DNA of 64,000 nt from positions 620,001-684,000 of the forward strand of contig JAHYIO010000042.1 in NCBI GenBank assembly GCA_020543525.1. Reading direction: 5' to 3'. Under the pieces are notes generated by a model, which searched no databases, was not told the DNA's origin, and saw nothing but the letters and a program-made list of their open reading frames with translations. The translations under genes and the position numbers were made by a program. The stretch is from Coriolopsis trogii (lineage: Eukaryota; Basidiomycota; Agaricomycetes; Polyporales; Polyporaceae). Of the stretch, positions 1 through 64,000 are shown piece by piece (position 1 is the stretch's first letter; every line of letters begins with the position of its first letter).

Positions 1-1
1 A

Positions 2-937
2 GAACCAGATGAAGACCCATCAGATGATGGCATTGGCGGCAACAAAGACCAATTTGTCATTCCCAAAATAGCCGGCAAAGCTCGGGTCAAAGAACCGAGA
101 CTATTTGAAGGGAAAAGGGAAGAAGCGCGGCAGTTCCTGCGAGACCTGTACCTTCTATTTGAAGGAAGGCCAAGCAATTATGTCACTGATCGTGCCAGAA
201 TTGTCACGGCACTTTCATATATCGGCGGAAAGGCGGAATGGTGGGTCGACACCCTGGTACGGGTCGCCCAGGAAAAGAAGGCCAATGGAATTCCCAAAGG
301 ACTGGGAACATGGGAAGCTTTTGAAAACCGATTCCTTGCGGTTTTTGCACCAATCGAGGAAAAAGCGGTAGCATCAGTTCAACTCACGAATCTCAAATTC
401 CACGACTACAAGATCATTGATGAGTTCCATGCGGAATTTGTGCGACTTAGCCAGCTAGCCGATATTAAAGAAGACACGGCACTGCTAGCAATTTATCAAC
501 TCAAACTCCCACATTATCTCCGACAACAAGTGGCGCTCATCCATCCAAGAGTTCAAACCATAACTGATTGGTTTGATCGAGTCACGGAATTGCAACACTC
601 CTATACTCGAAACCTGGCTATAGACGAAGTCCAGGGAAGCCGAAGAATAAGAACAGGGACGGAACGCAACACCAATTTTAGGGGAAGGTTTACGAGAAAC
701 CCCACCGTCCGAGCAATTACTACTAATCGGCTAGACCAGAAGATGCGCAAAGATCTCATGCAACGTAATGCGTGCTTCTATTGCCGAGAAGAAGGACATC
801 GAGCGGCACAATGCCCGAAGAAGAAGAAGGTTCCCGATCAGAAAGCTAGGGTCATGGAAGAAGAAGAACTGACGGAAGAAGCTTATATCGAGGCCATTGA
901 TTTGGAATCAATGGACTATAATGAGGCGGATTTTTGA
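2..937 (+). pseudogene. gag: Gag (capsid/nucleocapsid) of element A, 5' end outside window
   Basis: One reading frame is open from base 2 to the TGA at 935-937, about 311 codons. It contains a typical retrotransposon gag core (motifs such as LFEGKREEARQFLRDL, GKAEWWVDTL, and TWEAFENRFLAVF) and near its end a CCHC zinc knuckle, CFYCREEGHRAAQC (about 768-810), followed by a lysine run. Gag packages the element RNA. The frame has no internal stop inside the window, but the element as a whole is defective. The protease frame starts at once downstream in the -1 frame, with a short non-overlapping gap rather than a clean slippery overlap. Confidence 0.9.
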
Positions 938-945
938 CAGGATGA

Positions 946-1655
946 CTCGCCCCGACGCCGGGATCGTCTGAAATCTGGGACTATACTATTTCCTTTGTAA
1001 CCATTGGCGAATCAAGAAAATCAGCATATCTACTAACCGGTTACATTGAAAACGGCCCCAAAGTCGTCGTAATCAAGGCCTTGTTTGACTCAGGAGCCGA
1101 TGCAACGATCATCAACCAACGAATCATTGATCAATATCAATTACCTACAACTCGGCTGCCTTACCCAATCCAATTTTGGAATGCGGACAATAGCATTAAC
1201 ACCATTGGAACAGTAACTCATCGACTGGAAACCAACTTTATTATTCGAGGTCACAGTCTACCTACCAACTTCTATGTTGCCAATCTCGGAAGGGATGATG
1301 CCATATTAGGGGTACCATGGATCAAAAGGTACAATCCCCAAGTAAACTGGACCACCGGTATCTTCCAATTCGACTCCAAATTGGTCAAAAAACAACAGAT
1401 GATCCGCGATTATCAGAAGAAGCATAAACTACCTCCAGGAGTACCCATGTGGGGATTGGGAACAACCTCCATTTCCGAATCACAAGATGGAGTAATAGCC
1501 TATATCCAAATTGAGGCATGGGAAGAGGAAGACCGATGGAGTCAATCCGGAAGCGCAACTATTGGGAAACTATGGAAGAAGCAAAACCAGGCTAGCCTGT
1601 TCATTAACCAAGTCACCAAAGCAACGGAACTGGCCGTTCAAGCGATGCAAAACAA
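946..1655 (+). pseudogene. Aspartic protease of element A, fused to a deletion junction
   Basis: The frame is open from 946. The catalytic motif LFDSGADATIIN (1081-1116) and the later ILGVPWIKRYNPQVNW stretch (about 1303-1350) are the usual retropepsin landmarks of Ty3/gypsy polyproteins. The frame runs on to 1689, but from about 1620 it no longer encodes pol sequence. At that point the next frame picks up the conserved end of RNase H (QADALSRRADH). The whole RT and nearly all RNase H, normally about 1.8-2 kb, are therefore missing between protease and integrase. Confidence 0.85.
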
Positions 1656-3217
1656 TAAACCAAGCAGACGCGCTGTCAAGAAGAGCTGATCATGATCCGG
1701 GAAATCATGACAACGAAGAAGTAACCTTGCTACCTAACGAATTATTTGTCAACAGCATCAATATCAAACTACAAGAAAGAATTCGGGATACGACATCAAG
1801 GGATTATATAGTTATGGAATCTACAAACAACATGTGGCATCTCAAGAAGAAGCCACTGATAGGCAGCAACAAAGACTGGAAAATGGACGACGGCATCGTG
1901 ATGTTTAAGGGGAGGGTATATGTACCACCAAATCTTGATCTCCAACAAGAAGTGGTCAGACTGCATCACGATCCCACAGTAATGGGACATCCAGGCATTT
2001 AGAAAACATACGAACTAGCATCAAGAGAATACTGGTGGCCGGATATGCGCCAATTCGTGACCCAATATGTCAAGGGATGTGCGACGTGTCAAACAGCAAA
2101 AGTTAACACACACCCTACCAAAGCTGGACTAATGCCAATTCCACCTGCACACAATCTTCGACCATTCAGTACGATCACCATGGACTACGTCACAGCTCTA
2201 CCAGAATCCAATGGCTTCGATGCAATACAAGTGGTAGTTGACCATGATGTAACTAAAGCTATTGTGTTGACAGCATGCACCAAAGAAACCAGTGCCATGG
2301 ACACAGCCAAGATGCTGGAGCAAGATGTATACAAACGATTTGGTTTACCGGACCGAATCATCTCTGATAGAGGCCCTCAATTCATTTCACAAGCATACCA
2401 AGAATTGAATATCCTAATTGGAGTAAAAGGAGTATTGAGCACATCACACCATCCACAAACTAATGGCCAGTCGGAAAGAACGATACAAGAAATAGGGGTT
2501 GCATTGCGGATATATTGCGGAAACTACCTGGATACATGGAGCGACAAATTAGCGCAATTCGAATTTGCACACAATCACTGCACTCATTCAGTCACCCATC
2601 AATCACCATTCGAATTACTCATGGGATATCAACCGAAGGCCATACCAACGACCAAGCCAGCAGTGAAACACCCTAGCATGGAGGAAAGATTAGCCGACCT
2701 GCAGGAACAACGTAAACAAGCTCTGGCAAGCCATGACAAAGCCAATCTAGCCATGGCCAAACGATATGCAGGGGGCAACTATGAGTTCAAAAAAGGAGAC
2801 AAAGTCTACCTTGAATCCACAAATCTCAAATTACCGTACCTGAATCGGAAACTAGCACCAAAACGAGAAGGACCCTTTATAATCGACGACGTAATGGGAC
2901 CTGTCACAGTGCGACTTCGATTACCTAAATCATGGAAGATCCACCCAGTGTTCCATGTGGCATTACTCACCCCATATCACGAAACAGTGGAACACGGGCC
3001 AAATTACCAATCCCCGCCACCTGAGATAATTGGCAGAGAAGAAGAATGGGAAATAGAAGCGATCATTAATCATCGGAAGCCGGCCAGAGGCGGAGTCCAA
3101 TACTTAGTCACATGGAAGGGTCAGCCTTCTTACGAAAACCAGTGGCTACGGGAAAAGGACCTCAAACATGCACAAACAATCCTAAAAGCCTATAAAAGAC
3201 GACACAGAATGGCTTGA
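1650..3217 (+). pseudogene. Integrase with chromodomain of element A, one amber codon
   Basis: In order: the RNase H tail ADALSRRADH (about 1660-1690), the HHCC zinc-binding domain (HHDPTVMGHPGI ... CATCQTAK), the catalytic DDE core (TMDYVTALP, ISDRGPQFIS, NGQSERTIQE), a GPY/F-like module (KREGPFIIDD) and a C-terminal chromodomain (EEEWEIEAIINHRK ... YLVTWKGQPSYENQW). A TAG at 2000-2002 breaks the frame after GHPGI, where related integrases read on (GHPGI-x-KT); the same frame resumes directly. The three catalytic acidic residues are still present. The chromodomain would direct insertion to particular chromatin. Confidence 0.92.
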
Positions 3218-3225
3218 ACGAAACC

Positions 3226-4375
3226 ATGTCCCACTTTTCTTTTCCACCTACCATTCCGGGTGAACTCCAATACCCTGACTATGACGCCCCCCCAAGTCCT
3301 CCTTATAATCCTACTCCTCTTCCCCCTCCAACAAGCCCTCGATATTTCCCTACGTCCCCAGAGCCCTCAACCTTTACAGCCCCCCGTCTTCCCACAGCCT
3401 CTTCTTCCCGTCTCGTCACGGCTCCCCTCCCTACCCGACCTATTCCTATTCATTCTTTTTTATCTGATTTTATACCTCCTCCCCCTTTTCCACCTGTCCT
3501 CCCAGCTTCGACCTCTTGCCAACCGAACCCCCATTCCCACTTCAATCCTCCTCCATCTCCAGATCAATTCGTCGACCTCCCCAACCTCGAACGTATCCCC
3601 GGCCTCACCATCACTCGCGACCACGATGCCCCACCAGCAACCCCAACAGAACCAGCAACAACCCCAGAACTCCCGCAACCGCCGCCGCAACCGCAACAAC
3701 CGCCACTGCAACAACAACCACCCCCGTTCTTCCTCCCCCCCGAGTTCTATCGATTCACACACGCACTCGTCCATCTCACGGCAACCGCCCACACCCTCAT
3801 TTATTCGCTCCAGTCGCAATCTGCTCCCCTCTTACAACCACCTCCCCCGCCCCCAAACTGGGCTGTACAGCAACGGGACTCTCCACGACCGGGTGGGGTG
3901 GGTGCTGGCGCACCCGGACTTGGAGGGAACGGTGGAGGCGCGGCTGATCGAATACCCCGCGGCTCTCCGGTGGGTGCAAGCCTATTGGGAGTACGTACAC
4001 ATCGGGCCGGGGATCCAACAAGGGATCCTACTGGCTGAGAATTCGGGGGCAAATCAGAGGCACGTCCTGGCGGCCCTGGAGGACGCCTATGCGCGACTCG
4101 TCCGAGTCGCCGAAGACGCGCTGCGGCACCTCACAGTGCACCCCTACATCACTCAGGCGTTGGGGGACTTGCTGCCAAGGAGACCCTGGGGGGGGATCGC
4201 CCACGGAAACGTCGTCGACGGGGTGACAAGGATCAACACTCGTCGTCTCCCTCTGAATGATGATGGGTGGAGGTTCCGGAGAACAGATGGAACAAGGCGG
4301 CCGCAAACAACGCGACTTGGGAGTCGTTGGGCAGCAACGCGACGAACGTCGAGGTCAACAATGACAACCTCCTAG
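3226..4375 (+). pseudogene. Post-integrase ORF3 of element A: proline-rich protein with a conserved C-terminal domain
   Basis: It starts with ATG at 3226, just after the integrase stop. The first about 210 codons, frame 1, are Pro/Ser/Thr/Gln-rich (PPSPPYNPTPLPPP), with islands such as IPGLTITRDHDAPPATPT. At the C-rich run near 3843-3858 coding meaning passes to frame 2, which gives SNGTLHDRVGWVLAHPDLEG, then LIEYPAALRWVQAYWEYVHIG and a helical stretch (DAYARLVRVAEDALRHLTVHPY). That switch implies a +1 frameshift. Both halves are matched by element B (59.9-60.9 kb), and the C-terminal motif also by element C (52.2-52.5 kb). I do not know a family for it. It is not Gag, Pol or an obvious envelope (no signal peptide or membrane segment). 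Confidence 0.7.
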
Positions 4376-4493
4376 AACAACACGACGCTCAAACCAACGC
4401 CACGTTTCTTGATGGCAATGCAGCGCCGTCAATGGACGACGTCGACCAGGTCTAGTACGCCTCTGGGGACCATCGGCCTTGAGAGGGAGGTAA

Positions 4494-4981
4494 TGTTACA
4501 ACCTACCCTTACTTCTGACCAGTATCGTCTTGTTTCTTACCATTTCGTCGCGTCCTCTGTCCCTTGTCGTCATCCTGCTTACTCTTCGTCTTCCCGCATG
4601 CATCGTTCGTCTTTTTGTCATCGCCTTTACATATGCTTAATCATCTTTACTATCTATATCTCCTCACTCAGTCAGCCTATCTATATATAAACCCAGATCT
4701 GTCAGCTTAGCTATATATAACCCCGGCTCAGTCATCCGCAGCCTCATGACTCCGTTCCTATGGTACTGCCACGACACTATATCGTTTATGGCAGGATACA
4801 TTGTACTATATATAATAGCCGAGGTTTCCATCAAGGAACCCCAGCTTCGATCTCCTCGTTTACCTAAACTGTACCATCAGACTTCCGAATAGAACAGTGT
4901 TCTATTCACTCTTCACATCTTTGCGACATCTCACTGCGCGCTCGAAGGCCGTAGCATCCCTCGCTTAGACCGATCTTAACA
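4494..4981 (+). repeat. 3' LTR of element A (488 bp)
   Basis: It begins TGTTACAACC after a purine-rich tract (GAGAGGGAGG) that fits a polypurine primer, and ends GATCTTAACA, giving the 5-bp inverted termini TGTTA/TAACA. The body holds TATA-like runs (CTATATATAAACC near 4680, a second copy near 4710). The inverted copy at 59358-59850 aligns along most of its length, including the AACAGTGTTCTATTC block, which fixes the right border. Confidence 0.88.
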
Positions 4982-5050
4982 AGAACTGCCACTTACAAAG
5001 GGTCAGAGGTTGTCAAGTTTTAGATGTCTGATTACCTAAGTCAGAGATAT

Positions 5051-5170
5051 ACTGTACCATTTTGAACAGTTTGAACAGTCACATGTCACCAGACCCCTAA
5101 ATGTTTGAAATTTCTTGGATGGTCACCAGTCACAGAGATGACATTCCAATGGGCTCTGTGGGCACTAGAG
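5051..5170 (+). repeat. Dispersed repeat, copy 1 (other copy 51099-51215)
   Basis: A roughly 120-bp stretch beginning ACTGTACCATTTTGAA, with AATGTTTGAAATTTC inside, recurs in the same orientation at 51099-51215. No coding capacity. It may be part of a solo LTR or MITE whose borders I cannot fix. Confidence 0.6.
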
Positions 5171-6072
5171 GCCTCTGGGAACAGCGCATACTCATCTTTT
5201 TCCAGCTCTGTATATAGCATTCTATGGCTTGATATGAGTAGCTTCTAGCCATGAAGATTGACCTTACTTGCCCAAGAGCTACTTAGTCTTGATATGCAGG
5301 GCCGAACTGGGCTTAATAAACCAGGCTCTGCAGGAGGGCTAGGCCGGTCAGAACTTGAGGTATTGGCAGGGATGTCAGTTGGACGATGCAATATCATGCT
5401 CCGGATCAAGTGATGTAGATGTTTTCGAGTAATGTAGATGTCCAACTGCTGCCACTAGCAACGGTGGCAGAGGCCGCTCTCTCACCTTAATTTAGCGAAG
5501 CTATAGTACTTGGCACACTGGAATGCAGAGGCGCCAGAGCCACAGCTCAAGGGAGCCTTCTCGGCATGGCGCCAGGTCATCAAGTGGCGCACGTCGCTAC
5601 TATGAAATACATAGTACGAGAGTGATACACGTTACATTGGTAGTGCAAGCTTGTCTCAGCAGTAGTAAGTACTAGTGAGCCGCCCAGGCCTAAAACTGGT
5701 GTTCGAATTCCAGCCTGTACTCGGCCCAAGTCCAGTGCAACGGTCACGGTAGCGGGGCTGAGCGGTGACAAGAGATCATTCTCACCAAAACAAAACCCCG
5801 TCTGTAATCATGACATTTGTGTCAGAGTTCCATTTCATCATAATGATGATTCCACACACTGACGAAGTTCAAATCATTCAATTATGCCCATTACGACCTC
5901 GGCGCTTGCAGCGATACACCGCCTGCACGGTCGAAATATAATGAAGAAGGCTTGATTGCAGCCTAACGGTCAGCGTAGTACACCAACGTGTTTCACTTCC
6001 TCAGGTTACCGGCCGCCGCTAGCGTTCTGCATCCTTTTCGCACCACCCTGCCCAACCCCAGATCTGCCAGAA
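5171..6072. other. Stretch without recognisable genes
   Basis: Only short, unconserved open frames are seen. I recognise no domain, RNA gene or terminal repeat. It is the upstream flank of HNH paralogue 1. Confidence 0.6.
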
Positions 6073-8692
6073 ATGTCAACTTTGAATCCTCAGGGACATG
6101 CATATCGTGGTACCGAAGTCGCCCGAGTCCGCGACGCCGACGTCTTCTTGTGGCTCCATCATCACCTGATCGTTGCATGTGAGTCTCATCAGGAAAAGGT
6201 CCGGGCTCCGAGGCGCTCTGAGGCGAACTGAGCCGCTCTGACTCAGAACATCTCAGACTATCCCAGAGTTCTGGACCCAGAAGGTTCACTTTCTGGCTCC
6301 AGAGCGTCCAAGACGCCGTTCAGTCCGTATCAGACCGACTCAGACAATTCCACTCACTCGATAGGCACTATATCGGGCATTTTATGAACGCGCATACGGG
6401 GCTAGGATTCATGGACACTAGGAACTACGGAGGGACGTATACTACCCAACTCGGAGAATGCGGTACTGTATAGAGCGTCGGGACACAGGACGTATATGTA
6501 AGTACGCGGAATGTACAGTACAAAGGTGAAACGGCGGATATGAAATGTAATGGAACAAATGTTGAGTAGGGGCAGCCCTTGAGGACCAAGGCAATTGCGG
6601 AGAGGGAGGTAGTAGTGATGGGGTTGCGCTGAAGCGTAGCAAGATAGGTGTTTAGGTGGGATTTGTGAGACCTCTGTTGCCCATCAGACACTCGTAGGTT
6701 CCTCCAGGGGGGCGTTCACCGAGATCTGCGGGCCCGGTCAAAAATGCGCATATAAGAGGAAAAATTGCACGCACATTGTATGCCGCGGTGGCCCATGTTG
6801 TGATACCAGCACCAATCTCGCTCTGAATGAGTTGGAGAGGACACGCACCGAAAACAAAGAGAATCCGTGCTCCTGTGAGCTAACCCTCCAGGCGGAAGTC
6901 CTTTCCCATAACAGACTCCGCAACCTGTGCGTGTGAGCAGACATGAGGCTACTGAACATAGGCGAGGAGGAAGGCAGGGGAGACTGACCTAGGCATTCAA
7001 CCCGTCCGTGAAGCTGGACAGGATCCAGTACTAGCAGCAGACAGGCTGAACACAAGATGACAACGAAGGCGCGAGCTACAAAATGGAGGTTGATGTTGAA
7101 GTCCAAGAAGGATGTTCGGAGGGAGGGACGCGTCATCACCAGAGCGGAGATTGAATGGTCCCGGATGTTGCCGCAAGGGAGGAACGAAGACAGACGCTGA
7201 GGCTCGAGCCACGACACCAACAGTCTCAGTTCATGCAGGACAAGTGCGTGCATCCGGTCAAGACGGACTCAGACGGACTCAGATGGACCCAGAGAAACTC
7301 AGCCAGTAAGTAGAAATCAGTCGCGGCCAGAGCCGATCAGCATATCTCATAACTCCAGTCCGGATCAGTTCCGGACCTTTTCCTGATGCTTGCATATCAC
7401 CAAAACCTCCTTGTCTATGCCATTGAATGCCCGATTGCTCTCTAACTACGTGATCAGGCTGGAACCATGAGGTGATAACTCCTCGAGTCACAGCACATAG
7501 AGTGATCAAATGGCTTGAGCAATCTGCACACCCAGACCTCAAGAGGTTGAAGATAATAGGACTGCGCTCAGTTGAGATTGAGCGGCAACGTCTCTTCAAG
7601 TACGCTTCCAAAGAATCAAAAGACTCGACTTCGGCTGTACCTGGTGTACAAGAGCTGCGCCCAGGCGACTACCTGTGCTCCTTTGCAGGTAAGAAGTCGG
7701 CAGACATCACATGCGAGAGCATTCTACTAAGTTGTATGCATGCAGCCAACTCGGAGGATTCGCATCGGAACTTGAACTTTGCCGTCGCACGAGCCGGAGC
7801 CACTGGGTTCCAACACTTGGGTACAATTGTATCATATCTCAAGAGGTGCCACCGTTACGCTCGGGAGTACACAATGGCTATGGTCAGTATCTCTCCCGAT
7901 CCGTCCACCCCCAGTACAGTGCTAACCATGTTCCGACGTGTACCACCGTAGACTAACATACCCGAGGATATGAGAGCTGCAGCCTTGCAGCGTGATCGTG
8001 GAAGATGCATATTCACTGGTGCAACAGAGGACATCATGGTCGACTGGATCATACCACCCGCTCTGTACAGAGAGGTGCGTGAGGGCGAGCACGAGTACTC
8101 AAAGATCATGGCTGACAACTTGGTTGATGACTTGGCTAACAGATCCATGTTATCCGAAGCCCTGAGGCGAACACCCTGCCTCCGGTAGATCATTTCCGTG
8201 GCCTTGAAAACCTGGCAACAATGGAGAAGAAAGCTGCCTCATATTTCCACCAGAATGCGTTCAGCGTCGACCTCACGGAGGTACGAGCCCCTGACTGGAC
8301 TTCACCCAGATTCAGCAACCTACTGACAGAGAATTGCCCAGGGAGACGGTATCATCACTAGATTCACCAAATCAGCGCATGATCTACCGCTTCTCGAACG
8401 AGTGACATCTATCGAAAGCTCGCGCTCCGACGGCGGCGAACATGACAGAGTGTATTTCTTCAAGATACACTTTGCCTGGACGTTGCATAGCTCCTTCCAT
8501 GGTGGCGACATCGGTATTGAAAATATCGTCGAAGATGCTGAAGTCGTACTCAAGGAGATGGAGAACGTCCCAGACGGGGATGAGAAGTGGTTGACATGTA
8601 TAGGACGGGAGGCCAAGTACATCATCGAGGAAAGGAAGAATGCGGGATACAACGAGGATGATGATTACTATACCGATGAGTATGACTACTAG
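6073..8692 (+). CDS. HNH-endonuclease-like protein, paralogue 1 (six exons, transposon in intron 1)
   Basis: Model: join(6073..6178, 7458..7688, 7746..7882, 7952..8074, 8143..8280, 8330..8692), 365 aa, no stop. The start MSTLNPQGHAYRG matches the starts of paralogues 2 and 3. Exon 4 holds the HNH_2-type core (LQRDRGRCIFTGATED ... VDWIIPP); in related nucleases the position of the Trp in DWIIP is the catalytic His. The C-terminus is acidic and tyrosine-rich. Introns 2-5 are 57, 69, 68 and 49 nt; intron 4 has a GTGCGT donor and CTAACAG acceptor and restores the frame. Intron 1 is 1279 nt because element X1 sits in it. This family is expanded in Agaricomycetes and its role is unknown. Exon borders are inferred from consistency across three copies. 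Confidence 0.82.
6187..7388. mobile_element. DNA transposon X1, CATCAGG family, inserted in intron 1 of HNH paralogue 1
   Basis: Termini are CATCAGGAAAAGGTCCGG and its inverted form ...CCGGACCTTTTCCTGATG. The 1202-bp insert is flanked by CT on both sides. The empty site in HNH paralogue 3 (GTGAGTCTTGCATG at 28426-28439, minus strand) shows a single CT, so the target duplication is 2 bp. Subterminal CTCAGA-like motifs recur near both ends. No transposase frame is visible, so it is probably non-autonomous. Confidence 0.85.
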
Positions 8693-8920
8693 TCACTTTG
8701 TTCGAGTGCTATGTACGAGTATGTGGTCGACGTATTTGACACCCTTGCGACTTGCCACTCACGACTCGCGTCATATTGTTCGTGATATCGCAATATAGGC
8801 AGAGCATGTATGTGCAAGCTGAACAGCGCACGCTCGCCGATGACACCACAGAAGACAGCGTGCGGGTACACCTCACCGATCTCCATACCTTCACCCGCAC
8901 AGAGTGAGCTCCCCAAGATG
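8693..8920 (+). repeat. Duplicated 3' flank of the HNH gene
   Basis: The roughly 230 bp after the stop are nearly identical to the inverted stretch downstream of HNH paralogue 2 (about 20176-20674), where a 273-bp MITE has been added. The duplication unit is therefore larger than the coding region. Bases 8921-9439 show nothing recognisable. Confidence 0.8.
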
Positions 8921-9439
8921 AATGGACCGGCATTCACTGCGAATGGGAGGGAGTAGAGCACTTCTAGAGACGGAGATGCGCGGAATACATGGCACATGCA
9001 GCCGATGTCACCCAGCGCGAGCAGACGGGACGCACACGGAGCAAGAGTATGAGAGAAGGAAAAGAGTTCGTCACATTGCAATGCGTACAAGACAGTGCAG
9101 CAGCGTTCCCCCAGCCGGTCTCCTCGCACCACATCGTCCCGCGAACCGTGAAGCAAAACAAGAAACATCCGACGACTCCCTCCGCGTCCACAACCGCTCT
9201 CCGCTTTCGTGCCTCGTGGAAGTCGTGTGTCGTGATAGGCGTGTTGTCGCATGGCGCTTTTTAAGCTCTGGTAAGTGTATGTATGGGCGGATGGTGGTGT
9301 CGAGGGGAGGTGTCGTGCACGAGGACGAAGACAGGGCTTGAGCGGATTCATGTGGGTAACATTGAGGCGGGCGGGAGTCGGCGAGCACTTGAGGACGGCT
9401 GTTTCAACCGATGCACTGCCAGCCGTACTGCACGCACGC

Positions 9440-10289
9440 TCATTCGCTCTCCTGGATGAGGGCGAGGATCATCCTGCGCAAGCACAGACCAAACACGTCA
9501 GCACACGCGTTCGTCACGCAACCGTCCACCACCGTGTTGCGCTTGCGCGCAGGCGAATGACGTAAATGTGGCGAGCGAGCGGGACTGGACACGCACCTGT
9601 AGAGGTAGTAGAAGAAGCTGAGGAGGTAGAAACCGAGCTTGATGAAGCTCTCTTTCTTGTGATTCGGGAGCGTGCGGAAGATTTCGGTCGCGTCGTACAT
9701 GTGGTTCCCACCGCGTATCCTGGACAGGGAAGGTCAGATCAGGCGTACGTCAGCAGTCGTGCGAGCAAGGGCGGGACCAGTCAAGGGCGTAGGGTCCAGT
9801 GGTGATTGCGGCGAGCACGATGGAGTCATAGTGTCGGGTCAGATCATAAGGAGAGCAGGAACGTACTTGTTGACGTTGTAGGCGAGTAATGGCGCGTTCA
9901 GGAGGAAGGCAAACCATTGACCGGAGATAAGGAAGAGGAGAGCAAGGAAAGCGTGCGCAATGTTCTCAGGTAGGACAAACTGAGGAGGGAAGGGTGTGAG
10001 TCAATGGTCATATGCAAGGGCAGGGTACGCACTTGGTTGAGCTTGTTACAGAGGTCTATGGGGTTGATGTAGTCACACTCGAGGTCGGAGAACATGATGA
10101 TCTGGACGAGGAGTCATATACGCATGAGGCGAGTGATACGCTGTGTGCAATAAGACCTGTACGCACGAAGAAGACCATCGTGAACAAGAGGCCAGCAGCC
10201 ATGAGGACCGAGAAGAGGAAAAGCCATCCTAGGAGGACGATGAGCGGATGGAGCAGATGGTAGGAAGAGAGCTTACCTGCGCCACCCAT
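9440..10289 (-). CDS. ERV14: ERV14/cornichon family COPII cargo receptor
   Basis: Model: complement(join(9440..9473, 9597..9719, 9867..9979, 10033..10101, 10167..10228, 10277..10289)), 137 aa, the usual family length. Cornichon proteins are small ER membrane proteins that load transmembrane cargo into COPII vesicles. Landmarks: first membrane helix (WLFLFSVLMAAGLLFTMVFF), the strongly conserved FSDLECDYINPIDLCNKLN, a second helix (HAFLALLFLISGQWFAFLLN), then NHMYDATEIFRTLPNHKKE and a final helix ending ALIQESE. All five introns have GT/AG borders; the first exon is only 13 nt. The gene is divergent from the HET gene and shares its upstream region. This is one of the surest calls in the window. 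Confidence 0.96.
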
Positions 10290-11053
10290 CGTGATTTATA
10301 GGTCGAAACGATGTGTTCGGGTGTTCGGACGATGGAGACGGCAGTGGGGACGTCGTGAGCGGCGGCGTGGACGGAGGCGAGGGCAGAGAGCAAGGGCAGA
10401 GACGAGGACGGAGAGGAACGCGAAGGCCAGCGAGCCTCCTGACGCCCAGTCACGTGAGCCTGTCCGCGTCTGTCCTCCCAACTCGGACTCGCATTCGGTC
10501 TCTCTTCGAACGACGACGACGACGACGACGACAACGACGACGACAACGGCGACAACAACGACAACGAACACGACCTGCGCGACATGATAGCCACTCAGCC
10601 AAATTCTGGCACACTCGTATCGTCAAGGTCCGTCCAAGTCGTGATGTGATGCACATCATCTCCGGGACACACAGATACTCACTCTGCTCTTGTTAGACCC
10701 CGATGATGTTAGGACAACGCTCTAGGCAGTGTTCTGACTGGGGCGCATAGCCAAGGACCACATGCTGTATGGTTCGTGCCTGCTTCCTCTCCGGCGCGAG
10801 GCGCTAGAACTCGCTCTCTCTGGCATCCTGGGAAGCACAGCAAGCGATTCACCGCCGTCTGCCATCGCTCTACGACCCATAAGTCATGTCCTTGACCGCC
10901 GTCCTAGCATTCCTTGCCCTCTTATCCTCCATGCGACCAACACGACCCTCTCGTCTCTCTCGCGCTCTCGGTACATGAATCTGGTATTCTACGTTTGCCC
11001 ATGTGAATGACAAACCAGCGTTCACCTTACGTTCATCCTCAGTTCCACTCATC
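10290..11053. promoter_or_regulatory. Shared upstream region of ERV14 (minus) and the HET gene (plus)
   Basis: Head-to-head arrangement with 764 bp between the start codons. It contains a trinucleotide array at 10511-10572. No TATA box stands out. Confidence 0.5.
10511..10572. repeat. Trinucleotide (ACG/ACA)n microsatellite
   Basis: About 20 units of CGA changing to CAA interruptions. Long open frames through it on both strands are artefacts of the 3-bp period. Confidence 0.9.
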
Positions 11054-14000
11054 ATGCGTTTACTTAACACCAAGACCGGACGTCTCAAACTATTCGACGA
11101 CCCTGCTCAGCTTCCGCCCTATGCCATCCTCTCCCACGTCTGGCAAAGAGACGAACAGGTCTTCCAGGATGTCGTTCGTCTTTCCGACAAGGACGATCCC
11201 CGCTCCTACTTGTCCCCCAAGATCCGCATGGCCTGCATCTTCGCCGAGAAGGAGAGCTTTGAATGGATCTGGATAGACACCTGCTGCATCGACAAGTCCA
11301 GTAGCTCAGAACTCCAGGAAGCCATCAACTCCATGTACTCGTGGTATGCCCGCGCAGAAATCTGCTACGCATACATGCATGACGTAGAGGACACACACCC
11401 ATCCCACCACGACTCCTTCAAGGACAGCGTCTGGTTTCAGCGCGGTTGGACCCTCCAGGAGCTCATTGCTCCTCCTTATGTCGTCTTCCTCTCCCGTGGA
11501 TGGCATACTCTCGGCACCAAACAGACACTCGCAAACCAGATCGAGCACATCACTACCATCGACTCAGACGTTCTCCTTCGACTTGTTGATCTCGACAAGA
11601 TCAGTGTTGCCCGCCGCATGTCCTGGGCATCCTCCCGCAGAACCACCCGCGAGGAGGACCGTGCGTACTCTTTGATGGGCATTTTCGGTGTGAACATGCC
11701 CACCATCTACGGAGAAGGTCCCCAGGCGTTTATCCGTCTGCAATTGGAAATCCTGAAGCGATGCTCTGATCAGAGCATCTTCGCATGGGGAGATAGGATT
11801 GACATTGCAGAGATTCGCAGAGGTGCCATACCGACCCTCATTGATCGCGACTTTGAGCTGCAAACCCCGCGCTCTCTCCTTGCACCCTCTCCGTCGGACT
11901 TCGCTCATTCCAGAGACATTCAGCCCGTGACCCTTGACGAGCTTGGAGCTCTGATTGAAATGGAGATTATCCCTCCTGAGCACGTTCATACGAGCTACGG
12001 CATGCGCACATCTCTCCCAACTCTGGCTATAGGCATCACCCGGGAACCAGCAGTGTGCATTGCAATTCTGACATGCCAGGACTCGTACGACAACATCATT
12101 GTCCTCCTTCTACATCAACGCCTACGAACGCTGAACGCGCCGTATGGTTTCTACCACGTCGGTGCCGACTTGTCGATGGTGTTCGATGATCATTGTACAC
12201 CAACATTCACGAATTACTATCGAATCGGAAGCGTTTCGCGCCATCTCCTATGTGAAATGAGATCCCAATACCCGTCATGGCTGGGCCAGATGTACATTGA
12301 ATGTCCGATGACGCCAGCCTCTGCGGCGGTCGCTCCTCGGATATCACCTCCCGTATTCAGTGACAACGGTTCCATCTCGTACGCCTTCTTCTTCCCTGCG
12401 TGGGTCTTCAAATGGGGCCGGGTCACTCTAGTGGATGACGAGCAACGCATCGTTCAAGACGAGGACTCGGACGGCTTCATGCTAGAAGTGTCCCCAACAG
12501 GTCATCGCAACAGGCGATCCGTCATATTCTCCCAAAACCTCGATCTCGACGGCCCATTATCGCAGCCTGAAGGCTTCCGTCTATCCGTCTGGCTCGACTG
12601 CCCTTGCGACAGTTCTCCGCTCCAACACCCCGTCTCCTTCACGGTCGATATGATCATGCCTAGCCCGCGGCACTCTCCAGCGAGCAGCACGCACTCCCAC
12701 TCCTCGGCGTCCAGTTCTTCACATGCACGACCCAGGTCTCGCAGCCTGAGTGCGATGCTCAAGAACATATCGTTCGCGCAACTTATGCTGCAACGCACCC
12801 CCTCTCCAAGTCGATCCGTCTCAGATCTCATTTCGCTTTCTTCCTCCCAATACGGAGACAGCGTTGGAAGTATTGCCAATAGCCTGAGGAATCCCGCCAC
12901 CGATGTGTACTCGCACATGCATGTGAACGACAGCGATGCCTGGGATACCCCGCTACCCCATGCTTCTACATACCCATCAGGAGACGGTTCAGCACAAGGC
13001 ACTGATACGCAGCGGCCATGGCAATGCGCCCAACAGCGTACCCACATCCCCACGATAGCCAACCCTGCCATTCTCATGAAGTTCCTCAGCGGGATCGGCT
13101 CCGTCGAACTTGCGCTCAAGCGTTGGGAACGATGTCACAGGAGCAAAGCGACGTACGTGTATATCGTCGACCTGAGGATGTTATCCCTTAGGCAACATGA
13201 TGAGCCTGAGAGGAAATCGTCGTTGCCAACGTACACGACCGGCGTCATCCCTCAGAGCGGCGTCATCCTCTATGACGCTCCGGAGGATGTTGATGCACGA
13301 GAACGGTCTGAAAACGCGCTGCAACTAAGTGGGGATTGGCCAATGTCCCCAAGTAAGCTTATCTCCCCCCTCAAATACTTCGTATTCGCTCACCGGTACA
13401 TCCTCTCACCTAGACTCAATCCAATTCGAATTTGACGGACCTTCGGACGATGAGGCGGACAGTGACTCAGAATATTCACATGTGACCCTGCCCACGTTCC
13501 GACATGAGATCTCTCACACGTACCTTCACCTAGGACATGTCCGCAGACATTTGAGTCCCGACCCGCCCTCTCCAGCAACGACGTACTACTCTTTCCCGCC
13601 CTCCCCAGTCTCTGTCCCCCAACGCCTCCGCAGCCAGCACGGTTCATTCTCAGAGCAGCCACGCACCAGTTCTCCCCCCACCCGCACCCTCAGTTCTAGT
13701 CCCAGCCTCGCTTCCGACCACTCTTTGGACAGCCATTTAGCCCTAACCTCTCACCACCTTCCGACCGCGGAAAACCACCACATCCGGAGGTCACGACCCG
13801 AATCCACCCATGGCCACCCTTCTCCATACTCGCACGTTCCCCATTCTTACTCTATCGCCCACGCCCCGCAATCTCCTCACGTCCCCACCTCACCCCTGCC
13901 GCTCGCGCCTGACCCGGACGAGATCTCGACGCTCAGCCCGGTTCGCGTCCGCCCGGACTTTGAGTCTGACTTCCCCACTGATGTCGATCGATGGTGGCCG

Positions 14001-14369
14001 CCAGCCCCAATACCCCCGCTCCTCCGTGACCCGGACTCGGGTGATAGGTTGCCTTGGGCAACCGACGGTCATACTCTCGCACACGCCTTACACTCAGAGA
14101 GGGAAGCGGAAGAGGAGGAGGAATTCGACGAGGAAGGGGACGGGAACCCGGAGGCTGCCATTCACGCTCCGATGCCAACCCGGCCCTATACAAATACTCC
14201 TCCATACTCTTCCGCATCGCGCGACCAGGTGCCCGCTCGACCCTTGCCGGTCACTCATATTCAAGCCGCGCCTCTCGACTCGAACGAGCTCGGGTTGAAC
14301 TTTGGGTCCGGATATTTCCTTGGTCGTGACTATACTCTCGGCCACCGACCGATACCAAGTGATTGGTAG
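11054..14369 (+). CDS. HET-domain (heterokaryon incompatibility-like) protein with long disordered tail
   Basis: Model: join(11054..13352, 13414..14369), 1084 aa. I chose the ATG at 11054 because MRLLNTKTGR is the usual start of basidiomycete HET proteins. HET motifs in order: YAILSHVW (residues 23-30), WIWIDTCCIDK (about 71-81), FQRGWTLQELIAP (about 130-142), RTTREEDRAYSLMGIFGV and MPTIYGEG (about 195-220). After about residue 500 come serine-rich segments and from about 760 a Pro/Ser/Asp/Glu-rich tail. The 61-nt intron (GTAAGC...ACCTAG) joins the two long frames in phase; without it the protein would stop at 13435. HET domains act in non-self recognition and cell death in ascomycetes; the role in basidiomycetes is less clear. 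No NACHT or WD40 module is present. Confidence 0.9.
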
Positions 14370-15103
14370 CCCTAGGCCATCCCGTCTCTAGACGAGTCTG
14401 CCCTACACACGGGCACGCCAGTGACGCCACTACCAGCCATGTAGCACAGATACCCTCAAACTGTCCGTATCGCGCTCAGTATAGGCATATACGTCCTTGT
14501 TCTAGGATGCGGATTTCTCGTGCCGGAACTTGAGCTATGACGGATTCGCATTCATGATGCCTCCTTTCGAGCTCAACGGTCCATCCTCGTGCGAATGCTC
14601 TTGGGCTTCAGTCAAATCGCACGCCAATTTCTACCACGCATACACTCGCTCCGCCTCGCCAAGCCTGAGCACTCGTCGTAATGATCGTAATGCCACCCTC
14701 CAGTCCGACCATGGCAACACTGGCCTCCATAAAACTCGCATCATTCGTTTCTAGCAAAACATAACCACAAACTCGTGAAAGGACAGATGTAGTGAGCAGG
14801 GATCAGGATACAGGAGGTACTGGTTCTTCTCTGGGACCGAGCTCGCCACCGTTGCGCATCATACACTCACCACACTTCATCATGGCTACTACCACAACTC
14901 AAGCCTACGATGAAATCCATCACATCGATCCCTACGGTTACCCTGGCGGTCATGTCGCCCGCACGGTTTCGCCCGTACAATGGAAGGCCACTGTCGTTCT
15001 GGGCTGCTCGTCGAGTCGTACTGGTGTTGGATTATGTCGGGCTCCCCTTACGAGATGGGCAATTCATTTGTAGTATTGTGACAACGTTGACATGAGACCT
15101 ATA
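14370..15103. other. Stretch without recognisable genes
   Basis: Downstream flank of the HET gene and of the minus-strand deaminase pseudogene. No conserved frame or RNA gene seen. Confidence 0.5.
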
Positions 15104-16150
15104 CTACTGATAGTCCGCATCCTCAACCGTAGTCCGTCGCCGGTGCGGTGGTACATCGTCACGAAACGACAATCCCGCTTGACTCGAAGAATGTCGTCCA
15201 ATATGTCCGCAGTGAATCGCGTTTTGTCTGACCACTGGCCACGCCCCTTTCAGAACGCGCAGGTGAAGTCTGTGCAGACCGCGGCTGGATCTGAAGACCT
15301 CCAACAGAATGTTAACAGCCGCATCGCGCATAAGATTAGGCGTGACAGACCCGCCGGGGGCGCCCATGGAAATATATATATGGACGCTTCCTATAGCGTT
15401 GCAACGCCACTCCCGGATTTCAAGAGTTCAGCGAGTGCATAGCGACAGTAGCAGCATCGCTTGCTGATTCCTCAGGCGATGGGGTCATCAGACTGACGGA
15501 CAACAGGTACGGGTCAGTCTCAACGGAAAGCGTGACAAGCGAGGGATGCAATATACTCATGGCAGGGCATATGTTAGGAAACGACATGTACTGTCCTCCA
15601 CCCTTGAGGGCGTCCAAAACGCGCATCAGCGCAGCTTCTGCGTGAACACTCACCTTGAACTTGACTCCGGAGCCCTGTAGACCCTTAACGGGCTCCACAT
15701 CGAGACCAGACCATGTTGCAAACTTGTCCTTTGAACGGGTTGAAGTACTCCGAGTCCGCGGAGACGACGAGGTCTTCCTTATCAGTGTGGCAATGACTTG
15801 GTAAGCATTGAGAGTAGCCATCTCTCGGTCGCTACTCGGGTGCATGAGGTGTTTCGGGCAACTGCGACGGTGACAGAACGTGGTTCAAGCTGGCCGGTGA
15901 CCGCAACGAATTGGTGTCCACGTGGATGTCAGGGTATATGCGAGTCGAGACCACAGTCCAAGAACACAAAAACCAGCCCGCATGGCTCCTGAGACGGTCG
16001 ATCCGACGTGGCGTATGTGGAGAGTTGTGGGTAGGACGATATCCCGAGGTATGTCTGTTTCTGTTTCCGATGTCTCGGGCTGAAGCGGAAAGAAGCTGGC
16101 CGCAGACGGTGGGGGAGTGTGAGAGCGACAAGTGGTCATCGAGGTTAAGG
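15104..16150 (-). pseudogene. OTT_1508-like deaminase pseudogene with large internal deletion
   Basis: On the minus strand the N-terminal block (SHTPPPSAASFFPLQPETSE, 16139-15885) matches the start of the deaminase gene at 24.3 kb. Near 15850 it jumps to the C-terminal part (FATWSGLDVEPVK, VSVHAEAALMRVLDALKGG) and then, in another frame, KRCCYCRYALAELLKSGSG and APGGSVTPNLMRDA. Relative to the 24-26.6 kb copy several hundred codons in the middle are absent, and there are stops and frame changes. The HAE and CxxC motifs of the zinc-dependent deaminase fold are still readable, in different frames. Confidence 0.75.
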
Positions 16151-16791
16151 TGAACCAAGGTGAGCGTCGGTCAGGTCAAATGACAACTGCAGCCGGAGAG
16201 CGCCAGCCCGGACAAACCCTCAATCTCAGCAACATGAGCTCCATCCTCGGAAACACAAGTAGCTCTCGCACCCTGAATTTCTAGCAATGACCGCACTGAC
16301 AACAACAGAGACACAGACTCGTACAAGGACAAACATGTAGGTGAGCGAGAATCGATATCAGAGACACAGAGTACGGAGTTCAGAGACTGGAGTGAGATGG
16401 GATGTGTGAGATGTGGACATACGCAGGCAGCGGGAGAGTTAATAGCTAGAGTACTGATACTATATATGCGTATGTTGGTGAATGAGGAGCGGATCGGCGA
16501 GGCGTATCCTGTCTGGAGATGGTTCTTACCGTGTCTGGACGAGCTGATATGGGAGAGTATATACGGACGAGGGCACGGAGACGAGGAACATAGGTAGAGA
16601 CGACAGAAGAGACGTGGGGCATCGCAAGAAGAAAACGGGGAAGAAAGCGACGACGAACGACCGGGGTGACGTCGCGGGGAATAGCGATGACCGTCTGCAC
16701 GAGATATACCGACGTCCTTCGTCACCCTGTGGTGCGAAAGCATGGACGTGGTACGCGCTCGAAGGCCACGTACAGGAGAAAGGCGACAACT
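16151..16791. other. Stretch without recognisable genes
   Basis: Between the deaminase pseudogene and the 3' end of the RRM gene. Only unconserved short frames. Confidence 0.5.
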
Positions 16792-17770
16792 TCAACGGTC
16801 GACGTCCATCCTGGCAGAGCCACCGCGCCTGCGGCCCCGTCCTCTACCGCGACTGCGCCCCCCGCGTGGAGGAGCCTGGGTGTACTCTTTGGGGTCGGCG
16901 CCTGGGGGGGCTACGAGTACGTGAGCCCTCGAGTCAAAGGCAAGGATCTCATCCGAGCGCAATTTACTGAGCATCGCTGATGAGCCCTTGAGGTCCATTC
17001 TAGAAAGGGGTGTCGACTCACGAGCCAGAGTGGTGGTCGTCGGCCATGAGGACGTCGACACTACCCTCGACGAGGGCGGCGCCGATACGTCCGGAAAGGG
17101 TCGCATTCACGCCGCCGACGACTTTGACCTCGAGGGTGCGGCCATCTGCAGGCTGTCCGTGGAACTTGGCAACGGCAGTCTGTGCATCCTTCTCATGCTT
17201 GTAGGTGAGGCGAACGATTGGTTCTGGCGAAGACGATTGAAGGACGGCTGACGTGATAGGACCGCAGCGTTTGAAGATAGCCTTGAGATAGTTGAGAAGA
17301 GGTGATATATGGGGAGGAAAGGACGATACCTCGACGTCTGCAGCGGTGGTGCCCTTTGCTAAACCAGCAACCTGCACGACATTGCCTCGAGAGCTAGCGC
17401 CCTTGATGGATAGACCACCTTTCTCTCCGAGAGCATCGCGAAGGGCCTTGTCTGCCATGCCAAAGTTCATCTTCGGGACTTGGGGGGCGTTGGTGAGGCG
17501 AGCGACAAGAGAACGCTCTTGATTGTACATGTCGTGTTTCCATGTGTCATTCACGTCCGCTTTTGGAGGACGCTGGTTCTTGTTCTATTGTGAGGGTGAA
17601 GACCGGAGGAGAGAATAAAGCGGGAATGAGTAGGTTGTCGATAGGGGACGGATGTATGAGGGGCGCACATAGGGACCGGATGCTGCAGCACGGTTTGACT
17701 TTTGGCGTACAGGGCCGACAGAGGGCGCGGCGCCAGGGGGGAGGCTAATGCGGTCGAGGAGAGAAGTCAT
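16792..17770 (-). CDS. RRM protein of the Aly/REF (Yra1) type, mRNA export adaptor
   Basis: Model: complement(join(16792..16966, 17022..17281, 17330..17584, 17669..17770)), 263 aa. N-terminal basic region (MTSLLDRISLPPG ... RPPKADVNDTWKHDMY), one RRM split by an intron (VVQVAGLAKGTTAADVE, then AIFKRCGPITSAVL, IVRLTYKHEKDAQTAVAKFHG, RTLEVKVVGG), and a C-terminus with the APPGADPKEYTQA motif and an RGG-type arginine/glycine tail (GRSRGRGRGRRRGG). That architecture is typical of Aly/REF adaptors, which couple the TREX complex and mRNA to the export receptor in the nucleus. Introns are 84, 48 and 55 nt. The last acceptor (GCTCAG, 16967) was chosen because the nearer one would give a 22-nt intron. 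I am less sure of Yra1 orthology than of the RRM. Confidence 0.85.
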
Positions 17771-18081
17771 GGTAGGCGGAGAGGAGGACGAGGAGAAGAA
17801 AGCGGTCGAGGTCGTCGCCGTGTTCGACGGCGAGCAAGAAGACGAGAGCAGCGACAACGAGTCTGACGGCCACCGCCACTCTTTGTTTGGTCCTGCTTGC
17901 TCTCACAGCCACATGGGCTTCGCGCGACGTTCCCAGTCACGTGTCAGCGCTTCCCTTTGGCGCGGAGTCGACCGTCATCGGGGTAGGATTGGTTTTGGTC
18001 GGAGACCAAAAAGCTTGGACCTTAGGGAGGAGGATTGGTCGGACCCCTAATCCAGCCTAACTAAAGACGCTCGACCTGCTA

Positions 18082-19263
18082 GTCTCGTGACCAGACGTTC
18101 GGAGCTCGAAATCTCGGACAAATCCGTGCTCCTGAACGTCTGGAGGCTTTACCCCCGTGACTCCCCGCTTGGTGAGGGCCCGCGTGGCTCAGCGGCAGAG
18201 TCGCGTGGAGGGTCCACTGCCCTTGCAGCAGGACCGCGGGTTCGATCCCCGCCGGGCCCACCTTGTTCATGCCGTATTTCCTTCCACCACCATTCCTTAT
18301 CTCTTCATCTTCAACCATCGATTATCCGGGACCAGCCGAAGAAGACACGTGGGGCCTGCAACGGAGCCGGACCGACCTGATTGCACAGCGCCGCCTGAAA
18401 ACTGTAGGGCGGAACGCGAAATTGCAAACCCCGCCAACCAGTTTGGGGCGGTGGAATTTGCGAGGAGTGGGAACGCGCGGGTGGATTCCCGTTAGCGTGA
18501 GAAATGCAGTTACCACGTTGGGAAGCAAGGCCGTGGAAGCGGAGCGATCAGTGATGACCTATATCCCTTCCCACTCGCGTTTGACGTATATTGCGTATGC
18601 GGAGTTCGACGGAGGTTGGGACGCTGGGTATGATTGCGGGGGTATTATGTAATAACAGAAAAGACAGCAGTGTTTGTGCGCTTGTTCGCCTGCCCACTGG
18701 ATAATAACAAACTATCATCATATCATCATCCCCGCTTGGTGACCGATGTGACTCGCTGGTCGCGTTTGGAGTAAGCACTAACATGGCACTCCTCTATATC
18801 TGCGGTTCAACTGTACTGGGAGACGACCTCAGAGGCAAACAGAGTACAACATTAACATGTTTTTGCCTGCCCAGCCAGTCTCCCCCCAATTGGAAGCTTG
18901 AGAGGGCCACAGGGAGACATTCAGGCCCTCCCACTACCTGTGGCACTGGCAGTGAGGAGGACTTGAATGTCTCCCCGCCTTAACACTTTTGCAGCCATGA
19001 GTTGAGCCAACTGGCTTGCAGTGACACTAAAAGCATCACTGCTGTCAAAGATGGGCCCCTTGCTCAATGTAACTCATATTATTAGGCTACATGGTGAGGG
19101 AGAAGCAGCTCGGGGTCATCGGACATTGAGCTGGAATGTCACGGAGGTCACTCAGCGGTCACCAAGGGGGGAGTCACGGGGGTAAAGCCACCAGACGTTC
19201 AGGAGCTCGGATTCGCCCGGTTTTTCGAATCCGATTGAAGCTCCGAACGTCTGGTCACGAGAC
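18082..19263. mobile_element. Candidate TIR element with ~95-bp inverted repeats, TA-flanked
   Basis: Left arm GTCTCGTGACCAGACGTTCG (18082 on) is repeated inverted at the right end (19263 leftwards). The match spans about 95 bp, up to the ACCCCCGTGACTCCCC block. TA lies at both borders (18080-18081, 19264-19265). Each arm is itself palindromic (CCAGACGTTC ... GAACGTCTGG). No transposase frame; the interior holds a tRNA-like sequence and about 900 bp with nothing recognisable. A Tc1/mariner-like origin is suggested only by the TA flank. Confidence 0.6.
18176..18260 (+). tRNA. tRNA-like gene (possibly tRNA-Ala or a tRNA pseudogene)
   Basis: 85 nt. The 7-bp acceptor stem GGGCCCG/CGGGCCC is perfect with discriminator A, and the T arm GCGGG-TTCGATC-CCCGC is perfect. 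A-box TGGCTCAGCGG and B-box GGTTCGATCCC match pol III consensus. The possible anticodon arm ACTGC-CCTTGCA-GCAGG has no T at position 33, and the region before it is about 14 nt longer than normal and can form its own hairpin (GTGGA-GGG-TCCAC). This insert is not at the usual tRNA intron position, so the gene may be non-functional. Confidence 0.5.
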
Positions 19264-19349
19264 TACCGGGCGGCCGGCGGGCCCACCCCTTGCTACGACC
19301 AATTTTCCGGTGAGCCTGCGTCTCTGACATGACTCCTTCGCTCTACGGG

Positions 19350-19873
19350 TAGTGTATGGGGCAGAATTGTTTTGGTCCATTCTGCCGGCAGATATGGCAG
19401 AATGGCAAATGCCGGGCCCGGCAGAATGTGGCAGAAAGGTAAGCGCCTACGAGACGAACAGCGACAGACGGAGTTATTTGCCCTTGTTATTTGGTATAAT
19501 CCGTTGGTCTTTTGATCTTGCCAGTCATTTTAGTTATATCTCTCGTTGTTTGGCTCAATTGCGACCCCAAAATCACACAGGTGATGTGTGAGTGGTGAGT
19601 GAGTCTGGGTGAGTCCGAGCGACAGCCATCCTTATACCAGTTCAAGCGAGAACTGGCAGGGATAATGAATCTAAAGAGCTCGACAATCAAAACTGATAAG
19701 ATTCTTGGGTCCTAATTGGCGTAATTAGTCCAACCCCCGAGCCTGCACCTTCCATATATGTGCAAGGCGCTTAGCTATCTGCCACTATCTGCCAGGACTG
19801 CTCTCCGGCAAAATGACAAATGCCGCTTGGCAAATGCCAGTGGCAGATTGGCAGCATTCTGCCTCGCACACTA
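19350..19873. mobile_element. hAT-like MITE (524 bp) with 8-bp target duplication
   Basis: Termini TAGTGTATGGGGCAGAAT and inverted ATTCTGCCTCGCACACTA. Flanks TCTACGGG at 19342-19349 and 19874-19881. The paralogous empty site at 30227-30240 (CTCTACGCGCCGCCGG) carries one copy. The 8-bp duplication and TAGTG ends fit hAT. Internal GGCAGAATGGCAAATGCC-type repeats add secondary structure. No coding capacity. Confidence 0.85.
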
Positions 19874-20175
19874 TCTACGGGCCGCTGGACTCAGATCCCT
19901 TGTCTCCCTCTCGGGTTGGCAGCTCGTCCAGGCCAGGCTTTCCGCTTTCTGCACCAGACCTCTGCATTCTGTGCTTCTTGGCTCCATATCCATCATGCCT
20001 TCTCTCTTGAATCCCTTCAGGGAGTTACATCTCGCTTTGTGTGGACAAGAGTGTGCTCCAGGCTTTTTGACACCTGTGATTCTCGCTCTTTGTTCCCTCT
20101 GTATCAACTTGTCACTTACTCTCTGCCATCCAGCTCACCTCGTTACTTCCTGGCAACGGATCAAAAAGGTCATCT
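19874..20175 (+). repeat. Dispersed repeat, copy 1 (second copy 30225-30692)
   Basis: Sequence from TCTACGGGCCGCTGG through CTCGGGTTGGCAGCTCG, GACCTCTGCATTCTGTG and GCCATCCAGC to CTGGCAACGGATCAA recurs at 30.2-30.7 kb, where it is interrupted by about 190 bp. It may be an old non-coding retroelement; its type is unknown to me. Confidence 0.75.
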
Positions 20176-20318
20176 CGGGGAGCTCACTCTGTGCAGGTGA
20201 AGGTATGGAAGTCGGTGAAGTGTGTCCGCACACTGTCTTGTCTGGTGTCATCGGTGAGCGTGCGCTGTTCAGCTTGCACATACATGCTCTGCCTATATTG
20301 CGATATCACGAACAATAT

Positions 20319-20591
20319 CACGACGGGCAATGGCCAAATCCGCCCTCCTGAACAGGCCGGGGAAATTGCCGATATTGGTCTCCTATTCTGGTCCAGAATA
20401 TCTTCGGAGATCGTGCCGGAATCTGGATAAGGTGAATAAGTAGCCAATACTAATGTCCCTTTCGGAGTTCCAACTTGTTGTATTCGGCGCTCTGGTGATT
20501 TCACCAAAGTATTCTGGCCCGGAACAGGAGACCAATTCCGTCCATATTCCCGGCCTGTTCTGGGGGGTGGCATACGCCATTGCCCGTCGTG
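20319..20591. mobile_element. MITE (273 bp) in the 3' flank of HNH paralogue 2
   Basis: 16-bp perfect terminal inverted repeat CACGACGGGCAATGGC, extended imperfectly to an AACAGGCCGGG block. The 3-bp target duplication TAT (20316-20318, 20592-20594) is proven by the empty site in the 3' flank of HNH paralogue 1 (about 8766-8783). CAC ends and a 3-bp duplication suggest a CACTA-type parent; this is inference. Confidence 0.85.
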
Positions 20592-20674
20592 TATGACGCC
20601 AGTCGTGAGTGGCAAGTCGCAAGGGTGTCAAATACGTCGACCACATACTCGTACATAGCACTCGAACAAAGTGA

Positions 20675-23600
20675 CTAGTAGTCATACTCATCGGTATAGT
20701 AATCATCATCCTCGTTGTATCCCACATTCTTCCTTTCCTCGATGATGTACTTGGCCTCCCGTCCTATACATGTCAACCACTTCTCATCCCCGTCTGGGAC
20801 GTTCTCCATCTCCTTGAGTATGACTTCAGCATCTTCGACGATATTTTCAATACCGATGTCGCCACCATGGAAGGAGCTATGCAACGTCCAGGCAAAGTGT
20901 ATCTTGAAGAAATACACTCTGTCATGTTCGCCGCCGTCGGAGCGCGAGCTTTCGATAGATGTCACTCGTTCGAGAAGCGGTAGATCATGCGCTGATTTGG
21001 TGAATCTAGTGATGATACCGTCTCCCTGGGCAATTCTCTGTCAGTAGGTTGCTGAATCTGGGTGAAGTCCAGTCAGGGGCTCGTACCTCCGTGAGGTCGA
21101 CGCTGAACGCATTCTGGTGGAAAAACAAGGCGGCTTGTCTCTCCATTGTCGCCAGGTTATCAAGACAACGGAAATGATCTACCTGAGCTTGAGTGTTCGT
21201 CTCAGGGCTTCGGATAGCATCAATCTGTTAGCCAAGTCATCAACCAAGTTGTCAGCCATGATCTTTGAGTACTCGTCCTCGCCCTCACGCACGTCTCTGT
21301 ACAGAGCGGGTGGTATGATCCAGTCGACTATGATGTCCTCTGTTGCACCAGTGAATATGCATCTTCCACGATCACGCTGCAAGGCTGCAGCTCTCATATC
21401 CTCGGGTATGTTAGTCTACGGGTCGGAACATGGTCAGCATTGTACTGGGGGTGGACGGATCGGGATAACTACCCACCATGGTCATCGTGTACTCCTGAGC
21501 GTAATCGCGGCGCGCCTCGAGATATGATACAATTGTACCTATGTGTTCGAACCCAGTGGCTCCGGCCCTTGCGACGGCATAAGACAAATTCCGATGCGAG
21601 TCCTCCGAGTTGGCTGTATGCATACTACTCAGTAGAATGTCATTGCATGTGATGTCTGCCGACTCCTTACCTGCAAAGGAGCACAGGTAGTCGCCTGGGC
21701 GCAGCTCTTGTGCACCAGGTATAGCCAAACTCGACTCTTTGGGGGCGTACGTGAAGAGATATTGCCGCTCAATCTCAACTGAGCGCAGTCCTATTATCTT
21801 CAACCTCTTGAGGTCTTTGTGTGCAGATTGCTCAAGCCATTTGATCACTCTATGTGCTGTGACTCGAGGAGTTATCACCTCATGGTTCCAGCCTGATCAT
21901 GTAGTTAGAGAGCAATCGGGCATTTAATGGCATAGACAAGGACATCAGCAAAAATCCCCCGCTCTAATTAGGGCTTACTTAGATCTTAGCGTGAACTTAT
22001 TGTCCTCTCGTCACTAACTGGCAATTCAATGCGAACCAATTGGTCTCAGGCCCCACTCAGCTGTCTCAATGAGATATTCGGACTCTCCTTACATTTTATG
22101 TACTCAACCATATCCACTTCAGTGTCGTTGCGGCAGTCACATTCATGCCTGCGCAGGGAAAAGAAATGGATAGTACACTATTTGCTGGGGGAGGACAACA
22201 CTTTGTAAAGTCCCTGCTCGGGTTACCACACTGCAAACAGTCCTTCAGACACATGCATGGCCTGTCCAGGATCCCGCATGAAGGCGGATCAAACTCGTGC
22301 CCAAACCTCAGAACCACGGCTCCAAGCATACATACCTGAGCCTGAAGCAAGTCGTGAGCGCGGCAGTGCACACGAACCCGGCGCTACATAGCTGGCTAAG
22401 CCCGGACGCAGTGATGGTGTTCGTGATCTTCCCAGCGGAGGAAGCGAGACACGTTGCCCTGCGGCGTGTGTCCATAAATTGGTAGCTACGAGTGCGACTG
22501 TCTGAGGGAGGAGCATAGCAGCAACAAGGCGTGCAATAAGACGAGCGTCGATCCAAGATGGTGTGGGAATATCTGACTAAGCCGCCCCGCTGACGTGTCC
22601 CCTCTGGTCTCACATTGACACTTCGCCTCGTACTACGATGACCTCGCACTCGTCATCGCCGCCATCCTCGCTTCTCTTTACTTGCACGACATCCAACGGG
22701 CGACTTGTCAAGTATGGTCGCTACTGGGCTCAGCAGCTCGTCAAGTACACGACCATCGTTAACCGTATCATCGCCATTGAGGAGCTCGTGACACTCCGCA
22801 CCTACGGCTCCCTGTGGGCTGAGGATGTAGCCCGCGCCACCTCTTCCCGTGCTGAGAACCAGGACGTTATTGGTATCTGCGTGTGGGGGCCATTGGTGAG
22901 TGCGTCCCCGCATCGAGCTCCTCGACTTCAAGCCTTTCAATCTCGTAGATGAGCAGGGTGCCGATCTCAGCTACTCGAGGAGCCCTCACGCAAGCCCAAG
23001 CGCGTTGCCAGTATCATCACTAAGCCCCACATGCGCAATCAGACCTTGAGACTGACTTGTCGCCAAGGTGAGATCAATGGCATCAACTTCATTGGTGTTC
23101 CCGCCATCTTTGACCCCCTTCGTGGCACCTTTGACCCCGACACCAGGCAGACCATGGACGACGCTATGGCCCTCGGCATCAAGGTCAAGATAGTTACTCA
23201 CATACGGTCTCCTCGATAGGAGGTTGTGCCATGTGGTCAGTCCCGATCGTTTCCGTGTCTAGGCTCTCGTTTTACACGTTTTACCATCACTGTCGGCAGG
23301 ACATCTATGCTCTTTATGACGCTTGACCCCGCCCAATTGCATCTTTGATGACTTCCTCCCGATCACCGCATCTCAGGAAGGACGTCAATGTGTGCACACT
23401 ACTTGACCTCATGACGGTTGTATCTTCTGGTTGCGCCTGGTACGTCCATGCAACTGCAATTCAACGTGTCCTGGGCCTGATCCCCGCCATTGTCTCTTCA
23501 GGGATGTCTTCCATAGCGTATCACACCCACTATCTTGCCCGCTGTGTTCAGAGACCAGGTGTGTAGGCATCACGCTTATGACCATATTGTTGACCGGTGC

Positions 23601-24066
23601 TGACTGTGTTCACTCTTGCCACAGCTCTGTAGTGAACGTCTTCCTCCAAAGTGGGTCAGTGATCATCCGGTGAGCTTCCACCGCTATATACATGTTGTAC
23701 ATATCTGCCCTCTCTTGTAGTAGTTAGCTGAATATATGCATATTCACTGGATATCTGACATATGCGTGATGAGTGGAATGACGAGGAGACACCTAAATGC
23801 CATCTAATGGCGTCCTTATGCTCGTTAATTAGAAGGGATTTAACTTTTGAGATATAATTGATCTAATCGATCCAAATCCCCTTATTATGTCTCATCATAT
23901 ATTGATTAGATCTTATTAGGAGGGGGGATTTTTCCTGATGGAGGTGCTGGCAAGACTCACATGCAACGATCAGATCATCCTGCAGCCACAAGAAGACGTC
24001 GGCGTTGCGGACTCGAGCGACTTCGGTACCACGATATGCGTGTCCTTCAGGTTGTGTGAGTGACAT
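20675..24066 (-). CDS. HNH-endonuclease-like protein, paralogue 2 (split by a 2-kb transposon)
   Basis: Model: complement(join(20675..21037, 21087..21224, 21293..21415, 21477..21613, 21671..21892, 23961..24066)), 362 aa, frame intact. Same exon plan as paralogues 1 and 3; exon 2 is 9 nt shorter. The HNH core reads RGRCIFTGATEDIIVDWIIPP, again with Trp where a nuclease has His. Exon 1 (MSLTQPEGHAYRG ... LIVAC) is separated from exon 2 by intron 1, which now contains the 1998-bp element X2. If X2 is not spliced out with the intron, the gene is dead. The 5' end is divergent from the deaminase gene 281 bp away. Confidence 0.8.
21943..23940. mobile_element. DNA transposon X2, CATCAGG family, inserted in intron 1 of HNH paralogue 2
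   Basis: Ends CATCAGCAAAAATCCCCC and inverted GGGGGGATTTTTCCTGATG. Flanked by GA on both sides; the uninterrupted paralogue 3 has AAGGAGGTGCTGG at this place, with one GA. Length 1998 bp. Contains what looks like a captured host-gene fragment (22.7-23.2 kb) but no transposase. Its insertion point differs from that of X1 in the same intron, so these were independent events. Confidence 0.85.
22680..23200 (+). pseudogene. Captured fragment resembling a P-type (plasma-membrane H+) ATPase, inside X2
   Basis: Around 23031-23200 the plus strand reads NGINFIGVPAIFDPLR, then QTMDDAMALGIKVKIVTH. This resembles the P-type ATPase stretch FELIGLLAIFDPPR...T...DDA.ALGVKVKMVTGD just before the conserved TGD motif. 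The 22.7-22.95 kb part looks exon-like but I cannot match it. No intact gene; base composition is GC-rich and codon-like. Identification rests on a short motif only. Confidence 0.4.
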
Positions 24067-24347
24067 TCTTGACAACGGCATGGACTGGGGGGAAGTTGTG
24101 TGAAGCGAGCGCTGTCAGCTCATGATTCATCTTTGATTTACGTGTCACGAGCGGTGGGCGAGGATACAAACAAATCTCGCTGGCTGAAGGCGCGGTCATG
24201 ATTGAATATTGATGTCTGGGGCCTGAAGCTGGAGCGTGAGGCTTGGACGAGTAGTAGTGGCGTGTATGTACTGACAGAGAGCCAGGCGTTGAACTTTAGT
24301 GTCGCAATACGATTTTTTGGCGCTGGAGGCAATTGTTCTCTACCTCG

Positions 24348-26578
24348 ATGTCCGATATACGCTATCGCACTCATATTCCACTGGTACCATCTGAAACTAG
24401 CTTCTTCTCGCTTCAGCCCCAGAAGTCTGAATTCGACGCGGAATTACACCGGGATATCGTTCTACTCACGACTCTTTTGAAGGATGTACGCTACGGCAAA
24501 GCAACCGTTTTGGACGTGACGCAGCCTGGTCTTTCTGCTACCGAAGTCTGGTCTCATATCGCATATGCTCTTAATCCTGGAGCCGAGAGCGATATGTATG
24601 GAAACGAACTCGGAGTTGCGGTCACCGGCCAGCTGGAGCCACGATCTGTCACCATCACGGTCGCCGGAAACACTTCAGTCGAGCACAGCACTCATGCAGG
24701 CAAGCTACCTATAGATGTCGACGAGGTTGCGTTGGAGAAATCAAAGTATGTTTATACTGAGATATTTGGGAAGCTTGACGAACCTCCGTCAGTAGAGTCA
24801 TCTCATGATCGTGTTAGCTTTCAGCTGATCTGATAATGCATATAGGCCTCAGAAGTTCGAGTTTGAGGAACACCTCAAGGATGTTATGTCCATCATATCG
24901 TTTGCTCTGCGTACGCGTCCGACGGATTCAAACGCGGATGCACTATACAACACGTTCTATCATTTCGTCGTTGCACGGTGCTACCGCAAGCTCTTCGCGC
25001 GTTTACAGACCCAGAAGGAGTATCTCTTATGTAATATGGGAACAACATCCTCTTGTAGCTCTACGGGACTTCTACACGGCCCCAAGGTCGGCGAGTTCGC
25101 AAGGGTCTTCCGCATCGTCCGCCGACGCCTCACAGCCTCTTTCCACCTCTGCGGATGCGTCGGCGGCCCCTGTGGTTGAACAACCGCTCACGCCTGGGAG
25201 TGCAGAGGCTTCTGTGTCTGTCACGCTTCGCCACTCAGGCTGGTACAAACCCCTTCTCGACTCGCACGGGATTACCCCAGACAACACATCAACCCCAGGA
25301 GTAGTTCGGTACACAGTCTCTTCATCCACGGCGCCAGCGTGGGCTCGACTTCTACATGAATGCTACGCAATAATGGTTGCGACACTGGCAACGGAGGACG
25401 GCAAGGATGCGCGGTGGCCTAATCCCTCAGAGCGACAACTGCTCCGCCAGGCTTTAGCTATGTTGGACGATTCCTTGGATTTGGGCATTGTGGCCTACCT
25501 ATTCGTGGACGAGCTTGTCGAAACATTGGACGGACAATATGAGAAGATGATGAAGGAAAGACCTAGACCGCGATTGGCTAGTACGTGATCTAACAATCTG
25601 CCGGTCTGCTCAAATACTTACCCAAAGCATTTAGGGGCCACAACAAAGGCAACGCAACAAGATGTCGAGACCGACTTTGGGTATGAACTCGAAGGTATGC
25701 ATGAATCATGAATCGTGTCTCGCGGTGAATGCCTTTCTCATGTCTCGTCATAAGCCGATGACTTGCAGGCAAACGATCAGGAAGACATCCGACGGCACAT
25801 CATACGTCATCTCAAGGCACTCGTCATCCCGCTCAGGGCCTCTTCCAGCATCGTTCGAACATGTCTCGCCCTACCGAGAGAGATCGCTACTCTGAACGTT
25901 CACCGAGTCATCGTCACGCCTGACACAAAAGGCCTCGTCATCTCCGGAGACTACTTCGACCGCTTCACAGACGAATTCGCGACGTGGTCTGGTCTCGATA
26001 TGGAGCTCGTGAAACGCGCTCTGAACGATCTTCAGGGTCCCGCGGTCAAGCTCAAGGCGAGTGTTCACGCAGAAGCTGCGTTGATGCGCGTTCTGCACGC
26101 CCTCAAGGGTGGAAGAGAGTCCATGTCGCTGCCTGAGATATGCCCTGTGAGTGACTCAAATCCCTCCGAGAGCATTGTCAAGCTTTCCGTTGAGACTTAC
26201 TCATAGTGGCTGCTTTACAGTATAATGAACCCATAGCAATAGGAGTCAGCGAGCGATGCTGCTACATATTGTTGCTATTTGCTTGCTGAAGTCTTGATCC
26301 CTGGCAGTGGCATTGCAGCGAAGAAAGGGTCCCTCCTGGGTGGAACGCACGGATTCATATTTCCGTGGGCACCTCCGGCGGGTCTGCCGCGCGACACCTT
26401 GTGCGAGATGCGGACGAGGCTGTTGAACGTTCTGCTAGACGTCTTTAGGTCTAGCCGAATCGGGCCTCGGTCTGCACAAACTTCACCTACGAGGTCTTAC
26501 ATTGAAAGCGACGATAGAATCCCGATCCCTGATGCGTTATTCACTCCGGAATTCACTGCGGCCACATGGGACGTCTGA
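24348..26578 (+). pseudogene. OTT_1508-like deaminase gene, apparently frameshifted
   Basis: Exon 1 24348..24745 (start MSDIRYRTHIPLVPSE), then a GTATGT...CATATAG intron, exon from 24846, further exons at about 25789..26146 and 26221..26578. The C-terminal part holds the deaminase landmarks: VHAEAALMRVLHALKGG (about 26060-26110), then IGVSERCCY and, in the next frame, CCYLLAEVL, followed by GTHGFIFPWAPPAGLPRD. In fungal relatives the zinc motif reads CCxCC without interruption, so an extra 4 nt (ATAT near 26270) breaks it. A second frame change lies near 25030. Members of this superfamily are predicted nucleic-acid or nucleotide deaminases. The intron-exon plan between 25580 and 25790 is uncertain. 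It could still be a live gene if an intron I missed explains the breaks. Confidence 0.65.
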
Positions 26579-27102
26579 TGCCCGAGTCGACCGGCCATAG
26601 CGTCTTACGGGTATGCATGTACACGCTCATTCGCGCCCCTGGCGGAATCAACACCAGTCTTCGGCTCCCGGACTCCCTCTATCCTCTCTGTCAGCCCCGT
26701 CTGTCTCTGCTCGGTCTCCCGACCCGCCCGTTACACCTCTCATGTCAATCTATGTCGTCAAAGTACAATTGCCCGTCTCGTGAGAAATGCCCGACATTGT
26801 CACTGCTAGCTATAGTATGAGAGGCCGAGAAGGGCGGTGGCCCGGGGGAAGCCCTCCCGATGTTGGGCAGACGAAACCGTGCCGACCAGACTGCTGAAGG
26901 GACGGCTCATACTCTCTGTCGGCTTGAAGCTGTGATAGCAGGGACGACCCCCTCTCTGGGTGCAATACCTTTCACGCATATGCGACGAGGCCATAGAGCT
27001 TGATCAAAGGACTCACGGCCTGAGGATCACAGAGATTGAAATGTCAGAGGGAAGCTAGCGCTGGGAAGAGGGTCGGACACAGCACAGAAGACTTTTATGT
27101 GA
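26579..27102. other. Stretch without recognisable genes
   Basis: Convergent 3' flanks of the deaminase gene (plus) and HNH paralogue 3 (minus). Nothing conserved seen. Confidence 0.5.
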
Positions 27103-28545
27103 CTAGTCGTTGTCGTCGGAATAGTAGCAGTCCTCATCAGTATGGGAGTCGTAGTACTCGTCATCGTCATCGTTTGTCCCTTTCTTCCTTTCCTCGAGGA
27201 TGTACTTGGCCTCCCGTCCTATACACGTCATCCACTTCTCATCCCCGTCTGGGACGTTCTCCATCTCCTTGAGTACGACTTCAGCATCTTCGACGATATT
27301 TTCAATACCGATGTCGCCACCATGGAAGGAGCTATGCAACGTCCAGGCAAAGTGTATCTTGAAGAAATACACTCTGTCATGTTCGCCGCCGTCGGAGCGC
27401 GAGCTTTCGATAGATGTCACTCGTTCGAGAAGCGGTAGATCATGCGCTGATTTGGTGAATCTAGTGATGATACCGTCTCCCTGGGCAATTCTCTGTCAGT
27501 AGGTTGCTGAATCTGGGTGAAGTCCAGTCAGGGGCTCGTACCTCCGTGAGGTCGACGCTGAACGCATTCTGGTGGAAAAACAAGGCGGCTTGTCTCTCCA
27601 TTGTCGCCAGGTTATCAAGACAACGGAAATGATCTACCTGAGCTTGAGTGTTCGTCTCAGGGCTTCGGATAGCATCAATCTGTTAGCCAAGTCATCAACC
27701 AAGTTGTCAGCCATGATCTTTGAGTACTCGTCCTCGCCCTCACGCACGTCTCTGTACAGAGCGGGTGGTATGATCCAGTCGACTATGATGTCCTCTGTTG
27801 CACCAGTGAATATGCATCTTCCACGATCACGCTGCAAGGCTGCAGCTCTCATATCCTCGGGTATGTTGATCTACGGTGGTACACGTCGGAACATGGTTAG
27901 CACTGTATTAGGGGTGGAGGGATCGGGAGAGATACCGACCATAGACATTGTGTACTCCAGTGCGTAACTGCAGAGCTGCTCGAGATATGATACAATTGTA
28001 CCCAAATGTTCGAACCCAGTGGCTCCGGCCCTTGCGACGGCATAAGACAAATTCCGATGCGAGTCCTCTGAGTTGGCTGTATGCATACAACTCAGTAGAA
28101 CGTTCTCGCATGTGATGTCTGCCGACTTCTTACCTGCAAAGGAGCACAGGTAGTCGCCTGGATGCAGCTCTTGTGCACCGGGTACAGCCCAACTCGAGTC
28201 TCTCAATTTTTTGGGGGCGTACGTGAAGAGATATTGCCGCTCAATCTTCACTGAGCGCAGTCCTATCATCTTCAACCCGTACAGGTCTCTGTGCGCAGAT
28301 TGCTCGAGCCATTTTTTCACTCTATGTCCTGTGACTCGAGGAGTTATCACCTCATGGTTCCAGCCTGATCATGTAGTTAGAGAGCAATCGGGCATTTAAT
28401 GGCGTAGACAAGGAGGTGCTGGTGACATGCAAGACTCACATGCAACGATCAGGCGATCATGCAGCCACAAGAAGACGTCGGCGTTGCGGACTCGAGCGAC
28501 TTCGGTACCACGATATGCGTGTCCCTCAGGCTGCAAATACGACAT
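27103..28545 (-). CDS. HNH-endonuclease-like protein, paralogue 3 (uninterrupted reference copy)
   Basis: Model: complement(join(27103..27492, 27542..27679, 27748..27870, 27940..28076, 28134..28364, 28440..28545)), 374 aa. All five introns are short (49, 68, 69, 57, 75 nt). Sequence starts MSYLQPEGHAYRGTEVARVR. The HNH_2-like core RCIFTGATEDIIVDWIIPPAL begins near residue 175, with Trp at the expected catalytic His. The C-terminus ends in an acidic Asp/Tyr tail that differs from paralogues 1 and 2. This copy gives the empty sites that define the transposons X1 and X2. The conserved frame in all three copies argues for selection or very recent duplication. Confidence 0.85.
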
Positions 28546-28765
28546 TTCTAGGAGAGGAGTGGCAGAGATTGCGGCTCGTGGTAGGTGGAGGAGTCGTGAG
28601 CAGACGAGCGCTGGCAGCTCATGGTTCGTCCTGGACTTACGTGTCACGAACAACGGGCCTTGATTATCTGGGGACGTACCGTGTACTGGTTTGATGCCTC
28701 ACAACGTAATTCACGCGTTCATACATGTCAAGGTCCGTGAAAGTCTACTTCTATCTCTACATAAG

Positions 28766-29940
28766 CTACTTGGTATCCTTTGAACCTGAACCTGAACCTG
28801 GATTTGAACTCGAGCCAGGACCACTGCCGTCGTCATCATCGCTGCCGAAGAGGTTGTCGCGGACGCGGGCCCAGGCGACGACGAGGAGCTTGCGGGGCTC
28901 GTCGGAGAGGGCCTTGTCCCACATGCGGCCGAGGAGCTCGCGCTGGGCGCCGGACTGGATCGAGTCCTGGACGAGGGTGAGCAGGGTGGCGGTCGGGGCG
29001 AGTGCGGGTGCGATCTGGGCGGAGAGGGTGGTGTAGAGCGCGGGGAGGGATGTTGGGATGGTCGGGAGGGGGAGGAGGAGTGTGTGTGCGCTGCGGGATG
29101 CGGTCAGTGGCTTTCGGAGATGTACGAAAGGAAAAGACTGACGTTATGTCGGGGAAGGGAGGGAGGTTTCCGAGGTCTTCGAACGGGTTTGGGTCGTGAT
29201 TCTGGCCCTGGCTGTCGGGTGAGGGCGCGTCGTGGTCAAAGGGAAGGCCGCGGGCCCACTCGTCGTTGCGCTTGTCCTTGAAGCGCTGCCACTCGGACTG
29301 GGCTTGGAGGTCTTTGCGCATGAGGTCGAGCTTCTCTTGTGCGGCCCAGCGGGAGGTGGACCACCAGAGGTACCAGCCTTCTTGCCAGTACCTGAGATCT
29401 CGTTGGTCGTGTGTGGCTGAGTGTGCGTGTGAGACGGACGGGGTGGGATCGGGGTGGAGAGCATCGTCGGGGTGTGAGGAGAAGCGATCGCCGAGGAGGA
29501 AGGTGAGCCAGCTAGAATAGCGTTGACCTTCGGGCGGGAGAGGGTGGTTGATGGGGGCGGTCTCGAGGTGTTCTGTCGTGCGGAGGACAGGCTTGGTCGC
29601 GCCGGGGATGTGAGTGAGGGACTGGGAGCGGTGGTGGGCGAGTACTCGGACAACTTCGTGGCTGAAGACGCGGCGGAAACAGATGGAGCGGCACCACGGG
29701 TCTGCGCCGTTGATACGGCCTGTTATGGACTGAGAGCAGTATGTGAAGCAGCGTTCGTCGACTTTGGGAGAGAAGGGGCCTGAACGGGGAGGTGAGATGA
29801 GGAGAGGAGAGGTAGATGCGGGTATGTATACCTTTCGGGGGACGGACGATCTTGAGAGAGGGAAGACGGTCCCACCAGAGCTCTGAGCCTGGCGGCGGCG
29901 GCTCCTGGGCCTGGTACGAGGACGAGGAGGAGGGAGACAT
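28766..29940 (-). CDS. Conserved fungal protein of unknown function
   Basis: Model: complement(join(28766..29090, 29143..29779, 29832..29940)), 356 aa; introns of 52 nt each. The N-terminal third has a dense motif, LWWDRLPSLKIVRPPKGPF, then CFTYCSQSITGRINGADPWC and RSICFRRVFSHEVVRVLA, which looks like a folded Cys-containing domain. A Trp-rich segment (YWQEGWYLWWSTSRW) and charged helix (EKLDLMRKDLQAQSEWQRFKDKRNDEW) follow; the C-terminus is helical and ends in an Asp-rich, Gly/Ser repeat tail. No signal peptide is evident. I do not recognise a named family. Both splice junctions keep the frame, which supports a real gene. Confidence 0.8.
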
Positions 29941-30224
29941 GAGCGAGTGAGTGAGCGTAGGTGACTGAGGGATGTAGCAGAGGGAGAGGCTGAGGGAGAG
30001 GACGCGGCACACGCGCGCCGCCCTTCCGAGGCCTACGCGTCCATCGAGATCTCCAATTGAATCTCCGACCGAACGAGGGCCTTATAGCGCGCCAGGCGAG
30101 AAAAAGTGAGACCCTGCAGGTCAGACCGCTCTCTCTCGTCGCGCGGGAGGTCGTCGCAGCGCACGCACAGACGGCAAGGGGGCCAATGTCCGTGCTTGGC
30201 CCGCGTCCCCAACGGGCCTCCTTC

Positions 30225-30692
30225 GCTCTACGCGCCGCCGGACTCGGATCCCTTGTCTCCCTCTCGGGTTGGCAGCTCGTTCAGGCCAGGCTTTCTCCAT
30301 CAGACCTCTGCATTCTGTGCAAAAAAACGAACGCGTTCGCCTCGCCCAAGGTATGCTCCCGTGCATCCGTTGCTCATACACACAGTCATCCCGTGCGCTC
30401 TCGCCCCAAACTCGCTGCGGCTTACTCTCGTCTGCTATTTCTCTCAACGCTCGCTCATTCGTTCGCCGGGACCCAGCTCACCCAGGTGTGTCGTTGCTTC
30501 ATGGCGCCGTCTTCATGATGCCTTCTTTCTTGAATTTCTTCAGGGAGTTATATCTCGCTCCGTGCAGACGAGACCGTGCTCCAGAATTTTGACACCTCTG
30601 ATTCTTGCTCTTCCTTCCCTCTATATCAACTTGTCACTCACTCACTGCCATCCAGCCAACCTCGTTACTTCCTGGCGACGGATCAACAAGGC
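30225..30692 (+). repeat. Dispersed repeat, copy 2 (see 19874-20175)
   Basis: Matches the 19.9-20.2 kb copy in two blocks, about 30225-30330 and 30500-30692, separated by about 170-190 bp of unrelated sequence. It supplies the empty target site for the hAT-like MITE. Flanking bases 29941-30224 and 30693-31051 hold the upstream regions of two genes; nothing else seen. Confidence 0.75.
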
Positions 30693-31051
30693 TCCCAATA
30701 CTGCTTGTATACCTGTCTATCCTTGTCTTCATATGCCATATCAATGAATTGTACTTTCGGAATATGGCAGCATCCCCCATACAGTTGCATGCAGATCAAC
30801 TGTTGCCTTGCACATCTCGTCCCGCCTGGACGGATTCTGTCTGGTAGATGTGTCCGCATGTATTGGACGGCGAATTGGGCGTGTCGGTTGTCGCGCGCGC
30901 GCGTCGGAGATCAATCGGAATATGATTATCAGACGGCACGCCCCAGTCGGAGCGCGAATGAGCAGAGGGCAGCGGTGCGCAGGCTGTACGCAACGACGTC
31001 GAGTCCAGTTTGAGACCAGCATCGTTCCCTTGCCCTTCCCTTACGACCACC

Positions 31052-34000
31052 ATGTCCGCACGACGACAGCCTTCCACCACCTCTCTCTCTCAGTTTGCAC
31101 GAGCTGGCTCTCCTGATCCCGCAAACCGCGGCCTCGACTTCTGCAACTCCTTCTGGGGCCTCGGCGATGGCGGAGTCGAAGTCTTGTTCGCGCGCATGCG
31201 CGGAGCGATGAGGACCATGGAGGAGCTACGAAACTTTTGGAAAGAGAGGTACGCCCGCTGTCCCTCTCTCATTCCCTCCCCTCACCCTCTATCAAGGGCG
31301 AGCATCGAGGAGCAGTACGCGAAACGTCTTGCTGCACTCTCCAAACTCACCCTCGGCAGAGATGAAATCGGGTGAGTACCGTCTATCATCTCCCGCGCAC
31401 GAGCCATCGTCCGCTGCTCACAGACACACATTCCATCCCAGAGAACTGCGCACATCCCTCGATACCCTTAAGCAGGAGACCGAGAAGCAGGCTCAAGCCC
31501 ACCAACTCGTCGCACAGTCCCTCAGACAGCATATGGAAGCCCAGGCGACCGAATTCATTGCCAAGCAGCAGCATCACAAGCGCACCTTCCAGGCACAGAT
31601 CGAGCGCGAATTCAAGACGAAACAGACTCAGGAGGGGTACGTTGCGCGAGCTAGGGAAAAGTACGAGGCCGACTGCATGAAGATCAACTCCTATACCGCC
31701 CAGAGCACGCTCATCCAGGGGCGCGACTTGGAGAAGGTCCACATGAAACTCGAACGCGCCCAGCAGACAGTGCAGGCCAACCAGCGCGATTACGCCAACT
31801 TTGCACGCGCCCTCCAGGATACGCTGCAGAAGTGGGAACACAGCTGGAAGGCGTTCTGCGACAGTTGCCAGGACCTCGAGGAGGAGCGTATCGAGTTCAT
31901 GAAGGACAACATGTGGGAGTATGCCAACGAGGTTTCTACGGTTTGTGTCTCTGACGACGAGGTGCGTTTGCCCCTGCCGATGACGCTGACGACAGAGACA
32001 CTAACAGGTTCGGGCAGTCGTGCGAGAAGCTCCGTCTAGCTCTCGAGCAGCTCGAGATTGAGCGAGACATGGAGAACTTCGTTCGCGGCTATGGCACTGG
32101 GAACGCCATACCCGATCCTCCCCCCTTCATCGATTACTCCAGCCCCGACGCGCAACCTGCCTCATCGCAGCGCCCTACCACTCATCCGTCAACATACAGC
32201 CGCCAAACCCAGCGACAGCGCCAAGCGCAACAGCAGCTTGAGCAAAGCCATCCGCCCCAGCCTGAGCCCGAAGAAGACCCTGTCAATTACACTGGCGTGG
32301 GCGCCGGCAATCGTGCACCAGATCCACAAGTTCAGCGTTCGCAGAACCAGAGCAGAGCGAGCACGCGTGGTCAGGAGGTGCTCCAGCCGCAGCCGCAGGC
32401 AAACGGTGCGATCACCAACGGACGTGTCACGCCCAACGTCGGCACCCGCCCAGCGGACCCGCATGCAGACCCAATTGACCCCACGGCGAAGACGATGCTC
32501 AAAGTCGGGTCGAACGCGTACGAAGTTGACTTGGGTCGGGATCCTCAGGCACGCCCCGGCCCCCCAGGGGGTAGTGGTTCGACCATGTCGGCTCGTGTCG
32601 GCCAGGACGACGATCCACTGGCGCAGCAGATGAAGCAGCTCACGAGAGCAGCCGCGGGCGGTAGCGTACGCAACAGCGGTCAGTGGAACCGTCCCCCTCA
32701 GCAACAACAACAGTCCCCTCCTGGTGGATCTGGCTCGCGTGGCGAACCGAACAGTCACCTCTCCTCGCCTACGAAAGCTGCAACCCCGAACCGCGACTAT
32801 CGCAAGTCGGCAGAGTTCGTCGTCGGCTCGTATCCTGCCCAGGCTCAGCCTGCGCGATCCCGTCCGGCGTCCCCCAATCCACCTACCAACGAGTTCATGA
32901 GACCTCCCTCTCAAAATGGTGTACTGCCAAACGCCGGCGTCTCCATCCCGAATGTCCTCAAGGATTACCAGCAGTCGTTCCCTGGAGAACGCAAATCGAT
33001 CAGTCGCTCGAACAGCCGTTCGAACAGCATCTCTGCCCCGCCAACGCAGGCGTCCAGCATTCGCGGCCGCCCTCTCAGTTCAGAGAGCGGACAGGCAGGT
33101 ATTGGCGCCAGGGGGAGAAGCACTAGTCCGAACCCGTACCAGCCGCTATCTCGCAGCGCAAGCCCTGCTATGCAAGGGCCGCCGCCTGGAGCCGGGAGCC
33201 ACAGCAGCTTTGGTCGTCCACCTGCGAACGGTCCGCCCGCTGGTGCTGGTCACGCCCATTCTGGATCTTCAACTCGCCAGGGATCGATCTCCATCCCGCA
33301 ACAACCATTACATCTGCAGCGGGTGGCTAGTCCCGGCATCGGGATACAGATCGATCCAAACGGACGTGTCATCGCGGACGATATGGCGAACATCTATCAG
33401 CGTCCGCCCCAGCAGGGCCCGCCGCCCACGCAGCAGCCGCCGTATGGTGCGCCGCCTCCTCAACAGGCACCGCCACAGACGCAGCAACAGATCCAGCGGA
33501 GACCGAGCTTCAACGCCGCTGGACCGAACGGCGCGCCGTATGGCCAGCAGCCTCAGCAGGGATACCCTGGGGCGCCGGTGTACAACGCGCCTCCCCCGCA
33601 GCAGCAACCGCCGTACGCTCCCCCACCTCAGCAACCACCGCAAGGGTACGGTGCGCCTCCGTACGGCCAGGCTCCACCCCCACAGCAAGTGTACGGCGGA
33701 CAGCAGCCTGGGTATGGGCAGCCGCCGCCGCCTCAAGGAGCGATGGTTCAGCGCGGGCCTTCTTTCGGTGCGAATGGGTACTATGCACCGCAGGGAATGC
33801 AGCAGCCTCAGCAGCAGCCCCAGCAACAGGCTTATCGGCCGCCCAGCCCGCGCGCGCCGAGTCCTCAGCCACCTGCGAATGCGGCACCACCGCCAACGGG
33901 TCAGTACACGGACGACGGCAGGGGGGTGTTGTTCTATGGTACGTCGTTGTCTCGATTCACATGCAGAACGTCAACTGACGCGTAGTCTGTCCTTGACCAC

Positions 34001-34182
34001 TAGTCAAAGCGATGTACAACTACCGGGCGACGATCGACGAGGAGTTCGACTTCCAGGAGGGAGATATCATCGCCGTCACGGCGACACCCGAGGACGGGTG
34101 GTGGAGTGGAGAGTTGCTGGACGAGAGTCGGAGACAGCCCGGGAGACACATTTTCCCGAGCAACTTTGTGTGCTTGTTCTGA
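31052..34182 (+). CDS. F-BAR and SH3 protein of the Cdc15/Imp2/Hof1 type (cytokinesis scaffold)
   Basis: Model: join(31052..31248, 31297..31371, 31442..31961, 32018..33938, 34004..34182), 963 aa. F-BAR domain at about residues 25-270: LDFCNSFWGLGDGGVEVLFARM, ERASIEEQYAKRLAALSK, then long coiled-coil helices (KQETEKQAQAHQLVAQSLRQ). A roughly 600-residue disordered Ser/Pro/Gln linker follows, with PPQQ-rich repeats at 33.4-33.9 kb. A C-terminal SH3 domain fills the last 59 residues (VKAMYNYRATIDEEFDFQEGD ... GWWSGEL ... IFPSNFV). These proteins bind curved plasma membrane and scaffold the actomyosin ring and septum. Introns are 48-70 nt; the fourth exon carries the entire linker. Confidence 0.93.
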
Positions 34183-34537
34183 GCCTTCGTGCGTTGTCCT
34201 TTGTCTGCGTATCGCCCCGCTCTCATGTTGTATACCTTCGGTTCGTTAGCAGGTTTGTGTTTCGGAGTTTGTCTACTTCTGATCTGTCTTGAATTCCTTG
34301 CGGTCACGCATGTCTTGCAACTGATTTCATCCTACAAGGTCCCACGCTCTTTCCTCCAGCCCTCGCTACTTTTTCGACATTCTCAATCTGCCCATCATCA
34401 ATCTTTTGCCACCCGTCCTCTCCCTCAACTTGATTTGTTGTTCTGTGCTGTTCGTGTCCCCTCCCTGTGACATGCTCTCATTTGTGTCCTTAGCCCCACG
34501 TCGATTGATGGGGATTGCATACCTGTAATTTATTGAC

Positions 34538-34744
34538 ATGACTTTTACGCGACTCATGACCCGCAAGGGCATCCCATGGAACATCTCTGATGAGTTGGAA
34601 AGCTTCCGTTGCTATGAAGCGGCCCTTTGGCGTAATAGCCCCATTATACACCATTGGGATACCCAAACCACAGTAGACACCGATGCCTCCGACTATATCA
34701 TCATCGTCTCTCCATTACCACCGGTAATAGAGCAGGATGACTGA
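34538..34744 (+). pseudogene. Ty3/gypsy RT-RNase H connection fragment
   Basis: The 68-codon frame reads TRLMTRKGIPWNISDELESF ... SPIIHHWDTQTTVDTDASDY. That is the segment linking reverse transcriptase to RNase H (consensus LTRKG-PW-W...F-LK....P.L.HWD....ETDASDY). It stands alone without LTRs or other pol domains. Surrounding bases 34183-34963 show nothing else recognisable. Confidence 0.75.
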
Positions 34745-34963
34745 CTCGACTCGGAGCATATAGATCGATACACAAAACGCATACACTCCTCGCCACGGTG
34801 TTCTCAACGACACGGCGGCTTTCGGGTGCCTACGTAACATTCAATTCCAACATTTCCTTGACCAATGAAACGAGTGACTGGTGGGCGAATTGAACGAGGA
34901 AGCGAGTCAGCGAGATTATGGTCAGTAGGGGACATACGTTCAAGTATCACACAACGAACCATC

Positions 34964-35575
34964 CTAAGCATGGTCAAGAGCTGCGCAACCAGCCTTGATC
35001 TCGTTTACAACAGCGAGGAGGCGCTGCTCTCCCTCCGGCTCCAATACGTCGTAGTTCCAACGGTCAGCCGGTGCCACATCGTTCGACCGTGTAGGGTGGC
35101 GCGGAATGGCAATAGGGTGGATCTCTGGATTCGGAGTATTTGTTGCTCGGGTGTAGAAGCACATCTTGGTCCCCAATGCGCTAACGGCGTGTAGCGTGCC
35201 CAAAGGACATCTCGCTAGAATGCAGTCAGTAGGTACGTCAAGGTTCAGCTTGAACCGAGCAGACCACTCACGGGCTAAATCATCCATGCGCTGTCTGATC
35301 TGTGTATCCGCGGCTTCCCGTTTCGAGAGGAAGTCCAAGTGGCTTGGAGGCTTGAGTTCGAAGATCAAAACGGATCGATTTTCTAGGTAAACTTCGAACA
35401 TGAATATGAAGTCGGATGCGCCTCGAGAGTCAGGCATGTACTGCGGCACGACCACAAAGTCGGTGTCAGGAGGAAAGAGGGTGTTGAGGAGCTTGTTATA
35501 TGGACCGTGAAAGTCGCTCTCAGAGGGATTGGGAGGGATGGTAGCAAACTGGCGAAGGACCTTTTGAGACCACAT
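34964..35575 (-). CDS. PD-(D/E)XK nuclease-like fungal protein, transposon inserted just upstream
   Basis: The start MWSQKVLRQFATIPP at 35575 lies 22 bp inside the host side of the big transposon border. A likely 57-nt intron (35215..35271, GTGAGT...TTCTAG, with CTGAC branch) leaves 184 aa; read through, it is 203 aa. The core GASDFIFMFEVYLENRSVLIFELKPPSHLD fits the D...E-x-K signature of restriction-nuclease-like folds, followed by REAADTQIRQRMDDLA and LHAVSALGTKMCFY, a pattern I associate with a basidiomycete-expanded family. The substrate is unknown. An in-frame ATG at 35752 inside the transposon arm could add 59 residues. An N-terminal exon may have been separated by the insertion. Confidence 0.65.
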   Translation of the reverse strand: MWSQKVLRQFATIPPNPSESDFHGPYNKLLNTLFPPDTDFVVVPQYMPDSRGASDFIFMFEVYLENRSVLIFELKPPSHLDFLSKREAADTQIRQRMDDLAREWSARFKLNLDVPTDCILARCPLGTLHAVSALGTKMCFYTRATNTPNPEIHPIAIPRHPTRSNDVAPADRWNYDVLEPEGEQRLLAVVNEIKAGCAALDHA

Positions 35576-35596
35576 TATGGAATGAAGACGATTACA

Positions 35597-37632
35597 CACC
35601 TGATCATCCCACGTTCCGGCTCTAAGTAGGCCTGTCACGCCAGCGCGCTGGCGGGCCTCACTTGGGTTGCTTTCCCCTGCCCTGCGTACTTTTCGATAAT
35701 TATCTCGAGATTCCTGTCTATGACACAAGTCTCTCATGTCACTCAATGTCAATATATGTTCGGAGCCATCTCCCTCATATGTTCTCCGCTCCCATCGGCC
35801 CCTCGCACATATTGTATGTTCGCTGCATTGTTCGGTTCCTGGCCCCCAATGGCACTCAAGACCACATCAGGAAAAACCTGAAATCCTAATGAGAGATAAA
35901 TTAGAGAGGTCCACCCACTAATCCATTTAATGCCATATAACGTCTACTAATTCTCTTGGGAATACACAGGGTACTTGTATAGTGCTATTTATTATCTTCA
36001 AGGCCATATATGTGCAGCCGATACAAGGATTCGTGTCACGGAGTTGATAATCGAGACGATTCAACTGCATCGAGCAGTGGACTGGGGGATCGCGAAGTGC
36101 ACCAGGGCCGGCCCTAAGCCCTGGCGGCATTCTCCGAGGCGTGTCTTATTGCGCATCTCAGCATGTTCAACTTCGAACTTCACTTGTCCCTGCCTATCTC
36201 TGCTCACTGCGGCTCTGTCGAATTGGGTCTTGCTCTCAGGCATCTCGTTCTGTGGACTTCTTGCGCTCAGCTTGTGGGCTTGGCGTCGGTCTCTGCTCTC
36301 TGCTGGGGTCGATGTCTTGCTACCGCTCTGAATACCCTAGGCTGCTATGACGACTACTGGAGTGTCTCCTGATGTCTCCCTTCTGCACCGTCCCGTCGAT
36401 GTGCTGAAGCAAAGTTACAAAAAAGTGACTGACATTTGATGGCATGTGAACGTTGAGGCAGTGAGGAGAGGCACCGATACAATGGTGCATTCTCTCTTCA
36501 TGCTCTAGCCTTCTTCTGCTGACACCGGGAATTTGTGTATGAAACCAGACACCCAGGTGAGTAGTAGTTTCGAGGCTGAATTGTTGCCGTATCACGAGTG
36601 CGTCACATACCAATTGTGTGTGTTCATATCATTACCTCGGTACCCCGCTGGTACGTGTTTTATTCTCGACTTCGCTTCTCTCTACTAACTCAGAGCTCAG
36701 TCAGCGGTGACTCCTGGGCCTACGTCAATGTTTCCGCAGCACGGGCCTCGGTGAGATGCTACCCACGTCACTCAGACCTCATGCGCGTCCTGTTCCTGGG
36801 CGCAACGATTGCTTGGGACATTCCTCTCCCTGTACGCGCCATCAGGTTCCGAGGTGGCTGTGTGTAGCATCTGTGTCTGTCTGTCTGATTGTGCACTTTC
36901 CATACAGTAGTTATTCTATGTAGTCGAGTACGACACAATGCTAGCCTTTTTTTTGCAGTGTCATGCGCACGATCGAGCGGATATGGGGCCAGAATTGTGT
37001 AATAAAATAGGCATAAACAACGTGATATTGCTGCACTTATGTGCGACTAACAACCTCTAATCACGCTTGTTATTTGGGGACCTACCATTTTATGCTAATG
37101 AACTAATCACCCATTTTAGTCGTATTTAGACATATTTATCCCTAATATGAGGTTTGGGTTTTCCCTGATGCACTGTTTTTGTATGTCCTGCCCTCTTTCC
37201 TTTTCCGCTCCCTTCCCGATTCTCTCTCCCAAAGCAGTCTGCAGAGTTTCTTCAAGCGCTCTCCCGCCACTCGTGGGCGCTTCCTCCTTGTTATCTGCCA
37301 CGTACATCCCGACGCCATCCACACCACTCCCGCCATTGCTGTCCTCGCTCCCACCGTCACTGTCCTTGCTCCTGCCATTGCTGTCCTCGCTCCTGCCGTC
37401 GCTGTCCTCACTCCTGCCGTCACTGTCACTGTCCTTATGTCTATCAACCTCTTACCATCGTACTTGTCCCCATTTACACCCTCACTGTCCTTACTTGCCT
37501 TGCTGTTACTGCTGTCATCTGCCATCCTCCCTGTCCCTAGTCACCTCGCTGTCACTGCTGTCACCCCACCGTCCTTGTCATTGCCTCTGTCATGTTGAGG
37601 ATCTTCCCAACGCAGCACAGACAAGTAGAAGC
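35597..37632. repeat. Left terminal inverted repeat of the KDZ transposon, split by element X3
   Basis: Matches the right arm inverted. Contains an 8-codon (24-bp) minisatellite at about 37321-37440 (units like CTGTCCTCGCTCCTGCCGTC) whose copy number is higher than in the right arm. An outward-facing frame (SDMRDLCHRQESRDNYRKV) stays open up to the tip. Confidence 0.85.
35865..37170. mobile_element. DNA transposon X3, CATCAGG family, nested in the left arm
   Basis: Ends CATCAGGAAAAACCTGAAAT and inverted GGTTTGGGTTTTCCCTGATG; 1306 bp. Flanked by CA twice, while the right arm of the host transposon has the empty site GAGACCACTGTTT with one CA. Homologous along its length to X4, in the opposite orientation. 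No coding frame recognised. Confidence 0.9.
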
Positions 37633-38151
37633 CAATAACACCACATAGGAGGTTGTTGACTCCGGCACATAAGTCTTGAGACGGGTATGCCTTCCTCACC
37701 GCCTTCTGCTGACCATGAGAAGGCTCACCAGGCCACCACAGGCTGCACCACCAGTCTCGCGGTCAAGACAAGCCTCCTCCCGTCACATCAGAGACATGTA
37801 ATACCCATGATTGTACCCTTCTACACTGCCTCCATCCCCACTTCTCTCGGGATCTACACGTATGTTACCAGGGCTTTCCACCATTCGTGACATATCCATC
37901 CTGTCAGACTGCTCTATCTCACTCTCCACTGGTTGCTCATCATTGTCATTTGGCCTTTGCCTGTATGACTCACTACTATAATCTATTGTCACATAGATAT
38001 CGTCATATTCTCCACTCGCCACCGTGGTAATTCAGACAGACCAGACAATGTAACGTTTTTATCTACTGACACATGTATCTCCGCGTGCCATGAACAAGAC
38101 TTCCGGCAAGGTACAAGAATGTTTCAAGATACTGCGACTATGACTATTTAG
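37633..38151. other. Inner flank of the left arm, no gene recognised
   Basis: A roughly 40-bp stretch (ATGATTGTACCCTTCTACAC, 37806 on) has an imperfect inverted partner near 46950, inside the right arm, so the arms' homology may once have reached further in. Confidence 0.4.
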
Positions 38152-39625
38152 CTATGAATCCGCCATTGGGTCATTATGAATCTCACCTTCCTTGTCTTCC
38201 GTGTGGCGTTGTTTGCGGAACTTCCCCTTGTTGCTGCGGGACTTCCATGCCAGAACAAGACCTTCCTGCGCTTTGCGAGTGTACTCTGCCTGGCGGTGTG
38301 CCTTCTCCACAGATGTCAAACGGTAGAAGTGACAGTCACCTTTGTCGGTGGCTCTAGAGACATACCAAGACTAGCGGGACAGCCAAATGTCTCATAAGTC
38401 CACCCGACTAGCTCAACCCCATAATCAAGTACAATGTCCTTCTTGTAATTCTTATACTGCATGATAACCTTCTTATTGCCGGTAATATCGACTAAAGAAT
38501 AGGAGATCCGTATGGTTAGTTATACTATATCATCTATGCACTAGAATAATTCGAGGTAAGTACCTAGCATACTATTGATCCGGTCTTGAATCTCGGCCTT
38601 GATCCAGTCGGCGCAGTCTTTGGCTGAGCGCAGGTACACTGTGGGGAGCAGTATCAGACCTCATGTAGAAGAGAACAATGTGAATTTGATGGACGTACCC
38701 ATAACATCACAGCCTGCAATCGCAAAAGCCTCGAAGAGACCACTAATTATCTCAATGTCCCATTTTTTGATAGCACCTGTGAGGTACTGGTTAATCTCAT
38801 GGCTGGTAAAATACCAACGAGGCGGCATTGGGAACTCAGAGTTGTTGTGGACAATGCAGAAAAAGGCTTTGACACCGGCATAGCATCTAAGGCCCATCAA
38901 CTATAGCGCATGTATCAGTGAAAGCCTTGTGGTGAGACTATTGCTCAACTGGACTGACCATGCCCTCGACCTTCTCACACACTGACCGGACATCTGATGA
39001 GCGGCCGCACTAGTTGAGACGGACACCCATGTTGTGGGAGTCACACTTCTCGGCGAAGTCATAAACAAGTGCCTCCTTCTCTGCCATGGTGAGCTTGTCA
39101 TACTTGTCGCGGTGCTTGTGCTGCAGGTTGATAATGTTGACAGATTCACCTGAGTGCTCTGCAGGCTTGGCTTAAAACTGAATGACATTGTGAAATGGCA
39201 ATGAACTCACCGTCCATATACTCCACATGCAGACTATGACCCCATGCATTGTACATGTTCAGATTGCAGGCCTTCTGCATTGTCGCACCGGCAGTAAACA
39301 TCATACGCAAGTAATAGTCCGGCTTGTTGCCGCAAGATTCCAACAACTGCAGTGTGACCTGGTTGGAATAAGCATAGAAGTTAGTCATTGCCTTCTTCAC
39401 AATCTTGTTGCAGACAGCAGCACGTCCGGCTTGGTCTAAGCGTTGTGTGGCCGTCAAAGGAACTTTGGTGCGCATTGAAGGGAGAATGGGCCAGGCGACC
39501 ACTATTTGCGACGGCCCATACACAACATCAACAGTGCGCCGGGTGGGCTTCTGAGTAGGGATTTTGCCTTCCTGCGCTGCAGAAGAGCTGTTGATAGCTG
39601 CGAGTGGGGGAGAGGGCTCAGACAT
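38152..39625 (-). pseudogene. Cargo gene 1: unknown agaricomycete protein, one in-frame stop
   Basis: Reconstructed from MSEPSPPLAAINSSS (ATG 39625) over about six exons joined by clear introns (exon 1 39211..39625, exon 2 from 39170). Segments include TQRLDQAGRAAVCNKIVKKA, LQHKHRDKYDKLTMAEKEAL, PPRWYFTSHEINQYLTGAIK, DWIKAEIQDRINSML, KNYKKDIVLDYGVELVGW and a basic C-terminus. A TAG after SHNMGVRLN (about 39012) and a probable 1-nt shift near 38350 break it. The pattern ending in ELVGW...S.L followed by a basic tail recurs in mushroom genomes, but I cannot name the function. Its place inside the KDZ transposon makes it cargo. Confidence 0.55.
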
Positions 39626-39806
39626 CGTCCAGAAAACAGGAGAAAGGACGGGAGTCAGTGAATGGGTGAGGAACAGGTCAGCAAATACAGTGGAAAATAT
39701 GGGGCCCCGCCGCACTATCAGGACGCACCTAACAACATGCAACCCGCCATATATCAGGATGAATGTGGAATCACTGTTGACTGAAGGAGAGCATAAGTGA
39801 GGCGTT

Positions 39807-39822
39807 GGGGGGGGGGGGGGGG
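39807..39822. repeat. Homopolymer G(16)
   Basis: Sixteen consecutive G; length could be unreliable. Confidence 0.85.
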
Positions 39823-40077
39823 AAATCGTGGAGCTCGTAGGGGATCATGGAGCTTATACCTAGTGCATACGAAAAATAATTGCCTGTTATGATCTAGTCA
39901 TGCAACAGAGAGAATATGGACTCACCATTGATTGAAGGAGAGCATAAGCGAGACATCCAGGAAGAGATCATAGGGCACATAGAGAAGGAATTACTTAGCC
40001 ACAACAGTTGAGCGCTCATGCCGCACATTTCTCTCACAATGTCACGGCCAGCGACAATTCTAAAACCTTAGTCTCAT

Positions 40078-42175
40078 TCATTGATAGCAGGACAGGCAAG
40101 AACATAGTAAGCAACCCCATAACACCAAGAAACACGGCAGAACAAGCACAGACAGACAACAAACAAAGATGCGGAGGTACTTATACACAAAAACGATATT
40201 GAAATGTTTGTGGAGACACCAGCACAGCCATGCCCCCCTCAGTCTGTGGTGTATGGGAGGCCATTGTCCGTGTACATTGCGTTGACTATGGACCGCACAA
40301 GATGAGTCGGGCAGTCTGCGATCAATGCCTTCACCACCTGGTACCATAAGTCCACTGGTTGAGTCCTTGAGATCTGCATTAGCACCTGATGGTAAGTCAT
40401 GCTGAAATTGTGCCTCTCCAGGACTTCCTGAGTGTGTGGGCCGTACGTCCACCACAGATGGTGATGTTGAGAGGGGGGGAGGACTGCCGCAGTCAGAGGT
40501 GCTGTCCTGGGCGCTCCCTGCCACCTCTGTGTTCTGGTCCGATGACATTCTTGGCATATTCAGGTATTCAGACATCGGGGTTGCGGACAGACTGGACACT
40601 GATGAGACTGAGGGGATTGACAACAACGCTGAGACTGAGCGCAAGGTTGCCTGGGGAACAGGCGTGGAAACAGGTGTGTGCGGAGCGTGGTGGGTTGGGA
40701 TAGACGAGGATGGTGCACATGGCTGCGCGTACGTCGGGGCAGACAATGATGGCGCACGTGTTGGGGCAGACAACGACAGCACACGTATTGGGGAGGACGA
40801 GGAGGGCACATGCGCCGGAGCAGACAAGGGCGGTGCACATGCCGGGGCAGATGGAGATAGCATGTGTGCCGGTGAGGCTGTCCCCTTGGTGAGGTGGCCA
40901 GGCTCCAAAATCAAAGTTGGTGAGCAGCTCGCGCTGAGCTGACTCTCCAGTTCATCACGCTCTGTGTTATGGTGAGTAAATTGTAACTCTATGAATGTAA
41001 GTGCACGTACCGGCTGCCACTGCGTAGAGAACGTCCCTCAAGTTGTCAATGTTGTCCTCTTGCACCTGCTTCAATGCCTCCAACTCCTGAATACGTGTAT
41101 CCAACTGCCCAACATATTGCTCCATGTCGCACACACCCCATGCCCGATTCTGCGCCTCGAGCTCATTGTTGCGTGCCTGCAATTGTGTGACAAGCCAATT
41201 GCCATGGTCTTGCCCATCGTTGGCATTGGCGTTGTCATCAGCGGATGCTCTCTACTTCTCCTCCCGTTGCATTGTAGGCATTGACAAGGAGGAAGAGGGC
41301 ATCGGGGGGGCCAAGCACATCGAGCTGGGCCCTGGTCTGGGCGTCGTGGGTGGCGGCACAAAAATCGGCGCGTCGCTGGCGGGCGCTGGCGCTGGAGCAT
41401 GTGGGGTGGCCAGAGGCTCAATGCCAATGGGAATGGGAGGTGAAATGACATCACATGCAATGAGATCGCTGATCAGCGCTCCGAGCGCACTGGGAGGGCA
41501 TCCGTAGGCCTTGATGTGCATTGTTGTGGAGGTCGTGATAAGTTCCTGATTGACGATGCATGCTGGGTGGGTGACTGGCTCATTGTGGAGGTATTTGGCA
41601 TGGTCCCACATGTCCATCATGGGGAGAGCGACATGTTCAATAAAATACTGGATGAGTTGCGCAATGGCAACTTGAGTGGAGGGGACTTGGTCGCGGATGA
41701 GGATGGGAGCAAAAACATCACACTTGACCTCCAACACTACGGAAGGAGCGCCATTAAGACGTGTCCCACCATAGTGTATCATAAAAGTGCTTCCCATGCT
41801 GACCCTGTCGAGCATGGTCATCTGTGAGGCTGTTAGTTTTTGTATTAGAAGCCACTGTAACATTGCGCTTACCAAGTCCATAACCACTTGCATGTAATGA
41901 TCTCTCATCCCTGAACGCCAACCTGTGAGACCATGGCTCCCGAGAGCAGCCCAATGAGCAGGGTGAACCTGTCCGTGGGGGGGGACATAAGTGGCTTCAT
42001 CCCTCGACGTGCCAGTGACAATCCACACAATCACAGCGGCATGCACGTGGTCCTCTTGCGCGTTTGCCAGCAGAGGGTGTCGGCGCAGATGATACACAGC
42101 AGAGCAGAGGCCATTTGGCGTCAACCGACAGCTATCAAGTGGTTCAATACGATTGATCTCGTTGGAGTTGCTCAT
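40078..42175 (-). pseudogene. Cargo gene 2: unknown protein with coiled coil and Ser/Pro-rich tail, one amber codon
   Basis: Model: complement(join(40078..40961, 41011..42175)), 682 codons with a TAG at 41252-41254 (codon 308). The 49-nt intron has a GTACGTGC donor and ACACAG acceptor. The first 300 residues look globular (CSAVYHLRRHPLLANAQEDH ... FMIHYGGTRLNGAPSVVLEVK ... LIQYFIEHVALPMMDMWDHA). VVLEVK after an upstream Asp could be a PD-(D/E)XK remnant, but that is weak. A coiled coil follows (QARNNELEAQNRAW ... RIQELEALKQVQEDN), then a low-complexity Ala/Pro/Ser tail with 33-nt tandem repeats. I recognise no family. Confidence 0.6.
40700..40865. repeat. 33-bp coding minisatellite in cargo gene 2
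   Basis: About five diverged units of GGGGCAGACAATGATGGCGC-type sequence; on the coding strand they read SAPTRAPSLSAPTYA-like repeats. Confidence 0.8.
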
Positions 42176-43837
42176 TTTACTTGAGATAGAGGGCGGAGAG
42201 CGTTGCAGAAGGAGGGGGGGGGAGTCAGGGGAAAAGAGGGGTGAAGAGAGGGTTAAGGGTGGGGCATCGTCTTGAACTATAAGTACACACTACGCTGGAT
42301 CTGGATGGACCCTATCAGCCTCGTTGCAGCTTCTTTTGAGTGAAAGACCTGACTTGTTTGGATTGTCGATGACAGGGCGGGAAGCCAGGAAGAGAGCCAG
42401 AGTTTCTAGGAGAACGAAGAGAAGCAAGGCGTGCGTGGGCGCTTAACCTGAGAGGGTAGTGCAAGTACGCTTCCTCCCATAAGGCACGTGACTCATATAT
42501 TCAACTTAGTCACAACTACATATGTCACCTAGCTCATACCAACTGATAGCGAATGTCTGGTAGGAGGGGCTAAACCAATGCTGGACGGGCTGTGCATGTG
42601 GCTCGCAATGGATAGCAAATGGTTGGAGAGGTAAGTTTTGACATCACAGCTAGCTCTAAGCTCTTACAAATGGCTCTGAATGGGCCCTGGCCCGTGACTG
42701 AGTTCGGTCAAGACGCAATGGCTAGGAACCTCACGCTGTTCATGAGTGGACCCATAGGGAGAGTTTGATTGCCAGTATGAACCAATGAGGAGATGATGAG
42801 AAGACAAAGTAGGCAAGGATGATAAGAACACCATATTGTCGGATGGGCGTGTGCCACCAGTAACTGACATCAGGTTAGGGAGAGGATAGTGTGGCGAGGC
42901 AGCCTGCAGCCAGGGGAGTTCATGACCAGTCTAGTGCATGTTTCAGAATATCAAACCCCAGGCTCAGTATCGTACATTGCTATGTTCTTGCCAATAGGTT
43001 GTGCATGGGACAATCTCTTCATGATAATGTAGGCATCCTAAATGCCGTACTAGCCACTGAAAAGCAGGCAGCCGCACAGGGCAAATATAAGGTCCATGGT
43101 GCTGTTAAATGGGACAACTAAGCCAATGAGGCTGAACGTCACTGTATGTGTTATTGTGTGAAGTTGACAGGATGGAGGTAAGTAGGAGAGCTGTGCCAGC
43201 TCCTCCGCTGCCGGTGCATATATTGCGCTGACTGTGCCTACATGCACAGCCCATCTAGCATTAGCACTGCACCTCCTATGCGTCTTTCTGAGCACCCAAG
43301 ATTTCCTTTGTCTCTCTTTATTGCTCGGCCTCCATCAACCAATCCCGTCTCTCCAATCTCTGCCACTGGCACTCACTGGCAGCCCAAGCTCAGCGTACTC
43401 GAAATTGCTCAACTCAGGGATGTCGGACATCTCAGCTATGCCAGCCACGTACCCATTACACAGAAGTTGTAACTCTGAATTGATTCAGTCGTCATGTTTG
43501 CACATTTTGGGCGTTCTCAAAATCTTTGTCGCTGTGGTTGTAATGGTGTGCTACTAGTAGTAGGGCAGGTCCAAGGGATAGCCGGGTACGCTCAAGTTCA
43601 TCAACAGCAGATGGCATTCAAATCACACTACTATGCGTCCTGTATACCTAGACGGTCAAAGAAATCCACAAGTTCTCCTGTGTCCTGCTCCGAACGAACC
43701 CCGGGGATTGCAGTCTCAAGTTCTTCATCTGCCCCAACGTCATCACAAGTATCCTGACTACCCTCACCAGCCATCCTACAAGCCCATGTTGGAAGCGATA
43801 TCGTGCCAGCACCCTCCACCAGTGAGTGACCGATATG
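42176..43837. other. Stretch between cargo gene 2 and the transposase, no gene recognised
   Basis: Low coding potential on both strands; contains the upstream region of cargo gene 2 and the 3' flank of the transposase. Confidence 0.4.
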
Positions 43838-46731
43838 TTAGCCTGTCGCAACATTAACCGAGAACCCAGGGAGCTGTGATGTTTGATAGAGGTGGCCAGC
43901 GACACGAGCATTGATGCGGTCTTGGTATTCCCACCAAAGTTGTAGCTCATGAGCCAGGCTGGGTTGCGTGACATGGACAGCCTTGATTGCTTGCTGGAAG
44001 TCAATGTGCTGATCGACCATAGAGGTGAAGAGTCTTGGTACCTCCAAATTCAATCATTCAATCTCCTCCTTCGTGCACTTGATGTTGAAGTGCAGGTTCA
44101 TGGCCTGACGGTGTGCACGCTGCGCCCAAGGTTTGTTGTGTATATCTTCGTGAGCATCCCAAAGTAGATCAAATTCTGCAAGTGATATCATCTCCATTAC
44201 CTCGTTCTATGACAGCTGTGCTCGAGGAGGCTTGAGCTGTGCAGCACACCAGTTGTATTTGGTGAGGGTGTTCCAGATAGCGTCAGCGCGTGTCCTCAGC
44301 ACCTTCCCATTCTTCTTACGCAATTTGTATCCTAGCAATTGTACATATTAGTTAGCCACATATGCAGAATTGTCACTCATACCTATGCTACTCAGACCCA
44401 GCTTCATGAGCTCGAACATGCACTAAACAACGAGACGTTCAAGATTGTCAAGCACAAGACGATACTTTCGCAGAGTAAGATCACATAATACATTCACATA
44501 CTCCACCATGCCTGGCACCCATCGCTTGGTGATGTGGAGCTTGTCTTCAAGTTCCAAGACTTTGTTTTCTGCCTTTTCGAGACACTGCGTTGATGTGTGC
44601 ACCGTCAATAATATCTTTGCAGTTGTCTTCTTGCACTGTGCTGCTTCGGTGGGGTTGTTGGCTGGTATAGATTGATCCATGGTACGCTCCGCTTCCTTGG
44701 CAACTGCAGCCTTGGTGCTGTGTGAATCATGACATGTGAGAAAGTATACCGCTGAACAACACCGATACATACCCGTATCACTCAAGGTTAGCAAGAGCTT
44801 TGGCGTATGTGAGCATGTCGGCGACTTTGGGAGGCTCGCGCTTGCGTTTCTCCAGGTATTCGCGCTCTTCTTGCAAGTACCTCTCACAGTCCTCACTCGT
44901 AATCTTGAGCTTCTCAGCTAGGAGGGCAAATGTTGCACCATCATACTGCAGGATGTCAAGGGCTTGTTTGTAATTGCTGTAGATGAAATTGCCTACGCAA
45001 CTGTAAGACATCTAATCACATCACCACAACAAAAAATTATTTACCACTTTCTGCATGCTTCTGCATCCTCCAGAAGCTAAAAAATTCTTCTATGGCTTGA
45101 TGGCGGTAGAATGGTGAGGCGAGACAGGTAGTTGGGGCAAGGTCGTTGGACTCTGAGAACAGTCGCTCACATCCTTCAAAATCCTCCTTGCCGACCCCTT
45201 CAATGTACAATGGAAGCCATTTGACCTGGCAGCCGTGGTTGTGGCTATGTCCATGAAAGGCGGGAACAATGAAGGCTCGTTTTTGAAGTGGTCAACGTCT
45301 TCTGTGAGGATGTATATGTTGGTGCGACCGCTCCGTGTGTCTTCAAGTGGTGTGCCACCCTTGAATTTGCTGTCAACGAGCTTCAATGATTGGTTGTCAT
45401 CCATGGTTGCGAGAAGCGAGAAATGAAGCTTGGGTTCGTTCTCCAGCTTGTAGAGACATGGTGCACATGCATTCAGCATCTGCCAGTTTTCAGTGTCTTG
45501 CTTCATGACTGCGCAGACTTGAAGCTCGATACTATGTAAGATGTTGAGATATGTGTCGTATGCAACACTGAATTGGTTAACAAGAGTTCATTGAAAGGGG
45601 AGCTGGGCAAAGCGTGAGCATTGGCAAAAGCTGTAATTGTACCACATACCGCATGAAGATGGCACAATGCTTTTACGTGAGCTTGCATGCTGAGTCGGGG
45701 GCAGACTCGATAAAATTGACGATATGCCTCAAGCATTTGGAAGGATACGGCTACGGAGGGATTGATCGGCGAGGTCCCTAAGTAGCCGTGGCATACGAGT
45801 GTCACGTTGACCAACTCGCTAGGCTTGGTTTGCTGAAAAGTATGTTTGGTCATTGCTAATCAGCGAGTAATTATATGTTTACATAGATTCAGGGGGGAGA
45901 CGTCGACTTCACCGAAGAAATCGACTATGACCATCGCAAATGCTGGGGTATCCAACAACATGGAATCATCGTCGCTCTCTGACCCGGCCTGCCACATGAG
46001 ATACGCTGAACACAACTCTTGTAGTTGTGGGGCCCATGCAGTGTTGCAAAGCTCTATGTGATCATGATAGGTCTGGGTGTCCACTTGCTGTCTAAACAGA
46101 AGGCGAAATTATGGACTGAGACTGGGACATGGCCTTAATTTACTCACAAACATGTCGGCTCTTCTTCAAAAAGGCTGTGGCACAAATCATCCTCACCACC
46201 TGCATTGTTAAGAAACATTGCCTCTTTACCAGGAGGGAGAGGGTTGATGGTGTACAAATCCTCCCACTCAATGCTGTCAGTACCGCTGGCCATATTCATG
46301 TGCCTTTGCCAGTCCTTGAAACTCATACCTGTCCGTTCTTGATGATGAACTTTGAGACATGGAGGAAAGGTAAACACACGCACCAGAAACATGATCCAGT
46401 CGAAACTTATGCGCCTCCTTGCACCTCCTGTGATGTTGTGATAGTCGCAAATTCTGTTGGACAGTCCTGAGGCTGAAGAGATGTCCAGTGTGCAGATTGA
46501 CAGATGAGGACACATAGCTGCATGTTTTCCGGGAAACCTGTTCATGGGGAGACAGCAATCGCAGAAAGGATATGTTTGGTTGGTTGTTGTGGATGTGTCC
46601 AGCGCGCCATCCTTGTCAGTGACACAGTGCGTGAGAGTGCGCAAGGCCACGTGACCGTGTATCGAGTATAATCGAAATTTGGATTCCGAAAAAATCAACA
46701 TCACATTTTTGGCATGGAGTTGTAATGACAT
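43838..46731 (-). pseudogene. KDZ transposase with CxC1-like N-terminus, internally deleted and with stops
   Basis: Reading down the minus strand: ISFDWIMFLVRVFTFPPCLK and EWEDLYTINPLPPGK (46.4-46.2 kb); CSAYLMWQ ... VDFFG; LVCHGYLGTSPINPSVAVSF and AYRQFYRVCPRLS (45.8 kb); then ACAPCLYKLENEP and LLATMDDNQSLKLVDS (45.45 kb), the first catalytic region of KDZ enzymes (consensus DGNNSLK). After VDHFKNE the frame jumps to FIVPAFHGHSHNHGC and EGVGKEDFEGCERLFSES. The stretch normally between them, about 80-130 residues, is gone. Then SFWRMQKHAESG, VGNFIYSNYKQALDIL and the C-terminal helices with GYKLRKKNGKVL. At least three stops (after LERLVV, RAQLS, KEEIE). It could not mobilise the element itself. 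Confidence 0.85.
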
Positions 46732-47795
46732 TATTCAGACGCTATATACTGGGTACGTAGGGAACAGGCTATGTCATCAAACAGTAGCTGCATACCAATT
46801 GACTTATGCTATGATGGACATCAATAGTGCAGCGGAGGAATGGTTCATGAGGGATAGGGTACAAACAGTGAACATACCACAGAGATAAAACAAGTGGTGG
46901 CAGGAGGCTGCTAGCGTTACCGCACAGATGACTGTAATGGATGGACATAGAGGCAGCATAGAAGGGAATGATCATGGATGTAATTGATCCCCGATCTGAC
47001 ACGAAGACAAAAGGAGGGAAGAGGAAAGGTTCTATCTTGGACGCACAGATCGCATGCAGGCTCTCAGACAGGAACTACTGTACAATTGTGAGGCCCAGGA
47101 TCTTGAGGAACACAAGATCGAGGCTCTACACATCGACAGCGCATCTGTAGGTTTCATCGAAGTCCCGGGGCCATGTATGCATACGTGCCCGAGTAGGTCT
47201 TGCATTGCCAGGTCTCAAACTCGTCGATGTTGGAAACAGACCAGCCGCTGTAACCGTTACGCCAAAAGGGCGCAATGTCAAGCATGGCTTGACATTTGGC
47301 TGGTGCTATGTATGCAGTTCAACTGTGTTCACAACAGTCGACCAGCACCTGTTTATCATGCCAAAGTTGGTGAGGACGGCATGGCTATGAAAGTTGATGG
47401 GGATGTCCCCGGGTTTGATGCCATGGTGGACGACATTGATATCGCGCAGCACTCAGAGGGCATAGATCTGCACACAGCATGGGAAAGGTTAGGGTGGGTG
47501 TGGTAAAATGATTGTTATTCAACAACTCACGAGCTCCTGAAAGTACATGTAACAATCCTTTGGCATAATGGACTAGCGTGTCTTGAGCACATTGTACATG
47601 TCAATCAGACACAGTGGTTGAGCCTCTCTAAAGTAATCATGGTCAGCGGATGACTTTGAAGCCTCCAGGGATGACATACCAGTCGGTATGTCCCTGCTGT
47701 ATACATACCTATCAGCTTGGATCTGGCCTGGTCAAGCTTGGCTTGTAGAGCACGTTTGAATGCGAGGACCGCAGCATTAAGGTTGAGTACAATTT
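46732..47795. other. Inner flank of the right arm, no gene recognised
   Basis: Expected to hold the N-terminal part of the transposase, but I see only fragments. A plus-strand frame (YHAKVGEDGMAMKVDGDVPG, about 47360-47420) looks protein-like but is unmatched. Confidence 0.35.
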
Positions 47796-48463
47796 CTACT
47801 CGTCTGTGCTGCATTGGGAAGATTCTCAACATGACAGAGGCAATGACGAGGATGGTGGGGTGACAGCAGTGACAGCAAGGCAACTAGGGACAGGGAGGAT
47901 GGCAGATGACAGTAGTAACAGTGAGGCAAGTAAGGACAGTGAGGGTGTAAAGGGGGACGAGTATGATAGTGAGAGGTTGATAGACGTAAGGACAGTGACA
48001 GCAACGGCAGGAGTGAGGACAGCAATGGCGGGAGTGAGGACAGCAATGGCAGGAGCGGTGTGGACGGCGTCGGGATGTACGTGGCAGATAACAAGGAGGA
48101 AGCGCCAACGAGTGGCGGGAGAGCACTTGAAGAAACTCTGCAGACCGCTTTGGGAGAGAGAATTGGGAAGGGAGCGGAAAAGGAAAGAGGGCGACATACA
48201 AAAACAGTGGTCTCGAGCGCCGTTGGGGGCCAGAAACCAAACATACAATATGTGCGAGGGGCCGATGGAAGTGGAGAACATACAAGGGAGATGGCTCCAA
48301 ACATATATTGACATTGAGTGACATGAGAGACTTGCGTCATAGACAGGAATCTCGAGATAATTATCAAAAAGTATGCAGGGCAGGGGAAAGCAACCCAAGT
48401 GAGGCCTGCCAGCGCGCTGGTGTGACAGGCCTACTTAGAGCCAGAACATGGGATGATCAGGTG
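47796..48463. repeat. Right terminal inverted repeat of the KDZ transposon
   Basis: Uninterrupted version of the left arm; provides the empty site for X3 near 48220. Minisatellite shorter than in the left arm (about 47990-48070). Its outward frame (SDMRDLRHRQESRDNYQKV) is also open to the tip. Confidence 0.85.
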
Positions 48464-48472
48464 GATTACATC

Positions 48473-49601
48473 CATCAGGAAAAACCCAAACCTTGTATTA
48501 GGGATAATGATGCCTAATTATGACTAAAATGGGGAATTAGTTGATTAGCATAATATGATAGGTCCCCAAATAACAAGTGCAATTAGAGGTTATTAGTTGC
48601 ACATAAGTGCAGCAATATCATGTTGTTTAAATCTATTTTATCACACATTCCTGACCCAATATCTGCTTGATCGCACATAGAAGAAAGCTGGCATTGGGTT
48701 GTACTCAACTACATGGGGAAATCTTTGATGCAGGCGCAGGAGTCCACGCTGGCTGAGCTCCAAGTTAGCATACAGCAGCAGAGTCAATAATAGAAGGCAG
48801 CACATACATGAAAGTCTTGACCAGTGGGGTACTGTAGTGGTGACATGCACAAAAATTTTTTTGTGACACACTTGGGACACAGCAAATACTCAATCTCATA
48901 ACTAAGACCTACTTAGGTGGTTGTCTGGTTTCATGCTGTCCAATTGCCAGTGTTAACAGAAGAAGGTTATAGACTGAAAGATATCACACACCAACATATT
49001 GGTACCTCTCCTCCCTGCCTCAACATTTATGTGCCATTGATGCCTGTCTGTAAGTTTGCTTCAGCACATGATCGGAACAGTGCAAGAGAGAGCTCTAATA
49101 GTCGTCATAGGTGCCCAGAAGTATTCCCAGCAGTAGCAAGACATAGGACCCAGCAGAGAGCAAAGACCAAGCCCAAGTTTAAGAGCCAAGCACAGAAAGT
49201 CCAAAGAACAAGAGGCCAGTAGGAGGAGATGAAGCCAGAGCCATAGCGACGTGAGCAGAGACAAGAAGTTCAAAGTTCAACATGGCAAGACATGCTATTG
49301 AACACACTTTGGAGAATGCCGCCAAGGTTTAGAGCCAGCCCTGGTGTACTTCACGGATCCTCCAGTGATAAGCACTTACCAAGTCCACTGCTTGATGCCA
49401 TTGAATCACCTCGATTTTCTACTCTGTGACACAGATACCCGTATCGGATATACATAAATGACCTTACAAACAACAAGTGGCACTTTCCAAGCAGTGCCAT
49501 ACATTCTAGAGAGAAATAGTAGACATTATATGGTATTAATTGGATTAGTGGGTGGACCTCTCTAATTTATTTCTCATTAGGATTTCAGGTTTTCCCTGAT
49601 G
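48473..49601. mobile_element. DNA transposon X4, CATCAGG family, beside the right end of the KDZ transposon
   Basis: Ends CATCAGGAAAAACCCAAACC and inverted ...CAGGTTTTCCCTGATG; 1129 bp, flanked by TC (48471-48472 and 49602-49603). Inverted homologue of X3 with many CpG to TpG/CpA differences. It begins 2 bp after the GATTACA target duplication. Confidence 0.88.
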
Positions 49602-49652
49602 TCAAGCACTCCTTGACCCTCTATGTAATGGTTCCCACTCAAGTAACTGGGT

Positions 49653-49944
49653 GGGCGGTCAGCCCTTGTGGCACGTTTCATCCGATGCATCACCAATCAC
49701 GCATCCACAGGCCACTATTGTGACCGCTTCCGCCGGAGGCATCAGGAGCCAACTTTCTGCATGTGCCAGTACCCCGGGTCCATTCATTACCATACTCGTG
49801 AGCATATCCTCTTTTACTGTGCTTACTATGTTTGCAGGTACTGGCATTTGTCAATTGAGGACCTCCTTGCGACTATGGATCCATTCTATGATATCTAACA
49901 ATTTCTCGAGGATAATCCAAATGCATTCTCATTTGAGGACTTGT
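49653..49944 (+). pseudogene. LINE-like retrotransposon fragment, C-terminal CCHC-like end of the RT/RNase H ORF
   Basis: The frame reads ARFIRCITNHASTGHYCDRF ... CQYPGSIHYHTREHILFYC ... FLEDNPNAFSFEDL, interrupted by one stop. This matches the C-terminal end of mushroom non-LTR elements (consensus ...HAPIGEYR.RF...C.CG...TR.HIL..CP.Y...FL..NP.AF.FE). No RT domain or 3' tail nearby. Confidence 0.75.
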
Positions 49945-50756
49945 CGGATTAGCTCTCGCGCTCGCGCATGCCACTTCCCACCTTTGCAACCCACTTCTCA
50001 CCGCTTTCCCATACTACTGTACTTTTCAAAACAATCCAGGGCATCATGCATCACACAGGGGTCTCTTGCTCCGGTTTTGGGACCATGTCATGCTGTCACA
50101 AAGCCCTTGGACCTTGAAGCACCCAGTTTTGGCGGGTGCCTCCAGCACCTACCTTCTATATCCAGAAGTGTCACAGCCTTTTTTCAGCACCTCCGTCTCC
50201 CCAGATTTTTCCACCGCTGTCATAGCGTCACACCTGCTCTGGATTGTTTTGAAAAGTACAGTAGCCTCCTCGCATCTTAGGCACTCGCAACATGTGTTTG
50301 CAGGATCACAATAAAATCTTGTCATTCTTGGACAGCTGTAAAGCACCGTGTATTTGTAGTAGTGTTTGCTTTGTATACAGTGGATCAAAAAAAGACCCTC
50401 TATGTAATGGGCCAATTTAAAGCTCTAATTGACAGGCTCTTGCGAGTGCTTCTACATGGCCCAACCACATCAGTAAAAGGTCCAGAACTGATCTGGACTG
50501 ATGCTCTGAGATATACTGTTTGTCTCTGGCCGTGACTGATATCCACTTACCGACTGAATCTCTCTGGCTATAGTAGGGCCGCTGGGCATACCTGGATTAA
50601 GTAGGTATTGTACTAAAAGAATTGCCAGATTGAGAGATGCGCATCAGTCGGGCTTGCACCCTCCTTCAACATGCAGGGGCAAATGAAGCCCAAAGAGTGA
50701 CAGTCGGGGGCTCTCAGGTAGTTATGGAGTGATAGCGGTCATCTGTGACATGCAGG
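49945..50756. other. Stretch without recognisable genes
   Basis: AT-rich transition zone; no conserved frame or terminal repeat seen. Confidence 0.4.
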
Positions 50757-50985
50757 AAAGTGTGATGTTACCATCATTTTGCAGAGTGACTTTTGCCCCC
50801 TCTTCTTTCTGAGTGTAACACCATGATATGATGTATGTGATGTACACGTGAAGCGTAATGTTACTGTCACTTTGCAGAGTGACTTTTCTGCTCCTTTTTC
50901 TCTGTGTAACGCCGTGATATGACTGATGTGACCTGCACACAAGTGTGATATTACCATCACTTTGCAGTGTTATTTCTCCCCTCTA
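50757..50985. repeat. Diverged ~92-bp tandem repeat, 2.5 copies
   Basis: Units start near 50757, 50849 and 50941 and share CTTTGCAGAGTGACTTTT and a GTGATATGA block. Confidence 0.75.
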
Positions 50986-51098
50986 AACCTTGGCTTACTT
51001 TGTAATCTAGGAACATCTGAGTCCATCTAAATCAGACCGATGCACTTGGACCTTGTTGATTCTGTTGAGACCCTCCCTCCTCAATGAGCCCAGTGTCT

Positions 51099-51215
51099 AC
51101 TGTACCATTTTGAATGGTTCAAACAGTCATGCGTCACAGGCCCACCCAATGTTTGAAATTTCCCGCTCAGTCACAAGTCATGGAGAGGACGTCCGAATGG
51201 GCCAACCAGGTGCTC
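51099..51215 (+). repeat. Dispersed repeat, copy 2 (other copy 5051-5170)
   Basis: Same order of blocks as copy 1 (ACTGTACCATTTTGAA ... AATGTTTGAAATTTC ... GCTCTG-TGGGG). About 215 bp downstream lies a TTTAAATACCC box followed by pyrimidine-rich sequence, which would suit a promoter or LTR. Confidence 0.6.
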
Positions 51216-52201
51216 TGGTGGGGCAGTGTGCTGTCATGCACCCTACCTTGTTCGAATATCGTGACCAGTGTCACGGTCACCAGCCGGCTGTTTGAATCCG
51301 CCCACCCAAAGTGCCGTGTCACATGTCACAGGGCTATTTGAACCAATCAAAATAGTATAGAAATCTCCATCCCTTTTGGCAACATCCGGATCATTGGATC
51401 TCTGCTCTGACAATGACATGTCCCCTTGCAACTGCATTTAAATACCCACCTTCAACTTCAACCTCCATCTTCAGCTTGCAAGCTCGCTTTTTTATCTGAT
51501 ACCTCTCTATGACTCAACTCTTCTTTTTATGACTCATATCCTCTCTATCTCACTTCAAGATCAGTTACACATTGCTGCAAGCACTATAACCATCCGTGAG
51601 TCGCCATTGATCTCTCATCTTTCTGTTCTCAATTAGTCTACCTGCAATCTGAAGGAACTACATATGCCATCTCGCACAACTGAATTCATGACTGTGGACG
51701 GTATACCACTGTGGTCAGTATCTAGCGACAAGTAGCTGTCAGCACTCCATTGAGTGCTTCATATCACAGGTGAGATTGATTATTCCTTGGGTATGTATGT
51801 AAGATATCTAATAGGCAGCAGCGCAGGGTGGTCTAAATGCAGACCAATTGGCCACTTATGGAGGGAATTGGCGGGCAACCTGGATAATGAAGACTTGGAC
51901 CACAACAAGGAGGATAACTAGGATTCCTGCCCTAGGAATAGATTGAGGATGCGGAGGTCTGATAAGTCAATCCAGGCAACGTATATGACAATGCTGGAGG
52001 ATGATGCTGGTCTTGTCAGAGAAGAAGGTCAGAAAGGGCTTGTGCAATCTCTGGCACTGCAAGCATGCTTATCACTTGCTCAGCGGCCTCAATGACTGCC
52101 TGGTAAGCCTCGCTAGCCACTCTCTTTGCCTTCTCCTTCTCAATCAGAGGTGCACCCACCTTCTTCATATATTTTATGAGGAATGAGTAGGAAGGTGCGG
52201 C
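51216..52201. other. Stretch without recognisable genes
   Basis: Could contain the 3' LTR of element C, but I found no inverted TG..CA borders. Confidence 0.35.
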
Positions 52202-52501
52202 TCAGGCGAGGTGTTGATAGGTTGAAATGAGTCCCATGGCATTAGTGTACTTGTAGAGTTGGGCTGCGACATGACCAGTTAGGTCAGGGTGAAGAATAAC
52301 CCAGCCAATCTGGTCAGCTAGGGTGCCATTGTTGTTGGTGGACACGACACAGTGAGGAAGGTAGTTATAAGAGACTGGCTTGTGGTCAAGAATGAAGTTG
52401 GGGGGATGGGTGATAGTGAGGGGTTCTTCCCATCCTGCCTTCTTGCTGTAGTGAGAGCAAACACAAGAAGCAGGATAAGTGTAGGTGTTAGAGTGAGCCA
52501 T
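52202..52501 (-). pseudogene. Post-integrase ORF3 of element C
   Basis: 99 codons starting MAHSNTYTYPASCVCSHYSK. The second half, NNNGTLADQIGWVILHPDLT, then AQLYKYTNAM...TYQHL, aligns with SNGTLHDRVGWVLAHPDLEG ... of element A. The N-terminal part differs (not proline-rich). Follows the chromodomain end in the same orientation, as in element A. Confidence 0.65.
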
Positions 52502-52589
52502 GGTAATCAGAGAGTTGTGTTGTATATATTAAGAGACAAGTAGTAGCAGGGAACTTGTCAAGTCCCTCACTTCAACTTGTGCCTCTTTT

Positions 52590-53928
52590 TATACTTGAGC
52601 AGAAGAGCTTGCATGTTATTCAGGTGACTCTCTAGTTCCTATGAATTTTCTGATATGGGCCATCCTTTCCAGGCCACAAGAAATTCTCTTTTCTTTCTCT
52701 TGGTCCAATGATTTAGAGTGGCTTCGACTTCCCACTCCTCTGAACCTTTGCCCTGGTCAGGTGCTGGGATTGCTGGTCATTGTGTGTAATCCTGACCATA
52801 TTCTTTTGTGATTCAATAGGATGTGAGAAGTGCAGCATGGAAAACTGGGTGTATCTTCCATGTGCTAGGAAGTTTGAGTTGGAAGGTAACCAGTCCCATG
52901 ACCTTGGTTATGACAAATGGTTCTACTCTTTTTAGAATCAACTTTCTAAAAACGTATGGAAGTTTTAGATTCTTGGTATCGAGAAGAACCTTGTCTCCCT
53001 TTTTCAATAGTACTTGTGATGTAGGCATTCTCTTTGCCATTGCTGCAGCTGCTTGTGCATGCACAACAATAGTATGTTCTCAAGCCTTCTAGAGACTGCT
53101 GAGTCATTCTTCTATACTTGGATGTTTTTAGTTTGTCCGAACAGTTCCAACTGTCTGTGGTTGATATTCATAAAGAAGTTCAAACAGGGATTTGCCGGTC
53201 ACTGAGTGTGTTTTCTGGTTGTGTGCAAATTTGAATTGGGGCAGGAGTTTTGCCCAATCTTTAGGATTATTTGCACAATAGAGATGGAGTGATAGATTGA
53301 GCTCCTAATTCACTTGTTCAGTTTCGCTATCCGTTTGTGGATGATAGGCAGTACTAAGGGCTGTTTCGATTCCTAAGCTTTGATGTAGTTCTTTGAAAGC
53401 TTTGGATATAAATTGTGGCCCTTGGTCCAATGTGATCTTGTCAGATAATCTGAAACAACTGTAAACGTTCCTTTGTAGAATATCCATAGCTTCCTTGGCT
53501 GTGATATTCTTTATGCAAGGGGAAATTACTGCTGCTTTGGATATGTCATGGTCTACTACCACCTGAATGGCATTGTAGCCATTTGACTCTGGTAAGCTGG
53601 TGATATAGTCTGTTGCAACTTCACTGGGGAGTGCAGAAGAGAAAAAGGAATTGTTATTGTAGCCCATAAGGGGCACTACTTATATATGTATATACATCGA
53701 CAATTCTGGACATAAGTGGAGTAACTAGGTAATTGCTTAGTCATTATAAGCCATAGTAAACACTATATTGCCAAGAATTCCAACATAGTCCATAGTGATG
53801 ATCTTGAAAGGCCTCGTATCGCTGCTGTGTGTGATAGGGATAAGACCTGGTTTAATTAGATATGTATTAACCTTGCTTGTTTGACAGGCTAGGCAAGCCT
53901 TGATATATTGTGTTATGAACTTGCACAT
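52590..53928 (-). pseudogene. Integrase and chromodomain of element C
   Basis: CKFITQYIKACLACQTSKVN (zinc-binding), TMDYV and ATDYITSLPESNG (first Asp), LDQGPQFISKAFKEL (second Asp; usual SDRG changed to LDQG), DSETEQVN (Glu), KRVEPFVITKVMG (GPY/F), chromodomain EWEVEATLNHW ... EFLVAWKGWPISEN. An insertion or duplication near 53690-53740 splits the first catalytic motif; several stops follow. Confidence 0.85.
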
Positions 53929-54842
53929 GCCTGGCCAAATTTTTCACCAGATTGTAGGTCTTCTGAATTTCTGGATGTCCTATGACTGGTGCATCGTGAT
54001 GTATTCTGACAGTTTCCCGATAAAGTTCTTCATCTGGCAGAATGTATACTCTGTCCTTGTATGGGAGTAGACCATTGTTGTTGGACCATTCTTCTGGGTT
54101 TTCAAATTCAGGGTGTTTGGTAGCCTTTCCTTTTGTGGTAATGAACTCTATCAGAGCTAAGTCGCATAGCTTTGTGTTGTGAATTTTCTCTTGCAGCTCT
54201 ACATTGACGGCTTTGGCAAAGAGTTCCAGTTGTAAAACAACAATGTTTTTATTGTTATTTCCCCCTCTATCATGCCCTGATCTCCAAAAAAAGGTATATG
54301 CTTGGGTTAGGGATTTGTTAGGTTAATATTTGAGTACAATGTTGAATTTGGATAGAAATAGGTGCCATCTTGCTTGTCATCTATTGAGCTTTTGAGCTGT
54401 TCAGGAGTAAGTCAAATTCTTATGATCTGACAGTACTTTTACAGGATGTGGTAATTCTTGTAGAAAATGTTGCCGTGCTTTTAGCGCTTGTATGATGGCA
54501 AGAAGTTCTCAATCATAGATTTGATAACTCTGTTCAGCTTGAGTGAAGGACTTGGATAGATAGGCACAAGGGTGCCATAGTCTGTCTGGTCCTTGTGGTC
54601 ATAAGACTGCCCCTGTTGCTACTTTTGATGCATCACATTCAACTTGAAACAGCTTCTCTGGGTCTGGAATCTGAAAAAATTGGTTCTTCTGTGAACCTTT
54701 TCTTGAGAGTATTGAATGCTTCTTGACATTCCAGGGTCCACAAGAACAGTTTGTCCTTCTTTGTTAATTCTGTAAGGGGCTGTACAATTTCCGGGTAGTC
54801 TCAAATAAATCATCAATAGAAATTTCCATACCCCAAAAATGC

Positions 54843-55493
54843 TTAAACTTGTTTGACCGTTTTTAATGGTTCCCACTCAATGATTGCCTTGAGTTTTACA
54901 GGGTCCATGGCAACTATTATTGGGCAAATGATTGATTCTAAGAACTCAACTTCTTGTCTGTCAAACTCGCACTTTTCTATTTTGAGATAGAGGTCATTTT
55001 CTATTAACCGTTGTAAAACTTTTTGCATCTGTGTGTGATGTTCCTCCGTGTTGTCAGAAAAGATGAGGATGTTATCCATATAAATGATAAGCCACCCTTC
55101 TTGTAAAATATCTCGGAATATGTCATTTATCATGTTCTGGAAAGTTGCCAGTGTGTTGCACAATCTGAAGAACATGACTGTCAGTTTGAATCATCCACTG
55201 GCGTGATGAATGTGGCTTTTCCACTGGGCACCTTCCTTGATGCAAACATTGTTGTACCCTGCTCGCATATCAAGTTTGGTGAATATGTTGGCTCCCTTTA
55301 AGCGGTCAATGATGTCACTTATGAGAGGTAGCGGATATGCATTTTTCACTGTTCCTTCATTCAGTGCTTGATAGTCTTGTACTGGTCGAAGGCTTCCATC
55401 CTTGTGTGTCACAAAAAAGAATGGTGATGCTATGGAAGATTTGGATTTTTGAATGTAACCCTTCATGAGATTTTCCGAGATAAACTTGTCCAA
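54843..55493 (-). pseudogene. Reverse transcriptase of element C with altered catalytic box
   Basis: [59 protein letters not shown] and DMRAGYNN are standard RT motifs. In the catalytic box YMDD the last Asp is Asn (YMDN, codon 55071-55073). A frame break lies at 55175-55191. Confidence 0.88.
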
Positions 55494-56218
55494 TTCATGT
55501 CATTCTATATATGATAGCAGGTAGATTTTCTCCAGGACCCCTTGGGTAGATAGTCAAAATGTTTCTTGAATTTGATAGCATAATCCCAGGGTCAGGATGG
55601 TGGAAATCTTTCAGCAGCCTTCTTTTTAAAGACCATTTTGAAGTCTTTGACAAAGTTGGACAGGATTTCATCAAGAGTTCTCTGTTTCTGATCCTTTTTG
55701 CTACTATTGCTATCTCTGTTGACTTGTTGATCTTCTAGACTTGTATTCTCTAACATCATCGCTCTATTGTCTGAGATAGATTGTATGTGAGTTGCTCATT
55801 GGCATCGATATTGTCCTTGTCTTTATCCTTTATTTGAACAAAGGATATAACCAATTCATAGTTAATTGCTTTGACTGGGAATTCTCACAACATTCTGTCT
55901 GGTGGATTATGTCTGGTTTGATACTTGTGGATCTGTTGTTGTTTCTTTATAATATTGGAGGAAATAATTATGTGACCACTTTCCTAGTCAATATTCAGAT
56001 TGTACTTTTGGATTCATGGCATGCCAAATAGGACATTATTGTGTCCAATGTTGGCAATGTACCAATTGGTATGCAACCTTTTTCTGTTCATATTAAAAGT
56101 GCCTTCCACCCAATGTATGATAGTTCCAATTCAGTTGACGCTGTTATGACATAGAAATCTTCCTTAGCAAATATTTAGGGAGCGCTTGTCTGTACAGTGC
56201 AAGTTGCACCATTGGATC

Positions 56219-56953
56219 TCAAATATTGCCTTTGAGGGCTAAGCTCATAAACTGGGCATTGAACTCATCAACAGATATATAGTCTCTGAGTTCAATAGTG
56301 GTTAAGTAGACCATAGAGTCGTCAACCTCACCTACCAGTACAAAGGCATGTAGGGGAACACCTGGCTGTACTTCCTCTTCTGCCCTCTGAATAATTGCAT
56401 CCTTCCAGAAGTTAATGTTATCTCCTTCCATAAAGGACAGGGCTGTTGCAACTTTTGTGTAGGCATTGACAAAGTTAGGAGGTCAGGTGGTAAAGAGTAG
56501 GAAAAGTTGGTTGAGAAAGGACCAGATCTTGTTTTAATTGCCATTAAAAATCTCTAGATTCTTGATCTTTCTCTTTCCTTGCCCCGGTGCTGCAACTTCT
56601 TGGTTGACTAGTGGGTTTCCTCCTCCGGGTGGTCCTCCGCCACCTCCAGGTGTTCCTTCTCCTGGTGATCCACCACCATCTCCGGGTGGTCCTCCACCAG
56701 ATAAGTTAGGTCCAGAGTTGGATTGTGTGCCAAGATTCCCTCCACCACCACTGCTTGCTGCTGGGTGTGCAATTCCTCCTGTCATAGTGTTTGCCACATC
56801 TCCATCTCCTGCAGAGGATATAGACTGTGGAAATATATTTCCATATGCTACTGAAATGGAGGCTTCTGTTAAAATAGTAGCTATACTCAACATTTCTAAT
56901 GGTGCAAGTATCTGTTGAGTTTCTTCTTCCTCTTTGGAGGAATCTGAAGACAC
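56219..56953 (-). pseudogene. gag: Gag of element C
   Basis: MSSDSSKEEEETQQI start, Gly/Pro-rich middle (GGGPPGDGGGSPGEGTPGG), KNLEIFNGN, then after stops NAYTKVATALSFMEGDNINF and ISVDEFNAQFMSLALKGN, the Ty3/gypsy gag core. No zinc knuckle found. Confidence 0.75.
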
Positions 56954-57623
56954 TTCTTGCTCTGTTTCTGCAGGGTGTTCTCTTGATTGAACAGCTCCTC
57001 ATGCTGGTTCTTATTCTAGTTCTGGTTCTACCCTTGATATTGGAGTTAATAGTATAAATGGTGTATGTGAGCTTTGGAAGGTTCCTGATAATACTCGTGG
57101 ACTCTGTGTGTTAGATAGTTGTCCTGCTGGAATAGGGTTATCTTGTATAGGTGGTGACTTTCCGTAAGTTTTTTAGATATTTTTTTCCTATGTCTTTTGA
57201 GTAGGTTCAAGTCCACTTGCAACTACAATCCCTTTTGGTATGAAGGTAGTGTTGTATTGAACTGGACACTAGAAATGTGTGCAGTTAATCCACCAGTGAC
57301 TGACTTCTCAATAGTGTTTGTCTCACACATAGTTTGGATCGAACAGATGGTACTTTCCTTCACAACTGTATGTTTGCGGTGCACTCATACACGTTGGGTT
57401 GTTCAAAGGAACTTCTGGTGTAGTGTCCTAGTTCAAAAACAGCTACGAAGTTTTGTTTGAGATTGGGGTTCACGAGGTTCTCTAGATTGACAATCTTGGC
57501 TCAAAGAGAATCAATCTGATATCTGAAATATTCTACAAAGTTTCTAATCCTTGGTGGAGATTAAACAACTTCTCTTAGAATAAATCCAAGGGTTTGTAAA
57601 ACTTGTGAAATGTATTGCTGCGC

Positions 57624-57881
57624 TTATTTGAGAGTCATGTGATATTCTCGGGTAAAGTCTTCCTTCCTTAACACTTTGAGGTTATCAGCTATAACCCGAA
57701 GTGTATCAACTGCATATATGGGAATCTGTATTTTTTTGTAGAATACTCCTATTGTTAAGGATCTTTCTACACTTGTTTTGAGGTTATCCAAACCAATATC
57801 ACTTGATTCTGGACTTGGTTCCACTGGAATGAGTATGTCTCCAGCTACTCCTTCTTTGCTAGTGGCTACCGAACTTTGGTA
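57624..57881 (-). pseudogene. Possible N-terminal Gag leader of element C
   Basis: GDILIPVEPSPESSDIGLDN ... ADNLKVLRKEDFTREYHMTL is a coherent frame upstream of Gag, cut by the pogo-like MITE. The assignment to element C rests on position only. Confidence 0.35.
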
Positions 57882-58314
57882 CAGTCGAAACCCTCTTATC
57901 CCATACCTCCGATAACCCATAACCTCTAATATCCCATAGATTTTGCCGGGTCCCGAGTTGGTTCTATGGGGCAAATCCCATAACCTCCCATAACCCTTAA
58001 CCCATAGCCTTTGCCGGCCAAAAACCCATAGGTTTTATCATTTTGTATCCGGAAAGTATGCCTTGAGCTAGGTTTATGGGGCTCAAAATCTTCGTCTGCT
58101 TACATTTTATAGGTATACAACGCTGCTCTAGGTGATTGGAAGCAAGACTGAACGTTGAGAATTCGTGGACCCTGGTGTTATTGGGCGCTTGAGTCATGAT
58201 AACAGGTTATAGGATCGAGCACTCGACGAGCGCCTCCTCTCGTAGCCCATAACCTCCGAAAACCCATAGTTTTGGGCTTCTCCCGAGAGGTATGGGATAA
58301 GAGGGTTTCAACTG
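57882..58314. mobile_element. Pogo/Fot1-like MITE (433 bp), TA target site
   Basis: Ends CAGTCGAAACCCTCTTATCC and inverted GGATAAGAGGGTTTCAACTG, flanked by TA on both sides (57880-57881, 58315-58316). The TIR is about 28 bp, with one mismatch. Interior has repeated CCCATAACCTCC motifs. CAGT ends and TA duplication are typical for pogo/Tigger-type elements. Confidence 0.9.
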
Positions 58315-59357
58315 TACTCTTGCCGCTCTGGGATTCTTTGAAATACGGCCTCTTTTCTTGCTACTAAAGTGCTCAGACTCGAGTGTGCCGAAGAGTCATG
58401 TTCAATGAATGGGATAAGGGAAGGAAGGACTCTTCTGGGGTGTGGAGTATTTGGTTGTATGATTGGAGAGTTCAATACTTCTGAAGTCTCTGATATACAA
58501 ATCCTAGGGAGTACTGGTAAGGGTTTCCCTCTATGCGTTGTTTGTTCCAGTGCGTTCCTGGGTCTTCTAAGTAGAGGATGGTCTATTCTTACTTTCTCTG
58601 TCTTGATATCTTTCTGCTTTTTATACTATCGAGCAAGAGAATCTCTGGTTTGTCAATGGGGTTCCCTACACCTGGGTAGGTGGAGAGTTAAAGCTTTCAG
58701 TCTAATATTATGCTTTTGAGTGCAACCTTTAAACTGAAGAGCCTTAAAGAATTGACTGCTTAGCAGCTTACTAGGCTCTTACTAGTCCGGTTTGCCTTGT
58801 CAAAGGAGAACACTAGTAAGGTCGAGTGAAAGCAAGATCACAAACAAAAGAGTTTGTTATACACAAAGAAGACTAAAAGCTGGGGAGCACTCTGAGGTGT
58901 TGTTCCTTATATATATATGTCCAAGCACTATGCAATGCACAGCCTTAGACTGTGCATTACAACTACGGACTGTCTACTGTGCAGCTGCATACTGTGCAAC
59001 TATGGGCTATGCAACTGTGCAACTATGTAGCTATCAACTGTGCTACTATGGACTGTGCATTAACAGGATCTCGTATGTAGTAAGAGCAAAAACTGTGAGT
59101 TAAGCATGACAAAATACAAAGATAAACCAATTGTCATAACATTCAGTCACAGTTTATGTTGTTAGCATGTTCTTTCAGGTGGAGTCCTGCAACTGGCCGA
59201 ACCTCATACCCAAAATGATTGCCAGCCAAATCCCCATCTTTGTAACTTGGCTGTCACCACAGGAGACCAAGAAACTGTGCCAGAACAACCCCATTCTCAG
59301 CTCACTCAGGCTGTCACAGGAGGATGGTTATCTTGTATTCAACTCTGGTGTGCCTTC
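58315..59357. other. Low-information stretch with simple repeats and an unmatched coding-like frame
   Basis: 58930-59060 has irregular repeats of CTGTGCAACTATG. 59167-59340 (plus) reads NWPNLIPKMIASQIPIFVTW and SPQETKKLCQNNPILSSLRL, protein-like but unknown to me, and ends where LTR B begins. Confidence 0.4.
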
Positions 59358-59850
59358 TGTTAAGATCAGTCTAAGTGAGGGATGCTGTAGCCTTTGAGCA
59401 CACAGTGTGTTGTCGCAAAAATGTGAAAAGAAGAATAGAACACTGTTCTATCCAGAAGCTTGATGATACAGATTAGGTAAATAAGGAGATTAAAGCTGGG
59501 GTTCCTTGATGGAAGCCTCAGCTATTATATATAGTACAACATAAACTGCTATAAATGGTATAGTAATGTGGCAGTGATGTGGAGATAGAGTCATAGAGCT
59601 GTGGATGACTGAGCAGAGGTTATATATAGCCACACTGACATATCTGGATTTTTATATATAGATGGGCTGACTGAGTGAGGAGATATACATAGCAAGGATG
59701 ATCAAGCATATGTAAAAGTAATGATGAAGTGGCAGACAATGTGTACTAGATGATGAAGGGTAAGCAGAATGACGAAGAGTAAGCAGAGTAAGCAGGATAA
59801 CAAAGATGAGCAGGGGGAGCAACAAAGTGGTAAGGAACAAGATGGTACTA
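59358..59850 (-). repeat. 3' LTR of element B
   Basis: Starts TGTTAAGATC (complement of the element A LTR end) and shares the AACACTGTTCTAT and GGGGTTCCTTGATGGAA blocks. About 55 bp at the U3 start, including the expected TGTTACAACC border, are deleted. Confidence 0.85.
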
Positions 59851-59899
59851 AGAGGCATTCTAGACCTGGTTGACGCTGTCTATTGATGGCACTATATTG

Positions 59900-60860
59900 C
59901 CCACAAGAACCGTAGTGTCAACCTGAGCTTCATGTTGACCTTGACGACCTTGACGTTGCTGTCTACTGATTTCCAGGCCTCATCATCTGGGGCTGCTGGT
60001 CCTCATCCAGCCACCGGAGCACCTCACCCTTCGTTGCTCAGAGGGAGGTGACAAGTGTTAATCCTCATCACTCTGTCGACAATGTTTCTGAGGGTGACCC
60101 TCCCCTAGGGTGTTCTTGGCAGCAAGTCCCCCCAATACTTGTGTGGTATAGGGGTGCACTGTGAGATGCCACAGAGCGTCTTTGGCAACTCGGATGAGTC
60201 TTGTGTAAGTATCCTCCTGAGCCACCAGGGTGTACCTGTGGTTTGCCCCCAACTGTAGACTACTCCCAATAGGCTTGTGCCCACTAGAGAGCCTCGGGGT
60301 ACTCCCTCAGCTGTGCCTCCACCATTCTCTCCAAGTCCAGGTGTGACAACACCCACCCCAAGCAGTCAGAGAGAGTCCTGTTGCTATGCAACCTAGTCTG
60401 GGGGTGGTTGTTGTTGTTGTTGTTGTGGCAGCAGTTGTTATGGTTGTGGTGGTGGTGGTTGCAGGGGTTCTAGGGTTGTTGCGGATTCTGTTGGGGTTGC
60501 TGGTGGGGCATCATGGTTATGGGTGATGGTGAGGCCAGGGATGGGTACAAGGTCAGATAGACCGGCAAATTCATCTGGAGATGAAGGAGGTTTAAAGTTT
60601 GAATGGGGATTGGATTGGAAAGAAGTCAAAGTTGAGAGAATAGGTAGAACAGGGGGAGGAGATATAGAATTAGATTACAAAGAGGTCAAGCAGGAACCGA
60701 GGTCTGAGAGAAAAAAGGCTGTGGGAAGCCAGGGGGTGGTGAAAGTTAAAGGTTCTGGTGAAGGTTGTCGGTATAAGGTGGGGAAGTATTGAGGACTGGT
60801 TGGAGGGGGAAGAGGAGAAGGATTATAAGGAGGACTTTGTGGAGCATTGTACTCAGAGTA
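59900..60860 (-). pseudogene. Post-integrase ORF3 of element B
   Basis: SPDEFAGLSDLVPIPGLTIT and HNHDAPPATPTESATT match the proline-rich part of element A ORF3; further on, LGWVLSHLDLE, AYTRLIRVAKDALWHLTVHP match the C-terminal domain. A CAA/ACC trinucleotide run lies at about 60411-60460. Several stops and frame changes. Confidence 0.75.
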
Positions 60861-61042
60861 CTGAAGTGGGACATGGTTCTGTTCAGGCCATTTTGTGTCA
60901 TTTTTTATAGGCTTTTAGAATTGTTTGTACATATTTGAAGTCCCTTTTGTGTAGCTACTAGTTTTTGTAAGAAGGTTGAACCTTCCATGTGACTAGATAC
61001 TGGACATTTGCGTGCTCTCTTAGATATGGGTTTCATATATAG

Positions 61043-62613
61043 TAGCAGTCAAAAATAATGCCCGGGGGTCATTGGGCATCTAAAATATCATATTGGGGCA
61101 GCATTCTTGAGCAATGTCTGGACATCTGTGTACACATTAATACCCTACTATGTGCTCTATCCATACATACAAGAGAGAATTTGAATGACCCAGAATTGGC
61201 AGAGATATTCAAGTAACAATTATGAGACCCTATTTTGAGAGGTATTATTAGATGACCTATACAAGCCATTTTTGACCTCTATAAGGAGTTGAGATTACAA
61301 TATACTATTGTTTGTGTAATAATAGGAATGCATCACTATTAATGTATCTATAGAACCAGAGATAGTAGTACAAACTGCTAAGGGAGCCTCATAAATAAGA
61401 CAACAATGCTCCTATAACCTGTTGCTTCCTAGACCATTATATATATTAAGAAGTCATAATATCATGGTACAAAGTAGTATATCTTTCTGTTTGCATTCTG
61501 ACTACTCATTTTGCCAGGTTGTTGTCAGACTTGATATTTCAATAATTTGGTTTGAGTATTGAATGCAGCCTTGCTACCTGTACTATTATTACTCCCTATA
61601 AAGACCCAGTTGGTTCTGACCTATGAAAGCTGGGTGTTATAAAGACTCAAGTACAAAGTATATAACCCACTATTCAGAATGTCAGTCCAGTTTTTGCTTC
61701 AAGTAGAGTAATGTGATTACTATCTTGGCATAGGGTTTCAGAGCATAGCAAAGTTTAGTATGTCTTTTATCCTTGATGCTAGGTATCCATAAGCTGGAGA
61801 CTATAGCAATATTTGCATGACATAGTGTTCTCTTAAATAGATACTAAATTGAAGCATCAGGTGTTGTAGGAGAGTCAGGCCACAATTACTACTATTGCAT
61901 CCTTTGGAGCATAGTTGGTATTCCGACTTTTTGCTGATCTAGCTAAGTACAGTTGAATCTTTCACAAGTCTGAATATCACAATATAGTATCCATGCCAAC
62001 ACATAATTTAGTTATGGCAGAGAATATCTACACTCCATGATTGGAGATACAAAACAGAAATATACTCAATATTGTCACTCATAATCAGCATTACCCACAT
62101 TTAACCTCCCTTAAGACCTCGGAACTGCATGGAAGTGGCCTGTATAATATAGTGTTCTATATGAAAGGCCCCATAGTATTTGTATATACATTGGGACTTG
62201 GCTTTGTGAATCCTGGGATAAGATACAGGTCTGTGTTTCCAGAGGGTGACTGCCTAAAATGGACACAATTATGAATGCAGTTGCCAGTCAATATGGCCAC
62301 ATTGTACATGATTTTTGCTACAGACGTATGCATAGTAAGAAGTAGTAAACCTTTGTAGAGAATGCATTCACATGTCTCAATCTGGTAGTAGGAAATCAGT
62401 CAAATTATTCAGATAATGCTCAATTTTACACTCATCCAATGTGCATCCTAGCTGCATTACCGTGCTCCTATTAGGTAGGGAATGCCAATAAATACATGCA
62501 TAAGTATAAGTAAGGTGCAGCACTGGTAATATAATACAGCATACAGTCTAGCTATACAGGGTATTCTTATGGAGAAAATGCAGAAAAATGGGGGCAGGTA
62601 TTATTTTTGACTG
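61043..62613. mobile_element. Candidate 1.57-kb inverted-repeat element
   Basis: CAGTCAAAAATAATGCCCG at 61043 is mirrored by CAGTCAAAAATAATACCTG (inverted) ending at 62613, and the TATAGTA just outside recurs beyond the right end. No clear target duplication and no coding frame inside. Confidence 0.5.
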
Positions 62614-64000
62614 CCACCATACTATACTGTCATTATGGCTAGTCACATTCAGTTTGTCCTACTACATAGCAACCTTTACTATTCCCTGTCCACCACAATC
62701 TGCTCTGCTTCATTATGTTCTGTTCTCCATATTTGAATCATCCTATCCTCTATCTACTATATCATGGTACTACCAAATGGTATAGTGGTCGTATGTTGTG
62801 ATGTCAACCTGCAACATGGATGGAACACTTTAAGAGACATTTATTGTGGTTTCAACCTACAATAAACTCTCTGCTCTCTCTTATTGTGGTTCCAAAGACA
62901 ATATACCTTGTTTACATCAAGTTGTACAGTTAGTTCTGAGATGTGGGGTGTGAACGACAATGATAGTTGTGAATGAAGACAATGGGTGGTGGTGATTGCC
63001 TTATCTTGTGTTGTGGTAGTTATATGATGAATACATTTGATTGTCATTATTTTTATGAAGGGTCCCATTCCCTATGGTTTATTGTTATTACACTCACTAA
63101 TGTGGCTGTGTTTATCATACTAGTATGCCAAAGTCTTTGTCTTTATGCATTCGGTCTTCTTTGAAAATAAACACAAGATTTCAAGCATCAAATGCTAGAG
63201 CAGGGTGAAAGTCGACCCTTGTAGGTTCAAATTAATGAGGATACAAACTGAGTCAAGTAGACAGCCCCAAAAAACAATTATGCAATGTATACAATGTTGG
63301 TACAGTGACATTAACACTGGGATCAGTTATAGATTATGCTTTGTGCTATAATTACAAAGATTGGTCTCTCTATAAGAGGCAAAGTTTATGCAGAAACTGT
63401 TTTGCAGCAAGATGTCCATTGGTCTTCATCCATCTTGCAATTTATGCTCTGCTAACACCAATTTCCATTCAGTTGCATTTCTGGGTTTCAAAGTACCATC
63501 TTTGAGATTCTTAATGGTCATATATAAAGAGTTTTGTTTCTTTGGAGTAGAAGGCTGGGTCATCGAGATATTTTCAATAGAAGGTGATCTGCACATAAAT
63601 TGTCACAAACAAATGGCTTACAGTTGAATCTAAACTCACTGATGTACTTGAGTCTTCTTTTTAGGCAAAACTTCCCTGTAAATTATGTACAACAACTTAT
63701 TGTCAAGCAACTATAATCGGACATACTGCCACATAAGACTTTCATTATCTGAAGTTGCACTACATCACTATGAGATCTTATTCAACTACATTTGGAAAAT
63801 GGTGCATGTACCATTGCTCATGTTTGCCTAAAATTGCCAATGTCTTGTATTGAGTCTCCAATGACATTGGTTTGTTTGAAGAAGGAGTTTCTGGGGACCC
63901 CATGATAGGTTTCTGACTATGGTATGCATGTTGATCATTGTTGATGAGTTAATGCAAAAATAGCATATACAGTTTCTTCAGAGTGTGTCTGACATCCTCA
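62614..64000. other. AT-rich stretch without recognisable genes
   Basis: No domain, terminal repeat or RNA gene recognised on either strand. Confidence 0.5.

Follow-up and report, generated by a model that had tools for sequence, protein, structure and literature searches.

A worn-out KDZ-class transposon of Coriolopsis trogii and its relatives carry three genes in a fixed order

In a 64,000-nucleotide stretch of Coriolopsis trogii DNA (hereafter the window), an initial annotation had recognized a KDZ transposon with two additional genes, which it took for cargo. This raises the question of whether the locus is a genuine element with readable borders, and whether the additional genes are passengers or belong to the transposon itself. 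Our reading, to which we assign a probability of about 0.9 for the whole account including the mechanism proposed below, is that the element, E1, is a copy of a KDZ family whose members have long arms and a CACCT tip and carry three genes in the same order.

Borders and arms of E1

E1 measures 12,867 bp (window 35597-48463), and both its ends read CACCTGATCATCCCA, at 35597 (plus strand) and 48463 (minus strand). The annotated 15-bp tips, arms of about 700 bp and GATTACA duplication were all found again, as were the three genes between the arms (KDZ, ORF2 and ORF3), which run in one direction (Table 1). The 15-bp tip occurs in four exact copies in the 38.8-Mb genome, at both ends of E1 and both ends of a second element, E2; because all four copies are ends of these two elements, the pairing of the E1 tips is above chance. 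No KDZ element with different ends was found inside E1: the sole PF18758 (KDZ) match among those listed is situated between the arms, and the tips of E1 are the only exact pair that surrounds it. These data confirmed E1 as a real, complete, worn-out transposon of the KDZ class, with both ends and the target-site scar readable. Its defective state was absent from the initial annotation and was seen in the follow-up.

Arm identity was not taken as an age clock, since the two arms may already differ when an element inserts. Before insertion, the site would have read one GATTACA followed by TCAAGCACTCC; an allele free of E1, and also of the nested-element copy adjoining it, would read GAAGAC GATTACA TC AAGCACTCC. 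The neighbouring gene annotated as 'PD-(D/E)XK' (34964-35590, minus strand) gave no match in a Pfam search, and a tRNA scan of the window found none.

Table 1. Features in and around E1 (window positions) and positions of its relatives (contig:positions), with target-site duplications and fold z-scores of the subterminal palindrome
Feature	Position	Strand	Duplication	z, left/right	Remarks
E1	35597-48463		GATTACA	-0.4/-0.9	
Left target-site duplication	35590..35596	.	GATTACA		
Left arm, outer part	35597..35865	+			269 bp; carries tip CACCTGATCATCCCA; 89% identity to right arm end
Possible subterminal palindrome, left end	35624..35663	.			stem drawn; z = -0.36, not significant
Nested 1.3-kb TIR element (CATCAGG...CCTGATG)	35865..37170	.	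CA (2 bp)		splits left arm of E1
Left arm, inner part	37171..37630	+			460 bp; 84% identity to inner right arm 47794-48209
ORF3, HMG-like protein gene	38153..39625	-			broken (premature TAG, frameshift)
ORF2, second accessory gene	40257..42175	-			decayed
KDZ transposase remnant	43634..46326	-			D2 (second Asp motif) segment deleted at ~45276
Right arm	47794..48463	-			670 bp; same tip at its end
Possible subterminal palindrome, right end	48397..48436	.			z = -0.88, not significant
Right target-site duplication	48464..48470	.	GATTACA		
Another copy of nested TIR element	48473..49601	.	TC (2 bp)		outside right end of E1
E2	C39:695096-707172		CCAATACC	0.2/-0.8	27 kb from E1, inverted relative to it
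E3	C7:467090-476499		CCTCGATG	-8.4/-7.7	exact tip pair
E4	C30:2254726-2264175		ATCGGCGT	-2.0/-2.6	exact tip pair
E5	C20:1109647-1120787		TGACAGT	-0.3/-0.1	exact tip pair
E6	C36:460012-469615		AAAGGGGA	-2.0/-2.1	exact tip pair
E7	C25:394368-403793		CATCATCC	-4.1/-4.2	gene linkage; tip CACCTCGACCTCAC
E8	C3:2984345-2994052		CACTACCA	-8.5/-8.9	gene linkage; tip CACCTCGTCCTCAC

A family of eight elements

The degenerate tip CACCTRATCRTCMCR gave 14 exact matches in the genome, 12 of them forming six head-to-head pairs and two standing single. The tip and its inverted partner recurred around other KDZ genes: each of the six pairs encloses a PF18758 match, and no pair was found without one, so that arms devoid of the intervening genes did not occur among the 14 exact matches. 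With one mismatch allowed, the tip gave 56 matches vs 26 for a reversed control. E1 to E6 were found by their tips; E7 and E8 were picked from the linkage of ORF3 with KDZ, and their ends were located afterwards. All eight elements have the CACCT... tip at both ends, terminal inverted repeats and a target-site duplication. When left and right flanks were swapped between elements, none of the 56 pairings had 4 bp or more in common.

The duplication is 8 bp long in six of the eight elements and 7 bp in the other two (E1 and E5), which rules out 7 bp as a family trait; the annotated length holds for E1 and fails as a family value. Zisupton of fish, a member of the KDZ superfamily, has an 8-bp duplication, as against the 7 bp of E1 and E5. 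The E5 duplication could be an 8-bp case minus one base of a run, while such a loss seems less obvious for E1. For E8, the scan yielded two candidates, of which the inner one is a self-palindromic 8-mer within the arms; the arm border selects the outer one.

Single tips were also observed. Those at C39:344097, C33:2289950 and C4:575512 had no partner at up to one mismatch in the surrounding pieces, and a search for arms at the first two revealed just one 26-bp palindrome, at C39. The tip at C3:49678 was single in the 0.9 kb inspected. A tip-to-GGCTNNNTTAG pattern, in which the spacing was wrong, gave no matches. E1-E8 appear to be clearly delimited additions to a transposon class already known, and the window copy is a relic.

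In several elements, the tip is followed inward by a palindrome, at about nt 22-72. It was assessed at each end of each element by DNA-fold z-scores against dinucleotide shuffles, with control stretches 400 nt further in giving z from -2.1 to 1.9. The palindrome was clear in three of the eight elements (E3, E7 and E8), borderline in E4 and E6, and absent in E5; in E1 and E2, a stem was visible by eye only and was not significant.

The KDZ transposase

The catalytic core of KDZ transposases is RNase-H-like. The Pfam KDZ domain was recognized in the three full models scanned (E = 2.9e-75 in E5, 1.9e-71 in E6 and 1.6e-79 in E7); the match in E1 covers profile positions 141-216 only, with 92.5 bits vs a cut-off of 26.6. 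The gene annotated as a CxC1-type KDZ transposase is thus indeed KDZ, but its CxC1 match lies below the Pfam cut-off (24.7 bits for the E1 fragment vs 26.9; E6, 17.9; E5, 15.4; none listed for E7). The predicted KDZ gene models of E3-E8 comprise 917-1052 aa. The D1, D2 and H/C motifs are present in some frame in all six of these elements, and D2 is missing from E1 and E2; the model of E3 skips D1, which is present in a frame there. A PDB profile search with the transposase gave no convincing structural relative (one match, E = 0.3).

ORF2 and ORF3

The gene order KDZ, ORF2, ORF3, all co-directed, was found in all eight elements (open reading frames for E1-E5, gene models for E3-E8). The predicted models measure 357-502 aa for ORF2, those of E7 and E8 overlapping neighbouring models, and 419-796 aa for ORF3. 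ORF3 is homologous across the eight elements. Similarity of ORF2 was seen within E1/E2/E5, within E3/E4/E6 and within E7/E8, and BLAST between these groups found none; from its position, we infer that ORF2 is one gene in all eight. Unrooted trees of KDZ and of ORF3 for the six modelled elements (E3-E8) agree in topology: E4 groups with E6 and E7 with E8, and E5 adjoins E7/E8 (support for the latter split, 0.999 with KDZ and 0.818 with ORF3). The eight elements show that ORF3 has been inherited together with the transposase. Searching the genome for ORF3 with two queries (E ≤ 0.001) gave 10 loci, namely the eight elements and two partial matches (C5:1281960-1282738 and C30:2806654).

The two genes could have been captured from the host as cargo by a KDZ element, and the findings that neither has a Pfam family over the cut-off and that homology of ORF2 is seen only within groups would suit such an origin. 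However, each of the eight elements has a homologous ORF3 and, at the ORF2 position, a second gene, with order and direction unchanged throughout. The ORF3 tree also concurs with that of KDZ, and eight of the 10 ORF3 loci are these elements, the other two being partial. We regard capture as very improbable and reject it on the shared gene set and the matching trees; ORF2 and ORF3 belong to the transposon itself and are not passengers, contrary to what had been annotated.

A profile of four ORF3 sequences gave one PDB match up to E = 1, with HMG box-containing protein 1 (E = 0.18). With a core profile of six sequences, run against 177,635 PDB sequences, the best match was HMGB1 (E = 0.0054), and the 26 matches up to E = 10 included three further HMG entries as well as unrelated proteins. 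The best Pfam HMG match was HMG_WDHD1 (E = 0.0021, in two of six members; 14.4 bits for E6 vs a cut-off of 51.6), while HMG_box reached E = 7.2 at best, in one of six members; no HMG family exceeded the Pfam cut-off in ORF3. On these profile comparisons, ORF3 appears HMG-like, a resemblance only and not a proven HMG box.

The partial match at C5:1281960-1282738 consists of ORF3 fragments with 63-72% identity to E6 and with stops, and KDZ is absent nearby among the matches listed. It is probably the relic of an element.

Decay of E1 and E2 and probable movement in trans

E1 is defective, with a transposase lacking the D2 motif and a broken ORF3. Relative to E5, the KDZ genes of E1 and E2 miss the same 511 bp (E5 7656-8166), a segment that holds the CRH and GYDIGC motifs; they retain D1 (as DDNQSLK) and the H/C motif. 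The premature TAG and the frameshift of ORF3 are also identical in both. The two copies show 194 differences in 11,170 aligned bases, 117 of which are CpG transitions, and the CpG observed/expected ratio is 0.62 in E1 and 0.67 in E2, compared with 0.92-1.02 in E3-E6. E2 has an insertion of about 640 bp in its transposase gene (E2 2845-3486, C39:697940-698581), absent from E1.

The lesions shared by E1 and E2, each at its own target site, suggest movement in trans. Because the two duplications are separate, at least one transposition probably postdates the breakage of ORF3; ORF3, and perhaps the transposase too, would therefore have been supplied in trans. The lesions would be silent on this point if E1 and E2 derived from one insertion through a segmental duplication on C39. 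The two copies do lie 27 kb apart in inverted orientation and share a 2953-base tract without differences, but their flanks differ and their perfect duplications differ exactly at the tips (GATTACA vs CCAATACC). We consider such a common insertion improbable and retain separate insertions.

The tract in question (E1 6188-9200, window 41784-44796) shows 0/2953 differences from E2, where about 72 were expected, vs 208/8467 elsewhere (a count from a separate alignment to that of the 194 differences above). This looks like gene conversion between the inverted copies. Both copies may thus have inserted with working transposases, the deletion in the transposase gene passing from one to the other by gene conversion only later; it is in keeping with this that the tract stops about 480 bp short of the deletion (at about E1 9680), with a single substitution (9201) in between. 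Against it, both copies also share the frameshift and the stop of ORF3, which lie in 500-bp bins containing 7 and 23 substitutions, and the common ancestor of E1 and E2 was therefore already partly defective. We hold a spread of the deletion by conversion to be a serious possibility, though not the one that we favour. The tract weakens the argument for movement in trans as regards the transposase, not as regards ORF3.

Proposed mechanism

We propose that the KDZ transposase would pair both ends, excise the element and insert it at cuts staggered by 7-8 bp. The palindrome just inside the tip may serve as a binding site, ORF3 would act like an HMG protein and bend the DNA of the two ends, and ORF2 would be a fast-changing accessory protein. 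Intact relatives probably supplied the proteins that moved E1, or its sibling E2, in trans. That the transposase, ORF2 and a DNA-bending, HMG-like ORF3 form a three-protein machine acting on the CACCT tip and the palindrome, and acting in trans, so that the defective E1 and E2 kept moving, is put forward tentatively, at somewhat under even odds. The eight elements, with their ends, duplications and gene sets, provide exact DNA substrates, as well as candidates for partner proteins, with which the KDZ mechanism can be tested.

Comparison with other KDZ elements

With KDZ (Kyakuja-Dileera-Zisupton) transposons, E1-E8 share the KDZ domain (PF18758), the D and Cys/His motifs, inverted repeats and a 7-8 bp duplication, here mostly of 8 bp. 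They differ from KDZ elements at large by their long arms, the tip palindrome of some copies, an ORF2 without Pfam family and the lack of a TET/JBP gene. KDZ elements reportedly carry HMG-like and TET/JBP genes, an HMG-like partner gene being a further point in common with E1-E8.

PF18758 gave at least 36 matches in the genome, grouped into at least 21 loci: E1-E8, at least eight loci within 3 kb of a Tet_JBP match, and at least five others. None of the nine Tet_JBP matches falls in E1-E8, and eight of them are within 3 kb of other KDZ matches. Like E1-E8, these TET/JBP-linked loci combine a KDZ domain with an accessory gene, situated within 3 kb. The sole one typed, on C30, differs in being CxC2 (E = 8.4e-23), in its TET/JBP gene and in having no ORF3 match nearby. 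KDZ lineages with different accessory genes thus coexist in one genome. The C30 locus served as a negative control for the end-finding method: in 19.5 kb (C30:574000-593500), no long arms spanned the KDZ and TET pair, the best far-apart inverted match being 24 bp (E = 0.32), and tip-plus-duplication pairs reached at best 10 of 14 bases with 7 bp.

All seven Tet_JBP matches over the cut-off are within 3 kb of KDZ (on C4, C2, C30, C36 and C8), several with identical or near-identical scores. The TET/JBP-linked KDZ genes probably form a distinct KDZ family that was active recently.

Nested element and surroundings of E1

The TIR element that interrupts the left arm of E1 is 1.1-1.3 kb long and has 37 matching stretches genome-wide, the window copy counted. 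Its other copy in the window begins two bases beyond the right GATTACA of E1. In locus L028, the element also has the 2-bp duplication TC.

The CpG ratio along the window falls from 0.95 at 34-36 kb to 0.5-0.7 within E1 and 0.13-0.40 beyond 50 kb. The region to the right of E1 (50000-64000) combines this strong CpG depletion with low GC, and locus L021 has a CpG ratio of 0.31; in both, the depletion likely reflects methylation-driven decay.
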